Assembly: GCA_019752115.1 (NCBI GenBank)
Contig: JAIEMN010000024.1
Location: forward strand, 1 to 64,000
From: Gemmatimonadaceae bacterium
Lineage (GTDB): Bacteria > Gemmatimonadota > Gemmatimonadetes > Gemmatimonadales > Gemmatimonadaceae
Length of the DNA: 64,000 nt
Reading direction: 5' to 3'
Positions 1-64,000 of this stretch are shown one piece after another. The stretch's first letter is position 1. Each line of letters starts with the position of its first letter. A program made the position numbers and the translations under genes. The notes beneath the pieces are model-generated. The model did no database searches and had not been told where the DNA came from. It saw only the letters and a program-made list of their open reading frames with translations.

Positions 1-1723
1 CTGCTGCGCGCGCGCTGTCGCGCGGCGCGGCCGGCGCCGCGGCACTGTCGCGCGCCACGCGCGCCGTTTCGTCATCGCTCTCCGGCAGCAGCGGCGACGG
101 CTCCCCCTTGGCGAGCACCATCAGGTACAGCGAGCGCGTCTCCGGCTTGTCATACGCCGACATGTCGAGCAGCGACGAATGCAGCCCCACGTTCGTGGAC
201 GCCATGAACCACAGGTACTTGCCGCTGGCATCCCACGCCGGCATCTCGGCGTCGGCGAGACCATCGGTGAGCTGCTGCACCTTGGCGGTTTCCGTGTCGT
301 ACACATAGAGCGCACGCATCAGCGACTTGAGGCGCTTGGGGTACGCGATGTAGCGCGAATCGGGGCTCCACACCGGGATGATCGAACGGTCGGCCATGAA
401 GTACGGATCGGCATCCGCCACCTTGGCGGTGCCGGCAGCCACATCGACCAGCCACATGCGGAAGTGCGTGTCCTGGAAGGCGATGTACTTGCCATTCGGG
501 GACCACGCGGGGTAGTACGGGCGGCTCGGGTCGGACCAGACAATCGTGCGCGCGACGCCGAGGCCGTCCTGCGGCGCAATCACCAGCTGGTACTCGCCGC
601 TCTTGTCGCTGAAGTACGCCACCGACTTGCCGTCGGGGCTCCACAGCGGGGCGATCTCCGCCGACCCGCTGCTGTTGGTGAGGTTGCGAACATCCCCCTT
701 CTCCGCCGGGATCGTGAAGATCTCCCCGCGCGCTTCCACCGCCGCGCGCTTCCCGGTGCTCGAGAGCGCAAGACTGCTGATGCGATTGCCCACGTCCTTC
801 CACTGCGGCAGCATCCAGGGGAAGTCGCCCGCCGCGGTGATGGAGACGATCTTGTGCTGCCCCGTCTTCGCATCGAGTTCGTGCACGTACCCGCCCTGCT
901 CGAAGACGACCGTGCTGCCGGCCGCATCGATCGACTTCACGTCGAAGTCAGTGAACTTCGTCACCTGCGCGAGCTTTCGCGCCTTGGTGTCGTAGCTCCA
1001 GACGTTCGACACGCCGTCCCGATCAGACAGGAAGTAGACGTTGTCGCCCACCCACACCGGATCCATTTCCTTTGAACCGGCGAACGGTGTGGTGTCGAGC
1101 GCGAAGCTCTTGAGGTCGAGAATCCAGATCGGCTTGTTCTGACCGCCGCGGTAGTTGCGGCGCTCTTCATCCCACGAGCTCGGCATGCGATAGGCCACGC
1201 GACCGCCGTCGGGCGAGATCTTCCCCTGATTGGCACGCGGCATCGGCATGGCGGTTTCCACGCCACCGTCCACCGGGACCATCCAGAAGCGCGGCGCCGC
1301 ACTGGGCGCCCACGTCGCGCGCGGCGACGCAAACACGACGGACTTGCCATCGGGCGTCCACCCCTGCACCACGTCCGCCGACGGATGCCAGGTCAGTCGC
1401 TTGGGCTGCCCGCCTTCGACCGGCACCACGTAGACATCCGTGTTGCCACTGTACTCGGCGCTGAACGCGACCAGCTTACCGTCGGGCGAGAGCTTGGGGT
1501 TCTGCGTCTGCCCCTGGAAGGAGGTCAGCCGGCGGGCCGCCCCACCGGCACGGTCCACCACCCAGACATTGTTGGCGTAGGCAAAAGCGATGTGTCGGTC
1601 GCTGACGCTGGGCGTACGGAGGAGCCGGGTTCCCCCCTGCGCCGCGAGAGGAGAGAGCGCCGGGAGCAACGCGCAGCCGGCCGCGTACAGTGCCACACGC
1701 CGTGTGGCCGAGAATCGGGACAT
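1..1723 (-). CDS. Tricorn-protease-like/PD40 beta-propeller protein, 3' end outside window
   Basis: N-terminal 574 codons of a secreted protein that runs off the left edge. It starts with a signal peptide (about residues 1-28, ending PLAAQ). At least six PD40/TolB-like repeats follow, recognisable by SPDGKLVAFS, TPDGKSVVFA, SPDGGRVAYR, SPDGKSVAYF, SPNGKYIAFQ and SPDSRYIAYP. The visible end is a low-complexity Ala/Pro/Arg/Asp stretch. In this family such a propeller usually precedes PDZ and S41 (tricorn) peptidase domains, which would lie outside the window, so peptidase activity is inferred only. An in-frame ATG two codons upstream (1729) is an alternative start. The gene lies 78 bp downstream of the phosphodiesterase gene on the same strand and may share its transcript. 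Confidence 0.75.
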   Translation of the reverse strand, partial: MSRFSATRRVALYAAGCALLPALSPLAAQGGTRLLRTPSVSDRHIAFAYANNVWVVDRAGGAARRLTSFQGQTQNPKLSPDGKLVAFSAEYSGNTDVYVVPVEGGQPKRLTWHPSADVVQGWTPDGKSVVFASPRATWAPSAAPRFWMVPVDGGVETAMPMPRANQGKISPDGGRVAYRMPSSWDEERRNYRGGQNKPIWILDLKSFALDTTPFAGSKEMDPVWVGDNVYFLSDRDGVSNVWSYDTKARKLAQVTKFTDFDVKSIDAAGSTVVFEQGGYVHELDAKTGQHKIVSITAAGDFPWMLPQWKDVGNRISSLALSSTGKRAAVEARGEIFTIPAEKGDVRNLTNSSGSAEIAPLWSPDGKSVAYFSDKSGEYQLVIAPQDGLGVARTIVWSDPSRPYYPAWSPNGKYIAFQDTHFRMWLVDVAAGTAKVADADPYFMADRSIIPVWSPDSRYIAYPKRLKSLMRALYVYDTETAKVQQLTDGLADAEMPAWDASGKYLWFMASTNVGLHSSLLDMSAYDKPETRSLYLMVLAKGEPSPLLPESDDETARVARDSAAAPAAPRDSARAA

Positions 1724-1801
1724 GACCATCACCGAAAGGAGGGAGACGGGCGCGCGCAGGCACGCCGTTCAAAGAGGCGCCGCTACGTTAGCGGGCGTGC
1801 G

Positions 1802-3610
1802 TCAGAAGGTCCACGGTACGCCGTCGCGGGCGCCGCGCACGGTGGTCTCGACCAGCGTTCTCGCCCAGCGCTCGGTGGACCCGTCGGCCCGCCGGCGGAT
1901 CCCGTCGGCCCGCACCTGTACCAGGTAGGACTCCCCGGGTGTCAGATCGATGAGCCGGAGATCCCGTGCCGGAATCGCCCAATCGCGACCATCGTGGGAG
2001 CTGATCCATCGCGTCGCCGGTAGGGCCGTCGTGGCCATGAGCCGATCGCCCCGCGTCTGTCGAAGCGCCACCTGCAGCCACAAGGAGTCGGTCGGCAGGG
2101 GGCGGACGCCGTCGGCCACGCGCACCACCAGGAGCGGCGTGGTGTCGCCCCACACCGCGGGGAGCGTTGGCCAGCGGCTGGCGGTGAAGCGATCGGCACG
2201 CAGCATGGGCGCGGTCGCCACGCGAATCCAGGACCGGGGGGTGCCGGGGGCCAGCAGATCATCGAACCCACCGAAGCGACGGCGCACCGACATGGCGAGC
2301 TCGTCGGGCATCTCCTGGAAGTTCGTCATGACCACCCCCAGCGCATTGGTCGCCGACAGGGCGCCGTGGGTGCCGCCGAGCGGGCGCAGGCGGTTGGTCA
2401 CCGACACGAAGCCGAGCCCGACGCGATAGCGATCGTCGAGCGACACGAGAATCGGTGCCGGATTGCGGGTCGCCTCCAGATGGCCGTGCACAATGCGCAC
2501 AACGGCGGCGGGGTAGTTGTCGGCCGCCGTGTAGCGCAGCCAGGTGTCGGCGTCAGCGCCGCCTTCACCGAGGACGCCATCGCGCCGCATGCGCGCCACG
2601 GCGCTGTCGGCTCGCAGCGGGTCACCGGTGATGGGCTCGTACGCATAGCGCAGCGCGTCCGGCGCCCCGCTGGTACGAACGCGGGCCCGCCCCCGATCCG
2701 AGTCCACCTCGAACAGCGTACGACTGAGGCGGCGCGTCACGAGGTCCACTCCTTCGAGGCGGGCGATCACCCGCGACACGCGCTCCGTGGAATCCGGATC
2801 GCAGAAGACGCCGAAGCCGGTGGTGACACCATCCACGCTGAAGGCCACGTCGTTGGGCGCCTGCAGCGACTTGCTGGTCACGAAGCCGCGCGCCTTGAGC
2901 CCGTCCACGATGGGGAGAAACGTCGCGTCCCGCGCGCGATTGTGCCCGTGATCGGAGAGCAGCACGATCTCGAGCGGGCGCCCGGTGCGCTGCCGATACG
3001 CCTCCTGCAGCGTGGCGAGCGACTGATCGAGATACGCGAGATACTCGGCGATGTCGCCACGCGTATGCTGCAGGGCGTCCGGACCGACGTTGTAGATGTA
3101 CACCGTGCGTCGGCCGCGGGTGCTGAGCACGGTCCGCATATCGGTATCGACCTCGCGGCGGGCGACCGGGGCCGAGATCAGATACGCACTGAGGTGATGG
3201 AATTTCGCATCGAAGGCGGCGTCCATCCGCTGCTCGTATTCGATCGGCCGGATCGCATCGAGCGGATCGCCGAGCACGGCGTTTTGCCGCAGGCTGTAGA
3301 AGACGCGCTGGTAGCCATCGGGCGGCTGCACGCCGAAAATGGCGTGCCAGGCGATATCGCTGATCGACGGAAAGGTCGAGATGAGCCGCCCCGGCGGGCG
3401 AAAGTCGCGGAATAGCCCGCGCTGTCGCGCCGTCTGGATATCCCGGTAGTCCACACCATCGAGCGCCAGCACCATGCGGCGCGGCAGGGTCTCGTCTCCG
3501 GCGCCCGTTGCGGCGGTGGGTGTGGCTGATCGACACGCCGCCAGCCCGCCCACCGGCAGCAGGCGACACAGGGCATGGAAAAGCTTGCTCGTACCGAGGG
3601 GCGCAGGCAT
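1802..3610 (-). CDS. Alkaline phosphatase-superfamily/type I phosphodiesterase lipoprotein
   Basis: A 602-residue protein with an N-terminal signal and lipobox (GLAAC, Cys about residue 26), so probably a lipoprotein. The body looks like the type I phosphodiesterase/nucleotide pyrophosphatase branch of the alkaline phosphatase superfamily. MVLALDGVDY gives an early metal-site Asp, the TFPSISDIAWH block carries the likely nucleophile region, and LLSDHGHNR is the Asp-His-Gly-His metal motif. The C-terminal part (about 400-600) looks like a separate beta domain. Substrate unknown. The gene is divergent from the plug-domain protein at 3656 with 45 bp between the starts. Confidence 0.7.
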   Translation of the reverse strand: MPAPLGTSKLFHALCRLLPVGGLAACRSATPTAATGAGDETLPRRMVLALDGVDYRDIQTARQRGLFRDFRPPGRLISTFPSISDIAWHAIFGVQPPDGYQRVFYSLRQNAVLGDPLDAIRPIEYEQRMDAAFDAKFHHLSAYLISAPVARREVDTDMRTVLSTRGRRTVYIYNVGPDALQHTRGDIAEYLAYLDQSLATLQEAYRQRTGRPLEIVLLSDHGHNRARDATFLPIVDGLKARGFVTSKSLQAPNDVAFSVDGVTTGFGVFCDPDSTERVSRVIARLEGVDLVTRRLSRTLFEVDSDRGRARVRTSGAPDALRYAYEPITGDPLRADSAVARMRRDGVLGEGGADADTWLRYTAADNYPAAVVRIVHGHLEATRNPAPILVSLDDRYRVGLGFVSVTNRLRPLGGTHGALSATNALGVVMTNFQEMPDELAMSVRRRFGGFDDLLAPGTPRSWIRVATAPMLRADRFTASRWPTLPAVWGDTTPLLVVRVADGVRPLPTDSLWLQVALRQTRGDRLMATTALPATRWISSHDGRDWAIPARDLRLIDLTPGESYLVQVRADGIRRRADGSTERWARTLVETTVRGARDGVPWTF

Positions 3611-3655
3611 CTATTCATCAATTACCCTCGTCGCGCACCCAGACAAGGTTCTGCC

Positions 3656-4813
3656 ATGCTTCCCCGTCCCGTCATGGCTTCTCTCGTAAAGTGGCTGGCG
3701 CCGTGCTTCGGCCTCGCCCTCGCGTCCGCCCTGCCGGCGCAACCCGCCGGCAAGGGGCTGATTCGCGGCATTGTCCGAACCGACGGCGATGCCACGCTGG
3801 AAGGCGCCCAATTGCGCCTGCTGTTCGGGTCCGTGCCCGTGGCGCGCACGGAAACCGATGAAAGCGGGGCATACGCCTTTGCGAAGGTGGCCGGCGGCGC
3901 GGCGCGCATCGAGGCCAAGCGCATCGGCTTCAAGCCGGAGACGCTGCACGTCTCGGTGTCGGAATCGGAGCCCTTGCTGCTCGACATCCGGTTGACCCGG
4001 GCGGCGACGGAGCTGTCTGCCGTGCGCGTGCTCGGGCGCCGCGAGATCAATGGCCCCATGGCGGGCTTCTACAAGCGGCAGCAGACGGGCAGCGGGCGCT
4101 TCTTCAACTACAACGAGATCGCGCGGCGGAATCCGATCAACATGACGGATCTGCTGCGCAACGTGCCCGGCATTCGTATTGAAGGGCGCGGCCAGCAGAA
4201 CTTCGTCCGCATTCGCGGCAATCGCTGCGCCCCGCTGGTGGTGCTCGACGGGCAAGCGCTGATGGCGGGCGAGGTCGATCTCGACGCCTGGGACCCCAAG
4301 TCGTTCGACGGTATCGAGGTCTACAGCGGCCCCGCGGCCGTCCCGGTCGAGTTTCAGCGCAATCAGCGCATGAGCAGCTCCTGCGGCACCATCGTGCTCT
4401 GGACGCGGATGCCCGAGCCGCGGGAACCCAGGCGCAAGAAGGGCGACCTCTCACCGGCGGCGCGCATTGCGGCCATGCTGGAGGAGGGGAAGACGTTCCT
4501 GCCCACCGAGGTGGATCGTGCGGCCAGCCCCGACTCGTTCAATCTGATCAAGCCGCTCTATCCGGACTCGCTCTTTTCGGAGGCGGTGGGCGGGCGGGTC
4601 GTGGCCGAGATCGTGATCAACACGTCGGGGGAGCCGATCATGGAGACCTTCAGCGCCGTCACGACCACGCACCGGAGCTTTGTCGAGCCGGTGCGGCGCG
4701 CGCTGCGCGAACAACGCTTCACCCCGGCGGTGCGCCGCGGTAGCGTTGTGCAGCAGGTGCTGCAGCTCCCCTTCGAATTCGTCCCCGACTCCACGGCCCG
4801 TCGCCGTCGCTGA
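3656..4813 (+). CDS. Secreted carboxypeptidase-regulatory / TonB-plug / TonB-C-terminal fusion
   Basis: A 385-residue exported protein with an unusual domain order. A signal peptide (about 1-28) is followed by a carboxypeptidase-regulatory-like beta-sandwich (about 33-120: GIVRTDGDATLEGAQL, DESGAYAFAKVAGG). Next comes a TonB-receptor plug-like domain (about 135-250: LLRNVPGIRI, FVRIRGNRCAPLVVLDG, IEVYSGPAAVP). Last is a TonB C-terminal-like domain (about 305-375: GGRVVAEIVINTSGEP, LREQRFTPA). No beta-barrel follows the plug. The start at 3656 precedes the signal peptide; ATG 3674 is an alternative, and upstream in-frame codons lack signal character. The next gene begins 2 bp after the stop, which suggests translational coupling. 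Function unknown; an envelope role is inferred. Confidence 0.7.
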   Translation: MLPRPVMASLVKWLAPCFGLALASALPAQPAGKGLIRGIVRTDGDATLEGAQLRLLFGSVPVARTETDESGAYAFAKVAGGAARIEAKRIGFKPETLHVSVSESEPLLLDIRLTRAATELSAVRVLGRREINGPMAGFYKRQQTGSGRFFNYNEIARRNPINMTDLLRNVPGIRIEGRGQQNFVRIRGNRCAPLVVLDGQALMAGEVDLDAWDPKSFDGIEVYSGPAAVPVEFQRNQRMSSSCGTIVLWTRMPEPREPRRKKGDLSPAARIAAMLEEGKTFLPTEVDRAASPDSFNLIKPLYPDSLFSEAVGGRVVAEIVINTSGEPIMETFSAVTTTHRSFVEPVRRALREQRFTPAVRRGSVVQQVLQLPFEFVPDSTARRRR

Positions 4814-4815
4814 CT

Positions 4816-5229
4816 GTGCGCGCTCTCCTCGTTCTCTCCGCCACGTCCCTGTTCGCCGCTACCCGCCTCTCGGCGCAGGCGCTGCAAAGCATCGGCAGTA
4901 CCTCGGCCGGAACGCCGGTCATGCTCGAGCCCAAGTCGGTAAGCCGTGCCAACGGCATCGTGACGGCGACGGTGCGGGTGCGCCTGGTGCCGCCGCTCAA
5001 GGCCGCCGAAGGGGAATTGCGGAGCTCACGCACGATCGCGATGTACGACTGCGCCAAGCACACGGTCGCCACCAAGGAATCGTGGTATTACCTCGATGAC
5101 GCCGGCACCAAAGAGGGGATGCACAAGGTCGTGAAGGTCCCCGGCTATGGCCCGGTCTTCAAGGGCAGCTTGGCCGACGTGGCGATGACCTATCTCTGCG
5201 CGCCGGCCGCGCCCCCCGCCAAGAAGTAG
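4816..5229 (+). CDS. Small secreted protein, surface-adhesin-E-like
   Basis: A 137-residue protein starting with GTG, 2 bp after the upstream stop. It has a clear signal peptide (about 1-21, LSAQ cleavage). The mature part has two cysteines (YDCAKHT and YLCAPAA), a SRTIAMYDC block and a KESWYYLDD turn, then a Lys/Ala/Pro tail. The pattern resembles small surface-adhesin-E-like proteins, but this is a visual impression only. Coupling to the plug-domain protein suggests shared expression in the envelope. Function unknown. Confidence 0.6.
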   Translation: MRALLVLSATSLFAATRLSAQALQSIGSTSAGTPVMLEPKSVSRANGIVTATVRVRLVPPLKAAEGELRSSRTIAMYDCAKHTVATKESWYYLDDAGTKEGMHKVVKVPGYGPVFKGSLADVAMTYLCAPAAPPAKK

Positions 5230-5283
5230 CGGGCCCGCCCGTCAGGGCTCTCCGCACGGCGAACCCGTTCGACGCGCTGTACA

Positions 5284-5314
5284 CTTGGGGATACTCCCGC
5301 TCCATATCCCCAAG
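5284..5314 (+). promoter_or_regulatory. Leader hairpin just upstream of the first VPS10-type gene
   Basis: A perfect 10-bp inverted repeat (CTTGGGGATA and its complement TATCCCCAAG) with an 11-nt loop ends 12 nt before the ATG at 5327. It could terminate read-through from the upstream genes or sequester the ribosome site of the next gene; the sequence does not decide which. Confidence 0.45.
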
Positions 5315-5326
5315 CCCCTCTGGCCC

Positions 5327-8300
5327 ATGCCAGCCATTCTGCCCCGGTGGCCGCTGTTCGTCGCGGCCGCTGCCCTCGCCCTGCCGGCCGCCACGGCGGC
5401 CGCTCAGGGCGCCGCCGATTTCAGCGCCATGCACTGGCGCGCCATCGGTCCGACCCGCGCCGGCCGCGCCCGCGCCCTCGCCGGCGTGCCCACGCAACCC
5501 AGCGTCTTCTACGCCGGCTTCGATAATGGCGGCGTCTGGAAGACCACCGACTACGGGTCGAACTGGTTCCCGCTGTTCGACAGCCAGCCCACCGGGTCCA
5601 TTGGCGCCATCGCCGTGGCGCCGTCGAACCCGAACATCGTCTACGTCGGGAGCGGCGCCGGGATCATTCGCCCCGACCTCGCCGTCGGCGACGGCATGTA
5701 CAAGAGCACCGACGCCGGCAAGACATGGACGCATCTGGGGCTCCGTGAAACGCAGATGATCGCGAATGTCGACGTCGATCCGAAGAACCCGGATCGGGTC
5801 TTCGTCGCCGCGCTGGGCCATCCGTACGGCCCCAACAGCGAACGCGGCATCTTCCGCTCGCTCGATGGCGGCAAGACGTTCGAGAAGGTGCTCTACAAGG
5901 ACGAGTACACGAGCGCGAACGATGTGCGCATCGATCCGCAGAACCCGAACATCGTGTACGCGTCGCTCTGGCAGCAGCAGCAGAGCTTCATCGAAGGTCA
6001 GGGCTTCGGCAGCGGCGGTAACGGCATCTTCAAGAGCACTGACGGCGGCACCACGTGGAAGCAGCTCACGGTGGGGCTCCCCAGTGTGCTGCAGGCCAAC
6101 ATCGCCCTCGCCCCGGGCAAGTCGAACGTACTCTATGCCATGGTCGCGTCGGCGCCGCCGGCCAATGCCCCGGCGGGCGCCTCCGGCCCGGTGCAGTTCT
6201 ACCGCAGCGATGACGCCGGTGAGCACTGGTATCTCGCGGTGAATGGGCCCAACGCGCCGGCCGGCGCGCCGCCCAAGATCGTGGACAACCGCCCGGTGGG
6301 GCGCATCGGCGGCGGCGACCTGCCCACCATCACGGTGGATCCGTCCAACGAGAACGTGGTGTACAGCGCCAGCACCGTCATGTGGCGCACCGAAGACGCC
6401 GGTCAGACATGGAGCGCCGTGCGCGGGGCACCGGGCGGCGACGACTATCAGAAGATCTGGGTGAATCCGAACAACCCCGATCTCATTCTCGTCGTAGCCG
6501 ACCAGGGCGCGGTGGTGTCGGGCAATCGCGGCCAGAGCTGGAGCAACTGGTACACGCAGCCCACCGCCGCGATGTACCACGTGACCACCGACAAGGACTT
6601 CCCGTACCGGGTGTGCGGTGGTCAGCAGGACTCGGGTTCCGCGTGCGTCGCCAGTCGCTCCGACGACGGGCGCATCACCTTCCATGACTGGCATCCGGTC
6701 AACATTCAGGAGTACGGATACGCCGCGCCGGACCCGCGCAATCCGAACATCGTGTTCGGCAGCGCGCGGACCAATGTGTCCAAATACGACCGCAGCACCG
6801 GCCAGACCGTGAACGTGGGCCCCGATCTCTCGCAGCGCGGCCCCAAGGGGGAGAACTACGGGCGCAACGTCCGCACGATGCCCCTGCACTTCTCGCCCGC
6901 CAACGACGGCGTGCTCTTCTACGCCAGCAACGTCGTGTGGAAGTCGCTCGACCGCGGCCAGAGCTGGACGCGCATCAGCCCGGACCTGGCGCGCCAGGAT
7001 TGGGCGGTGCCGGCCAACGCCGGGAAGTACGCGGCCAGTGTGAAGCCTGCGCCGGCCGGCGCTATCACCGCACTGGGGCCGTCGGCCCTCGATGTGAACG
7101 TGCTCTGGGCCGGTACCGACGACGGCAACGTGCAGGTCACCATGAACGGCGGCCTGTCGTGGAAGGACGTGACGCCGGCGGCGATCAAGCCCTGGACGCG
7201 CATCTTCAACATGGAAGCCGGGCACTTCGACACGAAGACCGCCTACATCGCCGCTAACACGCTGCGCCTTGATGACCTGCAGGCGCACTTCTATCGCACG
7301 CACGATGGCGGCGCCACGTGGACGGAGATCTCCACCGGCCTGCCGAACAACGCGCCGGCGAATTCCATCCGCGAAGATCCCAAGGTGAAGGGGCTGCTCT
7401 ACGGCGCCACCGACACGCAGGTGTGGGTCTCCTTCGACGACGGCGATCACTGGGAGTCGCTGCGCATCGACATGCCGGCGATCTCGGTGCGTGACCTCGA
7501 GGTGAAGGATGACGCGAGCTGCCTCTGCAGCGATCTGGTGGCCGGTACGCACGGCCGCGGCTACTACATCCTCGACAACATCACTGCGCTCCGGCAGATG
7601 GCGAGGGCGCGCCAGCAGGTGGCGGCGGGCAAGCCGTATCTGTTCACGCCGGCCACCGCGGTGCGCGTGCGCTTTGCGGTGAACGACCCCACCCCGTGGC
7701 CGCCCGAAGTGCCGGCCGGTGAAAGTGCGCCCAATGGCGCGTTCATCGACTACGCGCTGCCGAGCGGCTACACGGGCCCGGTCACGCTCGAGATCCTGGA
7801 TGCCACGGGGAAGCTCGTGCGCTCGTACCGGAGCACCGACAAGCCGTTCAGCCCGCACCCGTACTCCGAGCGCGACAAGTACAACGAGATCTGTAAGAAA
7901 ACGCCGAGTGCGCCGTATTGCGGCCTCCCGCTCTACTGGCCCGGCCCGACGCAGTGGCTGAGCAACGAGCCCGGCGTGCATCGCTTCGCGTGGGATCTGC
8001 ACTTTGATCCGGTCACGCCCGAAGACGCCATTCCGCAGGGCGATGATGACGCAACCGGCGCGGTGCCGGGGCGTACGCTCCCCGTGGTCAACGCCCCGTG
8101 GGCCCCGGCCGGTCGCTATACCGCCAAGCTGACGGCGGGCAGCGTGGTGCTCTCAGCACCGTTCACCCTCAAGCTCGACCCGCGCGTGAAGACCGCCCCG
8201 GCGGCACTCGCGCAGCAGGCCGCGCTGAGCGTGGAGATGTATCGCGGCGCGGTGGCCACCCATGCGGCCTTCGTGCAGGCGCGCGCGCTGGCCAAGCAGC

Positions 8301-8638
8301 TCGAGGGCATGAGCGGCGCCGACGTGGATGCGCTCAAGGCCAAGCTCGAAGAGGTCGCGCCGGCGTCGCAGACGCAGCGCGTCCGTCGCCGGCGCGGCCC
8401 CGGCGGTGGCGCCGCGGCTGGCCCGTCGCTCGAAACCGTTTCGAACGCGATGCTCGCCGCCGCGATGGCGATGCACAATTCCGACACCGCACCGACCGCC
8501 GTCCAGGTCGCTGCCTGCACCGCCGCGCGGAAGCAAGGCGCCGAGGTGATGCCGAAGTGGGACGCACTCAAGCGTGACGTCGCGGCAGCGAATGCCAAGC
8601 GAAAGGCTTCCGGCGAGGCGCCGATTGAGCTGCGGTAG
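5327..8638 (+). CDS. VPS10/sortilin-type beta-propeller exoprotein (paralogue 1)
   Basis: A large secreted protein of 1103 residues. The signal peptide (about 1-27) ends TAAAQ. Asp-box/BNR repeats run through the first ~700 residues: KTTDYGSNW, KSTDAGKTW, RSLDGGKTF, KSTDGGTTW, RTEDAGQTW, KSLDRGQSW and RTHDGGATW. This is the sortilin/VPS10-type propeller often annotated as glycosyl hydrolase, but no catalytic residue can be assigned. A beta-sandwich-like stretch follows (VTLEILDATGKLVRSYRS), and an Ala-rich helical C-terminus with a run of basic residues near 1035. ATG 5327 is chosen because it begins the signal peptide; an in-frame start 42 nt upstream would overlap the leader hairpin. Role unknown; possibly ligand binding or processing at the cell surface. 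Confidence 0.75.
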   Translation: MPAILPRWPLFVAAAALALPAATAAAQGAADFSAMHWRAIGPTRAGRARALAGVPTQPSVFYAGFDNGGVWKTTDYGSNWFPLFDSQPTGSIGAIAVAPSNPNIVYVGSGAGIIRPDLAVGDGMYKSTDAGKTWTHLGLRETQMIANVDVDPKNPDRVFVAALGHPYGPNSERGIFRSLDGGKTFEKVLYKDEYTSANDVRIDPQNPNIVYASLWQQQQSFIEGQGFGSGGNGIFKSTDGGTTWKQLTVGLPSVLQANIALAPGKSNVLYAMVASAPPANAPAGASGPVQFYRSDDAGEHWYLAVNGPNAPAGAPPKIVDNRPVGRIGGGDLPTITVDPSNENVVYSASTVMWRTEDAGQTWSAVRGAPGGDDYQKIWVNPNNPDLILVVADQGAVVSGNRGQSWSNWYTQPTAAMYHVTTDKDFPYRVCGGQQDSGSACVASRSDDGRITFHDWHPVNIQEYGYAAPDPRNPNIVFGSARTNVSKYDRSTGQTVNVGPDLSQRGPKGENYGRNVRTMPLHFSPANDGVLFYASNVVWKSLDRGQSWTRISPDLARQDWAVPANAGKYAASVKPAPAGAITALGPSALDVNVLWAGTDDGNVQVTMNGGLSWKDVTPAAIKPWTRIFNMEAGHFDTKTAYIAANTLRLDDLQAHFYRTHDGGATWTEISTGLPNNAPANSIREDPKVKGLLYGATDTQVWVSFDDGDHWESLRIDMPAISVRDLEVKDDASCLCSDLVAGTHGRGYYILDNITALRQMARARQQVAAGKPYLFTPATAVRVRFAVNDPTPWPPEVPAGESAPNGAFIDYALPSGYTGPVTLEILDATGKLVRSYRSTDKPFSPHPYSERDKYNEICKKTPSAPYCGLPLYWPGPTQWLSNEPGVHRFAWDLHFDPVTPEDAIPQGDDDATGAVPGRTLPVVNAPWAPAGRYTAKLTAGSVVLSAPFTLKLDPRVKTAPAALAQQAALSVEMYRGAVATHAAFVQARALAKQLEGMSGADVDALKAKLEEVAPASQTQRVRRRRGPGGGAAAGPSLETVSNAMLAAAMAMHNSDTAPTAVQVAACTAARKQGAEVMPKWDALKRDVAAANAKRKASGEAPIELR

Positions 8639-8640
8639 CT

Positions 8641-8763
8641 GAGATCGCCGGAACAGCACGCACAGAGAACACAGAGGGTTGGAGAACACAGGGGCCCGCT
8701 TCGGATCGTTTCGAAGCGGGCCCTGTGTCCTCTGTGGCTCTGTGTTCTCTGTGCGATCAGTTC
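8641..8763. repeat. Long palindromic repeat, family A copy 1 (between convergent genes)
   Basis: A 123-bp imperfect palindrome beginning 3 bp after the stop of the upstream gene. Outer arm: a 17-bp perfect pair, 8660-8676 with 8738-8754. Inner arm: a 12-bp perfect pair, 8692-8703 with 8712-8723, loop 8704-8711. The outermost ends carry GATCG and CGATCAGTTC. The ends match those of the element at 20097-20220, while the inner stems differ yet still pair. Lying between convergent genes, it may act as a two-way terminator. Confidence 0.85.
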
Positions 8764-8786
8764 AACCCAACCATCCGCTCACTTCA

Positions 8787-11700
8787 CTACGGCACGATAC
8801 GCGCCGGCGCCCCACCCTTGTCGACGATCTTCGGCAATCCCTTGCCTTCGAGCGTCTGGTTGAGCGACGGCAGCTCCGCCTTGAGCAGCGCGTCGAGCGC
8901 GCGAATGGCCGCCTGATTCTCGGTCGTGAGAATCGACTGCACTTCCACCGCCTGGTTCGTGGGCTTGAAGTCGCTGACCGCGATGCCGTTCGAGAGATAG
9001 CCCATCTTGCTGATGAGCTTCGACCCGAAGCGCACCCCGTCCTGGCCGCCGCCGGTCTGCCGCAGATCGACCAGCTTCATCTCGGCATCGATCAGCTTCG
9101 CATCGAGGGCACGCATCTGGCGCACCGCATCGGCGTCGGCGAGCCGCTGCACCTGCTGGAGCTGGAGGCGCACCGTCTCGACGCGGGCCACGGCCACGGC
9201 CGCATCATCCAACTGCTGCTTGAGCCCCTGGAGCGAGCGGACCTGTTCGGCAATCTCGGCCACGGTGCCCGCGCTGTTCGGGTCCTTGCGGACCTCGAAC
9301 GTCTGGGTCTGCACCTGCCCATCCACCGTGAGCCGCGCCGTGTACTGCCCCGGCGGCATCAGGATGGACAACCGGTTGGTGCCGGGCGCCACGCGCCCCT
9401 GCGGGCCGGGAACGATATGCTCGGCGTACAGGGGACTCGTGAAGAGCCGCACTTCCATGCTGGGCTCATCGCGCAGATCCCAGGCGAGACGATTCATCCC
9501 CGCCGCATTCGGGCCCCGCAGCGTGCGGACCAGCTTCCCGCTGGCATCGAGAATCTCCAGCGAGGGCACCGCCTTGGCGGGCGCCTTCAGGAAGTAGTTG
9601 ATCGTGGCCCCGTACTCCGGGTCCTCGCCGGCCGTGGGATCATCGTACGTCGTGCTCGGTGCCGTGATCGGGCGATAGCGGTACGCCGCGCGCACCGGAA
9701 ACAGATGCGCGGACTTCGCGAGCACCGCGGCATCGAGCTGCTGCAGCCACCCGATGTCGTCCATGATCCAGAAGCCGCGACCATAGGTGGAGATCACCAG
9801 ATCGTTGAAGTGCTCCTGCACCACGATCCCCGACACCGGCGCATGCGGCAGGTTGTTCTGGAGCGGGATCCAGTGATCGCCACTGTCGTACGTCACATAG
9901 ATCGCGTTCTCGGTGCCGAGGTACAGCATGCCTTTGCGGACGGGATCCTCGTACACCACCTTGGCATAGGAGAGCTGACTCACCGGAATGCCGGTGACGA
10001 CTTTCACCCACGTCTTCCCGAAATCCGTGGTGCGATAGACGTACGGATTGCGGTCGTTCTCCTGGTGCGCGTCCACCGTGATCCATGCCGTGCCGGCATC
10101 CCATTTGGACGGCGCGAGCGAACGGACCGAGCCCCACGACGGAATGCCCGGGATGTTGGCGGTCACATTCGTCCACGTGGCGCCGTTGTCGCGCGAGAGT
10201 TGGACCAGGCCGTCGTTGGTGCCGACCCAGAGCAGCCCCTTCTGCTTGGCCGACTCGGCGATCCCGTATACCACGCCCGAGTACTCCACACCGATGTTGT
10301 CGCCGGTGAGTCCACCGGAGCTCTCCATCTTCGTGCGGTCATTCCGGGTGAGGTCGGGGCTGATCTCCTGCCAGCTCTGCCCGCCATCCGTGGAGCGGTG
10401 CACGTGCTGACTGCCGGTATAGAGCGTGTTGTGATCGTGCGGCGAGATCAGGAACGGCGCATCCCACACGAAGCGATACTTGAGATCCTTGGCCGGCCCG
10501 TTGAGCTGCTGCGGCCACACCTCGACGTTGCGGAACTGGCGACGGGCTTCATCGAAGCGCACCACGATGCCGCCCACCATGCCGGACCCCGACGCCGTGC
10601 TCCAGATGATGTTCGGGTCAACCGGATCGGGGGTGGCCCAACCACTCTCCCCACCACCCACGGAGTGCCACATCCCGCGTGAGATCCCGGCCGAGCGACC
10701 GCCCTGCACGCGACTGTTGCTCGGCCCGCGATAGCTCGGCTCGTCCTGCTTGTTGCCGTACACATTGTACGGAATGAGGTTGTCTACGGTGACGTGGTAG
10801 ATCTGCGCGTTGCTCAACCGCTGCCGGAACCACGTCCGTCCACGGTTCTGCGTGATGGAGAGCCCCTGGTCGTGCGCCACGATCTGCCGATTGGCATTCG
10901 TGGGATCGATCCAGATGTCATGGTGATCGCCACCGGGCGCCTCCTGCCCATTCACCGGCAGGAGCGTGCGCCCGCCGTCGATGGTCTTGGAGTAGCCGGC
11001 GGTGAGGAAGTACGCCTCGTTGTCGTTGTCGGTGGCCACCGCCATGCGCGAGTAGTAGTGGGCTCGCCCCATGGCGTTGCGATCGCGTGTCATGAGCTGC
11101 CAGCTGTCGCCGAGATCGTCGGTGCGCCACAGCTGCCCGCTTTCGGTGGCCTCGCCGTTGTTGGGGACCCCGTCACCGGTCTCGATGAGCGCGTAGTAGC
11201 GCGAGGCGTTCGAGCGCGCCGAGGCGAGCGTCACCTTGCCGACCGGTTTGACGGGCAGCCCGTTGCCGCGCAAGCGCGTCCAGGTCACTCCGCCGTCGGT
11301 GCTGCGGAACAGCCCACCGCCGGGGCCACCACTGAACCGGCCCCACGTATGAATCACCATCGTCCACATGCCCGCGAACATGATGCGCGGATTGGCGGGA
11401 TTGATGGCGAGGTCGGAGCAGCCCGTGTTCTCGTCGATGAACAGCACGCGCGTCCACGTCGCCCCACCATCAGTCGTGCGGTAGATGCCGCGCTCCTGCT
11501 GCGGGCCGTACAGCGTGCCAAGCGCGCACACGACCACCACATCCGGATTGGTGGGATGGATGATCACCTTGCCAATGCGGCCGGTCTTCTCGAGCCCCAT
11601 GAGCTGCCAGTGCTTGCCGGCATCCGTGCTCTTGTAGATCCCCTGGCCCAGGGAGATGTGCGAGCGGATGTGCGGTTCGCCGGTGCCGGCCCACACGACG

Positions 11701-12047
11701 TTGGGATCGCTGGGCGCAACCGCGAGTGACCCGATCGACTGCACGGGCTGATCGTCAAAGATCTCATCCCAGTGCACACCCCCATCGGTGGTCTTGTAGA
11801 TGCCGCCGGACGCGGCACCCACGTAGTAGGTCAGGGGGTCACCGGGGACGCCGACGGCCGCACTGAAGCGGTTGCCTTCGGGGCCGATGTGGCGCCACGC
11901 GACACCGCGCAGGTGCTCGGCGGACACCGCCGGGGCAGCGGCGTCGGCTGGCGCCGGCTTGGGCGTGGAACGTTGGCCACTCGCGGCGCTGGGCAGCGCC
12001 ACCACGAGGGCGAGGGGGAGGAAGCGTCGAACAGCAGCGGGATGCAT
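8787..12047 (-). CDS. VPS10/sortilin-type beta-propeller exoprotein (paralogue 2)
   Basis: A 1086-residue secreted protein with a signal peptide (about 1-25, SAASGQ). It has at least eight Asp-box repeats, including KTTDGGVHW, KSTDAGKHW, RTTDGGATW, RSTDGGVTW, RTDDLGDSW, RSTDGGQSW and RTTDFGKTW. Then come a beta-sandwich (VPSLEILDASGKLVRTLRG, PPGQYTARLTVDGQ) and a helical, coiled-coil-like C-terminus (about 930-1020). Organisation matches the proteins at 5327 and 20991, so these are paralogues. It converges on the first paralogue across a family-A palindrome. Enzymatic activity is unproven. Confidence 0.75.
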   Translation of the reverse strand: MHPAAVRRFLPLALVVALPSAASGQRSTPKPAPADAAAPAVSAEHLRGVAWRHIGPEGNRFSAAVGVPGDPLTYYVGAASGGIYKTTDGGVHWDEIFDDQPVQSIGSLAVAPSDPNVVWAGTGEPHIRSHISLGQGIYKSTDAGKHWQLMGLEKTGRIGKVIIHPTNPDVVVVCALGTLYGPQQERGIYRTTDGGATWTRVLFIDENTGCSDLAINPANPRIMFAGMWTMVIHTWGRFSGGPGGGLFRSTDGGVTWTRLRGNGLPVKPVGKVTLASARSNASRYYALIETGDGVPNNGEATESGQLWRTDDLGDSWQLMTRDRNAMGRAHYYSRMAVATDNDNEAYFLTAGYSKTIDGGRTLLPVNGQEAPGGDHHDIWIDPTNANRQIVAHDQGLSITQNRGRTWFRQRLSNAQIYHVTVDNLIPYNVYGNKQDEPSYRGPSNSRVQGGRSAGISRGMWHSVGGGESGWATPDPVDPNIIWSTASGSGMVGGIVVRFDEARRQFRNVEVWPQQLNGPAKDLKYRFVWDAPFLISPHDHNTLYTGSQHVHRSTDGGQSWQEISPDLTRNDRTKMESSGGLTGDNIGVEYSGVVYGIAESAKQKGLLWVGTNDGLVQLSRDNGATWTNVTANIPGIPSWGSVRSLAPSKWDAGTAWITVDAHQENDRNPYVYRTTDFGKTWVKVVTGIPVSQLSYAKVVYEDPVRKGMLYLGTENAIYVTYDSGDHWIPLQNNLPHAPVSGIVVQEHFNDLVISTYGRGFWIMDDIGWLQQLDAAVLAKSAHLFPVRAAYRYRPITAPSTTYDDPTAGEDPEYGATINYFLKAPAKAVPSLEILDASGKLVRTLRGPNAAGMNRLAWDLRDEPSMEVRLFTSPLYAEHIVPGPQGRVAPGTNRLSILMPPGQYTARLTVDGQVQTQTFEVRKDPNSAGTVAEIAEQVRSLQGLKQQLDDAAVAVARVETVRLQLQQVQRLADADAVRQMRALDAKLIDAEMKLVDLRQTGGGQDGVRFGSKLISKMGYLSNGIAVSDFKPTNQAVEVQSILTTENQAAIRALDALLKAELPSLNQTLEGKGLPKIVDKGGAPARIVP

Positions 12048-12059
12048 GACGGCCCCGGG

Positions 12060-12086
12060 ATGGAGGAAGCTCTACGCTACCTCCAT
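12060..12086. promoter_or_regulatory. Inverted repeat between icd and the VPS10-type gene
   Basis: ATGGAGG at 12060-12066 pairs with CCTCCAT at 12080-12086 across a 13-nt loop. It lies in the 77-bp gap between the icd stop and the start of the downstream gene on the same strand. It may be a weak terminator of icd or a leader structure; there is no U-tract. Confidence 0.3.
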
Positions 12087-12124
12087 CGGCCGAGGCCGTC
12101 AAAGAACCACGCGCTGCCGCGGGA

Positions 12125-13342
12125 TCAGGCCATCTTGGCCTGCAACCGCCGGTCGATCGCGTCGAGGAACGCCTCCGTATGCAGGTACGGGGTGTCCTTC
12201 GAAATGAGGATCGCGAGATCCTTGGTCATCTCACCCGCCTCGACCGCCTCGATGCACACCGCTTCGAGCGTTTCGGCGAACTTCACCACGGCGGGCGTGC
12301 CATCGAGCTTGCCGCGATGCATCAGGCCGCGCGTCCAGGCGAAGATGCTCGCGATGGGGTTCGTGGAGGTCTTGTTCCCCTTCTGGTGCTCGCGGAAGTG
12401 GCGCGTCACGGTGCCGTGGGCGGCTTCGGCTTCCATCGTCTTGCCATCGGGCGTGAGGAGCACGCTCGTCATGAGGCCGAGCGAGCCAAAGCCCTGCGCC
12501 ACGATGTCCGACTGCACGTCGCCGTCGTAGTTCTTGCAGGCCCACACGTAGCCGCCTTCCCACTTGAGCGCCGAGGCGACCATGTCGTCGATGAGGCGGT
12601 GCTCGTACGTGATGCCGGCCTTCTCGAAGTCGGCCTTGAATTCGGCGTTGTACACGTCTTCGAAGATGTCCTTGAAGGCGCCGTCGTAGGCCTTGAGGAT
12701 CGTGTTCTTCGTGGAGAGGTACACCGGATAGTGGCGCTGCAGGCCGTACGTCAGGCTCGCGCGCGCGAAGTCGCGGATGGAATCGTTGAAGTTGTACATC
12801 CCCATCGCCACACCGCCGTCCTGGCCGAACTTGGCGACTTCCATCTGCATGGGCGCGCTGCCATCGGCCGGCGTGTAGGTGATGGTCACCGTGCCGGGGC
12901 CGGGCACCTTGAAGTCGCTGGCCTTGTACTGGTCGCCGTGCGCATGACGGCCCACGACGATGGGCTTGGTCCAGTGCGGCACGAGGCGCGGGATGTTCGA
13001 GATGATGATCGGCTCGCGGAAGATCACGCCGCCGAGGATGTTGCGAATGGTGCCATTGGGGCTCTTCCACATCTTCTTGAGCCCGAACTCCTTCACGCGC
13101 GCTTCGTCGGGCGTGATAGTGGCGCACTTCACGGCCACGCCATGCTTCTTGGTGGCCTCCGCGGAATCGATCGTGACCTGGTCGTTCGTCGCGTCGCGGT
13201 GCTCGATGCCGAGATCGTAGTAGTCGAGCTGCACGTCGAGGTACGGCAGGATCAGCTTGTCCTTGATGAACTGCCAGATGATGCGCGTCATCTCGTCGCC
13301 GTCCATCTCGACGACGGGGTTCACAACCTTGATCTTGGCCAT
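12125..13342 (-). CDS. icd: NADP-dependent isocitrate dehydrogenase, eukaryotic-like (type II) form
   Basis: A 405-residue cytoplasmic enzyme that converts isocitrate to 2-oxoglutarate with NADP+ in the TCA cycle. The N-terminus [20 protein letters not shown], the [12 protein letters not shown] substrate loop, [11 protein letters not shown] and [11 protein letters not shown], and the ~405-residue length fit the homodimeric type found in mitochondria and many bacteria, rather than the E. coli-type enzyme. All expected blocks are present with no frameshift. It is divergent from the secreted protein at 13643 across 300 bp, which should hold its promoter. Confidence 0.95.
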
Positions 13343-13642
13343 CGGTGCCGAGGAGTGGCTGGTGGTGAGCGGGTGGCCCGCCCAAGGGCGAGCCGGAGCC
13401 GACCGCCAGCGGCCGGAGCCGCGGCGGCGGGATGCGCGGAAGATGGGCGCGGTACCGGAGGCGGACCAGTGCCACGACGGGCAAAGGCGCGGACGCCGGT
13501 TACGGCATGCAGACGGCGCCGCGCGGTCGGCTGCGGCGCGGCGGTGACGTCGTGCCAGCCCGGTCTATTCCCGTCGGTTTCACGCGCAACCGCGTGTCAT
13601 CGCGCGTCTTGCGCCGCTTCGCCTCGCGGCGCAGCGTGGGGG
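13343..13642. other. 300-bp divergent intergenic region
   Basis: A GC-rich stretch between icd (minus) and the secreted plug-like protein (plus). It must carry promoters for both, but no clear -35/-10 pair was found. A hairpin at 13610-13633 (TGCGCCGC with GCGGCGCA, 8-nt loop) sits 9 nt before the ATG at 13643 and could hide the ribosome site. I see no reading frame with convincing protein character. Confidence 0.4.
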
Positions 13643-15829
13643 ATGCGCTGGTCCCTCCCGCCCGCTGTCCGCCGTGCTGCCGTGGTGTGCGCCCTGCTCG
13701 CGCCGTGGCCCGCCGGTGCGCTCATCGCGCAGACGCTGCGTGGCACTGTCGTGCGCCCGGACGGTGCGCCGGTCGCCGGGGCCATCGTGCTGGCCGTGCG
13801 CAACGGGCGCGACTCGGTGCGCACCATTACCAGCGCGCGTGGGCTCTTTGCGCTGTCGGTGCGCGTGGCCGGTACGTATGCGATCACGGTGCATCGCATC
13901 GGGTACCGCCCGACGATTGGCCCCACGGTGTCGCTCACCGCCACCGAGACGCCAGACCTCCGGATCGTGACGACGTCCGAGGTCATCCAGTTGGGCACCA
14001 TCACCGCCACCCGCGGCCGCAGCTGTCGCGGGCGCACCGATGAGGACGCGGTCGCCGTGGTCTGGGAGGAAGCGCGCAAGGCGCTCGAGGCGTCCACGCT
14101 CGCGGCCGAAGCGGGGCCCATTACGGGCCAGTGGATCGAACATCGCGGGACGCTTGCCCCCGATCTACAGGTGGTACGAGAACAGGCCATCGTAGTGCGC
14201 GAGCAGCCCACCCTGCAGGTGTTTCGCAGTGTGGCGCCGCAGGATCTGGCGACCAACGGCTTCACGACGCAGGGCGGTGACACCCTGGCGTACTTCGCGC
14301 CCGACCAACGGGTGTTGCTCTCTCCCGAGTTTGCGGCGAGCCACTGTTTTGGTCTCGAAGCGTCGGCCGGGGACTCGCTCATCGGTATCACCTTCACGCC
14401 GCGTGAGCCGCCGCTGGGCACGCGCACGGACATCACCGGCGTCGTATGGCTGCATCGCCGCAGTGCCGAACTGCGCCGGGTGGATTTCGAGTACGTGGGC
14501 GCCGTCGAGGCGGCTGCGCTCCCGCAGCGCGCGGGATCGGTGCGCTTTGCGCGGCTCGACGATGGGCGCTTCGTCGTGACCGGCTGGCGCGCGCGCCTGC
14601 CGCTCTTCACCGTGCGCCCCGGGCGCGTGGTGCCCGGCATGACGCGCATTGTGCGCCATGACACGCTCGTCCGCGCGGTCGCCGAAACGGGTGGCGATGT
14701 CCTCACCCTCGCCAACGGACCCGCGGTCCTCTTCCGGCAGCCGGCGCCGATGGCGCTCGTTCAGCTCGAGCCCGGACGTACGGGTCCATCCTTCAGCGGC
14801 GCGGAAGTCCTGGTGGCCGGCACGAATGTCGTGGCGAATGTGGACGCCACGGGGATCGCGCGGATCGGTCCGCTCCCCGTGGGGCGCTACGCGGCCACTG
14901 TGAAGGTGCCCGCCTATGACACGCTTGGCATCGAGCCGCTGTCGATCACGGTGAAGGCGGCGCTCGCGCCGGCCATCGATACGCTGGTCCTTCCCCCGGT
15001 CGCGACGCTCTTCGCGGGGCTCTGTGGGCGCGAAGCGGAGGACGGCGCGCTGCTCCGCGGCACCGTGCGGAACGCCGATGGCGAACGGGTTCGCGGCGCC
15101 CGCGTGCTCCTGAGCTATCTGCGCACCGACGCGCGCGCCATTCGCAGCGGGGGCTTCGCGCTCAAACCGGAGAGCCGCAAGACCGGCAGCGACATCCTGG
15201 GCGACTGGCGCTTCTGCGGCGTGCCACGCGGCACCGACGTGGTGCTAGCCATCGAAGGGCCCGACGGCGGTGCGGTGCGCGAGCGGTTCCGCATAGACCC
15301 AGCCCGCATGACCCTGCGACGCGACGCCGTCCTCATTCCCGGCACCGAGCGCCGCGCCACGCTGGGATTCGACGGCCCGACCAACTCCGTGGACTCGCCG
15401 ACCAACATCGCGCTCGCCGGCCGCAGCGTGCTGGGCGAATTCGACAGCCGTCATCAGCGCGGCGAGGCCACCCAAAGCCTGTCGCGCCAGCAGATCCTCG
15501 ATCGGCGCTTCGTCCAGACGTGGCAGGTGATCTCGGCGTTGCGCGCCGTGCGCGTCTACCAGACGCGCGAGGGCACGTTTGCCATGAGCGGCCGCAGCAA
15601 CCTGCCGTCGCTGCGCACGGTGGGCGCAGCCTGCCCGTTCACCATCGTGCTCGATGGCATCACGATGGTGGCCCGCAACAGCAACGGCGTGGATCTGAAT
15701 GAACTCCCGGCTCCGGAGCGCCTGCATGGCGTCGAGCTGTATGCCGGCGGGACGCGCTTGCCGGCGCTCTACGCGTCGCTGGCGGGTGCCGGGTTCTGCG
15801 GCGTCATCGGTCTCTGGACCGAGCGCTAG
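13643..15829 (+). CDS. Secreted protein with carboxypeptidase-regulatory domains and a C-terminal plug-like domain
   Basis: A 728-residue exported protein. The signal peptide (about 1-30) ends ALIAQ. A first carboxypeptidase-regulatory-like domain follows (about 32-120: LRGTVVRPDGAPVAGAIV, SARGLFALSV). A middle region of ~250 residues has no motif I recognise. A second such domain lies near 470-560 (LLRGTVRNADGERVRGARV). The C-terminal ~110 residues read like a TonB plug (LDRRFVQTWQVISALRAVRV, FTIVLDGITM, LHGVELYAGG, FCGVIGLWT) that stops where a barrel would begin. ATG 13643 is chosen because it starts the signal peptide; the frame is open far upstream, but only opposite icd. Function unknown. 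Confidence 0.65.
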   Translation: MRWSLPPAVRRAAVVCALLAPWPAGALIAQTLRGTVVRPDGAPVAGAIVLAVRNGRDSVRTITSARGLFALSVRVAGTYAITVHRIGYRPTIGPTVSLTATETPDLRIVTTSEVIQLGTITATRGRSCRGRTDEDAVAVVWEEARKALEASTLAAEAGPITGQWIEHRGTLAPDLQVVREQAIVVREQPTLQVFRSVAPQDLATNGFTTQGGDTLAYFAPDQRVLLSPEFAASHCFGLEASAGDSLIGITFTPREPPLGTRTDITGVVWLHRRSAELRRVDFEYVGAVEAAALPQRAGSVRFARLDDGRFVVTGWRARLPLFTVRPGRVVPGMTRIVRHDTLVRAVAETGGDVLTLANGPAVLFRQPAPMALVQLEPGRTGPSFSGAEVLVAGTNVVANVDATGIARIGPLPVGRYAATVKVPAYDTLGIEPLSITVKAALAPAIDTLVLPPVATLFAGLCGREAEDGALLRGTVRNADGERVRGARVLLSYLRTDARAIRSGGFALKPESRKTGSDILGDWRFCGVPRGTDVVLAIEGPDGGAVRERFRIDPARMTLRRDAVLIPGTERRATLGFDGPTNSVDSPTNIALAGRSVLGEFDSRHQRGEATQSLSRQQILDRRFVQTWQVISALRAVRVYQTREGTFAMSGRSNLPSLRTVGAACPFTIVLDGITMVARNSNGVDLNELPAPERLHGVELYAGGTRLPALYASLAGAGFCGVIGLWTER

Positions 15830-15841
15830 CGACGCGGCGCG

Positions 15842-16354
15842 CTACGCGCCGGGTGCCGGATCGATGAGGTCTTCAAAGACGCCGACGTCGCGATTCTTCC
15901 GCACCTGCCCGGCCGGGAAGCAGCGCCCATTCATGGCGAGATACACCCCCGGCGGCAGCGCCTGCACGAAGCTCAACGCGCTCCCGAGGTTGAACAGCCC
16001 GTCGGAGCTGCCAAAGGCGTAGGGGACCATGGCGCCGGTCAGCACGATGGTCTTCCCGGTGATCTCGGCAGCGAGCACCTGCGCCGTTTCGGCCATCGTG
16101 TCGGTGCCGTGCGTGATCACGATCTGCGACTCGGTCGCCGCCCGGCACGCGGCCACCACCTTCTGCCGATGCGCCTGCGTCATCTCGAGCGAGTCGATCA
16201 TGAGCAGCACCTCGACCTGCACGTCGAGCATGCAGCGCCCGCGGCGCAGCATCTCGGGGAGATGCGTCTCCTCGAAGTGCAGCGTGCCGGTGAGTTCGTC
16301 GTACTCCTTGTCGAACGTGCCCCCGGTAACGAAGACGCGGACCGGCTGGTTCAT
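15842..16354 (-). CDS. Small asparaginase-domain protein
   Basis: A 170-residue cytoplasmic protein corresponding to the N-terminal domain of type I/II L-asparaginases. It has the first catalytic threonine block VFVTGGTFDKEYDE and the second motif ITHGTDTMAETA. It lacks the C-terminal domain of the ~330-residue enzymes; stand-alone short versions exist and are annotated as asparaginase-domain proteins. Its ATG overlaps the trmD stop by 4 bp, so it is the last gene of the rpsP-rimM-trmD operon. Activity on asparagine is plausible, not shown. Confidence 0.8.
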   Translation of the reverse strand: MNQPVRVFVTGGTFDKEYDELTGTLHFEETHLPEMLRRGRCMLDVQVEVLLMIDSLEMTQAHRQKVVAACRAATESQIVITHGTDTMAETAQVLAAEITGKTIVLTGAMVPYAFGSSDGLFNLGSALSFVQALPPGVYLAMNGRCFPAGQVRKNRDVGVFEDLIDPAPGA

Positions 16355-17154
16355 GACGCCTCCGGAGATTTCGGGATTGGGCGTCCCTTGCGACGCGCCT
16401 TCTTCGCGGCCTTTTCGGCAGCCTTGCGCTCTGCCTCGGCGATGATTGCTTCGCGCGCCGCGATCTCGCGTTCACGGTGGGCCCACGCGTCGCGATCACG
16501 CGCCTCGGCCTCGCGCGTCCGCCGCAGACTTTCGGCGTCGCGCCACGCGGCCACCTTGGCGTGATCGCCGCTCATGAGGACATCGGGGACCGATACCCCG
16601 CGGAACTCGGCCGGCCGCGTATAACTCGGCGCGCTGATGCCGCGATCGTAGAACGAGTCCGTGCGGGCGCTTTCGAGATCGCTCATCGCGCCGGGGAGCA
16701 GTCGCACCGTGGCATCGACAATGGCGAGCGCTGCCGGTTCACCGCCACTCAGCACGAAGTCGCCAAGCGACAGTTCCTCGGTGGCGAGATGCGACGCCAC
16801 CCGTTCGTCGATGTCCTTGTAGTGCCCGCAGAGCAGCGTGAGCTCGCTGCCATTCGCAAAGCGGACCGCATCGGCGTGTGAGAAACGGCGGCCACGCGGG
16901 GACAGCAGGACGATCGGGCTCGTGGCGCCGAGCGATTCCACCGCCTCGAAGAACGGACCGGGCTTCATCACCATCCCCGGCCCACCGCCGAAGGGGTAGT
17001 CATCCACGGTGCGATGGCGATCGTGCGTGAAGCTGCGCAGGTCCACCACGCGGTACTCGACGCCCCCCGCCGCCGCGGCCTTCGCCGGAATGCTCAGCGC
17101 GAGCGGTCCGGCAAAGAACTCGGGGAAGATGGTGACGATGTTGATGCGCAGCAT
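16351..17154 (-). CDS. trmD: tRNA (guanine-37-N1)-methyltransferase
   Basis: TrmD uses S-adenosylmethionine to make m1G37 in tRNAs and so prevents +1 frameshifting. The 267-residue protein starts MLRINIVTIFPEFF and has DDYPFGGGPGMVMKPG, a LLCGHYKDIDERV block and LSLGDFVLSGGEPAA of the trefoil-knot SAM site. YTRPAEFRG and VPDVLMSGDHAKV follow. The last ~55 residues are a highly charged Arg/Ala/Glu helix ending in a Lys/Arg-rich tail, longer than in common TrmD. It lies between rimM (24 bp upstream) and the asparaginase-domain gene (4-bp overlap). Confidence 0.96.
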   Translation of the reverse strand: MLRINIVTIFPEFFAGPLALSIPAKAAAAGGVEYRVVDLRSFTHDRHRTVDDYPFGGGPGMVMKPGPFFEAVESLGATSPIVLLSPRGRRFSHADAVRFANGSELTLLCGHYKDIDERVASHLATEELSLGDFVLSGGEPAALAIVDATVRLLPGAMSDLESARTDSFYDRGISAPSYTRPAEFRGVSVPDVLMSGDHAKVAAWRDAESLRRTREAEARDRDAWAHREREIAAREAIIAEAERKAAEKAAKKARRKGRPIPKSPEAS

Positions 17155-17178
17155 GCGGGCTCCGTCGCTGGGCGGCGG

Positions 17179-17691
17179 TCAGCCGTCGAGCAGGCCGTCG
17201 GGGGGCGTGATCACGATCGTGCGCGATTCCTCATCGACCGACTGCACGAAGTCGTCGTGCCACGGCATGAGCGGACGGCCGGTGGCCGTTTCGATCTCGA
17301 TGATATAGCCCTGCGGCGCATCGTACACATCCCGCACCGTGCCCACGACGCCCTGCCCTTCGACGGCCACCGTCATACCGATGAGATCGCCGACATAGAT
17401 CTCGTCGTCGCCGGCGTCGGGGAGGTCGGCCGCATCGCACAGCAGGGCGCGCCCGCGCCAGCTGTCGGCGACATCACGGTCGGTGATCTCCCGCACGCGC
17501 ACGAGCCAATCCTTGTTCATCGGCCGCCCGTCCTCGATGTGCAGCGGCTCGAGCGGCTCGATGAGATTGCCCTTGCGGTCGCCCGCATAAAGGACGGCGC
17601 CGGATGCGAAGATCGCATCCGGCGCGTCGGTCACCGATTCGACGGCCCAGGCGCCGCGCACACCATGCGCGCGACGCACCGTGCCGACCAC
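17179..17691 (-). CDS. rimM: 16S rRNA processing protein RimM
   Basis: RimM helps mature the 30S subunit head and binds ribosomal protein S19. The protein has the N-terminal beta-barrel block VGTVRRAHGVRG and the PRC-barrel region (DEIYVGDLIGMTV, GTVRDVYDAPQGYIIEIE), ending MPWHDDFVQ and PPDGLLDG. The start is uncertain. GTG 17691 gives 170 residues, the usual size. A CTG at 17706, directly after the rpsP stop, would add five residues and has a better-placed purine-rich site. ATGs further upstream lie inside rpsP. Co-transcribed with rpsP and trmD. Confidence 0.88.
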   Translation of the reverse strand: MVGTVRRAHGVRGAWAVESVTDAPDAIFASGAVLYAGDRKGNLIEPLEPLHIEDGRPMNKDWLVRVREITDRDVADSWRGRALLCDAADLPDAGDDEIYVGDLIGMTVAVEGQGVVGTVRDVYDAPQGYIIEIETATGRPLMPWHDDFVQSVDEESRTIVITPPDGLLDG

Positions 17692-17707
17692 GATGTATTC
17701 AGCCAGC

Positions 17708-18022
17708 TCAGGCCTCGCCGGCGGGCATGGCCACGGCCTGCGCCTGCAGCTTGGCAGCCAGACGGGCTTCGTGACGGGCCTTGAGGATGCCGGCACGACG
17801 GAGGAGCGAACGGACCGTATCCGTCGGCAGCGCGCCGACGTTCAGCCAATGCTCGACGCGATCGGCCTTGAGGTTGATCGCGTTCTCACCGCTGCGGGGC
17901 TGGTACTGCCCGATGATCTCGATGAAACGGCCGTCGCGCGGGCTCTTGGAGTCGGCGACCACGATACGGTACATGGGGGTCTTCTTCCGCCCTTCACGGC
18001 GGAGACGGATCTTGACGGCCAT
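17708..18022 (-). CDS. rpsP: 30S ribosomal protein S16
   Basis: A 104-residue ribosomal protein starting [20 protein letters not shown], with the conserved [15 protein letters not shown] and [18 protein letters not shown] blocks. Length is slightly above average because of an Ala-rich tail. It is the first gene of the rpsP-rimM-trmD-asparaginase operon and is divergent from the gamma-glutamyltransferase gene. Open codons upstream of the ATG at 18022 lack S16 character and were left out. Confidence 0.96.
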
Positions 18023-18165
18023 CTCGGATCTCTCGGAACAGTGGGGTCTAGACAGGCGAAGGCCGAGGGCCGACGCCTGAGTGCGGGTTCCTCGCGCGAC
18101 CGGCGATTCCGGTGCGCACCCGGCCGCCCGGGCCTGATCGGCTTGGGGGCAGCCTTTAAGCGTAA

Positions 18166-18182
18166 ACAAGGCTTGGCCTTGT
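18166..18182 (-). promoter_or_regulatory. Small hairpin upstream of rpsP
   Basis: A perfect 7-bp stem (ACAAGGC/GCCTTGT, 3-nt loop) about 145 nt upstream of rpsP. On the minus strand it is followed by TTTACG. It could be part of a 5' leader or attenuator of the ribosomal operon; there is no further evidence. Confidence 0.25.
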
Positions 18183-18194
18183 GACAATACGTGG

Positions 18195-18299
18195 CTGATC
18201 AGAATTCCGACCTCGGGCTTCTGGGTTCCGGCTCTGACGGCTGGTTTCCCAGAGACCGAAGTCCGAGGCGGGACTGTTTCTGAGGTCGGAGGCCGGATC
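18195..18299. repeat. Imperfect palindromic element C (divergent gap)
   Basis: Two nested pairings are visible. CCGACCTC at 18207-18214 pairs with GAGGTCGG at 18282-18289. CCTCGGGCTTC at 18211-18221 pairs with GAAGTCCGAGG at 18259-18269, extended by CTGGG with CCCAG. The pairings compete, so the element could switch folds. GATC flanks both ends, as in family A. It lies in the gap between rpsP and the gamma-glutamyltransferase gene (18023-18356), which otherwise shows no gene. Confidence 0.6.
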
Positions 18300-18356
18300 T
18301 ATCGGCAGCGCGGGCTGGTGTCGTACCGTATGATCCCCGGACTTCTACCCCTGCCC

Positions 18357-20081
18357 ATGCTCTCACTCCAGAACTCCTGGCGCCGCGGTTCCGCCGCCGC
18401 CCTCGCCCTGCTCGCGCTTCCGGCCACCGCCCAGCCGCCCGCCTCCCAGCCCCCCGCGCCCAAGGCGGCGGTCGAAGCCGAGCATGGCATGGTCGTCTCG
18501 GCCAGCGCCATCGCCAGCCAGGTCGGGGCCGATGTCCTTGCCAACGGCGGGAATGCGATCGACGCCGCGGTCGCGACCGGCTTTGCCCTGGCGGTGACCT
18601 ACCCCACCGCCGGCAACATTGGCGGCGGCGGGTTCATGGTGATCCGCTTCCCCGACGGGAAGGCCACCACGATCGACTTCCGCGAAAAGGCGCCGGCGGC
18701 CGCGACGCCCACGATGTTCACCGACTCCACTGGCGCGTACTCGAGCCGCATACACCACAATTCGTATCGCAGCGTGGGCGTCCCGGGCACCGTGGCCGGG
18801 TTCGACTACGTGCAGAAGAAGTACGGCAAGGTGTCGTGGGTGAAGCTCGTCGAACCGGCCGTGAAGCTCGCCGGTGAGGGCTTCGATGTGCCGATGGGGC
18901 TCGCAGCGTCGTTGAGCGGCGCCCGGACGCGCCTGGCGCAGTACCCGGCCTCGCTCGCCGCGTACTACAAGAACGGCCAGCCCTATGTCGCCGGCGAGAA
19001 GATCGTGCTGGGGGATCTCGCCAAGACGCTCACCCGCATCCGCGATGCGCGCCGCGACGGCTTCTACAAGGGCACCACGGCGCAGCTCATCGCTGCCGAC
19101 ATGCAGAAGCACGGCGGGCTCATCACCGAGGCTGATCTCGCCGCGTATCAGCCGGTAGAGCGGCAGCCGGTGCGCGGCAGCTTCAAGGGCTACGACATCA
19201 TCGCCATGGGCCCGCCCAGCTCGGGTGGACCGGCGATGATCGAAATGATGAACATCCTCGAGGGCTTTGACCTCAAGGCCGCTGGTCCGAGTTCCCCGCA
19301 GTACTACCACTACCTCGCCGAGAGCATGCGGCGCGCGTTCCGCGATCGCGCCATCTACCTGGGCGACCCCGACTTCACCAAGCCGCCCATCGCGAAGCTC
19401 ACCAGCAAGAACTACGCAGCCGAGCAGCGCAAGACGATCGATCCCCGGAAGGCGTCGCCCTCCAACCCGGCCGATGTGAATGTTGGCGGCGAGAGTGATC
19501 ACACCACGCACTACTCGGTGGTGGACAAGGACGGTCTCGCCGTCTCGGTGACGTACACGCTCGAGTCGGGCTACGGACTCGGCGCCGTCGTCGAAGGCGC
19601 CGGCTTCCTGCTCAACAACGAGATGGGCGACTTCAACGGCAAGCCGGGCGTCACCGACACGACGGGGCTCATTGGCACCGCGCCCAACATCGCACAGCCG
19701 GGGAAGCGCATGCTCTCGAGCATGACGCCCACGATCATCGCCAAGGACGGCAAGCTCGTCGCCGTCGTCGGCAGCCCGGGTGGCCGCACGATCATCAACA
19801 CGGTGATGGAAGTCGTGCTCAACCTGCTCGCCTTCGACATGCCGATTCAGGACGCCGTGAACGCGCCGCGCATTCACCATCAGTGGCTGCCGAATGTGCT
19901 GACCGTGGAGCGCAACGGCATTCCCCAGGCGACCATCGATGCCCTCACCGCTATGGGCCACACGGTTCGCGTGGGTGGCCAGCAGGGGACGGCGCACTCC
20001 ATTGCGATCGACGCCAAGACCGGCAAGCGCCTCGGGGCGGCTGATCCGCGGGATCGCGACGCCGGAGCGCGCGGGTACTGA
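18357..20081 (+). CDS. ggt: Gamma-glutamyltransferase (periplasmic)
   Basis: Self-cleaving Ntn-hydrolase that removes or transfers the gamma-glutamyl group of glutathione and related amides in the periplasm. The 574-residue precursor has a signal peptide (about 1-26, LPATAQ) and a large-subunit part with NGGNAIDAAVATGFAL, GGGGFMVI and FREKAP. The autocleavage/nucleophile motif DHTTHYSVVD has the catalytic Thr near residue 383. The small-subunit part includes EMGDFNGKPG, MLSSMTPTI and GSPGGRTIINTV. Start at 18357 is chosen because it begins the signal peptide; 18330 and GTG 18318 are in-frame alternatives. Upstream lies element C, downstream a family-A palindrome. Confidence 0.95.
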   Translation: MLSLQNSWRRGSAAALALLALPATAQPPASQPPAPKAAVEAEHGMVVSASAIASQVGADVLANGGNAIDAAVATGFALAVTYPTAGNIGGGGFMVIRFPDGKATTIDFREKAPAAATPTMFTDSTGAYSSRIHHNSYRSVGVPGTVAGFDYVQKKYGKVSWVKLVEPAVKLAGEGFDVPMGLAASLSGARTRLAQYPASLAAYYKNGQPYVAGEKIVLGDLAKTLTRIRDARRDGFYKGTTAQLIAADMQKHGGLITEADLAAYQPVERQPVRGSFKGYDIIAMGPPSSGGPAMIEMMNILEGFDLKAAGPSSPQYYHYLAESMRRAFRDRAIYLGDPDFTKPPIAKLTSKNYAAEQRKTIDPRKASPSNPADVNVGGESDHTTHYSVVDKDGLAVSVTYTLESGYGLGAVVEGAGFLLNNEMGDFNGKPGVTDTTGLIGTAPNIAQPGKRMLSSMTPTIIAKDGKLVAVVGSPGGRTIINTVMEVVLNLLAFDMPIQDAVNAPRIHHQWLPNVLTVERNGIPQATIDALTAMGHTVRVGGQQGTAHSIAIDAKTGKRLGAADPRDRDAGARGY

Positions 20082-20096
20082 CGAGCGTGCAACGTT

Positions 20097-20220
20097 GAGA
20101 TCGCAGGAACAGCTCGCACAGAGGACACAGAGTCACCGAGAACACTGAGGCGCGCTCCGGATGCATTCGAAGCGCGCCTCTGTGTTCTCGGTGACTCTGT
20201 GTGCTCTGTGCGATCAGTTC
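20097..20220. repeat. Long palindromic repeat, family A copy 2 (between convergent genes)
   Basis: A 124-bp element with 41-nt arms, 20116-20156 with 20171-20211, matching at 39 of 41 positions around a 14-nt loop. Its outer parts (GAGATCGCAGGAACAGC at the left, CTCTGTGCGATCAGTTC at the right) match copy 1 at 8641-8763 almost base for base. The inner stem is different but still self-complementary. It is placed between convergent genes, 16 bp after the ggt stop. Confidence 0.9.
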
Positions 20221-20261
20221 ATGTATCGATCAGAAAGCACGAGGCCAGCCGAAGCCGCCCC

Positions 20262-20840
20262 TTACTTGGCCGTGAAGCCGGTCTTCGCCACGTAGGTATC
20301 CCACGAGATCACGATCTCGCCACCCTTGCCGGCCGGCTTGACCTGGATCTCCATCTTCTCAACAACCGGGTTGTTCGACGTCACCGTCAGCGGGATGCGC
20401 ACGAGATCCTGCTTGGCGTCGTATTCCGTGCCCCACTGGCCGGTCTGCTTGTTGATGATGAGCTCCCACTTGCCCGTCTCTTCGAGCTTCGTCCAGAGCG
20501 TGTACTTGCCGGCCGGCACCGCCTTGCCGCCGAAGTCGAGCGCCTTGCTCGTGGTGAACGCGGTCGCTTCGTTCGCGCCCGTGCGCCACACCATGCCCCA
20601 CTTCATGTCGCCGAGGCCGTTGAAGAGCACGCGGCCACGCTTGGAGGGACGGCCGTAGTTCACCGTGATCTCGCTGCCACCGATCGTGGCCTTGAGCGAG
20701 TCGCGCGGCGACAGCGGCGCCTTGCCGGGCTGGTTGCCCATCTGCTGCATGCTGCCCTGCGCCTGCGCGGGCGCGGCAGCGAGGGAGAGGGCCGCCACCG
20801 CAGCGGCGCCGATGACGGAACGCGTCAGAGTACGGATCAT
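20262..20840 (-). CDS. DUF2911 family secreted protein
   Basis: A 192-residue protein with a signal peptide (about 1-28, AAPAQAQ). The body has the DUF2911 hallmarks: a SPRDSLKATIGGSEITVNYG start, RPSKRGRVLFNGL, WRTGANEATAF, VPAGKYTLWT, WELIINKQTGQWG and an immunoglobulin-like C-terminus ending VISWDTYVA. Function of the family is unknown. A hairpin separates it from the upstream VPS10-type gene on the same strand, so it probably has its own promoter. Confidence 0.85.
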   Translation of the reverse strand: MIRTLTRSVIGAAAVAALSLAAAPAQAQGSMQQMGNQPGKAPLSPRDSLKATIGGSEITVNYGRPSKRGRVLFNGLGDMKWGMVWRTGANEATAFTTSKALDFGGKAVPAGKYTLWTKLEETGKWELIINKQTGQWGTEYDAKQDLVRIPLTVTSNNPVVEKMEIQVKPAGKGGEIVISWDTYVAKTGFTAK

Positions 20841-20888
20841 GTCCTGGTCGGGATCAGGGTGAGAACAGTCACATCGAAGGAAAGACGT

Positions 20889-20929
20889 CGGGCGGCGGCC
20901 GGGACCCGAGAGTCCCCGACCGCCGCCCG
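20889..20929 (-). terminator. GC-rich hairpin, likely terminator of the third VPS10-type gene
   Basis: CGGGCGGCGGCCGGGAC at 20889-20905 pairs with the stretch ending CGCCGCCCG at 20929, a ~17-bp stem with one mismatch. It lies 61 bp past the stop of the gene at 20991-24101. On the minus strand a short CGTCTTTCC follows, so the U-tract is weak. Confidence 0.6.
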
Positions 20930-20990
20930 AAGTTTACCACCGCGTCAACCGGGGGTTCCCGGCGGGATCCCGGCGGGATCCCCGGCCCGC

Positions 20991-23900
20991 TTACATCCGC
21001 TTCTGCTCGGGGCCGAGGGCCTTGTCGAGGGCGGCCCGCGCCTTGTCGAGCTCCTTCTTGAGCCAGTTGTAGCGCTCAAAGGCGTCGCGGCCCACGCGCT
21101 GGTCGGCGCGCGCCGTCATGCCGGCGAGGTAGGTGACGTGCGCCTGGAGCCCGGGCTTGCCGTAGCGGATCGGCTGCGTGTTGAGCACATCCGCCACCTT
21201 CTTCACCTGGGCAAGCGTATCGGCCGCCGCGCCCGTGGCGCCCTTGAGCCGCGTCTCCGCCTGCCGCGTACGCTGCACGAGGTTGTTCACGTCGGCGATC
21301 ATCTCGCGCATCTTCACGTTGTGCGCGAACTGCGCCTGCAGATCGGCCTCCGTGGTCCCGTCCTGCGCGAGACGCGGGTCCATGCGCACCCGCAGCGGCA
21401 CCGTCTGCGACTGGCCGGCCACCGTGACCTTCACCGAGTACTGCCCCGGCGGGGCCCCCAGGCCATTCTGGTGCTGCACGCCCCACACGAAGCGGTTCAT
21501 GCCCACCTTGTTCGGCACCAGGTTGAGCGTCGGGCCGGTGGCACTCGCGGGGCCCGCATTGCCGCGCCCCGGGCGTCCTTCCGCCATCGCGGCTTCCGGA
21601 TCATCCGGATCACCGCCCCCACCACCGAAGCGTCCACGCCCTGCCGCCGGCGGATTCACACCGCTCTTGTAGCTGTTGACCAGCTTGCCCGTGGCGTCGG
21701 TGATCTCGATGCGCACCGTGTCGCTGGGCGACGCCTGCGCGAGGTAGAAATCGACCGTGGGCCCGAGGAACGACTGGCCGATGTTGGTGCGGTAGCCGTC
21801 GCGCGGACGGAACACGGTGAACGCGGCGCTCGCCGTGGTCGGACCGATCTGCTGCAGTGCGGCGATGTTGTCCATGATCCACGCGCCGCGCCCCTGCGTC
21901 GCCACGACCATGTCGCCGCGATAGATCTTGATGTCGTTGATCGGCATCACCGGCATGTTCCGGTTGAACGGCTGCCAGTGCGCCCCATTGTCGAACGAGA
22001 TATAGATCCCGAACTCCGTACCGGCGTAGAGCAGCCCTTCGCGCACCGGATCCTCACGCACCACGCGCGTCGGCACGTCCTTCGGGATGCCATTCGTGCC
22101 ATCCGTCAGGCGCTTCCACGTCTTGCCGTAGTCGTTCGTGAGGTAGATGTACGGCTCGTAATCGCCAAGCAGGTAGCGATACACCGCGAAGTAGGCCGAA
22201 CCCTTCCGATGCGGTGACGCGTCGATCCACGCCACGCGCCCGCCTTCCGGCAGGTCCTTGGGCGTCACGCGCACCCACGTCTTGCCATCGTCGCGCGTCA
22301 CCGAGAACGGGCCGTCGTTCGAGCCGGTCCAGATGACGCCCTTCTCGAGGCCGGACTCGGTGATGGCGTAGAGCGTGCTGTAGAACTCTTCACCGGTGAC
22401 GTCGCGCGTGATGGGCGTGCCCGAGCCGCCCTGGCAGCATTTGGGGAACGCCGTGAGATCGGGAGAGATGCGGTCCCACGTCGCGCCGTTGTTGCGCGTG
22501 CGATGGAGATACTGCGAGCCGTAATACACCACGTTCGGATCCCACGGCGAGGTCGCCATGGGCGTGGTGCGCTGCATGCGGTAGTCGAGATCGCCGCCGT
22601 CGTTGCCGTAGAGCGACTGGCCGCCGATCCAGTAGTTCTTGGTCACGTTCGCGGCGACGTTGAGGAGCGAGTACTGCCCCTTGCAGTTGCCGTGAATGAG
22701 GTTCGGATCCTTCGGGTGCGGAATGATCGGCCCCGTCTCGCAGCCGGGGCCCGTCTTCACCACGCTCATGTTGAACGGGTTGTTCAGGCTCGGCACGATG
22801 TACGTGCTGTTGTCCTGCTGCGCCATGTACAGGTTGTACGGGAACGCGTTGTCGAGCCACACGCCATAGAACTCGGCCGTCGGCTGATTGTCCTGCGTAC
22901 TCCACGTACGCCCCCCATCGAACGACACGTTGGCGCCGCCGTCGTTCGCCTGGACCATCACCTTGCCATCATTCGGGCTGACCCAGATGTCGTGGTTGTC
23001 ACCATGCGGGGTGCGCATGACCTGCACCGTCTTGCCGCCATCGGTGCTCTTGTAGAACGACTCGGCGCCACCGTACACGATGTCGGCGTTCGTCGGGTCA
23101 GCGCCCAACGTGGTGTAGTAGAACGGCCGCGTGATGAGACCGGCCGTCGTGTTCACCAGCTGCCAGCTCTCGCCGGCATCGTCGCTGCGATAGAGGCCAC
23201 CCCCCGGCAGCGCTTCCACGAGCGCGTACACGCGGTTGGGGTTCGCGGCGGTCACGGCGATGTTGCCCTTGCCGATCAGCTCATTCGGCAGCCCCTTGGT
23301 GATGTGCTTCCAGGTCTCACCACCGTCGGTGCTTTTGTACAGGCCACCCTCGCGCGAGCCGGAGATGATCGTCCACGGCTTGCGCTCGATACGATTCATC
23401 CACGCGAACACCACATTCGGATTGCCCGGCTGCAGCTCCACGTCCATCGCGCCGGTGGAATCGCTGATGTAGAGCGTGTTCTTCCACGTCTTGCCACCGT
23501 CGGTGGTCTTGAAGAGACCGCGCGTCTTGTTCGGCTTGAAGATGTCACCGTACATCGCGGCCCAGACGATGTCCGGGTTCGTGGGATGGATGCGCAGTTC
23601 ACCCGTCTGGCCGGCGTCGTAGAGCCCCTTGAACTCCCAGGTCTTGCCGGCGTCGGTCGAGCGATAAATCCCGCGGCCGGTGGAGACGTTGGAGCGCACG
23701 CCGTCGGAGCCGGTGCCCAGCCAGATCACGTTCGGGTTGGAGAGCGAGACATCCACCGAGCCCATCGAGGCGACCGGCACCTTCCCGTCGGTCAACGGCT
23801 CCCAGTTCTCGCCCCCATCGGTGGTGCGCCAGAGGCCGCCCGACGCGACGCCCATGTAGAACGTCTTGGGCTGGCTGGGCACTCCCGTCACGGTGGTCAC

Positions 23901-24101
23901 GCGACCGCCGCGGGAGTGGCCCACGAGCCGGTAGCTGAGCCCGCGGAACAGGTTGGTATCGACCGACGCCATGAACGGCGCCTTGGGGGCGGCCGCCGGC
24001 TTGGCGGCGGTGGGGGCGGCCGGCTTGGCGGCCTGCGCGCCGGCCAGGGCGGGCGCGAGACCAATCAGGGTCAGAGAAGCCAGAGCGTGGCGACGAAGCA
24101 T
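20991..24101 (-). CDS. VPS10/sortilin-type beta-propeller exoprotein (paralogue 3)
   Basis: A 1036-residue secreted protein with a signal peptide (about 1-23, ALAGAQ) and an Ala/Lys/Pro spacer. Asp-box repeats include RTTDGGENW, RSTDAGKTW, KTTDGGKTW, KSTDGGETW, RSDDAGESW and LTNDYGKTW. GRGAWIMDNIAALQQIG closes the propeller and a beta-sandwich follows (RIEITDATGKLVNSYKS). A Gly/Arg-rich linker leads to PPGQYSVKVTVAGQ and a helical C-terminus rich in Lys and Ala. Same layout as the proteins at 5327 and 8787. Start 24101 is preferred over 24134 because the signal peptide begins there. A 16-bp palindrome in the leader (24128-24143) precedes it. Confidence 0.75.
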   Translation of the reverse strand: MLRRHALASLTLIGLAPALAGAQAAKPAAPTAAKPAAAPKAPFMASVDTNLFRGLSYRLVGHSRGGRVTTVTGVPSQPKTFYMGVASGGLWRTTDGGENWEPLTDGKVPVASMGSVDVSLSNPNVIWLGTGSDGVRSNVSTGRGIYRSTDAGKTWEFKGLYDAGQTGELRIHPTNPDIVWAAMYGDIFKPNKTRGLFKTTDGGKTWKNTLYISDSTGAMDVELQPGNPNVVFAWMNRIERKPWTIISGSREGGLYKSTDGGETWKHITKGLPNELIGKGNIAVTAANPNRVYALVEALPGGGLYRSDDAGESWQLVNTTAGLITRPFYYTTLGADPTNADIVYGGAESFYKSTDGGKTVQVMRTPHGDNHDIWVSPNDGKVMVQANDGGANVSFDGGRTWSTQDNQPTAEFYGVWLDNAFPYNLYMAQQDNSTYIVPSLNNPFNMSVVKTGPGCETGPIIPHPKDPNLIHGNCKGQYSLLNVAANVTKNYWIGGQSLYGNDGGDLDYRMQRTTPMATSPWDPNVVYYGSQYLHRTRNNGATWDRISPDLTAFPKCCQGGSGTPITRDVTGEEFYSTLYAITESGLEKGVIWTGSNDGPFSVTRDDGKTWVRVTPKDLPEGGRVAWIDASPHRKGSAYFAVYRYLLGDYEPYIYLTNDYGKTWKRLTDGTNGIPKDVPTRVVREDPVREGLLYAGTEFGIYISFDNGAHWQPFNRNMPVMPINDIKIYRGDMVVATQGRGAWIMDNIAALQQIGPTTASAAFTVFRPRDGYRTNIGQSFLGPTVDFYLAQASPSDTVRIEITDATGKLVNSYKSGVNPPAAGRGRFGGGGGDPDDPEAAMAEGRPGRGNAGPASATGPTLNLVPNKVGMNRFVWGVQHQNGLGAPPGQYSVKVTVAGQSQTVPLRVRMDPRLAQDGTTEADLQAQFAHNVKMREMIADVNNLVQRTRQAETRLKGATGAAADTLAQVKKVADVLNTQPIRYGKPGLQAHVTYLAGMTARADQRVGRDAFERYNWLKKELDKARAALDKALGPEQKRM

Positions 24102-24127
24102 CGCAAAAACCGGGTTGGGGACGGGAC

Positions 24128-24143
24128 CGGCCACCTGGCCGGC
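24128..24143. promoter_or_regulatory. Palindrome in the leader of VPS10-type paralogue 3
   Basis: CCGGCCA and TGGCCGG flank a 2-nt centre, 27 nt upstream of the start at 24101. A TAGCTT hexamer that could serve as a -10 element lies just upstream (about 24150-24155 on the minus strand). Operator or RNA hairpin; speculative. Confidence 0.25.
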
Positions 24144-24212
24144 ACGTCCAAGCTACGCGGTTTTCGCGCGGGCGTTGAGGGTCAGCGCCGCGCGGCGATG
24201 AGCGCGCGTCGA

Positions 24213-24662
24213 TTACCGCGTAGCGAGAACCGCACCTGCGGCCGCGGCAACGGGCGTCCAGAGGTACATCAGCCCGTCGACCTTGTCGCAGGAGCTCGCA
24301 GCCCAGTACGCCGTAGCGCCCACGGCGTACGCCGCGCCCCCGGCCATCGCGCCGGCGGCCGCGCGCCCGCGATGCTGGTCGGCGACCACGGCCGCCACGA
24401 GCGCGACCGGGGTCGCCATCACCCCTGTCGCGCGCAGCGGATTCTTCCACCAGGCGCCCTGGCGCAACGGGCACGGGAGCGGCGCGCGTGTCCGCGCCCC
24501 GGTTGGGGCATCGCGGTGTGCCGCGCGCACCGGCCGCAGCGACACCGGCGCCAGCCGCGGCTGCGCGGCCATCACCGCGGGGGATCCGAGCAGGGCGAGC
24601 AGGGCCACGGTGCCCGCCCTCAGGCGTGCGGCACGCCGGCGATGGGTATGCGAGTTCGACAT
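24213..24662 (-). CDS. Small exported protein with Gly/Ala-rich membrane-like segments, unknown
   Basis: A 149-residue protein. After a basic N-terminus (SHTHRRRAARLR) comes a hydrophobic signal (GTVALLALLGSPAVMAAQ). Later segments ATPVALVAAVVA and GAMAGGAAYAVGATAYWAA look like small-residue membrane helices, and the C-terminus VAAAAGAVLATR is also apolar. I do not recognise the family. It begins 10 bp after the stop of the D-aminoacylase gene on the same strand, so it is probably the last gene of that operon. Start 24662 was chosen because upstream codons lack signal character. Confidence 0.55.
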   Translation of the reverse strand: MSNSHTHRRRAARLRAGTVALLALLGSPAVMAAQPRLAPVSLRPVRAAHRDAPTGARTRAPLPCPLRQGAWWKNPLRATGVMATPVALVAAVVADQHRGRAAAGAMAGGAAYAVGATAYWAASSCDKVDGLMYLWTPVAAAAGAVLATR

Positions 24663-24672
24663 ACCGCCACAA

Positions 24673-26301
24673 TTACCGCGCGCCGGTATCCGCTCGCAAT
24701 ACGCCGCCCGACGTACGCCCGTTCGCGTGCTCGCCCCCCTGCACGGCCCACCGGCCATTCACGACCACATCGCGAATGCCAATCGGGTACTGAAAGGGAT
24801 TCGCGAACGTCGCCGTATCGGCCACCGTCGCCGGATCGAACACCACCAGATCAGCCGCCATCTTCGCGGCAATGCGGCCACGATCGGCGAGTTGCACCCG
24901 CTGCGCCGGGCGAAGGGTCATCTTGTGCACCGCCTGTTCCAGCGAGAGCGCCTTCCGCTCGCGCACATAGCGCCCCAGCACGCGCGGAAAGGTGCCGGCG
25001 CCGCGAGGATGCGGACTCCCGCGTCGCGTTGGGCCGTCGATCGCGAAGCCGCCTCCGTCGGAGCAGACCATCGCGAAGTCATGCGCGAGAAGGCGATCGA
25101 GATTGTCTTCGCTCATCGCGAAGCCGAGCATGCCCACATCGGTCGCGTTGCGCTGCAGCAGCCCCACGGCCGCCTCGTACGGATCGAGCCCGCGTACCTT
25201 GGCCCACGCCCCCAGCCGCTTGCCCTCGGCGTCGCGATCCTCGGCGTTCGCCACGCGCGAGATCTGCACGTTGTCCCACCCGCCAATGAGCTCCACCTTG
25301 CCGATCGCCTCGGTGCGAATGCGGGCGGCCGTGGCGGGATCGGTGAGGCGCGCCAGGAACGCCGCATCGCCGCCGTCCTTGGACCAGGTTGGAAAGAGAT
25401 TCGTGAGCCCGGTGGAATAGGCGACATACGGATACACGTCGAACCACGCGTCCACACCCGCCTTGCGCGCATCGGCGAGGCGCGTGAAGCAGGCATCGAT
25501 CTTGGTCCAGTTGCGCGTGCCCTGCTGCTTGAGGTGCGACACCTGCAGGCCGCACCTCGCGCCGCGCGCCACGGCGATGGATTCGTCGATGGCCTCGAGC
25601 AGCTGGTCATCTTCGTTGCGCATGTGCGTGGCGTAGCTCAGTCGCCGCGCACTGAGCGGGCGGCAGAGCGCGACCAGCTCGTCGAGTTTCGCGAACGCGC
25701 CCGGCGTGTACTCGAGCCCCGTGCTCGCCCCGCACGCGCCCTCGGCGACGGCGCGTTCCACCATCGCGGTCATCTGCGTGAGCTCGGCAGCGGTCGGTTG
25801 GCGGTCCATCTCGCCAACGACCTTCCCGCGCACGCTCCCCAGCCCGATCATGCTCGCCACATTCACCGCTGGCGCGAGCGCCTGCGTGCGCGCGGCCCAA
25901 TCGGCGAACGAGTCGCCGGCTTCGCCGGTAAATCGTGAGCTCCCGTCGGCACCGACCACCATCGTGGTGACCCCCTGCCGGATCACGCTCTCCACGCGCG
26001 GATCGTCGCGCAGGTTGCCGTCGCCGTGCGAGTGAATATCGATGAACCCCGGCGCGACCGTCATCCCGCGCGCATTGATCTCCTCGCGGCCCGTGTCCTT
26101 GAGCGTCGCGCCCACCGCCACGATCCGCCCGTTGCTGACCGCGATGTCGGCCACCCGGGCCGCGGCACCAGTCCCGTCGAGCACATGGCCGCCGCGCACC
26201 ACCAGATCATAGGCCCGGCGCTTCGGGACGAACGGAGCGCCCACGGCAACGACGCCCAGCGTTGCCGCGCTGGTGGCGACGAACTCACGCCGCGTGCTCA
26301 T
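24673..26301 (-). CDS. D-aminoacylase/N-acyl-D-amino-acid deacylase-type amidohydrolase, Tat-exported
   Basis: A 542-residue metal-dependent hydrolase likely to remove acyl groups from D-amino acids or modified peptides. The N-terminus STRREFVATSA followed by a hydrophobic stretch resembles a twin-arginine signal. The amidohydrolase core begins YDLVVRGGHVLDGTG. The HxH metal motif is in GFIDIHSHGD (His90, His92), with later ligand candidates ATHMRNED, QVSHLKQQG and VCSDGGGF. The Cys common in D-aminoacylases (GNCG) is replaced here (VVGADGSS). The C-terminal beta-sandwich ends ADLVVFDPATVADTATF. Its ATG overlaps the stop of the upstream paralogue by 4 bp. Confidence 0.82.
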   Translation of the reverse strand: MSTRREFVATSAATLGVVAVGAPFVPKRRAYDLVVRGGHVLDGTGAAARVADIAVSNGRIVAVGATLKDTGREEINARGMTVAPGFIDIHSHGDGNLRDDPRVESVIRQGVTTMVVGADGSSRFTGEAGDSFADWAARTQALAPAVNVASMIGLGSVRGKVVGEMDRQPTAAELTQMTAMVERAVAEGACGASTGLEYTPGAFAKLDELVALCRPLSARRLSYATHMRNEDDQLLEAIDESIAVARGARCGLQVSHLKQQGTRNWTKIDACFTRLADARKAGVDAWFDVYPYVAYSTGLTNLFPTWSKDGGDAAFLARLTDPATAARIRTEAIGKVELIGGWDNVQISRVANAEDRDAEGKRLGAWAKVRGLDPYEAAVGLLQRNATDVGMLGFAMSEDNLDRLLAHDFAMVCSDGGGFAIDGPTRRGSPHPRGAGTFPRVLGRYVRERKALSLEQAVHKMTLRPAQRVQLADRGRIAAKMAADLVVFDPATVADTATFANPFQYPIGIRDVVVNGRWAVQGGEHANGRTSGGVLRADTGAR

Positions 26302-27986
26302 CGCTTGGCCCCCGGGCCGAGCACGACGCGCCCCGGCGTGGCGCCGGTATGTTCGCCATTGCGGAGCACCGGCACGCCGTTCACGAGCACATCGCGCATC
26401 CCGCTCGCGTACTGGTGCGGCACTTCAAAGGTGGCATTATCGCGAATCGTCTGCGGGTTGAAGACCACCACGTCGGCGTAGAACCCCGGCTTGAGCTGCC
26501 CCCGGCGGGCGAGGCGCAGATTCATCGCCGGTAGGCTCGTCATGCGGCGAATGGCTTCCGTGAGCGTGAGCACCTGCTCATCGCGTACATACTTGCCGAG
26601 TTCGCGCGCGAACGTCCCATACGCTCGCGGGTGCGTGCTGCTCTTGAGGAAGACGCCTTCGAGCGCCATGGAGGCGGCATCCGACCCGAAGCTGACCCAC
26701 GGCTGCTTCATCCCCATCACGAGATTGTCCTCATCGATGATGAAGTAGATCGTCCCGACACGGCTGCCGTCCTGCACCACGAGGTCCATGGCCGTCTCTT
26801 CGGGCGAGGTCCCGCGGATCTTGGCCACGGCGGCGAGCGTCTGGCCCGCATAGTGCTTGAGCGTGTCGTTCTTGAAGCCAGTGAGGATCACGCGCTCCGG
26901 GCTGCCGGACATGAGCAGCAGGCTCTCCCACTGGTCGGTGGGCGTGCGCATCTCCTGCGCGACCTTCCGGCGAATGGCCGGATCCTGCAGTCGCTTGGCC
27001 CACGCCGCGTAGCCGCCCTCCTGCACCCAGGGGGGCATCGCGGCATCGAGCCCGGTCGCCCCCGCGGTATAGGGGTACATGTCGGCGGTGATCTCGAGCC
27101 CCTTCGCGCGCGCCGAGTCGATCTTGGCCAGCACGCGCGCCATCTTGGGCCAGTTCGCTTCGCCGGCGGCCTTGAGATGATAGATCTCCGCCCGCGCGCC
27201 GGTGGCCTGCGCGATCGCGATGAGTTCGTCGACCGCCTGCTCGAAGCGCGCCCCTTCGCTGCGCAGATGCGAGATGTACATGCCGCCGTACGGCGCGGCG
27301 GCTTCCACGAGCGCGATCAACTCCGGAGTCTTTGCATAGAACGCCGGCGCGTAGATGAGCGACGAGCCCACCCCGAGCGCGCCCTCTTCCATGGCCTGGC
27401 GCACCTCGGCCTGCATCGCCTTGAGTTCCTCGGGCGTGGGCTCGCGATTGGCCCACCCCACGTGATTGATGCGGACCGTCGTCGCGCCCACGAACGACGC
27501 GATGTTCGTGCTGATCCCCTTCTTCACCAGCGAGTCCTGATAGCCGCGCAGCGTGCGCCAGGTCACCGGGTACTTGATGTCGCCCTGACTGTTCGTCATG
27601 TCGGCAAGCAGCGTATCCGATACCGGGCCCATCGAGTCGCCCTCGCCCATGACCTCGAGCGTGACGCCCTGCCGGATCTCCCCCTGGGTCTTGCCGTCGG
27701 CGATGAGCGATTCGTTGGACCAGCTCAGCATGTTGATGAAGCCGGGCGCCACTGCCATGCCCGTGGCGTCGATCTCGGTCGTGCCCGCCCCGGTCACGGT
27801 GCCGATGGCCACGATGGAATCGCCCACGATCGCGACGTCCCCCTGCACCGGCGGCATCCCCGACCCGTCGTACACGGTGCCATGACGAATGACCACATCA
27901 TAGGCGGCCTTGCCGCGGCAGCCGGTCAGCAGCGCGAACAGCGCGAGCGTGGTCGTCAGCGGGCGCCGCAGGGAGAGTCGAGACAT
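26298..27986 (-). CDS. D-aminoacylase-like amidohydrolase lipoprotein lacking the HxH motif
   Basis: A 562-residue lipoprotein (lipobox LLTGC, Cys23) of the same superfamily as the next gene: YDVVIRHGTVYDGSGMPP, ISHLRSEG, IYHLKAAG, VSFGSDAASMAL and ADVVVFNPQTIRDNATF. At the position of the HxH metal motif it reads GFINMLSWSN (residues 82-91). The first two histidine ligands are therefore missing, while later histidines and the Asp remain. It could be a single-metal enzyme, a changed specificity or a binding protein. ATG 27986 begins the signal; earlier in-frame codons run opposite the carbonic anhydrase gene. First gene of a three-gene operon, divergent from that gene. Confidence 0.8.
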   Translation of the reverse strand: MSRLSLRRPLTTTLALFALLTGCRGKAAYDVVIRHGTVYDGSGMPPVQGDVAIVGDSIVAIGTVTGAGTTEIDATGMAVAPGFINMLSWSNESLIADGKTQGEIRQGVTLEVMGEGDSMGPVSDTLLADMTNSQGDIKYPVTWRTLRGYQDSLVKKGISTNIASFVGATTVRINHVGWANREPTPEELKAMQAEVRQAMEEGALGVGSSLIYAPAFYAKTPELIALVEAAAPYGGMYISHLRSEGARFEQAVDELIAIAQATGARAEIYHLKAAGEANWPKMARVLAKIDSARAKGLEITADMYPYTAGATGLDAAMPPWVQEGGYAAWAKRLQDPAIRRKVAQEMRTPTDQWESLLLMSGSPERVILTGFKNDTLKHYAGQTLAAVAKIRGTSPEETAMDLVVQDGSRVGTIYFIIDEDNLVMGMKQPWVSFGSDAASMALEGVFLKSSTHPRAYGTFARELGKYVRDEQVLTLTEAIRRMTSLPAMNLRLARRGQLKPGFYADVVVFNPQTIRDNATFEVPHQYASGMRDVLVNGVPVLRNGEHTGATPGRVVLGPGAKR

Positions 27987-28031
27987 GGAGGCGGGGTGAT
28001 GCTGGTAGGGAGCCGGACGGGCAATTAGAGT

Positions 28032-28042
28032 CCCCCTAACTT
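28032..28042 (+). promoter_or_regulatory. Possible -10 region of the carbonic anhydrase gene
   Basis: CCCCCTAACTT contains a TAnnnT hexamer about 63 nt before the start at 28105. It resembles the two CCCCCTAGATT sites upstream of lon. No good -35 element is seen. Confidence 0.2.
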
Positions 28043-28104
28043 GAGCGCGCCCCGCCGCAGCGCCAGCACCGTCCTCCCCCCGCCCCCGCCCCCCGCGCCC
28101 CGCG

Positions 28105-28758
28105 ATGGACAACTTCCGCCGGATCATCCAGAACAACCGCGAGTGGGCCACGGCCATGAAGGCAGCCGACCCGGCGTACTTCGACAAGAAGGCGCTGCGG
28201 CAGGAACCACTCTTCCTGTACATCGGCTGCGCCGACAGCCGGGTCCCCGCCAACGTCGTCACCGGCACCGAGCCCGGCGAACTGTTCGTCCATCGCAACA
28301 TCGCCAATGTGGTCCTGCCGAGCGATCTCAATGCGATGAGCGTGCTCCAGTTCGCGGTGGAGGTGCTCCATGTGCAGCACGTGATCGTGACGGGGCACTA
28401 TGGGTGCGGTGGGGTGCGGGCGGCGCTGACCGGCGAGTCGTACGGACTCGTGGATCACTGGTTGCAGCCCATCCGCAACGTGATTCGCTGGAACAAGGCG
28501 CAACTGGACGCCATCAGCGACGACAAGGAGCGGTCGGATCGGGTGGTGGAGCTCAACGTCCTCGAGCAGCTCTACCACCTCTCCGAAACGCCCATCATTC
28601 AGCACGCGTGGGAGAAGGGGAACCGCCCGCTGCTGCACGGGCTGGTGTACGACATCCATGAGGGCATCCTGCGGGAGATCGCCACCGGCATCGACTCCCA
28701 GGAGAAGGCGGACCAGCTGGCGGCGCGCCGCTTCGCCGGGCAGCCCCTCGCCCATTAG
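28105..28758 (+). CDS. Beta-class carbonic anhydrase
   Basis: A 217-residue cytoplasmic zinc enzyme that interconverts CO2 and bicarbonate. The zinc ligands are visible: Cys42 and Asp44 in CADSR, His98 and Cys101 in GHYGCGGV. The FVHRNIANVV block is also intact. Length is typical. It is divergent from the amidohydrolase operon (119 bp, with a long C-rich stretch at 28070-28100), and a small unknown gene follows 10 bp downstream. Confidence 0.95.
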   Translation: MDNFRRIIQNNREWATAMKAADPAYFDKKALRQEPLFLYIGCADSRVPANVVTGTEPGELFVHRNIANVVLPSDLNAMSVLQFAVEVLHVQHVIVTGHYGCGGVRAALTGESYGLVDHWLQPIRNVIRWNKAQLDAISDDKERSDRVVELNVLEQLYHLSETPIIQHAWEKGNRPLLHGLVYDIHEGILREIATGIDSQEKADQLAARRFAGQPLAH

Positions 28759-28768
28759 CTTGCACGCC

Positions 28769-29251
28769 ATGGCCAAGACTCCCTCTCCCTACAAGCAACT
28801 GACGCCGGAGCGTCGCCTGTGGCTGGTGCAGCAGGCGCTCGCCCGCCACAAGGGCGCCCGCGCCCTCTATGCGCAGCGCCTCGCCGCCAAGGGCGGCGGA
28901 TTCCGCGCCGCGACGCTCCTGACGTGGCCCCCCGACAAGCTCGCGAAGGAATGCCTGCGCGTCGGCGCGCTCACGCCGCAGGACGAGCTCGAGCTGCTGC
29001 AGCTGCTGTACGTCGACATCGAGCCGCAGTACCAGATCACGTTCCTCGACGCCTGCGGCGTGAAGCACGAGAACGGCGTGATGCCCGAAGATCTCGAGGC
29101 GCCGTACGCGCCCGCCGAGAAGGTGAAGCCCGCCGCCGAAGCGGTGCTCGCCGCGCATGGTGACGCGGGGCGGCACTACTTGAAGACGCTGGTGACGTAC
29201 AATCTGGTGGGGTGGCCGGGGCTGGATGAGGTGGTGCCCCCGGGGGAGTAG
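28769..29251 (+). CDS. Conserved-looking cytoplasmic protein of unknown function
   Basis: A 160-residue soluble protein without signal or membrane segment. Features are LTPERRLWLVQQALARHKGA, a basic patch AQRLAAKGGGFR, TLLTWPPDKLAKEC, LQLLYVDIEPQYQITFL and HGDAGRHYLKTLVTYNL. I cannot assign a family. It starts 10 bp after the carbonic anhydrase stop and probably shares its transcript. It ends 3 bp before a strong palindrome that likely terminates transcription. Earlier in-frame starts lie within the carbonic anhydrase gene. Confidence 0.65.
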   Translation: MAKTPSPYKQLTPERRLWLVQQALARHKGARALYAQRLAAKGGGFRAATLLTWPPDKLAKECLRVGALTPQDELELLQLLYVDIEPQYQITFLDACGVKHENGVMPEDLEAPYAPAEKVKPAAEAVLAAHGDAGRHYLKTLVTYNLVGWPGLDEVVPPGE

Positions 29252-29254
29252 TTC

Positions 29255-29334
29255 ACCCACGACCCACAACCAAAAACCCGGAACCCTCAACTGATCAGTT
29301 GAGGGTTCCGGGTTTTTGGTTGTGGGTTGTGGGT
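29255..29334. repeat. Near-perfect 80-bp palindrome, family B copy 1
   Basis: Two 40-nt arms meet at 29294/29295 with a single mismatch and no loop (centre AACTGATCAGTT). It sits 3 bp after one stop codon and 11 bp before the end of ffh, between convergent genes, and should act as a terminator in both directions. It shares its arm sequence (GGTTCCGGGTTTTTGGT) with the element at 30750-30831. Confidence 0.9.
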
Positions 29335-29345
29335 TGGGCTGCGGA

Positions 29346-30704
29346 CTACCGCATCCCAAACATCCCGCCGCCGCCAAACGGCAGCCGCGGCATGCCGCCG
29401 CCCTTTCCGCCGCCGCCGGCGCCCATCTTCTTCATCATCTTCTGCATATCGCGGAACTGCTCAAGGAGGCGGTTCACCTCGTTCACCGGGCGGCCGCACC
29501 CCTTCGCGATGCGCGCGCGGCGCGAGCCGTTGAGGATCTCGGGCTTCTTCCGTTCCTGCGGCGTCATGCTCAACACGATGGCCTCGATGTGCTTCATACG
29601 CTTCGGGTCCACCTTGATGTCCTTGAGCATCTTCGAGTTCACGCCCGGGAGCAGCTTGAGCAGGTTCTCGAGGGGGCCGAGCTTCTGCATCTGGCGCATG
29701 GCCGTGAGGAAGTCCTCGAGATCCATCCCTTCCTTGCGGACCTTCTTCTCGAGCTTCTTCGCTTCGGCGGCGTCGAACGACTCCTGCGCCTTCTCCACGA
29801 GCGAGACGATGTCGCCCATCTGGAGAATGCGGCCGGCCATGCGCTCGGGGTGGAACTCCTCGAGGGCATCGGGCTTCTCGCCCACGCCGATGTACTTGAT
29901 CGGCTTCTTCAGCACGCCGTAGATCGAGAGCGCCGCACCACCACGAGCGTCGCCATCGAGCTTCGTGAGGATCACGCCGGTGACGTCGAGGGCCTCGTGG
30001 AAGCCCTGCGCGATCTTCACCGCTTCCTGGCCCGTCATGCCGTCGGCCACGAACAGGATCTCATCCGGCTTGATCGCCGCCTTGAGCCGCTTGAGCTCGT
30101 CCATCATGTCGGCGTCGATCTGCAGGCGGCCGGCCGTGTCCACGATGACGACGCGATCACGGTTCCGCACGCCCTGATCGATACCGGCCTTCGCGATCTT
30201 GACCACGTCCTGCGTGGTGCGATCCGCGTACACCGGCACATCGAGCGCCTTGCCGAGCGTTTCGAGCTGGTCGATGGCGGCCGGGCGATAGACGTCGGCG
30301 GCGACGAGGCGCGTGCTCTTGTGCTCGAGCTTGAGCTTGCGCGCCAGCTTGCCGGCCGTGGTCGTCTTACCCGACCCCTGCAGGCCGACCATCATGACGA
30401 TGGTCGGCGGCACCGAGCTCATCTTGAGCGGCTCGCGCGCGCCACCCAGCATCGCCGTGAGCTCGTCGTGGACGATCTTCACCAGCTGCTGCGCCGGCTG
30501 GACGGTCTTGAGCTGCAGCACGCCCACGGCCTGCTTCTCGACCCGCTCCAGGAACTCGCGCGTCAGCGCAAAGTTGACGTCGGCTTCGAGCAGGACGCGG
30601 CGGACCTCGCGCATCCCGTCCTTGATATCGGCCTCGGTCAGAACGCCGCGGCCGCGAAGCTTCGCGAAGACGTTGCCGAGTTTGTCGGAAAGTTCGTCGA
30701 ACAT
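29346..30704 (-). CDS. ffh: Signal recognition particle GTPase Ffh (SRP54)
   Basis: A 452-residue GTPase that binds 4.5S RNA and signal sequences and hands ribosomes to FtsY. It begins MFDELSDKLGNVFAKLRG (N domain). The G domain has GLQGSGKTTTAGKLA, VDTAGRLQID and LTKLDGDARGG. The Met-rich M domain follows and the tail is Gly/Met-rich (MMKKMGAGGGG, GGGGMFGMR). The start is set by the conserved N domain; in-frame codons further upstream run through a palindrome. It is not adjacent to rpsP here, unlike in many bacteria. Confidence 0.96.
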   Translation of the reverse strand: MFDELSDKLGNVFAKLRGRGVLTEADIKDGMREVRRVLLEADVNFALTREFLERVEKQAVGVLQLKTVQPAQQLVKIVHDELTAMLGGAREPLKMSSVPPTIVMMVGLQGSGKTTTAGKLARKLKLEHKSTRLVAADVYRPAAIDQLETLGKALDVPVYADRTTQDVVKIAKAGIDQGVRNRDRVVIVDTAGRLQIDADMMDELKRLKAAIKPDEILFVADGMTGQEAVKIAQGFHEALDVTGVILTKLDGDARGGAALSIYGVLKKPIKYIGVGEKPDALEEFHPERMAGRILQMGDIVSLVEKAQESFDAAEAKKLEKKVRKEGMDLEDFLTAMRQMQKLGPLENLLKLLPGVNSKMLKDIKVDPKRMKHIEAIVLSMTPQERKKPEILNGSRRARIAKGCGRPVNEVNRLLEQFRDMQKMMKKMGAGGGGKGGGMPRLPFGGGGMFGMR

Positions 30705-30749
30705 GAAGAGAAGGGTACGCAGGGCCGAGGCCCCCCGAAACCCCGCCCC

Positions 30750-30831
30750 AACCCAAAACCCACGACCAAAAACCCGGAACCCAGAACTGATCGGTTCCGG
30801 GTCCCGGGCTTTAGGTCGTGGGTCGCGGGTT
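30750..30831. repeat. 82-bp palindrome, family B copy 2 (divergent gap)
   Basis: Two 41-nt arms centred at 30790/30791 match at 33 of 41 positions; most differences are transitions that allow G-U pairing. It is clearly related to 29255-29334. Here it lies in the 306-bp divergent gap between ffh and lon, 46 bp from the ffh start, so it cannot be a simple gene-end terminator. It may fold in the ffh 5' leader. Confidence 0.85.
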
Positions 30832-30911
30832 TCCATCCCCACTCCCCGGCGCACCCCCTAGATTCCAATGGCATAACGATCCGGGCCACCCCACGCCGCC
30901 CTTGCGTCGGA

Positions 30912-30923
30912 ATCACGCGTGAT
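30912..30923. promoter_or_regulatory. 12-bp perfect palindrome upstream of lon
   Basis: ATCACGCGTGAT lies about 90 bp upstream of the lon start and 18 bp before a possible -10 hexamer. It is a plausible repressor operator for this stress-protease gene, but it matches neither the CIRCE nor the HAIR consensus that I know. Confidence 0.3.
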
Positions 30924-30936
30924 CCGTGACCCGGAT

Positions 30937-30947
30937 CCCCCTAGATT
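30937..30947 (+). promoter_or_regulatory. Possible -10 region of lon
   Basis: CCCCCTAGATT contains TAGATT (TAnnnT) about 64 nt before the lon start. The same 11-mer occurs at 30854-30864 in this gap. No convincing -35 is seen. Confidence 0.25.
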
Positions 30948-31010
30948 GGCCCGTAAGGGCTGCCCTGAAGGTCACAGCTCAGGATAGACGGTCACCTACC
31001 TGCCCCGCCC

Positions 31011-33491
31011 GTGTCCCGACCGAACGCCAAGTTTCCCGCCATCGCGATGCCCCGTGGCCAGCGGAAGGAGGAAATCCTTCGCGCTGAGCTGCCGCCGACG
31101 CTGCCCCTGATGGCGCTGCGCTCCACGATCGTGTATCCCCTGGGAACGATCGCGGTGCAGATGGGCGCCCCGGAAAACCTCGCGCTGCTCCGCGCGCACG
31201 AGGAGTCGGGGTTGGTGGTCGCGCTGGTCGTGGCGTCCGGCGACGGCGATGATGCGATCGACCCGAACCGCTTCGTGGGGCGCGTGGGCGTGGCCGCTCG
31301 CGTGCACGAGCGGATCAACCTGCCGGGTGACACGGTCCAGATCACGCTCCAGGGGCTCCGGCGCATCACGATCGACGCGATCGATCAGGTCACGCCCTAC
31401 GCCATCGCGCAGATCCAGGGGGCCAAGGAATCGCCGGCGGATGCGGCCGAACTCGACGAGCTCGTGGCCCGCACCGTGGCCGCCGCGGAAACGCTGGCCG
31501 AGCTGGTGGACCGTATCCCGAACGAGGTGCCGCAGATCCTTAAGATGAACGTCTCCGACCCGGGGCGTTTCGCGGATCTGGCCGCCACCAACATGAACCT
31601 CCGCATCGCCGACAAGGAGGAGGTGCTGCAGCGCCTCGACATCGGCCAGCGCATCCGGTTCATCCTCTCGCGCCTCGAGCGCGAAGTGGCGCGCGCCCGC
31701 GTCATGGAAGACGTGAAGAAGCAGACCGAGATCAAGATCGAGCAGCACCAGCGGGAGTTCTATCTCCGCCAGCAGCTGCGCGCCATTCAGGCCGAACTTG
31801 GCGAAGCCGATCCGAACGAAAAGGAATCGGTGGATCTGCTGCGCAAGATCGAAGACGCCAAGCTGCCGGAGAAGGTGGCGACCGAAGCGCGCCGCGAAAC
31901 CGAGCGCCTGCGCATGCTGTCGCCGGCGTCGAGCGAGTTTCAGGTGCTGCGCACCTATCTCGACTGGGTCCTCGCGCTCCCCTGGAACGCGCGCAGTTCG
32001 AGCGATCAGGACATCGCGCTCGCCAAGGTCGAGGAGGCGCTCGACGAGCGGCATTACGGGCTCGACGAGGCCAAGGAGCGCATCATCGAGTACCTCGCCG
32101 TGCGCAAGCTGCGCGGCGGCGATCCGACCGGCCCCATTCTCTGCTTCGTGGGCCCGCCGGGCACCGGCAAGACCTCCCTCGGCGAAGCCATCGCCAACTC
32201 CATCGGCCGCGAGTTCTATCGCATCTCGGTGGGTGGCGTCCGCGACGAAGCCGAGATCCGCGGCCATCGCCGCACGTACGTGGGCTCGATGCCCGGGCTG
32301 CTCCTGCAGGCGCTCCGCCGCGTGGAGGTCCGCGACCCGGTCATCATGATCGACGAGATCGACAAGATGTCGCACGGCGGCCCCTCGGGCGATCCGACCG
32401 CCGCCATGCTCGAAGTGCTCGACCCGAGTCAGAACACCACGTTCGTCGATCATTACCTGAACCTGCCGTTCGACCTGTCGAGCGTGCTGTTCATCTGCAC
32501 GGCCAACAACCTTTTCGACATCCCGGGCCCGTTGCGCGATCGCATGGAAGTGATCCGCATCGCCGGCTACACGATCGAAGAGAAGGTCGAAATCGCGCAG
32601 CGCTACCTCATTCCGCGGCTGCTCGAGGATCACGGGCTCACCAGCGAAGACCTGCACCTGAGCGAAGCGGTGCTGAGCTTCATCACGTCGCGCTATTCCC
32701 GCGAGGCGGGGCTCCGCACCTTCGAGCGCTCCATCGCCTCGCTCATGCGCAAGCGCGCGCGCGCGAAGGCCGACGGCGACGACAGCGCGTGGGAGATGAG
32801 CGTGGCCCGCGTCGAGGAAATCCTCGGGGCCCCGCGCTTCGCCATGGAAGAAGCCGAAAAGGAGCCGGAGATCGGCGCCGTTACCGGCCTCGCCTGGACG
32901 AGCACCGGCGGCGAACTCATGACCATCGAAGCGCTGCGCATGCCCGGCACCGGCAAGCTCACGGTCACCGGCCAGCTGGGTGATGTGATGCGCGAATCGG
33001 TGGATGCCGCGTACAGCTTCGTCCGCTCGCGCGCCGCGACGCTTGGCATCGATGATCGCGAGTTCCGCGAAGCCGACATGCACCTGCACTTCCCCGCCGG
33101 CTCCATCCCCAAGGATGGCCCGAGCGCCGGCATCGCCGTCACGCTCGCCCTCGCCAGCGCGCTCTCACGCCGCCCCGTGCGCCGCGACCTCGCGCTGACG
33201 GGCGAAGTCACCCTGCGCGGCCGCGTCCTCGAGATCGGCGGCGTGAAGGAGAAGGTCCTCGCGGCATATCGCGCGGGCCTTCGCGAGGTGATCATGCCCA
33301 AGGGCAACGAGAAGGACGTCCGCGACGTGCCGCAGGAGGTGCGCGACAAGATGGCGTTCACCTTCGCAAGCACGATGGATGAGGTGCTGCACCTGGCGCT
33401 GCTGCCGCATCCCTCGCCGGTGAAGGCCGACGCGCGCCCCAATGGCGACGACGGCTTTACCGATCGCGAGGTCGTCTCCGAGCTACACTAG
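31011..33491 (+). CDS. lon: ATP-dependent protease Lon
   Basis: An 826-residue cytoplasmic AAA+ serine protease that removes damaged and short-lived proteins. The N-terminal LON domain (about 30-230: LPLMALRSTIVYPLGTIAV) and a coiled linker precede the AAA+ module. Walker A is GPPGTGKTSLG, Walker B is PVIMIDEIDKM. The protease domain has the Ser-Lys dyad, Ser705 in PKDGPSAGIA and Lys748 in GVKEKVLAAY. It starts with GTG; ATG at 31047 is an in-frame alternative. The 3' end overlaps the converging DUF445 gene by 9 bp. Confidence 0.96.
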   Translation: MSRPNAKFPAIAMPRGQRKEEILRAELPPTLPLMALRSTIVYPLGTIAVQMGAPENLALLRAHEESGLVVALVVASGDGDDAIDPNRFVGRVGVAARVHERINLPGDTVQITLQGLRRITIDAIDQVTPYAIAQIQGAKESPADAAELDELVARTVAAAETLAELVDRIPNEVPQILKMNVSDPGRFADLAATNMNLRIADKEEVLQRLDIGQRIRFILSRLEREVARARVMEDVKKQTEIKIEQHQREFYLRQQLRAIQAELGEADPNEKESVDLLRKIEDAKLPEKVATEARRETERLRMLSPASSEFQVLRTYLDWVLALPWNARSSSDQDIALAKVEEALDERHYGLDEAKERIIEYLAVRKLRGGDPTGPILCFVGPPGTGKTSLGEAIANSIGREFYRISVGGVRDEAEIRGHRRTYVGSMPGLLLQALRRVEVRDPVIMIDEIDKMSHGGPSGDPTAAMLEVLDPSQNTTFVDHYLNLPFDLSSVLFICTANNLFDIPGPLRDRMEVIRIAGYTIEEKVEIAQRYLIPRLLEDHGLTSEDLHLSEAVLSFITSRYSREAGLRTFERSIASLMRKRARAKADGDDSAWEMSVARVEEILGAPRFAMEEAEKEPEIGAVTGLAWTSTGGELMTIEALRMPGTGKLTVTGQLGDVMRESVDAAYSFVRSRAATLGIDDREFREADMHLHFPAGSIPKDGPSAGIAVTLALASALSRRPVRRDLALTGEVTLRGRVLEIGGVKEKVLAAYRAGLREVIMPKGNEKDVRDVPQEVRDKMAFTFASTMDEVLHLALLPHPSPVKADARPNGDDGFTDREVVSELH

Positions 33492-34784
33492 CGCCTTGCT
33501 GACCGCGTACAGCAACACGCCCACCAGCCCGCCGACAATCGTCCCATTGATCCGAATGAACTGCAGGTCGCGCCCGATCTGCAGTTCGATCTTGCGGGAC
33601 GTCGCGTCGGCATCCCACGCCGCGACGGTGGTGGCAATGAGCTTGGCCACCTCTTCGCGCGCCTGCTCCACCGAGTAGGTCACCAGCTCCACGATCCAGC
33701 CGTTCACCTTGTCGGCGAGCACGGGATCCTCGAGCACCTTGGTGCCAAGCCCCGCGAGCCACCGCTCGAGCTGATCGGGCTCCGCCTCGGTGTCCTCGCC
33801 GAGCTTCTCGGCGTACTGCGCGATGCGCTCCTTGACCTCGCCCCACACCTCGCGCGAGAACTCCGCGACGCTCGGGTGGTTGAGCACATCGAGCTTGATC
33901 TGCTCGGCGCGGGCAATCGTCTCCGGATTCTCGCGGAGGTTCACCACGAACCGCTCCACCGCCTCGTTGTAACGCTCACGCAGCGGATGCGTCGGGTCGG
34001 CAGCCACCGCCACCAGCGTCTTCTCCACCCCGCTCACAATCTTGTCGCCGAGGCGGTTCTCCACTGACCCCGGCACCCACCAGGGGCTCTCCTGACGGAT
34101 GCGCTCCCGGATCATCTCCTCGTTCTCATCGAGGAAGCGAGCGGCGAGCCGCAGGGCATCATCGAGCAGCGCCTGATGACGGCCGCCGGCCGTGAGCAGC
34201 TCGAAGACACGCGCCATCAACGGGGCCGCCTGCAGGCGGCGGAGGCGCGAGACGATGCCGCGATCCACCAGCTCCTGCACATCGTCGTCGCGCATCACAT
34301 TGGCCGCGCCACTCAGCCCGTGCGCCGCGGCGCGCGCCAGGCGGCGACTGTTCTCCGGGCGCGCCAGCCACTGCGCCGCGCGCTCCCCGAGGCGCATCGC
34401 GGCGAGCTTCGACGCGACGACATCGCGCGTGAGGAAGTTGCGCTGGACGAAGTTGCCGAGCGCCGTCCCGATGCGGTCCTTGCGGCTGGGGACGATGGCG
34501 GTGTGGGGGATCGGCAGCCCCAGCGGATGCCGGAAGAGCGCCGTGACGGCGAACCAGTCGGCAATGCCACCCACCATGGCCGCCTCGCAGAACGCGCGCA
34601 GATAGCCCAGCCAGGGATACCGGCTCTCGTAATAGCGCGTCACCAGGAACGCGAGCGCGACCACCACCAGCATGATGGTCGCGACGCGCTTCATCTGCCG
34701 CAGCCGGACCCGACGGACTTCGTCGTCGGGAGTGATGCGGAGCGCCGCGGGGAGGTCGGCCTCGGCCGTCACGAGCTCACTCAT
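33483..34784 (-). CDS. DUF445 family membrane protein
   Basis: A 433-residue protein of the DUF445 (YjiN-like) family. A basic N-terminus leads into a membrane segment (about 33-49: TIMLVVVALAFLVTRYY). The family block RAFCEAAMVGGIADWFAVTA and FRHPLGLPIPHTAIVP follow, then a long helical soluble region and a C-terminal membrane segment (INGTIVGGLVGVLLYAV). Function of the family is not established. The last 9 bp overlap the end of lon. The next gene on the same strand ends 24 bp upstream of its start. Confidence 0.88.
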   Translation of the reverse strand: MSELVTAEADLPAALRITPDDEVRRVRLRQMKRVATIMLVVVALAFLVTRYYESRYPWLGYLRAFCEAAMVGGIADWFAVTALFRHPLGLPIPHTAIVPSRKDRIGTALGNFVQRNFLTRDVVASKLAAMRLGERAAQWLARPENSRRLARAAAHGLSGAANVMRDDDVQELVDRGIVSRLRRLQAAPLMARVFELLTAGGRHQALLDDALRLAARFLDENEEMIRERIRQESPWWVPGSVENRLGDKIVSGVEKTLVAVAADPTHPLRERYNEAVERFVVNLRENPETIARAEQIKLDVLNHPSVAEFSREVWGEVKERIAQYAEKLGEDTEAEPDQLERWLAGLGTKVLEDPVLADKVNGWIVELVTYSVEQAREEVAKLIATTVAAWDADATSRKIELQIGRDLQFIRINGTIVGGLVGVLLYAVSKALV

Positions 34785-34808
34785 GACTTACCACGGGCGC
34801 CAGGGCGG

Positions 34809-36110
34809 TCAGCGCCCGAGGGTGATCTTGGCCGCGTCGATCAGCGCGGCGGTGCCGGCAGGGAGGTCCATGAACAGCACTACGGGCTTCCCCGTCCGCT
34901 GTTCCAACGAGAGCGTCACCGTGCGCGCCCCGCGCTTGGGCGTCGCCGGAATGTCGAACCGGCGCGAGGTGGCGCCGGCCGCGACCTCCGGCTTGGGGAG
35001 TTCGTAGCGGCGCCGCGCGGCGTCGCCCATCACATCCAGGAAGTCCGCGGCATCCACCGGCGAATCCCACGCCGTCGCCCACACCAGCGCGTCGCCGCCA
35101 CTCGTCTTGATCACCGCATAGCGATCGCCGGCCAGCCCGCTCGCGGCGCGGCGCACATCTTCCGGGTTCTTGATGAACTGGGAGAGGTTGAGGCGCGTCT
35201 CGAACTCGCCGAACTGATTGCTGAACACCACCGAGCCGTTGGCTGGCGTGGGAAGCGTCACCGTCACCGGCACCGTTCGACGGGCCTTGTCGGTGAAATA
35301 CGACGAGTCCTCGAGGATCTGTCGCGTCGAGACGGGCAGATCGATGAGCAGCTCCTTCTCGGGGCGCTGCATGATGAAGCGACGCACGAAGTCGGCGCCG
35401 CCGAGATACGGGAACAGCAGCCCTTCCCGCACGGTCTTGGGCGCCGAGGCGAACACCGGCATCCCCGTGGAGCCATCGCGAATCATGTCGCGGATCTGGT
35501 CCCAGCCCCCCGGCATCTTCAGCATGGGGCCGGCACTCGGGTCGATGCGCAGTTGCATGTACACCGCCTGCCCCTCGAGCACCGCCTGTGCCGCGACCTG
35601 CCGGTCGGCATCTTCGGTGGCATTCTGAATGGAATCCACCTTGATGTACTGATCCTGCAGCGCGTGCACGAGCTCGTGACTCACCGTCTGCTTGAGGAGC
35701 GCCTCCGGCGCGCCATCCACCACGTACAGCACCTTGGTGGCGGGATCGTAGTAGCCCACGATCTGTTCCTCGAGCAGCTTCTGCAGCAGCGCCCCGAGGT
35801 TCATCGTATCGGGAATCACGCCCAGAATGCGATAGGCCGCCTGCTGCCCGGCAATCTGCGACTTGCCGCGTTCACTCTCGAGCTGCGCGCGGACGAACTT
35901 GGCCACCTCGTCCTTGCTGCGCTGCTCGAGCTTTGGCGGCGTCTTGAACGGCAGCCCCATCGTCTGCTCGATCTTCGGCACAAAGTCGGCGACGAGATCG
36001 GCGTACGGGCCGCTCCCAGTCTTGGCTTTGTCGCCGCAGGCCACGACGATCGGTAGGCACGACACCAAGGCCGCCGCACGCAGCGGCCGCCCGAAGCGGA
36101 AAGCAGTCAT
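34809..36110 (-). CDS. Putative zinc-metallopeptidase lipoprotein
   Basis: A 433-residue protein with a lipobox (VVACG, Cys25). A gluzincin-type zinc motif HELVH (His145-His149) lies in QTVSHELVHALQDQY, followed by a candidate third ligand region (AVLEGQAVYMQL, Glu). The C-terminal half (about 240-430) is beta-rich with no family I can name. Peptidase activity is likely from the motif but unproven. It ends 24 bp upstream of the DUF445 gene and begins 7 bp after the prepilin-peptidase stop, so these genes may form one transcript. Confidence 0.7.
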   Translation of the reverse strand: MTAFRFGRPLRAAALVSCLPIVVACGDKAKTGSGPYADLVADFVPKIEQTMGLPFKTPPKLEQRSKDEVAKFVRAQLESERGKSQIAGQQAAYRILGVIPDTMNLGALLQKLLEEQIVGYYDPATKVLYVVDGAPEALLKQTVSHELVHALQDQYIKVDSIQNATEDADRQVAAQAVLEGQAVYMQLRIDPSAGPMLKMPGGWDQIRDMIRDGSTGMPVFASAPKTVREGLLFPYLGGADFVRRFIMQRPEKELLIDLPVSTRQILEDSSYFTDKARRTVPVTVTLPTPANGSVVFSNQFGEFETRLNLSQFIKNPEDVRRAASGLAGDRYAVIKTSGGDALVWATAWDSPVDAADFLDVMGDAARRRYELPKPEVAAGATSRRFDIPATPKRGARTVTLSLEQRTGKPVVLFMDLPAGTAALIDAAKITLGR

Positions 36111-36117
36111 GTCAGTC

Positions 36118-37008
36118 TCAGGCGGAAAACGCGCGCTGTACGTACCAGGAAATCAGCGCGTCCCCCCAAAGCAAGACCAGCAGCGCAGCAGGCGCAAGGA
36201 AGACGCCAAAGGGGACATCCGGAAAGGCGAACTCCTCACCGCGGCGGCTGGCGCGCACCTTCGCAATCGGGCCGACGATCAGCACGAACGTCACCGCGCC
36301 CACGAAGGCACCGGCCACGATCGTGAGGAAGGCCCGCTCGGCGCCCACGGCGGCACCCACGACCGCCATCAGCGTGGTATCGCCAAAGCCCATGGCCTCG
36401 CGCTTCATGATCACTTCGGCGATCCATCCGATGATCGTGATGGCGCCGGCACCCGCACACGCGCCCACGAAGGCGGCCCAGGGGGTCGCGAAGTGACTGG
36501 TCTCTTCCACGAAGAGATTGGCAATCGCACACCCCAGCACGATGACCAGCCCACTCACCGTGAAGCCGTCGGGGATCAGATAGTGCTTGGCATCGGTCAC
36601 GGCGATGCCAAAGAGAATCGTGCCGAAGACCGACACGCGCAGCGCTTCGAAGGTGAGCCCGAGCCCGCGAAAGGCGGCCACCCAGCCCAAGGCGACCAGC
36701 AGTTCCACCAACGGGTACTGGAGCGAGATCGGCAGGCTGCACCCGCGGCACTTGCCGCCCAGCAGTAACCAGCTGAGCAGCGGGATGTTCTCGTGCCACT
36801 TGATCTGGCGCTCGCACTGCGGACAGCGCGACGCGGGGCGCATGACACTCAGTTCGGCCGGCCAGCGCGAGATGCACACGTTCAGGAACGACCCGATCGA
36901 GGCACCAATCACGAAGACGAAGCCGAAGATGAAGAGCGCCTCGCCGAAGGTGAGGTGCCCCATGATCCCCGCCGTCAGCGGGCCGTTGTAGACGATCTCC
37001 TCTTGCAT
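36118..37008 (-). CDS. pilD: Type IV prepilin peptidase/leader N-methyltransferase
   Basis: A 296-residue inner-membrane enzyme that cleaves and N-methylates type IV prepilins and pseudopilins. The N-terminal domain has GASIGSFLNVCISRWP and two CxxC pairs (CPQC and CRGC) of the cytoplasmic zinc loop. The aspartyl-protease motif is MGFGDTTLM, and an upstream catalytic Asp candidate lies in VTDAKHYLIPDGF. About seven or eight hydrophobic helices are present. Start 37008 is chosen; 36963 is an in-frame alternative. No pilin genes are in the window. Confidence 0.92.
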   Translation of the reverse strand: MQEEIVYNGPLTAGIMGHLTFGEALFIFGFVFVIGASIGSFLNVCISRWPAELSVMRPASRCPQCERQIKWHENIPLLSWLLLGGKCRGCSLPISLQYPLVELLVALGWVAAFRGLGLTFEALRVSVFGTILFGIAVTDAKHYLIPDGFTVSGLVIVLGCAIANLFVEETSHFATPWAAFVGACAGAGAITIIGWIAEVIMKREAMGFGDTTLMAVVGAAVGAERAFLTIVAGAFVGAVTFVLIVGPIAKVRASRRGEEFAFPDVPFGVFLAPAALLVLLWGDALISWYVQRAFSA

Positions 37009-37033
37009 GCCGGGTAGACGACTCAGGGGGCCG

Positions 37034-37918
37034 TCACGCCACCGGCACAGCCCCGGTCGCCGGGAGCCGAACCGGGCGCAGGGCCTGCAGCAGGATACCG
37101 GTGGCCACGGCCACATTGAGCGACTCGATCCCGGGGGCCATCGGAATGGCGACCCGGGCGGCCACCGCCGCCTCGATATGTGGGGACAGGCCGGCGCCTT
37201 CGTTGCTCACCACGAGCGCCAGCCGTGCCGGCAGCGCCGCCCGATCCAGCGCGTCGATGGACTGCCCATCCATGTCGGCGGCCCAGCAGGGGGCGCCCTG
37301 CTCCGCCAGGAACGCCTGGCACCGGTCCCAATCCGTCGCCACCACCGTGTGGGTAAAGAGCGCACCCATGGCGCTCCGGACCACCTTGGCGTTCCAGACA
37401 TCCACGGTCCCCGGGAGGGCGATCGTGGCGGTCACCCCCAGCGCCGCGGCCGTTCGGACCACCGTGCCGACATTCCCCGGATCCTGCAGGGCGTCGAGCA
37501 CCAGGTAGCGCGCCGAGGGACCGGTCGGCGGCGTCAGCGCCGCCTCGGGCATGTGGGCCACGGCCAGCACCCCCTGCGGCGCATCGGTATCGGCCGCGCT
37601 TTCGAACTCGCGCGCCGTCACGGTCCGCACGGCGATCCCCCGCCCCTCGGCCAGGTCGATCAGCGCCGCGACGCGCACGTCGTCACGGGCGTCCTCGGCC
37701 ACGAGCACCCCGTCCACCGGGCACGGCGACGCCAGCAGGCTTTCCACGGTCCGCACGCCTTCGGCCACGAACTGCTGGTGCCGTTCGCGGGCCTTCCGGC
37801 GTTGCAGATCTCGGGCGAGTGTGAGCAGCTTCACGGCCACCCCGGCGCCAAAACGCCGGTCCAGGGGTATCGAAGGAAGACCACGCGCGGGTCGGGTCGG
37901 TTGAACGATAGCCGCCAC
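37034..37918 (-). CDS. TrmH/SpoU-family RNA 2'-O-methyltransferase
   Basis: A 294-residue SpoU-family methyltransferase acting on rRNA or tRNA ribose. The N-terminal substrate-binding domain has LQRRKARERHQQFVAEGVRT. The SPOUT knot has VLDALQDPGNVGTVVRTA, VVSNEGAGLSP and IPMAPGIESLNVAVATGI, the family's three motifs. Target base not assigned. GTG 37840 would drop ~26 poorly conserved N-terminal residues and may be the true start. It lies 25 bp upstream of the prepilin peptidase gene. Confidence 0.9.
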   Translation of the reverse strand: MAAIVQPTRPARGLPSIPLDRRFGAGVAVKLLTLARDLQRRKARERHQQFVAEGVRTVESLLASPCPVDGVLVAEDARDDVRVAALIDLAEGRGIAVRTVTAREFESAADTDAPQGVLAVAHMPEAALTPPTGPSARYLVLDALQDPGNVGTVVRTAAALGVTATIALPGTVDVWNAKVVRSAMGALFTHTVVATDWDRCQAFLAEQGAPCWAADMDGQSIDALDRAALPARLALVVSNEGAGLSPHIEAAVAARVAIPMAPGIESLNVAVATGILLQALRPVRLPATGAVPVA

Positions 37919-37956
37919 GCCGCCCGCGGGCGACCGTCCGACAGGAGTGCACCGAA

Positions 37957-38808
37957 GTGCTGATGATTCGTCCGATCTTTGCTCGCTACGCGCGCACGGC
38001 GCGGCCCCTGGCCGCTGCCGCGCTCATGGGGGCATCCACGTTCGTCGTGGGGTGCGTCCCCAATACGGCGGAGGAAGTCACGCTCGGCAACCAATACGCG
38101 CAGCAGGTCGAGCAGCAGTTGCCGATGGTGCGCGACCCCGAAGTCGTCCGCTACATCAACGTGCTCGGCGATTCCATCGCCCGCGTGGTCGACGACCGCG
38201 GCCTCACCTGGCACTTCAACGTGGTGGACCAGAGCGACATCAACGCGTTCGCGGTGCCCGGTGGGCACATCTACGTGAACCGTGGGCTCATCGAGAAGAC
38301 CACCAACATGTCGGAGCTGGCCGGCGTGATCGGCCACGAGATCGCGCACGTCACGCAGCGCCACAGCATGAAGCAGATGGCCGCCGCCCAGCGGGCGAAT
38401 GTGGGCGTGACCGGGCTGTGCATCCTCGCGCCGGCGGCCTGTCAGGGCGCCGGTGGCGCGCTCGTGCAGTTGGGCGCCGGCGCGGGCTTTGCCAAGTTCA
38501 GCCGCGACGACGAAGCCGAAGCCGACAAGTTCGGCGTGAAGTACGTCACCCGTGCCGGCATCGACCCGCGCGGTATGCCCAGCATGTTCCGCATCCTCCT
38601 GCAAGAGCGGAAGCAGAATCCCGGGGCGCTGGAGACGTGGTTCGCCTCGCACCCGATGGAAGAGAGCCGCATCGCCGCGACCGAGCAGGAGATCAAGCTG
38701 ATCGATCCGGTGATCCTCAAGTCGCTCACGCGCGACTCGCGCAGCTTTCAGGCGTTCAAGTCACGCCTCGCCAGCTTGCCGCGCACCCAGACGCGCAGCC
38801 AGCGGTAG
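37957..38808 (+). CDS. M48-family metallopeptidase lipoprotein
   Basis: A 283-residue lipoprotein (VVGC, Cys33) of the M48/BepA-like peptidases, which act on envelope proteins. Conserved parts are INAFAVPGGHIYVNRGLI, the zinc motif GHEIAH (His127, Glu128, His131) and DDEAEADKFGVKY with the third ligand Glu. GTG 37957 is used because AGGAG lies 11 nt upstream; ATG 37963 is the alternative. It converges with the purine-nucleoside phosphorylase gene, 24 bp apart. Confidence 0.88.
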   Translation: MLMIRPIFARYARTARPLAAAALMGASTFVVGCVPNTAEEVTLGNQYAQQVEQQLPMVRDPEVVRYINVLGDSIARVVDDRGLTWHFNVVDQSDINAFAVPGGHIYVNRGLIEKTTNMSELAGVIGHEIAHVTQRHSMKQMAAAQRANVGVTGLCILAPAACQGAGGALVQLGAGAGFAKFSRDDEAEADKFGVKYVTRAGIDPRGMPSMFRILLQERKQNPGALETWFASHPMEESRIAATEQEIKLIDPVILKSLTRDSRSFQAFKSRLASLPRTQTRSQR

Positions 38809-38832
38809 CCGCGCCAGCGTTCGTGCGCCGTC

Positions 38833-39705
38833 TCAGGGAAGCCGGCGCACGAACTCCGTAATGAGCCCTTCGAAGTGGGCCGCCACGGCCTTCCCCGCTT
38901 CCATCACTTCGGCGTGGCTCAGCTTTTCGTGGCTGAGCCCCGCGGCCTTGTTGGTGATGCACGAAACGGCCACGACCTTCATGCCGATCGCACGCGCCAT
39001 GATCACCTCGGGCACGGTGCTCATCCCCACGGCGTCCACGCCGAGCCGCTCGAGCATGCGCACTTCGCTCGGCGTTTCGTAGGTCGGGCCAAGCAAGCCG
39101 CAGTAGACGCCTTCGTGCAGCGGCACACCAACCTGCTGCGCGGCGTCCCGCATCAGAGCGCGCAGCGACAGGTCATACGGGTCCGACATGTCCGGAAAGC
39201 GCTCGTCTCCCGGCTCGGTGGCACCGATGAGCGGATTGCGGAACATGAGGTTCATGTGATCGGCGATCAGCATGAGATCGCCGGCATTGAACGTACGGCG
39301 CACACCGCCCGCGGCATTGCTGGCGATGTAGACCGGGGCGCCGAGCGCCTTGAGCACGCGCACCGGAAAGGCGGCCAGCGCGGCGTCCTGCCCCTCATAC
39401 ATGTGGAAGCGACCGGCGAGCGCGACGACCGGTCGATCGGCCAGCGTGCCCACGAGCAACTGCCCCGCGTGTCCGGCCACCGTCGCGGTGGGAAAGCCGG
39501 GCACGTGCGAGAACGGAATGCGCACGGCGTTCTGAATGCGTTCGGCCAGGCCGCCGAGCCCGGAGCCCAGCACGATGCCGGCCACCGGCGCGATCTCGAT
39601 CTTGGATCGCTCGCGGATATAGGCGGCTGCCGCCGCGGCCTCTTCGGCGCCGACCTTGGGCGCGGGGACGGCGAAATCCATGGTTTCGTAGCGTCGCGTG
39701 CTCAT
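38833..39705 (-). CDS. punA: Purine-nucleoside phosphorylase, trimeric type
   Basis: Splits inosine and guanosine with phosphate into base and ribose 1-phosphate. The 290-residue protein has IVLGSGLGGLAERI, GRFHMYEGQD, SNAAGGVRRTFNAGDLMLI, GLLGPTYETPSEVRML and VGMSTVPEVI, all hallmarks of the trimeric PNP. It is the last gene of the purine-salvage operon, 7 bp after adenosine deaminase, and converts that enzyme's product inosine to hypoxanthine. Confidence 0.95.
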   Translation of the reverse strand: MSTRRYETMDFAVPAPKVGAEEAAAAAAYIRERSKIEIAPVAGIVLGSGLGGLAERIQNAVRIPFSHVPGFPTATVAGHAGQLLVGTLADRPVVALAGRFHMYEGQDAALAAFPVRVLKALGAPVYIASNAAGGVRRTFNAGDLMLIADHMNLMFRNPLIGATEPGDERFPDMSDPYDLSLRALMRDAAQQVGVPLHEGVYCGLLGPTYETPSEVRMLERLGVDAVGMSTVPEVIMARAIGMKVVAVSCITNKAAGLSHEKLSHAEVMEAGKAVAAHFEGLITEFVRRLP

Positions 39706-39712
39706 GCGGTGG

Positions 39713-40789
39713 TCATGCGCTGGTCATGGGCGACAGCGTCCGGGCGTCACGCAGGATCTCGTCGATCTCGCGCGCGGCTTCGGCTCGCAAACGCTGCCGG
39801 GTGGGATACTCCACAAACGCCGAATCGAACGCCGCCAGCGACAGCGCGGCGAGCTGCCGGAGATCAAAGCCGAGATGGACGGCGCAGCGCACGTACTCCT
39901 CGGTGAGCGAGACGCCGCTCATCATCCGATTGTCCGTGTTGATCGTCACGACGGCGCCCCGCTCGAGATACTGCTTGAGCGGGTGCGCGGCAAAGGTGGG
40001 CGACACCCGCGTCTGCACGTTGCTGGTGGGGCACACTTCGAGCGGGATCTGCCGGTCAATCACATACTGCTGCAGCGCGCGGTCTTCCTGCAGCCGCGTG
40101 CCGTGCCCGATGCGGTCGGCCGCGCAGCGATGCACCGCTTCGGCGATGCTCGGCGCCCCGTCGCCTTCCCCCGCATGAACCGTCACGGCGAGGTTGTTCG
40201 CGCGCGCAAAGTCAAAGGCCAGCGCGTGCACATGCGCCGGATTCCCGAACTCGCCACCCGCCAGATCGAACGCCACCACCCCACGATCCTTCCAGGCGAC
40301 GGCCAGTTCGGCCATCTCCATGGCATGGGGCCACGGGAAACTGCGAAGCGCGCAGACGATCATGCGCGCCACGGTACCCGTTTCCTTTTCGCCGCGCGCC
40401 AAGCCCTTCGCGGTCGCCGCCATCACGTCGTCGAGATGCAGCCCTTCACGCGTATTGAGCGCGGGGCAGAAGCGCGCCTCGATGTAGCGTACGCCATCGA
40501 GCGCCGCGTCGAGCACGAACTCGTGGGCAATGCGCTCGATCTCGGCGGCGGTCTGCATCACCGCCAGCGTGCGCTCGAAGCGCGCCAGATACTCCTCGAG
40601 GTTGTGCGCGTCGTCCACGCGCATCCAGTCGGCGAGGTCTTCGGCGGTGTGGGCGGGCAGCACAATGCCGCGCGCCACGCTCAGCTCGTGCAGGGTGTTG
40701 GGGCGCAGCGAGCCATCGAGATGGCAATGCAGCTCCGCCTTGGGGAGCCGCTGCAGGACTTCAACGAAGGCGGGCGACAGCGTGCTCAT
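39713..40789 (-). CDS. add: Adenosine deaminase
   Basis: Zinc hydrolase that turns adenosine into inosine. The 358-residue protein has the metal motif AELHCHLDGSLRP, the catalytic blocks VTVHAGEGDGAPS and DRIGHGTRL, and the metal Asp in TINTDNRMMSG. Length and motifs are complete. Its ATG overlaps the stop of the 87-residue protein by 4 bp, and the phosphorylase gene begins 7 bp after its own stop, so the three are translationally linked. Confidence 0.95.
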   Translation of the reverse strand: MSTLSPAFVEVLQRLPKAELHCHLDGSLRPNTLHELSVARGIVLPAHTAEDLADWMRVDDAHNLEEYLARFERTLAVMQTAAEIERIAHEFVLDAALDGVRYIEARFCPALNTREGLHLDDVMAATAKGLARGEKETGTVARMIVCALRSFPWPHAMEMAELAVAWKDRGVVAFDLAGGEFGNPAHVHALAFDFARANNLAVTVHAGEGDGAPSIAEAVHRCAADRIGHGTRLQEDRALQQYVIDRQIPLEVCPTSNVQTRVSPTFAAHPLKQYLERGAVVTINTDNRMMSGVSLTEEYVRCAVHLGFDLRQLAALSLAAFDSAFVEYPTRQRLRAEAAREIDEILRDARTLSPMTSA

Positions 40790-41049
40790 GCCGCGTGCTC
40801 GTCGGCGTCGCCGGGCGCACTCTCGCCCAGCGGCGCCCGCGCGGATACGACGCGGTAGATCGCGCCATTCACCAGCGCTTCGCTGGCCTCCACCGGCAAC
40901 CCGCGGCTGTCGGTGAGGCGGCGGCTCCCGCCTTCGATGGCGGCCGCTTCGTCGGGCAGCAGCGCACGTACCGCATCGAGCGCCGTGGCGCCGGCGGGGA
41001 CACTCACCCCGCGCTCATTCACGAAGACGCGGACAGTCGCGTCGGACAT
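40786..41049 (-). CDS. Small unknown protein in the purine-salvage operon, beta-grasp-like pattern
   Basis: An 87-residue soluble protein: VRVFVNERGVSVPAGATALD, an AVRALLPDEAAAIE helix, RRLTDSRGLPVEASEALVNG and IYRVVSA, then an acidic tail. The strand-turn-strand-helix-strands order recalls ThiS/MoaD-like beta-grasp proteins, but the C-terminal Gly-Gly is absent and I claim no homology. Its start overlaps the 5'-nucleotidase stop by one base (TGATG) and its stop overlaps add by 4 bp. This tight packing argues for a real gene with a role tied to the flanking enzymes. Confidence 0.7.
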   Translation of the reverse strand: MSDATVRVFVNERGVSVPAGATALDAVRALLPDEAAAIEGGSRRLTDSRGLPVEASEALVNGAIYRVVSARAPLGESAPGDADEHAA

Positions 41050-42887
41050 CAGAAACCTCCGGAGGGTGATCGCCGGTCAACCGGCGGCTTGGGCGGCGGC
41101 TTGGGCGCGCTCGGCGCGCTCCCGCTCGCCTCGGCGTTGCGGCCACGCATTTGCTCGTCGAAGGCGATCGCGCGCGCGGCCGCCGGTTCGAGCGTCCAAT
41201 TGCGGCGCGCATACTGGGCCGGGTCCAGCACCCCGGCCTTCTGCACTTCGTCGATGATCAGCTGGCGGATATCGACGTCCTTCTGAAACACCACCGGCGC
41301 GCCGGCGAGCATGCCGTAGCCTCCGCCGCCGCCCTGCCGATAGTTGTTGAGGGCCATGGTGAAGGAGTCCTGCGGCGCCACCGGCTTGCCACGGAACTCG
41401 AGGCGCGTGATGCGGCTGCCGGCCGGTCGCGACACATCGATCGTGTAGTCCACCCCCGACACCACGTCGAAGTTGAACCCCGGCACCTGCGGATCGATCA
41501 ACCCGCCCGCGGGCGCCCGGCCGTCTGGCGCGAGCTGCCGATAGTAGCGCGCCGAGTGCTCGAGAAAGAGCCGCAGCTGCGCCCCCGAAATGCGGACGGC
41601 GCGCAGCGTGTTGTCGTACGGGTAGAGCTTGGAAAGCATCGCCTGCGTGATGTTCCCTGGCTCGAGCCCCGCGTCGAGCGAAAAGGCCGCGGTGGCGGAG
41701 AGATCCGCGCCCGTCGCCCGGCGCATCACCTCATTCACCAGATCTGTGATGGGCAGGTCGGCCACCCGAGCACTGTCGGCGCGCCACGGCGTCGCCGTTC
41801 GTCCAACCGGCTGATTCACCCAGAGCAGCGTCTTGTTGTGGGTGCCATTTGACGCCGCCACGACCATGGGGGACTCGGCGTGCCCGGCCACCTTCACACT
41901 CTGCCCCCGGTGTCCCACGACCTTCCAGTGGCGGCGCTCCTTCCGCAGCGTGATCGTGCCCAGCGCCACACTGGCCGCCCAGTTCCGCGGCTGCATGACG
42001 AGCGCACCGCCAATCACCGTGTCGACCATCTCCTTGTGCGAGTGGCCGTAGACCACGACATCGATCCCCGGAATGTCGCGCGGCACGCGCGCGGCCACAT
42101 TCTCCGACGGCAGTCCAGTCGTCACCGTGTCATAACTCGCGGGCTCATTGAGCCCCGAATGCAGCAGGACGATGACCACATCGGCCTTGCGACGCGCCTG
42201 CTCCACCGCGCGCTTCACCGCCGGCACGATGTCCGTGACCGTGAGCTCGGCGCTGCGGAGATTGTCCCGGTCCCACACGTTCGAGCCGGGCGTCGTCGCG
42301 CCGATGATCGCGATGCGGATCCGGTTGCCGTCGATCTTGCGCTCGGTGAGCATCCACGGGGCGACGAACGGTTTGCCACGTCCCGTCTCGATATTGGCGG
42401 CGAGAAACGGGAAGCGCGCGTCGTTCATCGCCTTGCGCAGGAACGGCACCCCGTAGTTGAACTCGTGATTGCCCAGCACGGCGGCGTCGTAGCGCATCAC
42501 GTTCATCGCGGCGATCACCGGATGCGCCACCGGCGGCGCCACCTTGGCGGCGACGAAGGTGAGCGGGTTCCCTTGCAGGATGTCGCCCCCTTCGACGAGC
42601 ACGACGGCCCCCGGATTCGCCGCGCGCACCGAGTCCACGATGGTGGCGGCACCGGCCAGGGTCCGGCTTGGGTCGGCGGCATTGGCGTAGTAATCCCACG
42701 CCCGGATGCGTCCGTGCACATCGGTGGTCGCCGCCACCACGAGCGACACCTGCTTTTGCGCCCCGGCGGTGACCAGCGGCACCAGCCCAAGGCTCAGCGG
42801 CAGCCCAATGGCCGCGAGCGTCCGCCACCGGCGGACCAACACCCCGCGGCGCGACACGCCGACATGGGGACAGGACATCCGTTCCAT
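41049..42887 (-). CDS. Periplasmic 5'-nucleotidase/2',3'-cyclic phosphodiesterase family protein
   Basis: A 612-residue exported metallophosphatase that would release phosphate and nucleoside from extracellular nucleotides. A signal peptide (about 1-44, TAGAQ) is followed by the N-terminal metallophosphatase domain with ATTDVHGRI, VEGGDILQGNP, VLGNHEFNYG, VIVLLHSG and VVYGHSHKE. The C-terminal 5'-nucleotidase domain (about 370-560) has NITQAMLSKLYPYDNTL and FTMALNNYRQGGGGG. It is the first gene of the salvage operon: AMP to adenosine outside, then deaminase and phosphorylase inside the cell. The phosphate it frees also links it to the phosphate island downstream. Confidence 0.92.
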   Translation of the reverse strand: MERMSCPHVGVSRRGVLVRRWRTLAAIGLPLSLGLVPLVTAGAQKQVSLVVAATTDVHGRIRAWDYYANAADPSRTLAGAATIVDSVRAANPGAVVLVEGGDILQGNPLTFVAAKVAPPVAHPVIAAMNVMRYDAAVLGNHEFNYGVPFLRKAMNDARFPFLAANIETGRGKPFVAPWMLTERKIDGNRIRIAIIGATTPGSNVWDRDNLRSAELTVTDIVPAVKRAVEQARRKADVVIVLLHSGLNEPASYDTVTTGLPSENVAARVPRDIPGIDVVVYGHSHKEMVDTVIGGALVMQPRNWAASVALGTITLRKERRHWKVVGHRGQSVKVAGHAESPMVVAASNGTHNKTLLWVNQPVGRTATPWRADSARVADLPITDLVNEVMRRATGADLSATAAFSLDAGLEPGNITQAMLSKLYPYDNTLRAVRISGAQLRLFLEHSARYYRQLAPDGRAPAGGLIDPQVPGFNFDVVSGVDYTIDVSRPAGSRITRLEFRGKPVAPQDSFTMALNNYRQGGGGGYGMLAGAPVVFQKDVDIRQLIIDEVQKAGVLDPAQYARRNWTLEPAAARAIAFDEQMRGRNAEASGSAPSAPKPPPKPPVDRRSPSGGF

Positions 42888-43041
42888 AGGGGAATGCTAG
42901 TCGGGCTCCCGGACCCTGTGGAGGGGGCGCCACCCGGCCAACCGGCCCCGCCCCCGGGATTTCCCGGCTTGCCCGCCCCACCCGGGGCCGCGAACTTTGC
43001 CCCGGCGGCGGTCCAGTGTGGGATCTTCCGTCGATACCGAT

Positions 43042-43061
43042 CCGTTACCCGTTCGTAACGG
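43042..43061. promoter_or_regulatory. Inverted repeat upstream of uridine kinase
   Basis: CCGTTAC and GTAACGG, 7-bp perfect arms around a 6-nt centre, lie about 60 bp before the udk start in the 235-bp divergent gap. Possible operator or leader hairpin. Confidence 0.3.
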
Positions 43062-43122
43062 CCCGGACATGCCTCCTTTGCAGGTTCCTCATCGTGTTGC
43101 GATCACTCCGGAACATCCGCCC

Positions 43123-43791
43123 ATGAAACCGCTCATCATCGGCATCGCGGGCGGCACCGGTTCAGGGAAGTCCACCGTGGCGCGCAAGGTGGCCGAGGCG
43201 CTCCCCGAGGCCTCGGTCGCGTTCCTCGAGATGGACGCGTACTACCGCGATTTCCGGCATCTCACGCTGCAGCAGCTGCACCAGGTCAACTGGGATCACC
43301 CCGATGCCTTCGATGTGGAGTTGCTGGTTGCCCATCTCGAGGCGCTGTCCCGGGGTGAGCCGGTCGAGATGCCGGTCTACGAGTTCGCCACGCATTCGCG
43401 CAGCGAGCGCACCCGTCGCATCGAACCGGCCACCGTGGTGGTGATCGACGGCATTCTGCTGCTCGCCGATGCCAAGGTGCGCGCGCTCTGTGATGTGAAG
43501 GTGTTCGTCGATGCCGACGCGGACATCCGGCTCATCCGCCGCATTCGCCGCGACACGGCCGTTCGTGGTCGCACGCTCGAGTCGGTCCTGGATCAGTACC
43601 TCACGACGGTGCAGCCGATGCACCTGCAGTTCGTCGAACCGAGCAAACGCTACGCGGATGTCATCGTCCCGCGCGGCGGCAGCAATACCGTGGCCATCGA
43701 GATGATCGTGGCCAAGATCCACCGGCGGCTCTACCAGCGCGCGCTCGCCCCCACCCCCACGGGTGTGGAAGCGCAACCCGCGCTGGGCTAG
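43123..43791 (+). CDS. udk: Uridine kinase
   Basis: A 222-residue enzyme that phosphorylates uridine and cytidine for pyrimidine salvage. It has the P-loop GIAGGTGSGKST, EMDAYYRDF, NWDHPDAFDVELL and RRIRRDTAVRGRTLESVLDQY, the standard uridine kinase blocks. ATG 43123 directly precedes the conserved N-terminus; more upstream in-frame codons lack family character. phoB starts 23 bp downstream, so read-through into the two-component genes is likely. Confidence 0.94.
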   Translation: MKPLIIGIAGGTGSGKSTVARKVAEALPEASVAFLEMDAYYRDFRHLTLQQLHQVNWDHPDAFDVELLVAHLEALSRGEPVEMPVYEFATHSRSERTRRIEPATVVVIDGILLLADAKVRALCDVKVFVDADADIRLIRRIRRDTAVRGRTLESVLDQYLTTVQPMHLQFVEPSKRYADVIVPRGGSNTVAIEMIVAKIHRRLYQRALAPTPTGVEAQPALG

Positions 43792-43814
43792 CCTCTTCCC
43801 TTCGACTGTCTCGC

Positions 43815-44537
<723 letters not shown>

Positions 44538-44567
44538 GACCGCGCGTCGGCGCGCGGGGAGCGTACG

Positions 44568-45959
44568 ATGCGGCTGACCCAGCGCATCGTGCTGAACAGT
44601 GCCGTGGTGGCCTCGTTGCTGATGGCCATCGTGCTCGTCGCGGTCGAACGGCGCGTGACCGAGCGCGTCCGCAATGAGGAACCCGTCGCCGCCCAGTCCA
44701 CCGATGACCTGCTCGCGGCCATCCGCCGCGACATCGTCCTCGCCGGTGGGGCGGCGATTCTCGTGGGCGTGGTGTTGGCGCAACTGCTCGCGCGCCCGGT
44801 CGCGCGCCCCATCGAAGAACTGCGCGACGTGGCGCGTGGCATCGCCGCCGGTGACCTGACACAACGCCCGTCGCTCTCCATTGTGGGCGGCGAAATGGGC
44901 GACTTGGCCGAAGCGCTGCGCCGACTTGCGGAGCAGCTCGACGCGCGGCTGCAGGCGCTGCACGCCGAGGAATCGCTGCTGGTCGCCCTCACCGAGTCGC
45001 TGAACGAAGGGGTGATTGCCGTTGACGCGCGGCAGCGCGTGGTCCGCATCAACGACACGGCGCGCGAGCAGCTCCGACTTCGCGAGCCGGTGCCCTTCCC
45101 CGCCGACTACCTGCCACGCGACCGCACCCTGCGCGAGGCGCTGGCGGCGGTGCTCGCGGGCGAAGAAGCGCACCCGGCCGAAATGCGCGTCGACGACCGC
45201 ACCCTCTCCCTCACGGCGCGTCCGCTCGAGGGCGGTGGTGCGGTGCTGGCGCTCTACGACCTGACGCCGGTTCGCCGCCTCGAAGCCGTTCGACGCGACT
45301 TCGTCGCCAACGTTTCGCACGAGCTGCGCACGCCGCTCACCGTCATCAACGGCTTTGTAGAGACGCTGCAGGACGATGACCTCCCGCTGGAGCTGCGGCA
45401 CCAGTTCCTCGGGATGGCCGCCGCGAATGTCCGCCGCATGCAGCGCATCGTGGACGACCTGCTCGACCTCTCGCGCATTGAATCGGGCGGGTGGCTGCCC
45501 AATCCCACCGAGCTGGATGTCGAAAGCCTGGCGACGGAGATCTTCGCGCCGTTGCAGGCGGCCGCCGCTGGCAAGGCGGTGGCCCTGCGCCGCGAACTCG
45601 GCGTCGACACCGTGTACTGTGATCCCACCGCGGCGCGTCAGGTGCTCAGCAACCTCGCGGAGAATGCGTTACGCCACACCCCGTCGGGTGAGGTGGTGCT
45701 CTTCGCCACCCCTGAGGACGGCGGCGTGTGGATGGGGGTGCGCGATACCGGTATCGGAATCAGCGCTGAACATCTGCCCCGCATTTTCGAGCGCTTTTAC
45801 CGGGCGGACCCGGGTCGCTCGCGCGAAGCCGGCGGCACGGGGCTCGGCCTCTCGATCGTGCGCCATCTGGCGGAAGCGCACGGCGGGCGTGTGAAGGCGG
45901 AGAGCACGCCCGGCGTGGGCACCACGATCGCGGCGTTCTTTCCCGGACGCGGGGCCTGA
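44568..45959 (+). CDS. phoR: PhoR-like sensor histidine kinase
   Basis: A 463-residue membrane kinase. Two membrane helices (about 8-26 and 56-75) enclose only ~30 residues, too small for a periplasmic sensor domain, as in PhoR kinases that sense through the Pst transporter and PhoU. Then follow HAMP (about 76-130), a PAS-like domain (LTESLNEGVIAVDARQRVV), the dimerisation domain with His251 in VSHELRTPL, and the ATPase with NLAENALRHTP, DTGIGI and GTGLGLSIV. It pairs with the regulator just upstream. Confidence 0.92.
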   Translation: MRLTQRIVLNSAVVASLLMAIVLVAVERRVTERVRNEEPVAAQSTDDLLAAIRRDIVLAGGAAILVGVVLAQLLARPVARPIEELRDVARGIAAGDLTQRPSLSIVGGEMGDLAEALRRLAEQLDARLQALHAEESLLVALTESLNEGVIAVDARQRVVRINDTAREQLRLREPVPFPADYLPRDRTLREALAAVLAGEEAHPAEMRVDDRTLSLTARPLEGGGAVLALYDLTPVRRLEAVRRDFVANVSHELRTPLTVINGFVETLQDDDLPLELRHQFLGMAAANVRRMQRIVDDLLDLSRIESGGWLPNPTELDVESLATEIFAPLQAAAAGKAVALRRELGVDTVYCDPTAARQVLSNLAENALRHTPSGEVVLFATPEDGGVWMGVRDTGIGISAEHLPRIFERFYRADPGRSREAGGTGLGLSIVRHLAEAHGGRVKAESTPGVGTTIAAFFPGRGA

Positions 45960-45967
45960 AACGTCAA

Positions 45968-45990
45968 ACGCCACCCGGTGCGGGTGGCGT
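45968..45990. terminator. Terminator hairpin between phoR and the PEP-CTERM gene
   Basis: ACGCCACCC pairs perfectly with GGGTGGCGT across a 5-nt loop, 8 bp after the phoR stop and 21 bp before the end of the converging gene. Probably works in both directions; no strong T-tract. Confidence 0.7.
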
Positions 45991-46011
45991 CGTGGCAGCG
46001 AGCGTCGGTCG

Positions 46012-46704
46012 TTAGCGCTTGCGGCGCCGGGCAGCTACGCCGATGCCGGCGAGACCGGCGGCGAGGAGCGCCACGGTGCTCGGCTCGGGGACGGTCGACG
46101 TGTTGATGTTGTCGATCGCGAAAGCCGTTCCCGAATCGCCATACCCAGGGGTATTCGAGCCGTAGGAGGTCAGGAACGTCACCTTCTTGACGTTCTTGAA
46201 CCCCGGTTCGATGAACTTCGCAACCGGCGAGAGCGTGAACGTCCTCGTGGTGGCGATGTTATTGATATCGTAACCGACCATCGTCAGTGTGACGTCCGAC
46301 AGCCACGCCGACGCAACCCAGGCGTTCAGGAAGTCAAACGTCCCTGAATTCACCGAGATCCACGTAGTCGGCGTCAGCGTCGGATCAAAGCGCGAATCGA
46401 CGTAGGCGTTTGCAAAACCAACGCGGGTGCTCGCCGTCTTGGCGGCGAGGTTGCGATAGCCGGACGGATCAAGCGACGCAGTCGAGGGCTGCATCACCCA
46501 GAAATTGGTCCAGGTCCATCCCTTGTAATTAGTGGCGACGTAATTGACCCCGGTCAGATAAGGATCACCGACGCCATCCTCAAACGTCACCTGCTGCGCG
46601 ATCGCAATCGACGGCGAAAACGCCGCAACAGCGACCGCCAACGAAGCGACACCGCGCGCAATGCGAGACCGAGAGGACACAAGGGAATTCATCACGTCCA
46701 ACAC
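46012..46704 (-). CDS. PEP-CTERM sorting-domain exported protein
   Basis: A 230-residue secreted protein. After a signal peptide (about 1-41, SIAIAQ) comes a beta-rich domain with many Tyr, Thr and Asn residues (QVTFEDGVGDPYLTGVNYV, FDFLNAWVASAW). The end is a textbook PEP-CTERM tail: VPEPSTV, a hydrophobic helix ALLAAGLAGIGVA and a basic RRRKR. This tail is recognised by an exosortase, whose gene is not in the window. Base composition is lower in GC than the neighbours (about 48-62% in sampled lines). ATG 46692 is an alternative start. Function unknown; perhaps an extracellular matrix or surface protein. Confidence 0.85.
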   Translation of the reverse strand: MLDVMNSLVSSRSRIARGVASLAVAVAAFSPSIAIAQQVTFEDGVGDPYLTGVNYVATNYKGWTWTNFWVMQPSTASLDPSGYRNLAAKTASTRVGFANAYVDSRFDPTLTPTTWISVNSGTFDFLNAWVASAWLSDVTLTMVGYDINNIATTRTFTLSPVAKFIEPGFKNVKKVTFLTSYGSNTPGYGDSGTAFAIDNINTSTVPEPSTVALLAAGLAGIGVAARRRKR

Positions 46705-46885
46705 TACTGCACAAACGGGACCGTTGGCGAGGTCAGGTGCAAAACTCTCGTAAGTCGCTCCGAAACAACAACCTCGACGATTCTAATCACCCGTTCAGCT
46801 AGCTCAGCCGTAGCCCACACGCATCACGCTGTATCGTACGGTCGAGCTTGCTACAAGCCGTCGATATAGATGAGCTCGCCTTGCG

Positions 46886-47716
46886 TCAACGACGCGCGCG
46901 GCGCCCCGCATAGGCCTCGGCAATCAACCGCGGCAGCATCACCCCCGCCGGCCCTTCAATCGGCAGAATGCTCGGGCCGCGCTTCTGCCCCTCCATCGTG
47001 GGATTCACCACGATGACCGTGGCACCGTGGGTCGCCGAGATCCACGGCAGGCTGGCGGCGGGCTCCACCAGGTTGGAGGTGCCGACGCTCAGGAACACGT
47101 CGCAAGCGATGGCGGCGTCGCGCGCCGCTTCGAACGGCTTCATCGGCAACGGCTCGCCAAACCACACAACGTCCGGCCGCATCCGCTTCCCACAGCTTTC
47201 GCACGGAATGAGGGCCCCGGTGTCCTCGAGCGGCGCCGCCACCCGGGTCCCACAACTGCCGCTGCAGCGCAGATGCATGATCGACCCGTGCAACCGGATG
47301 ACGTCCGTGCTGCCGGCCCGTTCGTGCAGATCGTCAACGTTCTGCGTAATGAGCGTGCAATGCGCCACCCGGCTGGCCAGCGTCACCAGCGCCTGATGGG
47401 CGGCGTTGGGCTGGGCCCCCCGGATCATGGCCCGGCGGGCCGCATACCACTGACTGACCCGGTCCGGATCGGCGGCGAACGCCTCCGGGGTGGCGAGTTC
47501 CTGCGGCGAGAAACGCGCCCAGATTCCCGTTTGGGCCTCACGGAACGTCGGGATACCACTTTCCGCTGACACCCCGGCCCCGGTCAGCACACACACATGT
47601 TCGGCGGAGCGGAGGGCGCGGGCGGCCAGCGAGAGCTGTTCGGCGCGGGTCTGGGGGTCCGTCGGGGGCGGCGAAGCGACGCGACGGCGCTGCTGGGCTG
47701 GATCCGGTGGGGTCAT
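46886..47716 (-). CDS. cobB: Sir2-family NAD-dependent protein deacylase
   Basis: A 276-residue sirtuin. It has CVLTGAGVSAESGIPTFR, the catalytic block TQNVDDLHERAG and RLHGSIMHLRC. The Cys4 zinc site is CSGSC and CESC, and VWFGEPLP and VGTSNLVEPAA follow. WYAARR near the acyl pocket matches the YxxR motif of desuccinylase-type class III sirtuins such as CobB/SIRT5, so it may remove succinyl as well as acetyl groups. ATG 47716 is chosen; in-frame codons upstream run opposite the receptor gene. Divergent from the TonB-dependent receptor. Confidence 0.9.
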   Translation of the reverse strand: MTPPDPAQQRRRVASPPPTDPQTRAEQLSLAARALRSAEHVCVLTGAGVSAESGIPTFREAQTGIWARFSPQELATPEAFAADPDRVSQWYAARRAMIRGAQPNAAHQALVTLASRVAHCTLITQNVDDLHERAGSTDVIRLHGSIMHLRCSGSCGTRVAAPLEDTGALIPCESCGKRMRPDVVWFGEPLPMKPFEAARDAAIACDVFLSVGTSNLVEPAASLPWISATHGATVIVVNPTMEGQKRGPSILPIEGPAGVMLPRLIAEAYAGRRARR

Positions 47717-47775
47717 GATGGCGCGACTATACAACAGCGTCGCGCCACGCACCAGACACCCCCCGGGGGTGCCGA

Positions 47776-47826
47776 CCGTGACAAAGTCGTTGCAATTCCG
47801 TGGGCAACCCGAGACCTGTGTCACGG
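47776..47826. promoter_or_regulatory. Candidate operator in the receptor promoter
   Basis: CCGTGAC at 47776-47782 and its complement GTCACGG at 47820-47826 are 37 bp apart, in the 180-bp gap before the TonB-dependent receptor. TGACA at 47779 is followed 11 bp later by TTGCA, a poor match to a PHO-box half-site pair read in reverse orientation. A small C/G palindrome lies at about 47756-47772. Tentative. Confidence 0.3.
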
Positions 47827-47896
47827 AGCTTACGGCATCCGGATCGACCACCCGACGTGGTCCTCCGTGTGCCTGACTCCAACTCCTCGTCTCTAT

Positions 47897-50677
47897 ATGC
47901 GGCTCAGCGCTATGGTGCTTTCCCAGTCGGTTCGCCGCTTCGTGCTGGCGGCGGCGGCAGCACTCGTTCCCGCTTCCACATCCTTCGCCCAGGCGCCGGC
48001 TGCATCGGCGACGGGAAAGATTACCGGTCGCATCATCGATGCGGCCACCGGCCAGGGGATCGCCGAAGCCGGCGTCCAGGTGGTCGGCACGACGATCGGC
48101 GTCCAGTCCGGTGTCGATGGTCGCTTTACGATCGCCCGGGTGCCCGCGGGCACGGTCACGCTGCAGGTGCGGCGCCTGGGCTACGGCGCCAAGACGGTGA
48201 CCGGCCTCATGGTCTCCGCCAACGGCACGCTCGAGCAGGATATCTCGCTCAAGAGCGCCGATGTGCAGCTCGCCGCCGTCACCACCACGGCCAATAAGGA
48301 AAAGGGATCGGTCAACGATGCCCTCAACGCGCAGAAGAACGCCACGAATGTGGTGAACGCGATCACCGCCGAGCAGATCGCCAAGAGCCCCGACGCCGAT
48401 GCGGCGCAGGCGGCGCAGCGTGTGAGCGGTGTGACGGTCCAGGACGGCAAGTATCTGCAGGCGCGCGGCCTCGGCGAGCGCTACACCACCGCCTCGCTCA
48501 ACGGCGCGCGCATCCCGAGCCCGGAGCCGGAGCGCAAGGTCGTGCCGCTCGACCTCTTCCCGGCCGGCCTGCTGCAGGAAGTGTCCATGAGCAAGACGTT
48601 CACGCCGGACCAGCCGGGCGACTTTGCCGGCGCCAACGTGAACATCCGCACCCGTGAGTTCCCGGCGCGTCGCCAGATCAACTACAGCACCAGCGTGGGC
48701 GGCAACACGGCCGTCACCGGCCGCACCCTGCCCTTTGCTCCGCGGGCTGGCGGTGAGCTGCTCGGGATGGCCAACAGCTCGCGCAGCATTCCGTCGGCGA
48801 TCTCCAGCGCCAACTTCTTCAGCAACGTCACGCAGGCGCAGTACAACCAGATGGCGCTTCAGCAGCGCAACGTCTGGAACGCGACGCCCCGCAACGGCGG
48901 CATGAACGGCTCCTTCGGCGCCTCCACGGGCGGCAACAACATCCTCGGCAAGCGCATCGGATACGTCCTGAGCGGCAACTACGGCTACTCGGAAGAAGCG
49001 CGGACGAACGAGCGCTACGCCGTGGGCCAGCAGGGTTCGAACAACACCGTGCTCCCGCTCACCCAGGTCGCCGGCCAGACGGGCCGCTCGAGCGTACAGT
49101 GGGGCGGCATCGCGAACATCTCCACGATGCTCGGCACCTCCAACCGGCTGTCGCTCAACACGACGGCCACGCGCAGCGCCGACAATGAAGCCCGCACCGA
49201 CCGCGGCTTCGACGAGAACCTGAACGACTCGATCGCCCGCACCACCCTCCGCTATGTGGAGCGCGGCGTGGCGACGGCCAACCTCCAGGGCGAGCACCAG
49301 CTGACCGAGCGCAATAAGACGTCGTGGTCCACCACGTACGCCAGCACCACGCGCAAGGAACCGGATCGCTCGGACGTGGTGTACGCGCGCGATCGGAGCG
49401 GCAAGTATTCGCTGCTCGGCTCGCTCGACGGCGCGCGCCGCCTGTACTTCAACCTCGATGAGCGCAACGCCACGGCGCAGGTGGACCACAGCCTCAACAT
49501 CGGCTCGGTCGCCAGCCAGAACGTGGTGAAGTTCGGCGCCTACATGCGGACGACGGATCGTACGGCTGCGGCCCCGATCTACGCCTTCATCTCGCGCGCC
49601 GACGAGTCCGTTCGCTCGCAGTCGCCGAGCGTGATCTTCGGTGCGAGCCAGGCCTGCGGCAACTGCTCGCTCATCAACGTGCAGCCGATTGGTCAGGCCG
49701 GTTCATACACCGCCAACGACCGGACGGTGGCCGGCTACCTCATGACGGACTGGGGGCTGACGAGCAAGATCCGCATGATCGCCGGCGCCCGCTATGAGAA
49801 GGCGGACATCGAAGTGAATTCGAGCACGCAGGGTGGCTTCACGGCCGCGGCCAAGCTCAACAACGCCGACCTCCTCCCGTCGCTCCTGCTCAACACCAAG
49901 CTCACCGAGAACCAGAACCTGCGCTTCGGCATCACGCGCACGCTGGCCCGCCCGGAGTACCGCGAGCTGGCGCCGATCACCTTCCGTGATGTGCTCGGTG
50001 GCGTGTCGGTGACCGGCAACGACAAGCTCCGTCGCGCGCTGATTGACAACGTGGACCTGCGCTGGGAAGCGTTCCCGAACCCGGGCGAAGTGCTGAGCGT
50101 GGGCGTGTTCTACAAGAAGTTCGATCGCCCGATCGAGCGCGTCGAGTCGGCCACGTCGGGCGCCTACCAGGCGCGCTTCCAGAACGCGATGACGGCCACG
50201 AACATCGGCCTCGAACTCGAAGGGCGGAAGCAGCTGGGCAGCCTGCTCGGCTCGTGGGCCGATCCGTTCACGGTCTTCAGCAACGTGACGGTGATGCAGT
50301 CGAAGGTGAACCTCGACACGACGCAGGGGCTCACGGTGACCGACAAGTCGCGCCGCCTCGTGGGCCAGGCGCCGTATGTCGTCAACGCCGGCATGAGCTA
50401 CTCGAACCTCAGCGGCTCCACGAATGCCACGCTGCTCTACAACGTGGTCGGCGACCGCATCTTCGCGGCCGGCGTCCTGCCGCTCCCGAACATCGTGGAG
50501 AAGTCGCGGCACGTCGTTGACGCGTCGCTGCGCTTCCCGGTGCTTGGCAGCCTGTCGGGGCGCTTCGACGCCCGCAACATCCTCGATGCCCGCTACCGCT
50601 TCATGCAGGGCAACCTGGAACGCGAAGGCTACAACAGCGGTCGGTCCTTCTCGCTTGGGTTCTCCTGGAAGCAGTAA
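47897..50677 (+). CDS. TonB-dependent outer-membrane receptor in the phosphate island
   Basis: A 926-residue outer-membrane receptor. Signal peptide about 1-33 (ASTSFAQ). A carboxypeptidase-regulatory-like domain (about 41-120: ITGRIIDAATGQGIAEAGVQ) precedes the plug (about 135-250: NVVNAITAEQIAKSPDADAA, QRVSGVTVQDGKYLQARGLG). The beta-barrel ends in the aromatic strand FSLGFSWKQ. Start 47897 or 47912; codons further upstream run opposite the sirtuin. Ligand unknown. Its place between phoBR and pst, directly before a large lipoprotein, suggests import of phosphate or a phosphorylated compound; this is inference. A hairpin follows the stop. Confidence 0.88.
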   Translation: MRLSAMVLSQSVRRFVLAAAAALVPASTSFAQAPAASATGKITGRIIDAATGQGIAEAGVQVVGTTIGVQSGVDGRFTIARVPAGTVTLQVRRLGYGAKTVTGLMVSANGTLEQDISLKSADVQLAAVTTTANKEKGSVNDALNAQKNATNVVNAITAEQIAKSPDADAAQAAQRVSGVTVQDGKYLQARGLGERYTTASLNGARIPSPEPERKVVPLDLFPAGLLQEVSMSKTFTPDQPGDFAGANVNIRTREFPARRQINYSTSVGGNTAVTGRTLPFAPRAGGELLGMANSSRSIPSAISSANFFSNVTQAQYNQMALQQRNVWNATPRNGGMNGSFGASTGGNNILGKRIGYVLSGNYGYSEEARTNERYAVGQQGSNNTVLPLTQVAGQTGRSSVQWGGIANISTMLGTSNRLSLNTTATRSADNEARTDRGFDENLNDSIARTTLRYVERGVATANLQGEHQLTERNKTSWSTTYASTTRKEPDRSDVVYARDRSGKYSLLGSLDGARRLYFNLDERNATAQVDHSLNIGSVASQNVVKFGAYMRTTDRTAAAPIYAFISRADESVRSQSPSVIFGASQACGNCSLINVQPIGQAGSYTANDRTVAGYLMTDWGLTSKIRMIAGARYEKADIEVNSSTQGGFTAAAKLNNADLLPSLLLNTKLTENQNLRFGITRTLARPEYRELAPITFRDVLGGVSVTGNDKLRRALIDNVDLRWEAFPNPGEVLSVGVFYKKFDRPIERVESATSGAYQARFQNAMTATNIGLELEGRKQLGSLLGSWADPFTVFSNVTVMQSKVNLDTTQGLTVTDKSRRLVGQAPYVVNAGMSYSNLSGSTNATLLYNVVGDRIFAAGVLPLPNIVEKSRHVVDASLRFPVLGSLSGRFDARNILDARYRFMQGNLEREGYNSGRSFSLGFSWKQ

Positions 50678-50702
50678 GCCCGTAGCAACGATCTAGCCCG
50701 TG

Positions 50703-50742
50703 CATGACCCGGTGACGGTGACACAACCGTGACCGGGTCATG
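50703..50742. terminator. Long hairpin after the receptor gene, with embedded GTGAC repeats
   Basis: CATGACCCGGTGACGGT at 50703-50719 pairs with the segment 50726-50742 (one mismatch), followed by ATCGTTTGG. Likely terminator of the receptor gene. The same segment contains GTGAC at 50712, 50718 and 50729. The last two are 11 bp apart, the spacing of PHO-box half-sites, so it may double as a control site for the lipoprotein gene at 50822. Confidence 0.55.
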
Positions 50743-50821
50743 ATCGTTTGGGCACAATGTTTCGCCTTCTTAGAGACACTGCGGTACCCCCGCCCTCTGT
50801 ACACCTATCCAGCTCTCAGCG

Positions 50822-52576
50822 ATGACAACCTTCGCTCGTGTCCGTGCCATCGCCGTGGCCGTCTTCGCCGCCACGTCGTTTGCCGCCTGCAGTTCGAGTG
50901 ACTCCAAGGGAACCACCGAGCCGACGGCGACCACCGGCACCCTGACGGTCACCATCTCCGGCTTGCCGACGGGGGCGAACCCCGCCGTGACGATCACCGG
51001 GCCGAACTCGTACTCGCAGACGCTCGCGGCGTCGAACACCGCGACCGTGCCGGCGGGCGTGTACACGGCCAATGTCAGCGCCGTGACGGCGGGTGGCCTC
51101 CGCTACAACGCCACCGTCTCGGGCAACCCCGCCATCGTCACCGCAGGCGCGACGAGCACCATCACGGTGGCCTATGCCGCCGGTACGACGCCGACCGTGG
51201 TGCTGCAGGGGACCATTCCGACGAACCGTACGCTGACGGCCGACACGGCCTACATCCTTCGCGGCTTCACCTACGTCGCGAACGGCGCCACGCTCACCAT
51301 CGAAGCCGGCACCAAGATCGTCGGTGATTCGACGGCGCTGGGCTCGGCGCTGTTCGTGCTCCGCGGGGCGCGCATTGTCGCGAACGGCACCGCCGCGGCG
51401 CCGATTGTCTTCACGTCGCAGCGTACGGTCGGCAACCGCCAGCCCGGTGACTGGGGCGGCCTGATCATCGTTGGCAACGCCCGCAACAACCGCTCGGGCA
51501 GCATCATCGTGGAAGGCTCCGATGGCTCGGTGGTGGGCTCCCAGCAGGGTGGCATCGTGTATACCGGTGGCACGAACGACGCCGACAACAGCGGTACGCT
51601 CCGCTACGTGCGTGTCGAGTTCGCCGGCTACGCCACGCTGCCGGACGCCGAGCTGAACTCGTTCACCTTTGCGGCCGTCGGCAGCGGCACCACCTTCGAG
51701 TATCTCCAGTCCGTCTCGGGCCTCGACGACGCCTTCGAGTGGTTCGGTGGCACCGTGGACGGCAAGTATCTCGTGTCGTACGAGTCGGGTGACGACCACT
51801 TCGACACGTCGGAAGGCTACCGCGGTCGCAACCAGTTCCTGATTGCCTACCAGTCCACGTTCCTCACGCCGCGCGCCGGCGCCGGCGCCGTGTCGGCAGA
51901 CCCGCAGGGCTTCGAAGTGGACGGCTGCAATGGCGGCGGCTGCACGGCCCCCAGCGGCGCCAGCGCGCAGAGCTCGGGGCGCGATGACGGCCTCTGGACG
52001 ATGAACATGTTCGCGAATTACACGCTGATCGGCGTGGGCGCGTCGCAGACGACCCCGACCAACGGCGGCGTGGGCGCCGTGCTGCGTCGTGGGACGGGCG
52101 GTTACTACTTCAACGGCGTGATCGCGCGCTGGCCGCGGCAGGCGATCTCGATGCGCGACTCCACGACGAACAACCGCTTCCAGGTCGACTCGCTGTTCTT
52201 CAAGAACAACTATCTGGCCGAGAACGGCACCCAGAACGGCGGCGTGATCTTCGATCCGGTGGGCACGAACTTCGGCCAGGAAACGGCGTTCACGGGTCGT
52301 AACCAGAACAACACGGTGGCCGCGTCGGGTGTGACGGCCGCCAGCCTGTTCGCCTCGTTGCCGGCCGGGTCGGCGACGACCACCGCCGCCAACTTTGACT
52401 GGGCACCGGCGGCCGGTTCGCCGATCGCGACCGGTGGTCTGAGCTCCTTCGCGAGCGATCCCCGCATTGCGGCCCGCGCCAGCACCTTCATTGTCCCGAC
52501 GGCGTACCGCGGCGCGGCCGATCCGGCGGCGACCACGAAGTGGTGGGCCGGCTGGACCAACTACGCGCGCAATTGA
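50822..52576 (+). CDS. Large surface-type lipoprotein with beta-helix-like repeats
   Basis: A 584-residue lipoprotein (lipobox FAAC, Cys23) with a short Ser/Thr-rich linker. An Ig-like domain (about 40-120: LTVTISGLPTGANPAVTITG) is followed by a body rich in Gly, Asn and Thr. That body has beta-helix-like turns: YILRGFTYVANGATLTIEAG, TLRYVRVEFAGYATLP, FEYLQSVSGLDDAFEWFGGT, YESGDDHFDTSEGYRG. Similar proteins are known to me beside TonB receptors in Bacteroidota, with no proven function. It follows the receptor by 145 bp and is probably its surface partner. Two GC-rich hairpins follow the stop. Confidence 0.75.
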   Translation: MTTFARVRAIAVAVFAATSFAACSSSDSKGTTEPTATTGTLTVTISGLPTGANPAVTITGPNSYSQTLAASNTATVPAGVYTANVSAVTAGGLRYNATVSGNPAIVTAGATSTITVAYAAGTTPTVVLQGTIPTNRTLTADTAYILRGFTYVANGATLTIEAGTKIVGDSTALGSALFVLRGARIVANGTAAAPIVFTSQRTVGNRQPGDWGGLIIVGNARNNRSGSIIVEGSDGSVVGSQQGGIVYTGGTNDADNSGTLRYVRVEFAGYATLPDAELNSFTFAAVGSGTTFEYLQSVSGLDDAFEWFGGTVDGKYLVSYESGDDHFDTSEGYRGRNQFLIAYQSTFLTPRAGAGAVSADPQGFEVDGCNGGGCTAPSGASAQSSGRDDGLWTMNMFANYTLIGVGASQTTPTNGGVGAVLRRGTGGYYFNGVIARWPRQAISMRDSTTNNRFQVDSLFFKNNYLAENGTQNGGVIFDPVGTNFGQETAFTGRNQNNTVAASGVTAASLFASLPAGSATTTAANFDWAPAAGSPIATGGLSSFASDPRIAARASTFIVPTAYRGAADPAATTKWWAGWTNYARN

Positions 52577-52585
52577 TTCCTGGGT

Positions 52586-52610
52586 GAGGGCCGCGACTCT
52601 CGCGGCCCTC
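52586..52610 (+). terminator. Hairpin after the large lipoprotein gene
   Basis: GAGGGCCGCGA pairs perfectly with TCGCGGCCCTC across a 3-nt loop, 9 bp past the stop. No T-tract follows, so termination may be partial. Confidence 0.55.
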
Positions 52611-52640
52611 GCTCCCGGCAGTAGCTTAGACAACCCGACT

Positions 52641-52668
52641 GGCCGGCGCTCGTGATCGGGCGCCGGCC
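52641..52668 (+). terminator. Second hairpin before the small lipoprotein gene, with T-rich tail
   Basis: GGCCGGCGC pairs with GCGCCGGCC and is followed by CGTTGTTTT (52669-52677). This is the most classic intrinsic-terminator shape in the window. It ends 13 bp before the start at 52690, so it could instead act as an attenuator for the downstream pst operon. Confidence 0.65.
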
Positions 52669-52689
52669 CGTTGTTTTCCTGACATCCTG

Positions 52690-53355
52690 ATGCTTCGTCC
52701 GTACCGTCTCCCTTCTCCGCTGCATCGCGTCTCCCGCCGCCTGCCGCTCGTGCTCGTCGGCGCGGGATTGCTCGCCTGCACCAAGGAGCCCACGCCGGCC
52801 GAGCGGGAAGCCGCCAAACAGGCCGCGCATGTGCGTGAGGTTGTCGCGGCCGGCGGCGTGGTCGACTCGATCCTGCCGGTCGCCGAGGCGTTGCGTCGCT
52901 TTCGGGCGCCCATCCCCCGAACCGACACGCTGCTGCATGCGAGCCCATCGGTGCAGGCGTTGGTGCAGCGGCTGGCGCATAGCCTCCAAACACGCGACAC
53001 CGCCGACCTTGCGGCCATGATCATGACGCAGGCGGAGTTCGCGTGGCTCTTTTACGAGGAGTCGCCGCTCAGCAAGCCGCCGTACGAAGCGCCTCCGGGC
53101 TTGCTCTACGGGCAGCTGCTCTCGGCGTCGGACAAGGGGGCGCGCGAACTGCTCGAGCGGTTCGGGGGCAGCGCCGTTCGCGTCAGTGCGCTCTCGTGCC
53201 CGGATCCCGAAATCGAAGGGCGCAATCAGCTCTACAAGCGCTGCACCGCCACCTTCTCGGCGCCCGGCAAGAAGACGCTGACGGGCAATCTGTTCGGCAC
53301 GATCATCGCCCGCGACGGTCGCTTCAAGTTGCTCAGCTACGCCAACCGGATCTGA
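52690..53355 (+). CDS. Small lipoprotein upstream of pstS, unknown
   Basis: A 221-residue lipoprotein (GLLACTKEP, Cys30). After a charged helical stretch (about 34-100) comes a compact C-terminal domain with CPDPE, KRCTATFSAPGKKT, LTGNLFGTIIARDGRF and LLSYANRI; the two mature cysteines could form a disulphide. No family recognised. It ends 3 bp before pstS and so belongs to the pst operon. A periplasmic helper of phosphate capture is conceivable. Confidence 0.7.
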   Translation: MLRPYRLPSPLHRVSRRLPLVLVGAGLLACTKEPTPAEREAAKQAAHVREVVAAGGVVDSILPVAEALRRFRAPIPRTDTLLHASPSVQALVQRLAHSLQTRDTADLAAMIMTQAEFAWLFYEESPLSKPPYEAPPGLLYGQLLSASDKGARELLERFGGSAVRVSALSCPDPEIEGRNQLYKRCTATFSAPGKKTLTGNLFGTIIARDGRFKLLSYANRI

Positions 53356-53358
53356 TCC

Positions 53359-54471
53359 ATGCGACGAACTGTCCTGGTGGGTGCGGTACTCCTGAGCGGC
53401 GTCTTGCTCGCGAACTGCAACCGCGGTGGTGATGGATCAGGCGAGGCGCGCACGTCGGCGCCGGTCGTGAACGGGGTGCGGGTGGATCTGACCGGTGCTG
53501 GCGCCACGTTTCCCTATCCGCTGTATGCGCGCTGGTTCAACGAGTACGCGCAACAGACCAACGTGCGCATCAACTACCAGTCGATCGGCTCGGGCGGCGG
53601 CATCCGTCAGGTGGTCGCCCGTACGGTCGACTTCGGGGCGACGGACGTCCCGATGAGCGATGAGGAGCTGGTCAGCGCCAACGTGAAGGTGCTGCATATC
53701 CCCACGGTGATCGGCGCCGTCGCCCTGACGTACAACCTGCCCGGCCTCAAGCATCCCCTGCGTCTCAGCGGCGAGGTCATCGCCGACATCTTCCTCGGGC
53801 GCGTCACCCGCTGGAATGACCCGCGTATTGCGGCGCTGAACGACGACCTTGCGCTGCCGGCTGCCGACATCCTCGTCGTCCACCGCGCCGATGGCAGCGG
53901 AACGTCGTACATCTTCAGCGACTATCTGGCGAGTGTCTCGCCGGCGTGGGCCTCGGGCCCGGGCCGCGGCAAGGAGGTGCGCTGGCCCGTGGGTATCGGC
54001 GGCAAGGGCAACGAAGGTGTGGCCGGTCAGGTGAAGCAGATGATTGGGGCGCTCGGCTATCTCGAGGTGGTATACGCCCGCCAGAATCGCCTGCCGGTAG
54101 TGCACGTCCGCAATCGCGAGGGGCGCTTCATTTCACCGATGCCCTTTGAGATCGCCTCAGCCGCGACCGCGGTGCTCGATTCGGTCAATGCGCGTGCGAC
54201 CGGCGGCACCGATGCCGACCTTCGACTCTCGATCGTGAACGCGCCGGGGGCGCAGTCGTATCCGATCGCGTCGTTCACGTGGATGCTGCTGGCGCCGGAC
54301 GCCATCGGCCGCGCCAAGACTGAGCAGCTGGTGGCGTTCCTGCGCTGGGCGCTGTTGGAGAGCGGAGACATCGCCAGCACGCTCGGCTATGTGCCGCTGC
54401 CGAGTGACGCGGCCGCCCGCATCGTGGAGCGACTCGAGCGCGTGACCAACGTCCCCGCCTCGTCACGGTGA
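53359..54471 (+). CDS. pstS: Phosphate ABC transporter substrate-binding lipoprotein PstS
   Basis: A 370-residue phosphate-binding protein that feeds PstCA. An N-terminal lipobox (LLANC, Cys20) marks it as membrane-anchored, unlike the soluble E. coli PstS. Ligand-site blocks are LTGAGATFPYPLYARWF, SIGSGGGIRQVVA, FGATDVPMSDEEL and HRADGSGTSYIFSDYL. The C-terminal lobe has GALGYLEVVYA and YPIASFTWMLL. It begins 3 bp after the small lipoprotein and its stop overlaps pstC by 4 bp. Confidence 0.94.
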   Translation: MRRTVLVGAVLLSGVLLANCNRGGDGSGEARTSAPVVNGVRVDLTGAGATFPYPLYARWFNEYAQQTNVRINYQSIGSGGGIRQVVARTVDFGATDVPMSDEELVSANVKVLHIPTVIGAVALTYNLPGLKHPLRLSGEVIADIFLGRVTRWNDPRIAALNDDLALPAADILVVHRADGSGTSYIFSDYLASVSPAWASGPGRGKEVRWPVGIGGKGNEGVAGQVKQMIGALGYLEVVYARQNRLPVVHVRNREGRFISPMPFEIASAATAVLDSVNARATGGTDADLRLSIVNAPGAQSYPIASFTWMLLAPDAIGRAKTEQLVAFLRWALLESGDIASTLGYVPLPSDAAARIVERLERVTNVPASSR

Positions 54472-55418
54472 GGGGTCCCGATTCGGTCGCCCCCGGACGT
54501 CGCAGTCTTGGGGATCGCTTTTATCGGCCAGTAACGGCGGCCTGCGCGGCCGCGATCCCGCTCGTCCTGACGATGCTGGCGGTCTACCTGCTGCACGGCG
54601 CCTGGCCCGTGCTGTCCACGCATGCCGGTCAGTTACTGACCGGCAGCGTGTGGGACGTGCCGCGCGGGCAGTTCGGCGCGCTCCCGGTGATCGGCGGCAC
54701 GCTCCTGTCGTCGCTGCTGGCGCTGGTGCTGGCGACACCGCTGGCGTTGTCGGTGGCGATTCTGTCGGCCGAACTGGCGCCGCGCGCCGTGCGGGAGCCG
54801 CTCACGTTTCTGGTCAATCTGCTGGCGGCGATTCCGTCGGTCGTGTACGGGCTCTGGGGGATCTACGTGCTGCTCCCCTTTCTGCGCCGCACCGTCATGC
54901 CTGGGTTGATGCTCCTGCCGGGGAGCCTGTTTCGCGGTCCGGCGTACGGTCCAAGTCTCCTGGCGGCCACGCTCCTGCTGGCCGCGATGATCCTGCCGTT
55001 CATTGCTGGTGTGAGCCGCGATGTGCTGCTCGCGGTGCCGCGCGCCCAGCGCGAAGCGGCGCTCGCCCTGGGCGCCACGCGTTGGGAGATGATTCGCGAC
55101 GCGGTGCTCCCCGCCGCCCGACCGGGGCTCTTCGGCGGGATCATGCTCGGCCTCGGGCGCGCCCTCGGCGAGACGATGGCGGTCACGATGGTCATCGGCA
55201 ATCGCCACGCGCTGCCGTCGTCGCTCCTCGATCCCACCTATACGATGGCCTCGCTGCTGGCGAACGAGTTCGCCGAGGCGAGCAGCGCCACGCACCTGGC
55301 CGCACTCTTGGCGGTCGCCACTGTTCTGCTGGCCCTCACGCTCCTCGTCAACGTGATTGCGCGGTGGTTGGTCGCCCGCGTGGAGCGTGGGGCGTCCATG
55401 CCCGGACGATGGGCATGA
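54468..55418 (+). CDS. pstC: Phosphate ABC transporter permease PstC
   Basis: A 316-residue inner-membrane permease with six hydrophobic helices; it forms the channel with PstA. Conserved parts are GTLLSSLLALVLATPLALSV, NLLAAIPSVVYGLWGIY, the cytoplasmic coupling loop VPRAQREAALALGATRWE and GRALGETMAVTMVIGN. GTG start at 54468 in a GTGA overlap with the pstS stop, a sign of translational coupling. Confidence 0.94.
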   Translation: MRGPDSVAPGRRSLGDRFYRPVTAACAAAIPLVLTMLAVYLLHGAWPVLSTHAGQLLTGSVWDVPRGQFGALPVIGGTLLSSLLALVLATPLALSVAILSAELAPRAVREPLTFLVNLLAAIPSVVYGLWGIYVLLPFLRRTVMPGLMLLPGSLFRGPAYGPSLLAATLLLAAMILPFIAGVSRDVLLAVPRAQREAALALGATRWEMIRDAVLPAARPGLFGGIMLGLGRALGETMAVTMVIGNRHALPSSLLDPTYTMASLLANEFAEASSATHLAALLAVATVLLALTLLVNVIARWLVARVERGASMPGRWA

Positions 55419-56341
55419 CGGCGCCCACACGCCTCCGCCCGGTGGGACCGGCGCCGCAGCGCTCGCTGCAGCGGCGGCGGGCAACCAGTCAGCTCATGAC
55501 CGGGCTGATCTGGGCCGGGAGTATCGCCGCGCTGGCGCCATTGGTGCTGATCGTGGGCTACATCCTCGTGAACGGGATCGGCCAACTCACCCCCAGCTTC
55601 CTGACCCATCCCCCCGCCCCTCCGGGCGTGCGTGGCGGCGGCGTGGGGAACGGGGTCGTTGGCAGCCTGCTGCTCGTCGCCATCGCCGTTACGCTCGGCG
55701 TTCCCATCGGCATTGGCGCCGGTCTGTATCTCGCCGAACGTCGCCCATCACGGCTGGCAGCCATCACCCGCATGCTGGCCGACGTGATGAGTGGCTTGCC
55801 CTCGATCGTGATTGGGCTGTTCGCGTGGGAGCTGGTGGTGCGCCCCACGGGGCACTTCTCGGCGTGGGCCGGCGGCGTCGCGCTGGCGCTCATCGTGCTG
55901 CCCATTGTGGCGCGGGCGACCGAAGAAATGGTGCGGCTGGTGCCGGAGACGATCACCGAAGCGGCACTCGCGCTGGGGTTCAGTCGTTGGCGCACGGCAT
56001 GGCAGGTCGTACTCCGCACGGCGCTTCCTGGCGTGACGACGGCGGTGCTCCTCGCGCTCGCCCGTGTCGCCGGCGAAACGGCGCCCCTCCTCTTTACCGC
56101 GTTCGGCAATCCGTTCTGGTCGGTTGATCCGGCACGACCGATTGCCGCGCTGCCGCTCCAGATTTATGCGTACGCGCTCAGTCCGTACGACGAGTGGCGC
56201 GCGCAGGCGTGGACGGGGGCCCTGGTTTTGCTCGTCCTGGTCGCCGGCATCGGCTTCGCCACCCGTTGGGTCACGCGGTCACGGGCCCGGTTGCTGGCCG
56301 CCGTCACGCCGCGCGTCGGTCGCCACGAGGAGCCGCTGTAA
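55415..56341 (+). CDS. pstA: Phosphate ABC transporter permease PstA
   Basis: A 308-residue permease, partner of PstC. It has six hydrophobic helices, VGYILVNGIGQLTPSFLT, GVPIGIGAGLYLAE, MLADVMSGLPSIVIGLFAWE, the coupling loop VPETITEAALALGFSRWRTA and VAGETAPLLFTAFGN. ATG 55415 makes an ATGA overlap with pstC; ATG 55409, two codons upstream, is also possible. Its TAA stop overlaps the first pstB start by one base. Confidence 0.94.
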   Translation: MTAPTRLRPVGPAPQRSLQRRRATSQLMTGLIWAGSIAALAPLVLIVGYILVNGIGQLTPSFLTHPPAPPGVRGGGVGNGVVGSLLLVAIAVTLGVPIGIGAGLYLAERRPSRLAAITRMLADVMSGLPSIVIGLFAWELVVRPTGHFSAWAGGVALALIVLPIVARATEEMVRLVPETITEAALALGFSRWRTAWQVVLRTALPGVTTAVLLALARVAGETAPLLFTAFGNPFWSVDPARPIAALPLQIYAYALSPYDEWRAQAWTGALVLLVLVAGIGFATRWVTRSRARLLAAVTPRVGRHEEPL

Positions 56342-57156
56342 TGCCCCCCACGACGGCGACGCCGCCGGCGAACGAGATGGCGCCAGGCGTCGCCATCGCC
56401 GAGCTCACGGCCGGATACGGGCCGCGCACCGCGCTGCACGAGGTGGCGTTCACCAGTCATCCCGGCCGCGTGACCGCCATCATCGGGCCGTCGGGCTGCG
56501 GCAAGAGCACGCTGCTGCGCTGCATCAATCGGCTCCATGAGGAGCAGCCGCTCGCGTGGGTCCGCGGTCAGGTGCAGATCACGCGTGGCGACCAGACCGG
56601 CGGCGATGTGGTGTATGATGCCGAAGCCGATGTGGCCGCCCTGCGGCGCCGTATCGGGATGGTCTTTCAGCGGCCCACGCCCTTCGTCACCATGTCGATT
56701 TTCGAGAATGTCGCCGCTGGCGTGCGCGCGCATGAGCCGCAGCTGTCGCCGCGCGATCTCGAGGCGCGCGTGACCGACGCCCTGCGTCGGGCGGGACTGT
56801 GGCGCGAAGTTGCCGATCGGTTGAATGGCAATGCGATGGCGCTCTCCGGCGGGCAGCAACAACGACTCTGCCTGGCCCGCGCGCTCGCCGTTGGCCCGCG
56901 CGTGCTGCTGCTGGACGAGCCCACCGCGTCGCTCGATCCGCTCGGCACGCAGCGCATCGAAGAGCTCATCTACGACCTGCGCGGCAGCGTCACGATGATC
57001 ATGGTCACGCACAACATGCAGCAGGCGGCCCGGATTTCGGACGACACGGTGTTCCTGCTGCAGGGGAAGGTCGTGGAGCGCGCCACCACGCGGCAGCTGT
57101 TCACCGCGCCACGCGATCCGCGCACCGAGGCCTACATCACCGGGCGTTTCGGATGA
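56341..57156 (+). CDS. pstB: Phosphate ABC transporter ATPase PstB, first copy
   Basis: A 271-residue ATPase that powers phosphate import. It has Walker [11 protein letters not shown]-loop MVFQRPTPF, signature [10 protein letters not shown], Walker [12 protein letters not shown] and the switch [13 protein letters not shown]. All catalytic elements are intact. It starts at the TAATG junction with pstA and overlaps the second pstB by 4 bp. The phrase [11 protein letters not shown] and a longer segment before the Q-loop set it apart from the second copy. Confidence 0.95.
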
Positions 57157-57938
57157 CGCCACTCGCGCGTGAGGCGACCGCGGCCGGCGGCGCCGTCACC
57201 TTCCAGCGCTATTCGGCGTGGTTCGACGACGTGCCGGCGTTGACGAACGTGTCGCTGGCCATTCGGCCACGCAGTGTCACGGCGCTGATCGGCCCGTCGG
57301 GCTCCGGCAAGAGCACGCTGCTGCGCGCGATCAATCGCCTCAACGATGGCCTGCCAGGGGTTCGCCAGAGCGGGCGTCTGCTGCTGGACGACGAGGAGAT
57401 CCACGGCGAAGGCACCGACCTCACGCTGCTGCGCCAGCGCGTGGGGATGGTGTTTCAGCGCTCCAATCCGTTCCCGCGCTCGATCTTCGACAACGTGGCG
57501 TACGGACCGCGCCTCAACCGCCTGGCGAGCGGGGCCGACCTCGAAGAACGGGTGGAGCATGCCCTGCGGCGCGCCGCCCTCTGGGAGGAAGTCCGCGACC
57601 GGCTGCACGAGAGCGCGCTCACCCTGTCGGGCGGCCAACAGCAGCGCCTCTGCATCGCGCGGGCGCTCGCCAACACGCCGGAAGTCCTGCTGCTCGACGA
57701 GCCGACGAGTGCCCTCGACCCGCAGGCCACGCAGCGGATCGAGGAACTCCTCTACGAACTGCAGCAGGCCCTGACCATTGTGATCGTGACGCATAACTTG
57801 CAGCAGGCGGCGCGGCTCGCGAGCCGGACCGCGCTGCTGGTGGATGGCGTGCTCGTGGAAGAGGGCGATTCCGCCCGGCTCTTCACCCGGCCCACCGATT
57901 CACGGACCGAAGATTTCATCACCGGGAGATTCGGCTGA
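57153..57938 (+). CDS. pstB: Phosphate ABC transporter ATPase PstB, second copy
   Basis: A 261-residue second PstB directly after the first, with an ATGA overlap. Walker [11 protein letters not shown]-loop [14 protein letters not shown], signature [10 protein letters not shown], Walker [12 protein letters not shown] and [13 protein letters not shown] are complete. The [17 protein letters not shown] block is closer to the classical PstB pattern than that of copy 1. A PstB homodimer normally suffices, so a heterodimer or conditional exchange is possible. It overlaps phoU by one base. Confidence 0.95.
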
Positions 57939-58678
57939 TGCCAGAAGTGGGTGGCGGATATCGGCATTTCCACGACGAGCTGGCGCTCCTCAAGCAGCGC
58001 CTGCTCGACATGTCCGAGCGCGCCGAAAGCCTGGTGGCGTTGTCGGTCGAAGCGCTGGTGGAGCGCGACCTCGACAAGGCCGACGCGGTGATCGATGCTG
58101 ACCGGGAGCTCGATCGCATGGAGGTTGAGGCGGAGAATCAGGCGATCGCGATGCTCGCGCTGCAGCAGCCAATGGCCCGCGACCTGCGCTTCCTGATCGG
58201 CGCCATCAAGGTCTCGAGCGATCTCGAGCGCGTGGGCGATCATGCGGTCAACATTGCCCAATCGGCGGTGCGCATGGCCAATGGCCCCGCCGGCCCCGCG
58301 CTGCCGGCGCTGGCGGACATGGCTCGCCGCGCCCGGGCGATGCTCAGCGATGCGCTCGACGCCTTCATTCGGGGCGACGGCGCGCTCGGCCGCGCGGTGG
58401 GCAAGGCCGACGACGAAGTGGACGGGATGCATGAGGGGATCTTCCGGACGCTGCTCACCCACATGATGGGTGACCCGCGTCTCATCTCGCCGTCGCTCGA
58501 GCTCCTGCTCGTGAGCCGGAATCTGGAGCGCGTGGCGGACCTGGCCACCAACATCGGCGAGGATGCCGTGTATCTTGCAGAGGGGAAACAGATCCGCCAT
58601 CGCTTCGAAGAGGACACCGAGCCGCTCGCGGCGTCGGCTGACCTGCCCCCTGCCACCGATTCGCCCGCCTCTTCCTGA
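57938..58678 (+). CDS. phoU: Phosphate signalling protein PhoU
   Basis: A 246-residue helical protein made of two three-helix PhoU repeats: RHFHDELALLKQRLLDMSER, LRFLIGAIKVSSDLERVGDHAVNIAQ, and again SLELLLVSRNLERVADLATNIGEDAVY. The E(R)xxDxxxN metal-type motifs occur in both repeats. It links the Pst transporter to the PhoR kinase and represses the regulon when phosphate is plentiful. The start overlaps the pstB stop (TGATG). The ppx start is 8 bp downstream. Confidence 0.95.
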   Translation: MPEVGGGYRHFHDELALLKQRLLDMSERAESLVALSVEALVERDLDKADAVIDADRELDRMEVEAENQAIAMLALQQPMARDLRFLIGAIKVSSDLERVGDHAVNIAQSAVRMANGPAGPALPALADMARRARAMLSDALDAFIRGDGALGRAVGKADDEVDGMHEGIFRTLLTHMMGDPRLISPSLELLLVSRNLERVADLATNIGEDAVYLAEGKQIRHRFEEDTEPLAASADLPPATDSPASS

Positions 58679-58685
58679 CCCTCGC

Positions 58686-60269
58686 ATGACCGCTCCTTCG
58701 GGTTCCGACGTTCGCATCGCCGCCATCGATATCGGCTCGAACTCGGTCCGTCAGATCGTCGCCGATGTCTCCCCCACCGGGCAGATACGCGTCGTTGACG
58801 AAATGAAGGCGATGCCCCGGCTGGGCGAGGGAATCGAAACCACGAACGCGCTCTCCGAAACGGCGGTCGAGGCCGCGCTGGCCGCAGTCCAGCGGATGGT
58901 CACGCTGGCGCGCCAGCTGGGCGCCGAACGCATCGAGATCGTGGCCACCAGCGCGGTGCGCGATGCCAGCAATGGGGGGGAGTTCACCGCCCGTCTCGCG
59001 GCCACGACCGGTGAAGCCGTGCGCATCCTGAGTGGCGAAGAAGAGGCCATTCTCTGCTATCGGAGCGCGCTGGCCCACTTTGAGCTGGGCGCGGGGCGGA
59101 CCGTCGTCATGGATATCGGCGGCGGCTCGCTGGAACTCGTGCTCGCGAAGGACGGCCTCATCGAACGCCTCGCGTCGCTGCCGTTCGGCGCGGTGCGCCT
59201 GACCGAGAAGTTCCTCACGCCGTCGGTGCGACCGCGTCGGGTCCGTGCGCTACGCGAGCATGTGCGCCTGGGCCTCAAGAAGGCCGTCCCGGTCAAGGAT
59301 TGGCGTGGCGCCCAGATCATCGGTTCGGGCGGCACGTTCACGAATCTGGCCGGCATCATGCTCTCGCGTCACGGCGTCGCCGCGCGCGGAACCCACGGCA
59401 CGCGCGTGACCCGGGCGGAACTGGAGCATGTGCTCGACTGGCTTCAGACGCTCGACGCCGATGAGCGCCGCTACGTGCCGGGGCTCAATCCGGCGCGCTC
59501 GGATATCATCGTGGCCGGCTTGGCCGTGGCGGCGGAGGTGTTGGCGCGCTTCGACCCCCGTGATTTGCTCACCTCAGGGTACGGCATTCGGGAGGGCCTG
59601 CTCCTCGAGGCCGCGCGCGTCATGCCGCCGATTGTCGATCCCGGAGTGGCCCGCGAGCGGTCGGTGCGCGAATTCGCCGAGCGCTGTCATTACGAGGAAC
59701 CGCACGCGCGGCAGGTGCAGCGCCTCGCCCTGCAGCTGTTCGATGCGCTCGCGAACCGCATGGCGCTCACGCCCGAGGATCGCCGTCTGCTCGCCGATGC
59801 GGCGCTCCTGCACGATGTGGGATACCACATCAACTACGAGAAGCACCACAAGCACTCGTTCCATCTCATCTCGCACGCGGAACTCCTCGGCATGACGCCC
59901 GCGGAGCAGGTGATGATTGCGCATATCGCGCGCTACCACCGCGGCGCGGCGCCCAAGAGCAAGCATGTGGGCTTCGGGGAGCTCGATCGCGCCTCGCGCG
60001 AACGCATCATCAAGCTCTCCGCGATCCTCCGCTTCGCCGACGGCATGGATCGCGGCCACGTTGCCGCCGTGGACACGGTGAGTGTGAAGTGGGGTGGCGA
60101 GGTCGTTCGCGTCCACCTGCGCGAGACGGAAGGCGCCACGAATGTGCGCCTGGAGTGCTGGGGCGCGAGCCGGAAGCGCCATCTGCTCGAAGACGTCCTC
60201 GCGCGCCGCATCGTCGTGGTGGCCCCCGACGGCACCGAAATCAGCGCCGACGATCTCGACGGCGAGTAG
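58686..60269 (+). CDS. ppx: Exopolyphosphatase/guanosine pentaphosphatase family (Ppx/GppA)
   Basis: A 527-residue enzyme that frees phosphate from polyphosphate ends or pppGpp. The actin-like part (about 10-310) has AAIDIGSNSVRQIVADV, MDIGGGSLELVLA and GSGGTFTNLAGIM. The C-terminal part (about 320-500) has an HD-type domain with ALLHDVGYHINYEKHHKHS. ATG 58686 begins the conserved core. It ends the pst operon and faces ppk, with 5 bp between the stop codons. Confidence 0.93.
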   Translation: MTAPSGSDVRIAAIDIGSNSVRQIVADVSPTGQIRVVDEMKAMPRLGEGIETTNALSETAVEAALAAVQRMVTLARQLGAERIEIVATSAVRDASNGGEFTARLAATTGEAVRILSGEEEAILCYRSALAHFELGAGRTVVMDIGGGSLELVLAKDGLIERLASLPFGAVRLTEKFLTPSVRPRRVRALREHVRLGLKKAVPVKDWRGAQIIGSGGTFTNLAGIMLSRHGVAARGTHGTRVTRAELEHVLDWLQTLDADERRYVPGLNPARSDIIVAGLAVAAEVLARFDPRDLLTSGYGIREGLLLEAARVMPPIVDPGVARERSVREFAERCHYEEPHARQVQRLALQLFDALANRMALTPEDRRLLADAALLHDVGYHINYEKHHKHSFHLISHAELLGMTPAEQVMIAHIARYHRGAAPKSKHVGFGELDRASRERIIKLSAILRFADGMDRGHVAAVDTVSVKWGGEVVRVHLRETEGATNVRLECWGASRKRHLLEDVLARRIVVVAPDGTEISADDLDGE

Positions 60270-60274
60270 CCCGG

Positions 60275-62395
60275 TCAGCCGCCGGACTTCTTCTTGCGCT
60301 TGGGGCTCGGCGGCGGTTCGTAGCCCCACGGCTGCTTCATGAGGCGCTGCTGGGTCGCGCGAGGCTCCTGATTGCCCGGCGCCCGGCGGGTGTACCGCCC
60401 ATCGGCGCCAAGCTGCCACGCCTGCCGATTGTCATCGAGACAGGTGGCCAACACCGCCTGCAGCCCCCGATGCAACGTCGGATCATCGATCGGCGCCATG
60501 GTCTCGACGCGGCGATCGAAGTTGCGAGGCATCCAGTCGGCCGAGCCGATGTAGTACTCCGGATGCCCGCCATTCGCGAAGTAGGCGATGCGGGAGTGCT
60601 CGAGGAAGCGCCCGATGATGCTGATGACCCGAATGTGATCGCTGGTCCCCGGCAGCCCCGGCACGAGACAGCAGATGCCGCGCACGATGAGATCGATCTC
60701 GACGCCGGCCTGCGAGGCGCGATACAGGGCGGCGATGACCTCGGGGTCCACCAGCGCATTCATCTTGGCGATGATTCGCCCGCCCCGCCCGGCCTGTGCA
60801 TGGGCGGTCTCTCGATCGATCAGCTCCAGCACCCGAGCCCGCAGTGACGCCGGCGCCACCGCCAGCCGCCGATAGCGACGCTGCCGCGAGACGCCGGTCA
60901 GCGAGTTGAACAGATCGCCAATATCGGCGCACATCTGGGGCTCGCAGGTGAAGAGCCCCATGTCCGTGTAGTGACGCGCCGTCTTGGAGTTGTAGTTGCC
61001 CGTGCCAATATGCACGTACCGACGGATGCCATCGGCATCGCGACGGACCACGAGCACGGTCTTGGCGTGCGTCTTGAGTCCCGGCAGTCCGTACGCGACG
61101 TGGATGCCGTAGCTTTCCATCGTGCGCGCGAAGGTGATGTTGTTCTGCTCATCGAAGCGCGCCTGCAGCTCGATCAGCACCGCGACCTGCTTGCCGGCTT
61201 CGGCGGCTTCGGTGAGCGCCCGCACGATCGCGGTGTCGCCGGAGGTACGATAGAGCGTCAGCTTGATCGCGAGAACATTCGGATCGTTGGCCGCCGCCTC
61301 GAGGAAGGCCTCGACTGACGACGTGAACGACTCGTACGGGTGATGGACGAGAATGTCCCGCTCGCGAATGGCCTCGAAGACATTGCGGGCGTCCCGAAAC
61401 GCCGGCGGCACCGCCGGCGAGTGAGGCGCGTCGCGCAGCTCGGGGATGTCGAGCGTCGCGAGCTGCATCAGGTCACCCAGCTCGAGAAGCTCGTCGAAGT
61501 CATGCACATCGCGCGGCCCGAGTGGCGCGACCATCTGCGTTTCGCTCTCGCCCAGCTCCTCGAGCAGCAGCTGCCGCATGGGCTCGGGCATGTCGCGCTG
61601 CACCTCCAGCCGTACAACTTCCCCGAAGCGACGCTGGAAGACCTGCTGCTCGATCGTCTCGAGCAGGTCTTCCGGCTGATCGATCTGGCCGAGGTCGAGA
61701 TCCGAGTAACGCGTGATGCGGAAGGTGTACCAGCGGCGCACCTCCATCCCGGTGAAGAGCGTGTCGAGATGAGCCCCGATCACCTCTTCCAGCGGCACAA
61801 AGGCGTGCTCGCGCCCGAAGCTCACCCAGCGCGGCAGCGATCGCGGCACCTTCAGGCGCGCAAAGTGCTCCTTGCCGGTGATGGGATCCCGGATGTCCAC
61901 CGCGAGGGACAGCGACAGATTCGAGATGTACGGGAAGGGATGCCCGGGATCGACCGCGAGCGGCGTCAGTACCGGGAACACCTGCGACTCGAAGAAGGCG
62001 TGCACGCGGTCGCGCTCCTTCTCCGTCAGCGCGTCCATCCCGACAAGCTGAATACCGCGCGCCGCGAGCGCAGGCATCAGCTCCTTGCGGAGCGCCTTGC
62101 GGCGGCGATCCAGCAGTTCCCGGACGCGAACCTGAATGGCTTCGAGCTGCTCCGACGGCTGCAGCGGATCGGGGGCGTACTGCGGCGCGCCCCCGTGCAC
62201 CTTGCGACGCAGCCCGGCCACCCGGACCATGTAGAACTCGTCCAGATTCGTGCTGAAGATCGCCAGGAACTTGAGGCGCTCCAGCAGTGGGACCCGCTCG
62301 TCGAGCGCCTCCTCCAGCACGCGCGCATTGAAATCGAGCCACGAGAGCTCGCGGTTCAGATACGGCAGGGCCAGCGACGTCGACGAGCCAACCAT
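60275..62395 (-). CDS. ppk: Polyphosphate kinase 1
   Basis: A 706-residue enzyme that polymerises ATP gamma-phosphates into polyphosphate. The N-terminal domain has YLNRELSWLDFNARVLEEA and IFSTNLDEFYMVRVAGL. Catalytic blocks are PYESFTSSVEAFLEAAANDP, LKTHAKTVLVVRR, YVHIGTGNYNSKTAR and NALVDPEVIAALYRASQAGV. The C-terminal tail is basic (PSPKRKKKSGG). It begins 10 bp after the pit stop and is the last gene of the DUF47-pit-ppk operon. It converges on ppx, so the enzymes for synthesis and breakdown face each other. Confidence 0.96.
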   Translation of the reverse strand: MVGSSTSLALPYLNRELSWLDFNARVLEEALDERVPLLERLKFLAIFSTNLDEFYMVRVAGLRRKVHGGAPQYAPDPLQPSEQLEAIQVRVRELLDRRRKALRKELMPALAARGIQLVGMDALTEKERDRVHAFFESQVFPVLTPLAVDPGHPFPYISNLSLSLAVDIRDPITGKEHFARLKVPRSLPRWVSFGREHAFVPLEEVIGAHLDTLFTGMEVRRWYTFRITRYSDLDLGQIDQPEDLLETIEQQVFQRRFGEVVRLEVQRDMPEPMRQLLLEELGESETQMVAPLGPRDVHDFDELLELGDLMQLATLDIPELRDAPHSPAVPPAFRDARNVFEAIRERDILVHHPYESFTSSVEAFLEAAANDPNVLAIKLTLYRTSGDTAIVRALTEAAEAGKQVAVLIELQARFDEQNNITFARTMESYGIHVAYGLPGLKTHAKTVLVVRRDADGIRRYVHIGTGNYNSKTARHYTDMGLFTCEPQMCADIGDLFNSLTGVSRQRRYRRLAVAPASLRARVLELIDRETAHAQAGRGGRIIAKMNALVDPEVIAALYRASQAGVEIDLIVRGICCLVPGLPGTSDHIRVISIIGRFLEHSRIAYFANGGHPEYYIGSADWMPRNFDRRVETMAPIDDPTLHRGLQAVLATCLDDNRQAWQLGADGRYTRRAPGNQEPRATQQRLMKQPWGYEPPPSPKRKKKSGG

Positions 62396-62405
62396 CAGGC
62401 GCCCA

Positions 62406-63443
62406 TCACAGCGGATTGGTGACGGCGAGGAGCTTGTACGTCAGCGCCGCCATCAGCGCACTCGCCGGAATCGTGATCACCCAGGCCCAGACGATCCGAC
62501 TGGCGAGCCCCCAGCGCACCGCCGAGAGGCGATTGGTCGCGCCGACACCAACAATGGCACCGGTGATCGTGTGTGTGGTGGACACCGGGATGCCGACGCG
62601 CGTCGCCAGCAGAATGACCATCGCGCCACCCGTCTCGGCGCAGAAGCCACCCACCGGGCGCAGCTTGGTGATGCGCGTGCCCATCGTGTGCACGATGCGC
62701 CAGCCGCCGAACAGCGTGCCCAGCGAGATCATCGTGTAGGCGCTCAACTCCACCCACACGGGGATCGAGTCGAGTGAGGTGACGTGCAGATGCGAGAGCA
62801 GCCCCGTCTGCGAGGCGAACGCCGACTGCGATGCCACCAGCAGGCCCACGATGATGCCCATGGTCTTCTGGGCGTCATTCCCGCCGTGCGCCAGCGAGAG
62901 CAACGCCGAACTGGTGAGCTGCGCCACCCGGAAGAACCGTTCGGCCTTCGGGTTCGCGACCTTGTTGAAGATGTTGAGCACCAGGATCATGAGCACAAAG
63001 CCCATGAAGGCGCCGAGCGCCGGCGAGACCACGATGGCGGACAGCGTCTCGATCCACTTCTTGCCCCACAGCAGCGCCCCAAAGCCGGCCTTGGCCACGG
63101 CGGCCCCGGCGTAGCCGCCGATGAGCGCATGCGAGGAACTGGACGGGATCCCGAACCACCAGGTGATCAGGTTCCAGATGATCGCGCCGAGGAGTCCGCC
63201 AAAGATGACGTTGGCGTCGACGACGTTGAGGCTCACGAAACCGGACGCCACCGACTTCGCGACCCCCGATCCCACGAAGAAGAGGGCCGAAAAGTTGAAG
63301 ACGGCAGCCCAGATGACGGCCGCCAGCGGATTCAGGACGCGCGTCCCGACGATGGTCGCGATCGAATTCGCCGAGTCGTGAAACCCGTTGATGAAATCGA
63401 AGACCAGCGCAGTGACGATGATGAAAACGACGAAGGTGACCAC
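62406..63443 (-). CDS. pit: Inorganic phosphate transporter, PiT family
   Basis: A 345-residue low-affinity phosphate transporter with about ten membrane helices. The two inverted family repeats are visible as VFDFINGFHDSANSIATIVG and SLAHGGNDAQKTMGIIVGLL. Two GIPxSxxHA/T-like blocks, WWFGIPSSSSHALIGG and VGIPVSTTHTITGA, complete the signature. It lies 18 bp after a DUF47 gene, its common partner, and 10 bp before ppk. Confidence 0.95.
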   Translation of the reverse strand: MVTFVVFIIVTALVFDFINGFHDSANSIATIVGTRVLNPLAAVIWAAVFNFSALFFVGSGVAKSVASGFVSLNVVDANVIFGGLLGAIIWNLITWWFGIPSSSSHALIGGYAGAAVAKAGFGALLWGKKWIETLSAIVVSPALGAFMGFVLMILVLNIFNKVANPKAERFFRVAQLTSSALLSLAHGGNDAQKTMGIIVGLLVASQSAFASQTGLLSHLHVTSLDSIPVWVELSAYTMISLGTLFGGWRIVHTMGTRITKLRPVGGFCAETGGAMVILLATRVGIPVSTTHTITGAIVGVGATNRLSAVRWGLASRIVWAWVITIPASALMAALTYKLLAVTNPL

Positions 63444-63461
63444 AGTGTCGAAGGCGAGGCG

Positions 63462-64000
63462 TCAGCTGTTCTTGAGCGCGATGCTTTCGAGCACGTTGGA
63501 CACATCCTCGCACTCGTCGATGGCGTGTTCGAGCGCGTCGAAGATCTCCTTCCACTTGAGCACTTCGATCGCCGGCTCGTCATGTTCGAACAGGGCGCCC
63601 ACCGCCTGCGCGTAGAGCACGTCGCCCTCTTCCTCGAGCGCCTTCATCGTCTTGCTGTGCTCCATCATCTTGGCGCGCTTGGTCACGTCGCCCACCGACG
63701 CCTGAATTTCATGCGCCGCGCGCACGATCACGTCGGCCATCGCCACCCCACCCTGCCGCGGCGACGTCACGCGGAACATCAGGACCCGGCGCGACGCGCC
63801 GTTGATGAGGTCGATCACGTTGTCGAGCCGCTTCGCGAGCAGGTGAATGTCTTCGCGGTCCAGCGGCGTCACGAAGCTCGTGTCGATGCGCTGATTGATG
63901 GCCACGACGATGGCATCGCCATCAGTCTCGACCTTCTTGATCTGCGGTACGATGCGGGGCGCATCGGCGGGGTTCTCAAAGAGCGTACGCAGCAGACGCG
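63462..64000 (-). CDS. DUF47/PhoU-like PiT accessory protein, 5' end outside window
   Basis: The last ~179 codons of a PhoU-like DUF47 protein. The frame is open to the right edge (LLRTLFENPADAPRI, KKVETDGDAIVVAI), so the start is outside. Family blocks are SFVTPLDREDIHLLAKRLDN, VIDLINGASRRVLMFRV and HEIDEC-like acidic helix AIDECEDVSNVLESIAL. Such proteins sit beside PiT transporters and are thought to modulate them. The first gene seen of the pit-ppk operon. Confidence 0.88.
   Translation of the reverse strand, partial: RLLRTLFENPADAPRIVPQIKKVETDGDAIVVAINQRIDTSFVTPLDREDIHLLAKRLDNVIDLINGASRRVLMFRVTSPRQGGVAMADVIVRAAHEIQASVGDVTKRAKMMEHSKTMKALEEEGDVLYAQAVGALFEHDEPAIEVLKWKEIFDALEHAIDECEDVSNVLESIALKNS

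Follow-up and report, generated by a model that had tools for sequence, protein, structure and literature searches.

A TonB-dependent receptor and ElpS/FII-type beta-helix lipoprotein, probably under PhoB control, within the phosphate locus of a Gemmatimonadaceae bacterium

Passage of phosphate across the outer membrane is usually ascribed to porins, and phosphate-starved Bacteroidota and Caulobacter have abundant lipoproteins of the ElpS/FII kind. In Caulobacter, ElpS is induced by Pi starvation, is surface-exposed and has a TonB receptor partner, and the gene order lipoprotein, receptor, gsp genes has been published for elpS/cc0171 in both Caulobacter and Sphingomonas alaskensis (PMC2996285). 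The receptor gene cc0171 is expressed in rich and poor medium alike, its loss left ElpS unchanged, and purified ElpS showed no phosphatase activity (PMC2996285). Caulobacter PhoB controls the type II secretion system (T2SS) together with several TonB receptors (PMC11208175). In Flavobacterium johnsoniae, the receptor Fjoh_0545 and the lipoprotein Fjoh_0546 (FII), both encoded beside phoBR, rise by log2 8.0 and log2 9.9, respectively, upon Pi depletion; FI, FII and FIII are 31-36% identical to the Caulobacter lipoprotein, and plant-associated Bacteroidetes are, according to the same authors, without PstSABC (PMC8115612). Surface exposure or release into the medium is experimental for ElpS and FII (PMC2996285, PMC8115612).

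Here we describe a pair of this kind from a Gemmatimonadaceae bacterium. Features of the window (the whole stretch of DNA analyzed, 64,000 nucleotides) that bear on the pair are as follows:

43815..44537, forward strand: phoB-like response regulator (Response_reg and Trans_reg_C)
44568..45959, forward strand: phoR-like sensor kinase (HisKA, HATPase_c, HAMP and PAS)
46012-46704, reverse strand: PEP-CTERM protein beside phoR, between phoR and the receptor
46886-47716, reverse strand: sirtuin (Sir2/CobB-like), between phoR and the receptor
47777..47794, forward strand: Pho-box-like 11-bp direct repeat CGTGACAAAGTCGTTGCA from the de novo motif, 120 bp 5' of the receptor start in the sirtuin-receptor gap
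47897..50677, forward strand: TonB-dependent receptor P0001, 926 residues (open reading frame as first listed; Pfam and NCBIfam), with an N-terminal carboxypeptidase-regulatory-like domain and a plug
50703..50742, forward strand: 11-bp perfect inverted repeat (catgacccggt ... accgggtcatg) read from the sequence of the receptor-lipoprotein gap, a possible attenuator
50822..52576, forward strand: ElpS/FII-family beta-helix lipoprotein P0002, 584 residues (open reading frame as first listed; lipobox Cys23, alignments and AlphaFold2 model)
52641..52675, forward strand: terminator-like hairpin (12-bp stem and T-rich tail) 3' of P0002
52690..53355, forward strand: small lipoprotein LP221, NTF2/cystatin-like fold (alignment and model), between P0002 and pstS
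53359..54471, forward strand: pstS, lipobox LLANC (TIGR00975, 350 bits)
54468..55418, forward strand: pstC (TIGR02138, 291 bits)
55415..56341, forward strand: pstA (translated search and synteny; secondary PstC-family match)
56332..57938, forward strand: two tandem pstB genes (56332-57156 and 57132-57938; TIGR00972, ABC_tran in both)
57938..58678, forward strand: phoU (TIGR02135)
58563..60269 as the listed open reading frame, forward strand: ppx exopolyphosphatase (Ppx-GppA), the true start probably lying near 58680
60275..62395, reverse strand: ppk polyphosphate kinase (PP_kinase domains)
62406..63443, reverse strand: Pit-type phosphate transporter (PF01384; open reading frame), next to a reading frame that is read as its DUF47 partner

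P0001 and P0002 are flanked by phoBR on one side and pstSCABB-phoU-ppx on the other. The preliminary description of this DNA had placed them so, and open reading frames, coordinates and family models agree with it, the latter confirming pstS, pstC, the second pstB, phoU, ppx, ppk and the PhoB-like regulator/sensor pair. The PEP-CTERM protein, the sirtuin and LP221 are additions to that description. A sirtuin holds the equivalent position between phoR and receptor across the genus (L049, L053, L078-L082, L097-L099, L109). One also stands beside the module in L108 (CALQGY020000019.1), a sequence labelled Candidatus Kuenenia stuttgartiensis in which sirtuin, receptor, lipoprotein, LP221 and pst are arranged as in the genus of the window; its label or binning looks wrong.

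Comparison with proxy relatives, rather than with the ElpS or FII sequences themselves, assigns P0002 to the ElpS/FII family: it has a predicted lipobox, a core homologous to that of the proxies, a pectin-lyase-like right-handed beta-helix and an adjacent TonB-dependent receptor of the matching class. P0002 aligns with plasmid-encoded homologues from Sphingomonas parapaucimobilis (E 1e-32; 38% over 251 aa) and from Indioceanicola (E 3e-52). In both, the lipoprotein gene is followed by a TonB receptor gene and then by gsp genes, and the S. parapaucimobilis plasmid receptor itself aligns with P0001 (E 2e-54). A phoBR-linked Chryseobacterium protein also aligns with P0002 (E 2e-82, 39% across most of the core), and its gene order of phoR, phoB, receptor and lipoprotein is matched by Fjoh_0543-0546 of F. 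johnsoniae (PMC8115612). Lipobox Cys23 is nearly invariant in the homologue alignment. The N-terminal domain is variable, being Ig-like in P0002 and FnIII-like or absent in other homologues. A search for paralogues in the same genome yielded none, the core being single copy; the remaining matches concern only the Ig-like N-terminal domain and fall in one protein, encoded on contig C19 at approximately 5.9-9.7 kb (L004-L010 of genome G000), where an open frame of 1856 aa carries many repeats of the P0002-type Ig-like domain.

To survey the pairing, P0002 homologues, pstS (TIGR00975) and receptors of the P0001 class were sought in 150 Gemmatimonadota genomes. Genuine P0002 homologues were present in 53 of these, a count that excludes two extra matches restricted to the Ig-like N-terminal domain; all 53 lipoprotein-bearing genomes also encode the receptor, four encode the receptor alone, and 93 have neither gene (Fisher 3e-36, shared ancestry ignored). 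In Gemmatimonadota, 52/57 loci have the receptor directly 5' of the lipoprotein, as do 23/23 further loci and 55/57 loci of a mostly Bacteroidota set. Receptor and lipoprotein are a near-obligate pair, conserved in three bacterial phyla.

As a check, the preliminary description had proposed looking at whether homologous pairs in related genomes remain adjacent to pst or pho genes, and the outcome is strongly positive. Among 40 strong P0002 homologues in Gemmatimonadota, pstS lies within 10 kb of 27 and some pho, pst, ppx or ppk gene lies near 37, while a phoB-like regulator occurs no more than 10 kb from the module in the majority of related loci. Of seven genomes assembled into one or a few contigs, six have their only pstS no more than 10 kb from the lipoprotein; such proximity has a chance of <1% per genome (binomial tail 1.7e-12 over the 7 genomes, shared ancestry ignored), and the linkage statistics rule out a chance neighborhood of the pair and phosphate genes. 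Among the mostly Bacteroidota loci, a searched phosphate gene lies within 10 kb in only 19/57, several of those contigs being short, and the roughly two thirds that do not show this linkage count against a phosphorus-related reading of the pair.

Control by PhoB, also proposed in the preliminary description, gained support from the upstream regions. Expectation-maximization applied to 70 receptor upstream regions, with no prior motif supplied, recovered CGTtACacgttCGTTGCa (CGTKAC-N5-CGTTGCA, an 11-bp direct repeat), and 45 mostly Bacteroidota upstream regions, analyzed in a run of their own, gave cTTAACAtT..gtTAACA. The motif halves correlate at an 11-bp offset only (0.85 in the set of 70 and 0.96 in Bacteroidota), an interval that they share with classic Pho boxes. 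Scores of at least 15 were reached in 60/70 receptor upstream regions versus 3.7% of random windows; of the 60 scoring sites, 56 have the orientation of the coding strand, and most lie 95-135 bp 5' of the start. In a pstS-centered set of 20 loci (19 from genomes without the pair and one whose pair is elsewhere), the receptor-upstream matrix placed a site 5' of pstS in 12/22 cases (p<0.05, binomial 1e-10). Since genomes that do not encode the pair carry this motif 5' of pstS as well, it is very probably the PhoB box, and the repeat at 47777-47794, a predicted PhoB-type site 5' of the receptor such as would place the pair in a PhoB regulon, is probably a PhoB site. A strict Pho-box pattern matched 10 sites in the bacterium's own genome versus 7 for the reversed control, which is no enrichment and too weak to define a regulon, and which counts against the reading given below. 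One strict match, outside the window at approximately 79.4 kb of contig C24 (L186), lies just 5' of a gene whose secreted product has no Pfam match but contains metallophosphoesterase-like motifs (GDVPYE, HIGDIKSG and TPGDNEWTDC); this is a possible further PhoB target.

A phosphorus-linked function and PhoB control of the pair are well supported. We consider it fairly probable that receptor, lipoprotein and associated proteins form a PhoB-controlled outer-membrane module for phosphorus acquisition, a reading that starts from what is shown here on gene linkage, obligate pairing, the probable PhoB box, the lipobox, the fold and the family relationship. Also in its favor are the response of the F. 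johnsoniae pair to Pi depletion (PMC8115612), the Pi-starvation-induced ElpS with its receptor partner (PMC2996285), the PhoB control of Caulobacter TonB receptors (PMC11208175), and the PstS that stays in the module of genomes without pstC and phoU. The pair probably serves to move phosphate, or compounds containing phosphorus, across the outer membrane, both the substrate and direct transport being our inference. Caulobacter results count against this reading, since cc0171 is reportedly expressed in both media and ElpS is unaffected by its loss (PMC2996285).

The fold of the lipoprotein raises the main alternative. No Pfam family matched P0002, and a sequence search returned no solved structural relatives. 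An AlphaFold2 model built from a 50-sequence alignment bears out the beta-helix-like repeats noted in the preliminary description: it is a right-handed parallel beta-helix, modelled with high confidence for the greater part of residues 130-580. The pLDDT exceeds 90 for most of 130-370 and for the bulk of the C-terminus, and drops to about 50-70 in the loops around 375-390 and 475-490. By VIA-align, Z is about 22 (22.7) against tailspikes, alginate epimerases and NosD, and near 19 against polygalacturonases. Nine acidic residues (E277, D302, D303, E306, D324, D325, D328, E365 and D367) are invariant in 50/50 homologues, and several are spaced about one beta-helix coil apart, which makes a metal-binding, ligand-binding or catalytic face plausible.

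Such a protein might chiefly be an extracellular enzyme, cleaving glycans or phosphoglycans, or it might activate secreted phosphatases, with the receptor importing a breakdown product or serving otherwise; in that case organic phosphorus would be mobilized rather than free phosphate captured. We hold this unlikely, though not negligibly so. The pectin-lyase-like fold, with its matches to GH28, GH87 and alginate enzymes, and the invariant acidic residues lend themselves to it, and because beta-helices are common to many carbohydrate-active proteins the fold counts against the module reading. FII, likewise, was modelled on polygalacturonase (PMC8115612). ElpS overexpression led to higher extracellular alkaline phosphatase activity, which fits an extracellular accessory role as much as transport (PMC2996285). 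On the other side, although the fold is shared with GH28 polygalacturonase and GH87 glucanase, neither glycoside-hydrolase nor other carbohydrate-active Pfam families were matched by P0002's 50 homologues (nor glycoside-hydrolase families by P0002 itself), the purified ElpS protein was without phosphatase activity, and obligate pairing with a receptor is the behavior expected of a capture partner.

Many TonB receptors carry metal chelates. The receptor could accordingly import a metal- or siderophore-type ligand (e.g. calcium- or iron-phosphate complexes), the link to phosphate being one of co-regulation only; the acidic ladder of P0002 could bind metal ions, but the location and the probable PhoB box point to phosphate and not iron, and we regard this as improbable. 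About as improbable is a SusCD/PusCD-type transporter, in which a SusD-like lipoprotein would form a lid over a SusC-like barrel: the genetic arrangement and the predicted phosphate regulation are those of PusCD, and the CarboxypepD_reg (CarboxypepD_reg_2, PF13715) and Plug domains of P0001 recur in SusC/PusC proteins, but SusD domains (PF07980, PF14322 and relatives) are found in neither P0002 nor its 50 homologues, the beta-helix differs from the alpha-helical SusD fold, and the receptor matches no SusC-family NCBIfam model, its best match being TIGR01782 (TonB-Xanth-Caul) at a score below cut-off. The likeness to SusCD drawn in the preliminary description holds as an analogy, and as a statement of family it is already contradicted; ElpS/CC0171 of Caulobacter and FII/Fjoh_0545 of Flavobacterium are better-matching pairs.

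Reading the locus as a PhoB-controlled phosphorus-acquisition module, two further proteins may be considered part of it. LP221, for which no Pfam family matched, adjoins 37/40 strong P0002 homologues in Gemmatimonadota and is the third conserved member of the module in that phylum. An alignment of 17 sequences shows invariant Cys30 (the predicted lipid anchor), Cys170 and Cys185, and its model resembles NTF2/cystatin-like proteins (VIA-align Z 9.0). From where its gene lies, LP221 may be an accessory protein of the periplasm or the outer membrane. A different lipoprotein of 182 aa, also without a Pfam family, lies 3' of the beta-helix lipoprotein at L142:7343-7891 and in 11 further Cytophagales loci; homology between it and LP221 found no support (hhalign probability 0.2).

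The second protein is PstS. In at least 16 loci (L054, L079-L084, L088, L089, L091, L099, L100, L102, L104, L106, L116) the order is LP221, PstS and ppx, with no pstCAB-phoU in between. No PstC match exceeded the cut-off genome-wide in eight such genomes (one weak match, E 2e-13, in G068), and no PhoU match did so in the ten examined PstS-without-pstCAB genomes (one weak match in G073); Pit is present in all ten. Incomplete metagenome-assembled genomes could inflate these absences, although G129 is a single contig of 100% completeness. The module PstS proteins concerned are diverged (TIGR00975 E 1e-71 to 1e-95, versus 1e-105 to 1e-124 otherwise); by our reading of the motifs they appear to retain most phosphate-site residues, and some seem to have a membrane anchor that is not cleaved. 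One metagenome locus (L105) combines a diverged module PstS with a canonical pst operon that is complete. A quick tree of the receptors requires 4 changes between presence and absence of pstCAB, with gain and loss indistinguishable.

Since PstS is repeatedly retained beside the receptor pair, a job with the module is the best explanation for it, which suggests that PstS operates together with the receptor and its partners, perhaps supplying Pit or acting as a sensor. A single relay of receptor, beta-helix lipoprotein, LP221 and PstS, with PstS independent of PstCAB-PhoU and either delivering to Pit or sensing phosphate for PhoR, is a tentative proposal that we think has a modest chance of being right. 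If true, retention after loss of the ABC transporter would make PstS the partner of a TonB receptor and not of an ABC permease. An exact-phrase search of the literature found no paper on PstS without PstCAB, which is weak evidence of novelty.

The sequence of events under the module reading may be pictured as follows. Upon phosphate exhaustion, PhoB would act on the 11-bp repeat at 47777-47794 and induce the receptor together with its ElpS/FII-type lipoprotein. At the surface, the lipoprotein would capture or process a phosphate-bearing ligand by means of the acidic ladder conserved along its beta-helix, and hand it to the dedicated TonB-dependent receptor for passage to the periplasm. There, lipid-anchored PstS, possibly with LP221, would take over, passing phosphate to PstCAB or, in relatives without PstCAB, to Pit. 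Binding, transport and the order of the relay are inferred, and the ligand might be free phosphate or organic phosphorus.

The locus shows a lipoprotein and one receptor class that are near-obligate companions across phyla, probably controlled by PhoB and physically joined to pst, and adds two candidates, LP221 and the PstS kept without PstCAB. The question of what ElpS does is thereby brought down to a few direct tests of binding, complex formation and deletion, including in a cultured polyphosphate-accumulating genus.

Among described systems, the receptor-lipoprotein pair is of a known kind. With FII/Fjoh_0545 (PUSIV of Flavobacterium johnsoniae), compared via the Chryseobacterium relatives, it shares a receptor followed by a lipoprotein of beta-helix/pectin-lyase fold beside phoBR, whereas the pair in the window, from another phylum, is embedded in a complete pst operon together with LP221, ppx, ppk and pit. 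With ElpS (CC0170)/CC0171 of Caulobacter crescentus, compared via homologues, it shares the combination of a phosphate-linked surface lipoprotein (putatively so for P0002) and a TonB receptor, but the locus in the window is without type II secretion genes, its lipoprotein is 3' of the receptor (ElpS is 5'), and the N-terminal domain differs. PusCD/SusCD of Bacteroidota have a similar phosphate-regulated arrangement of receptor and surface lipoprotein, with CarboxypepD_reg on the receptor; in the window, the lipoprotein is a beta-helix and not a SusD, and the receptor is closest to TIGR01782. The canonical pstSCAB-phoU operon is complete downstream of the pair, while several relatives without pstCAB-phoU keep a diverged PstS in the receptor module. 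What is new relative to these systems is the phylum, the PhoB-box evidence, LP221 and the retention of PstS.
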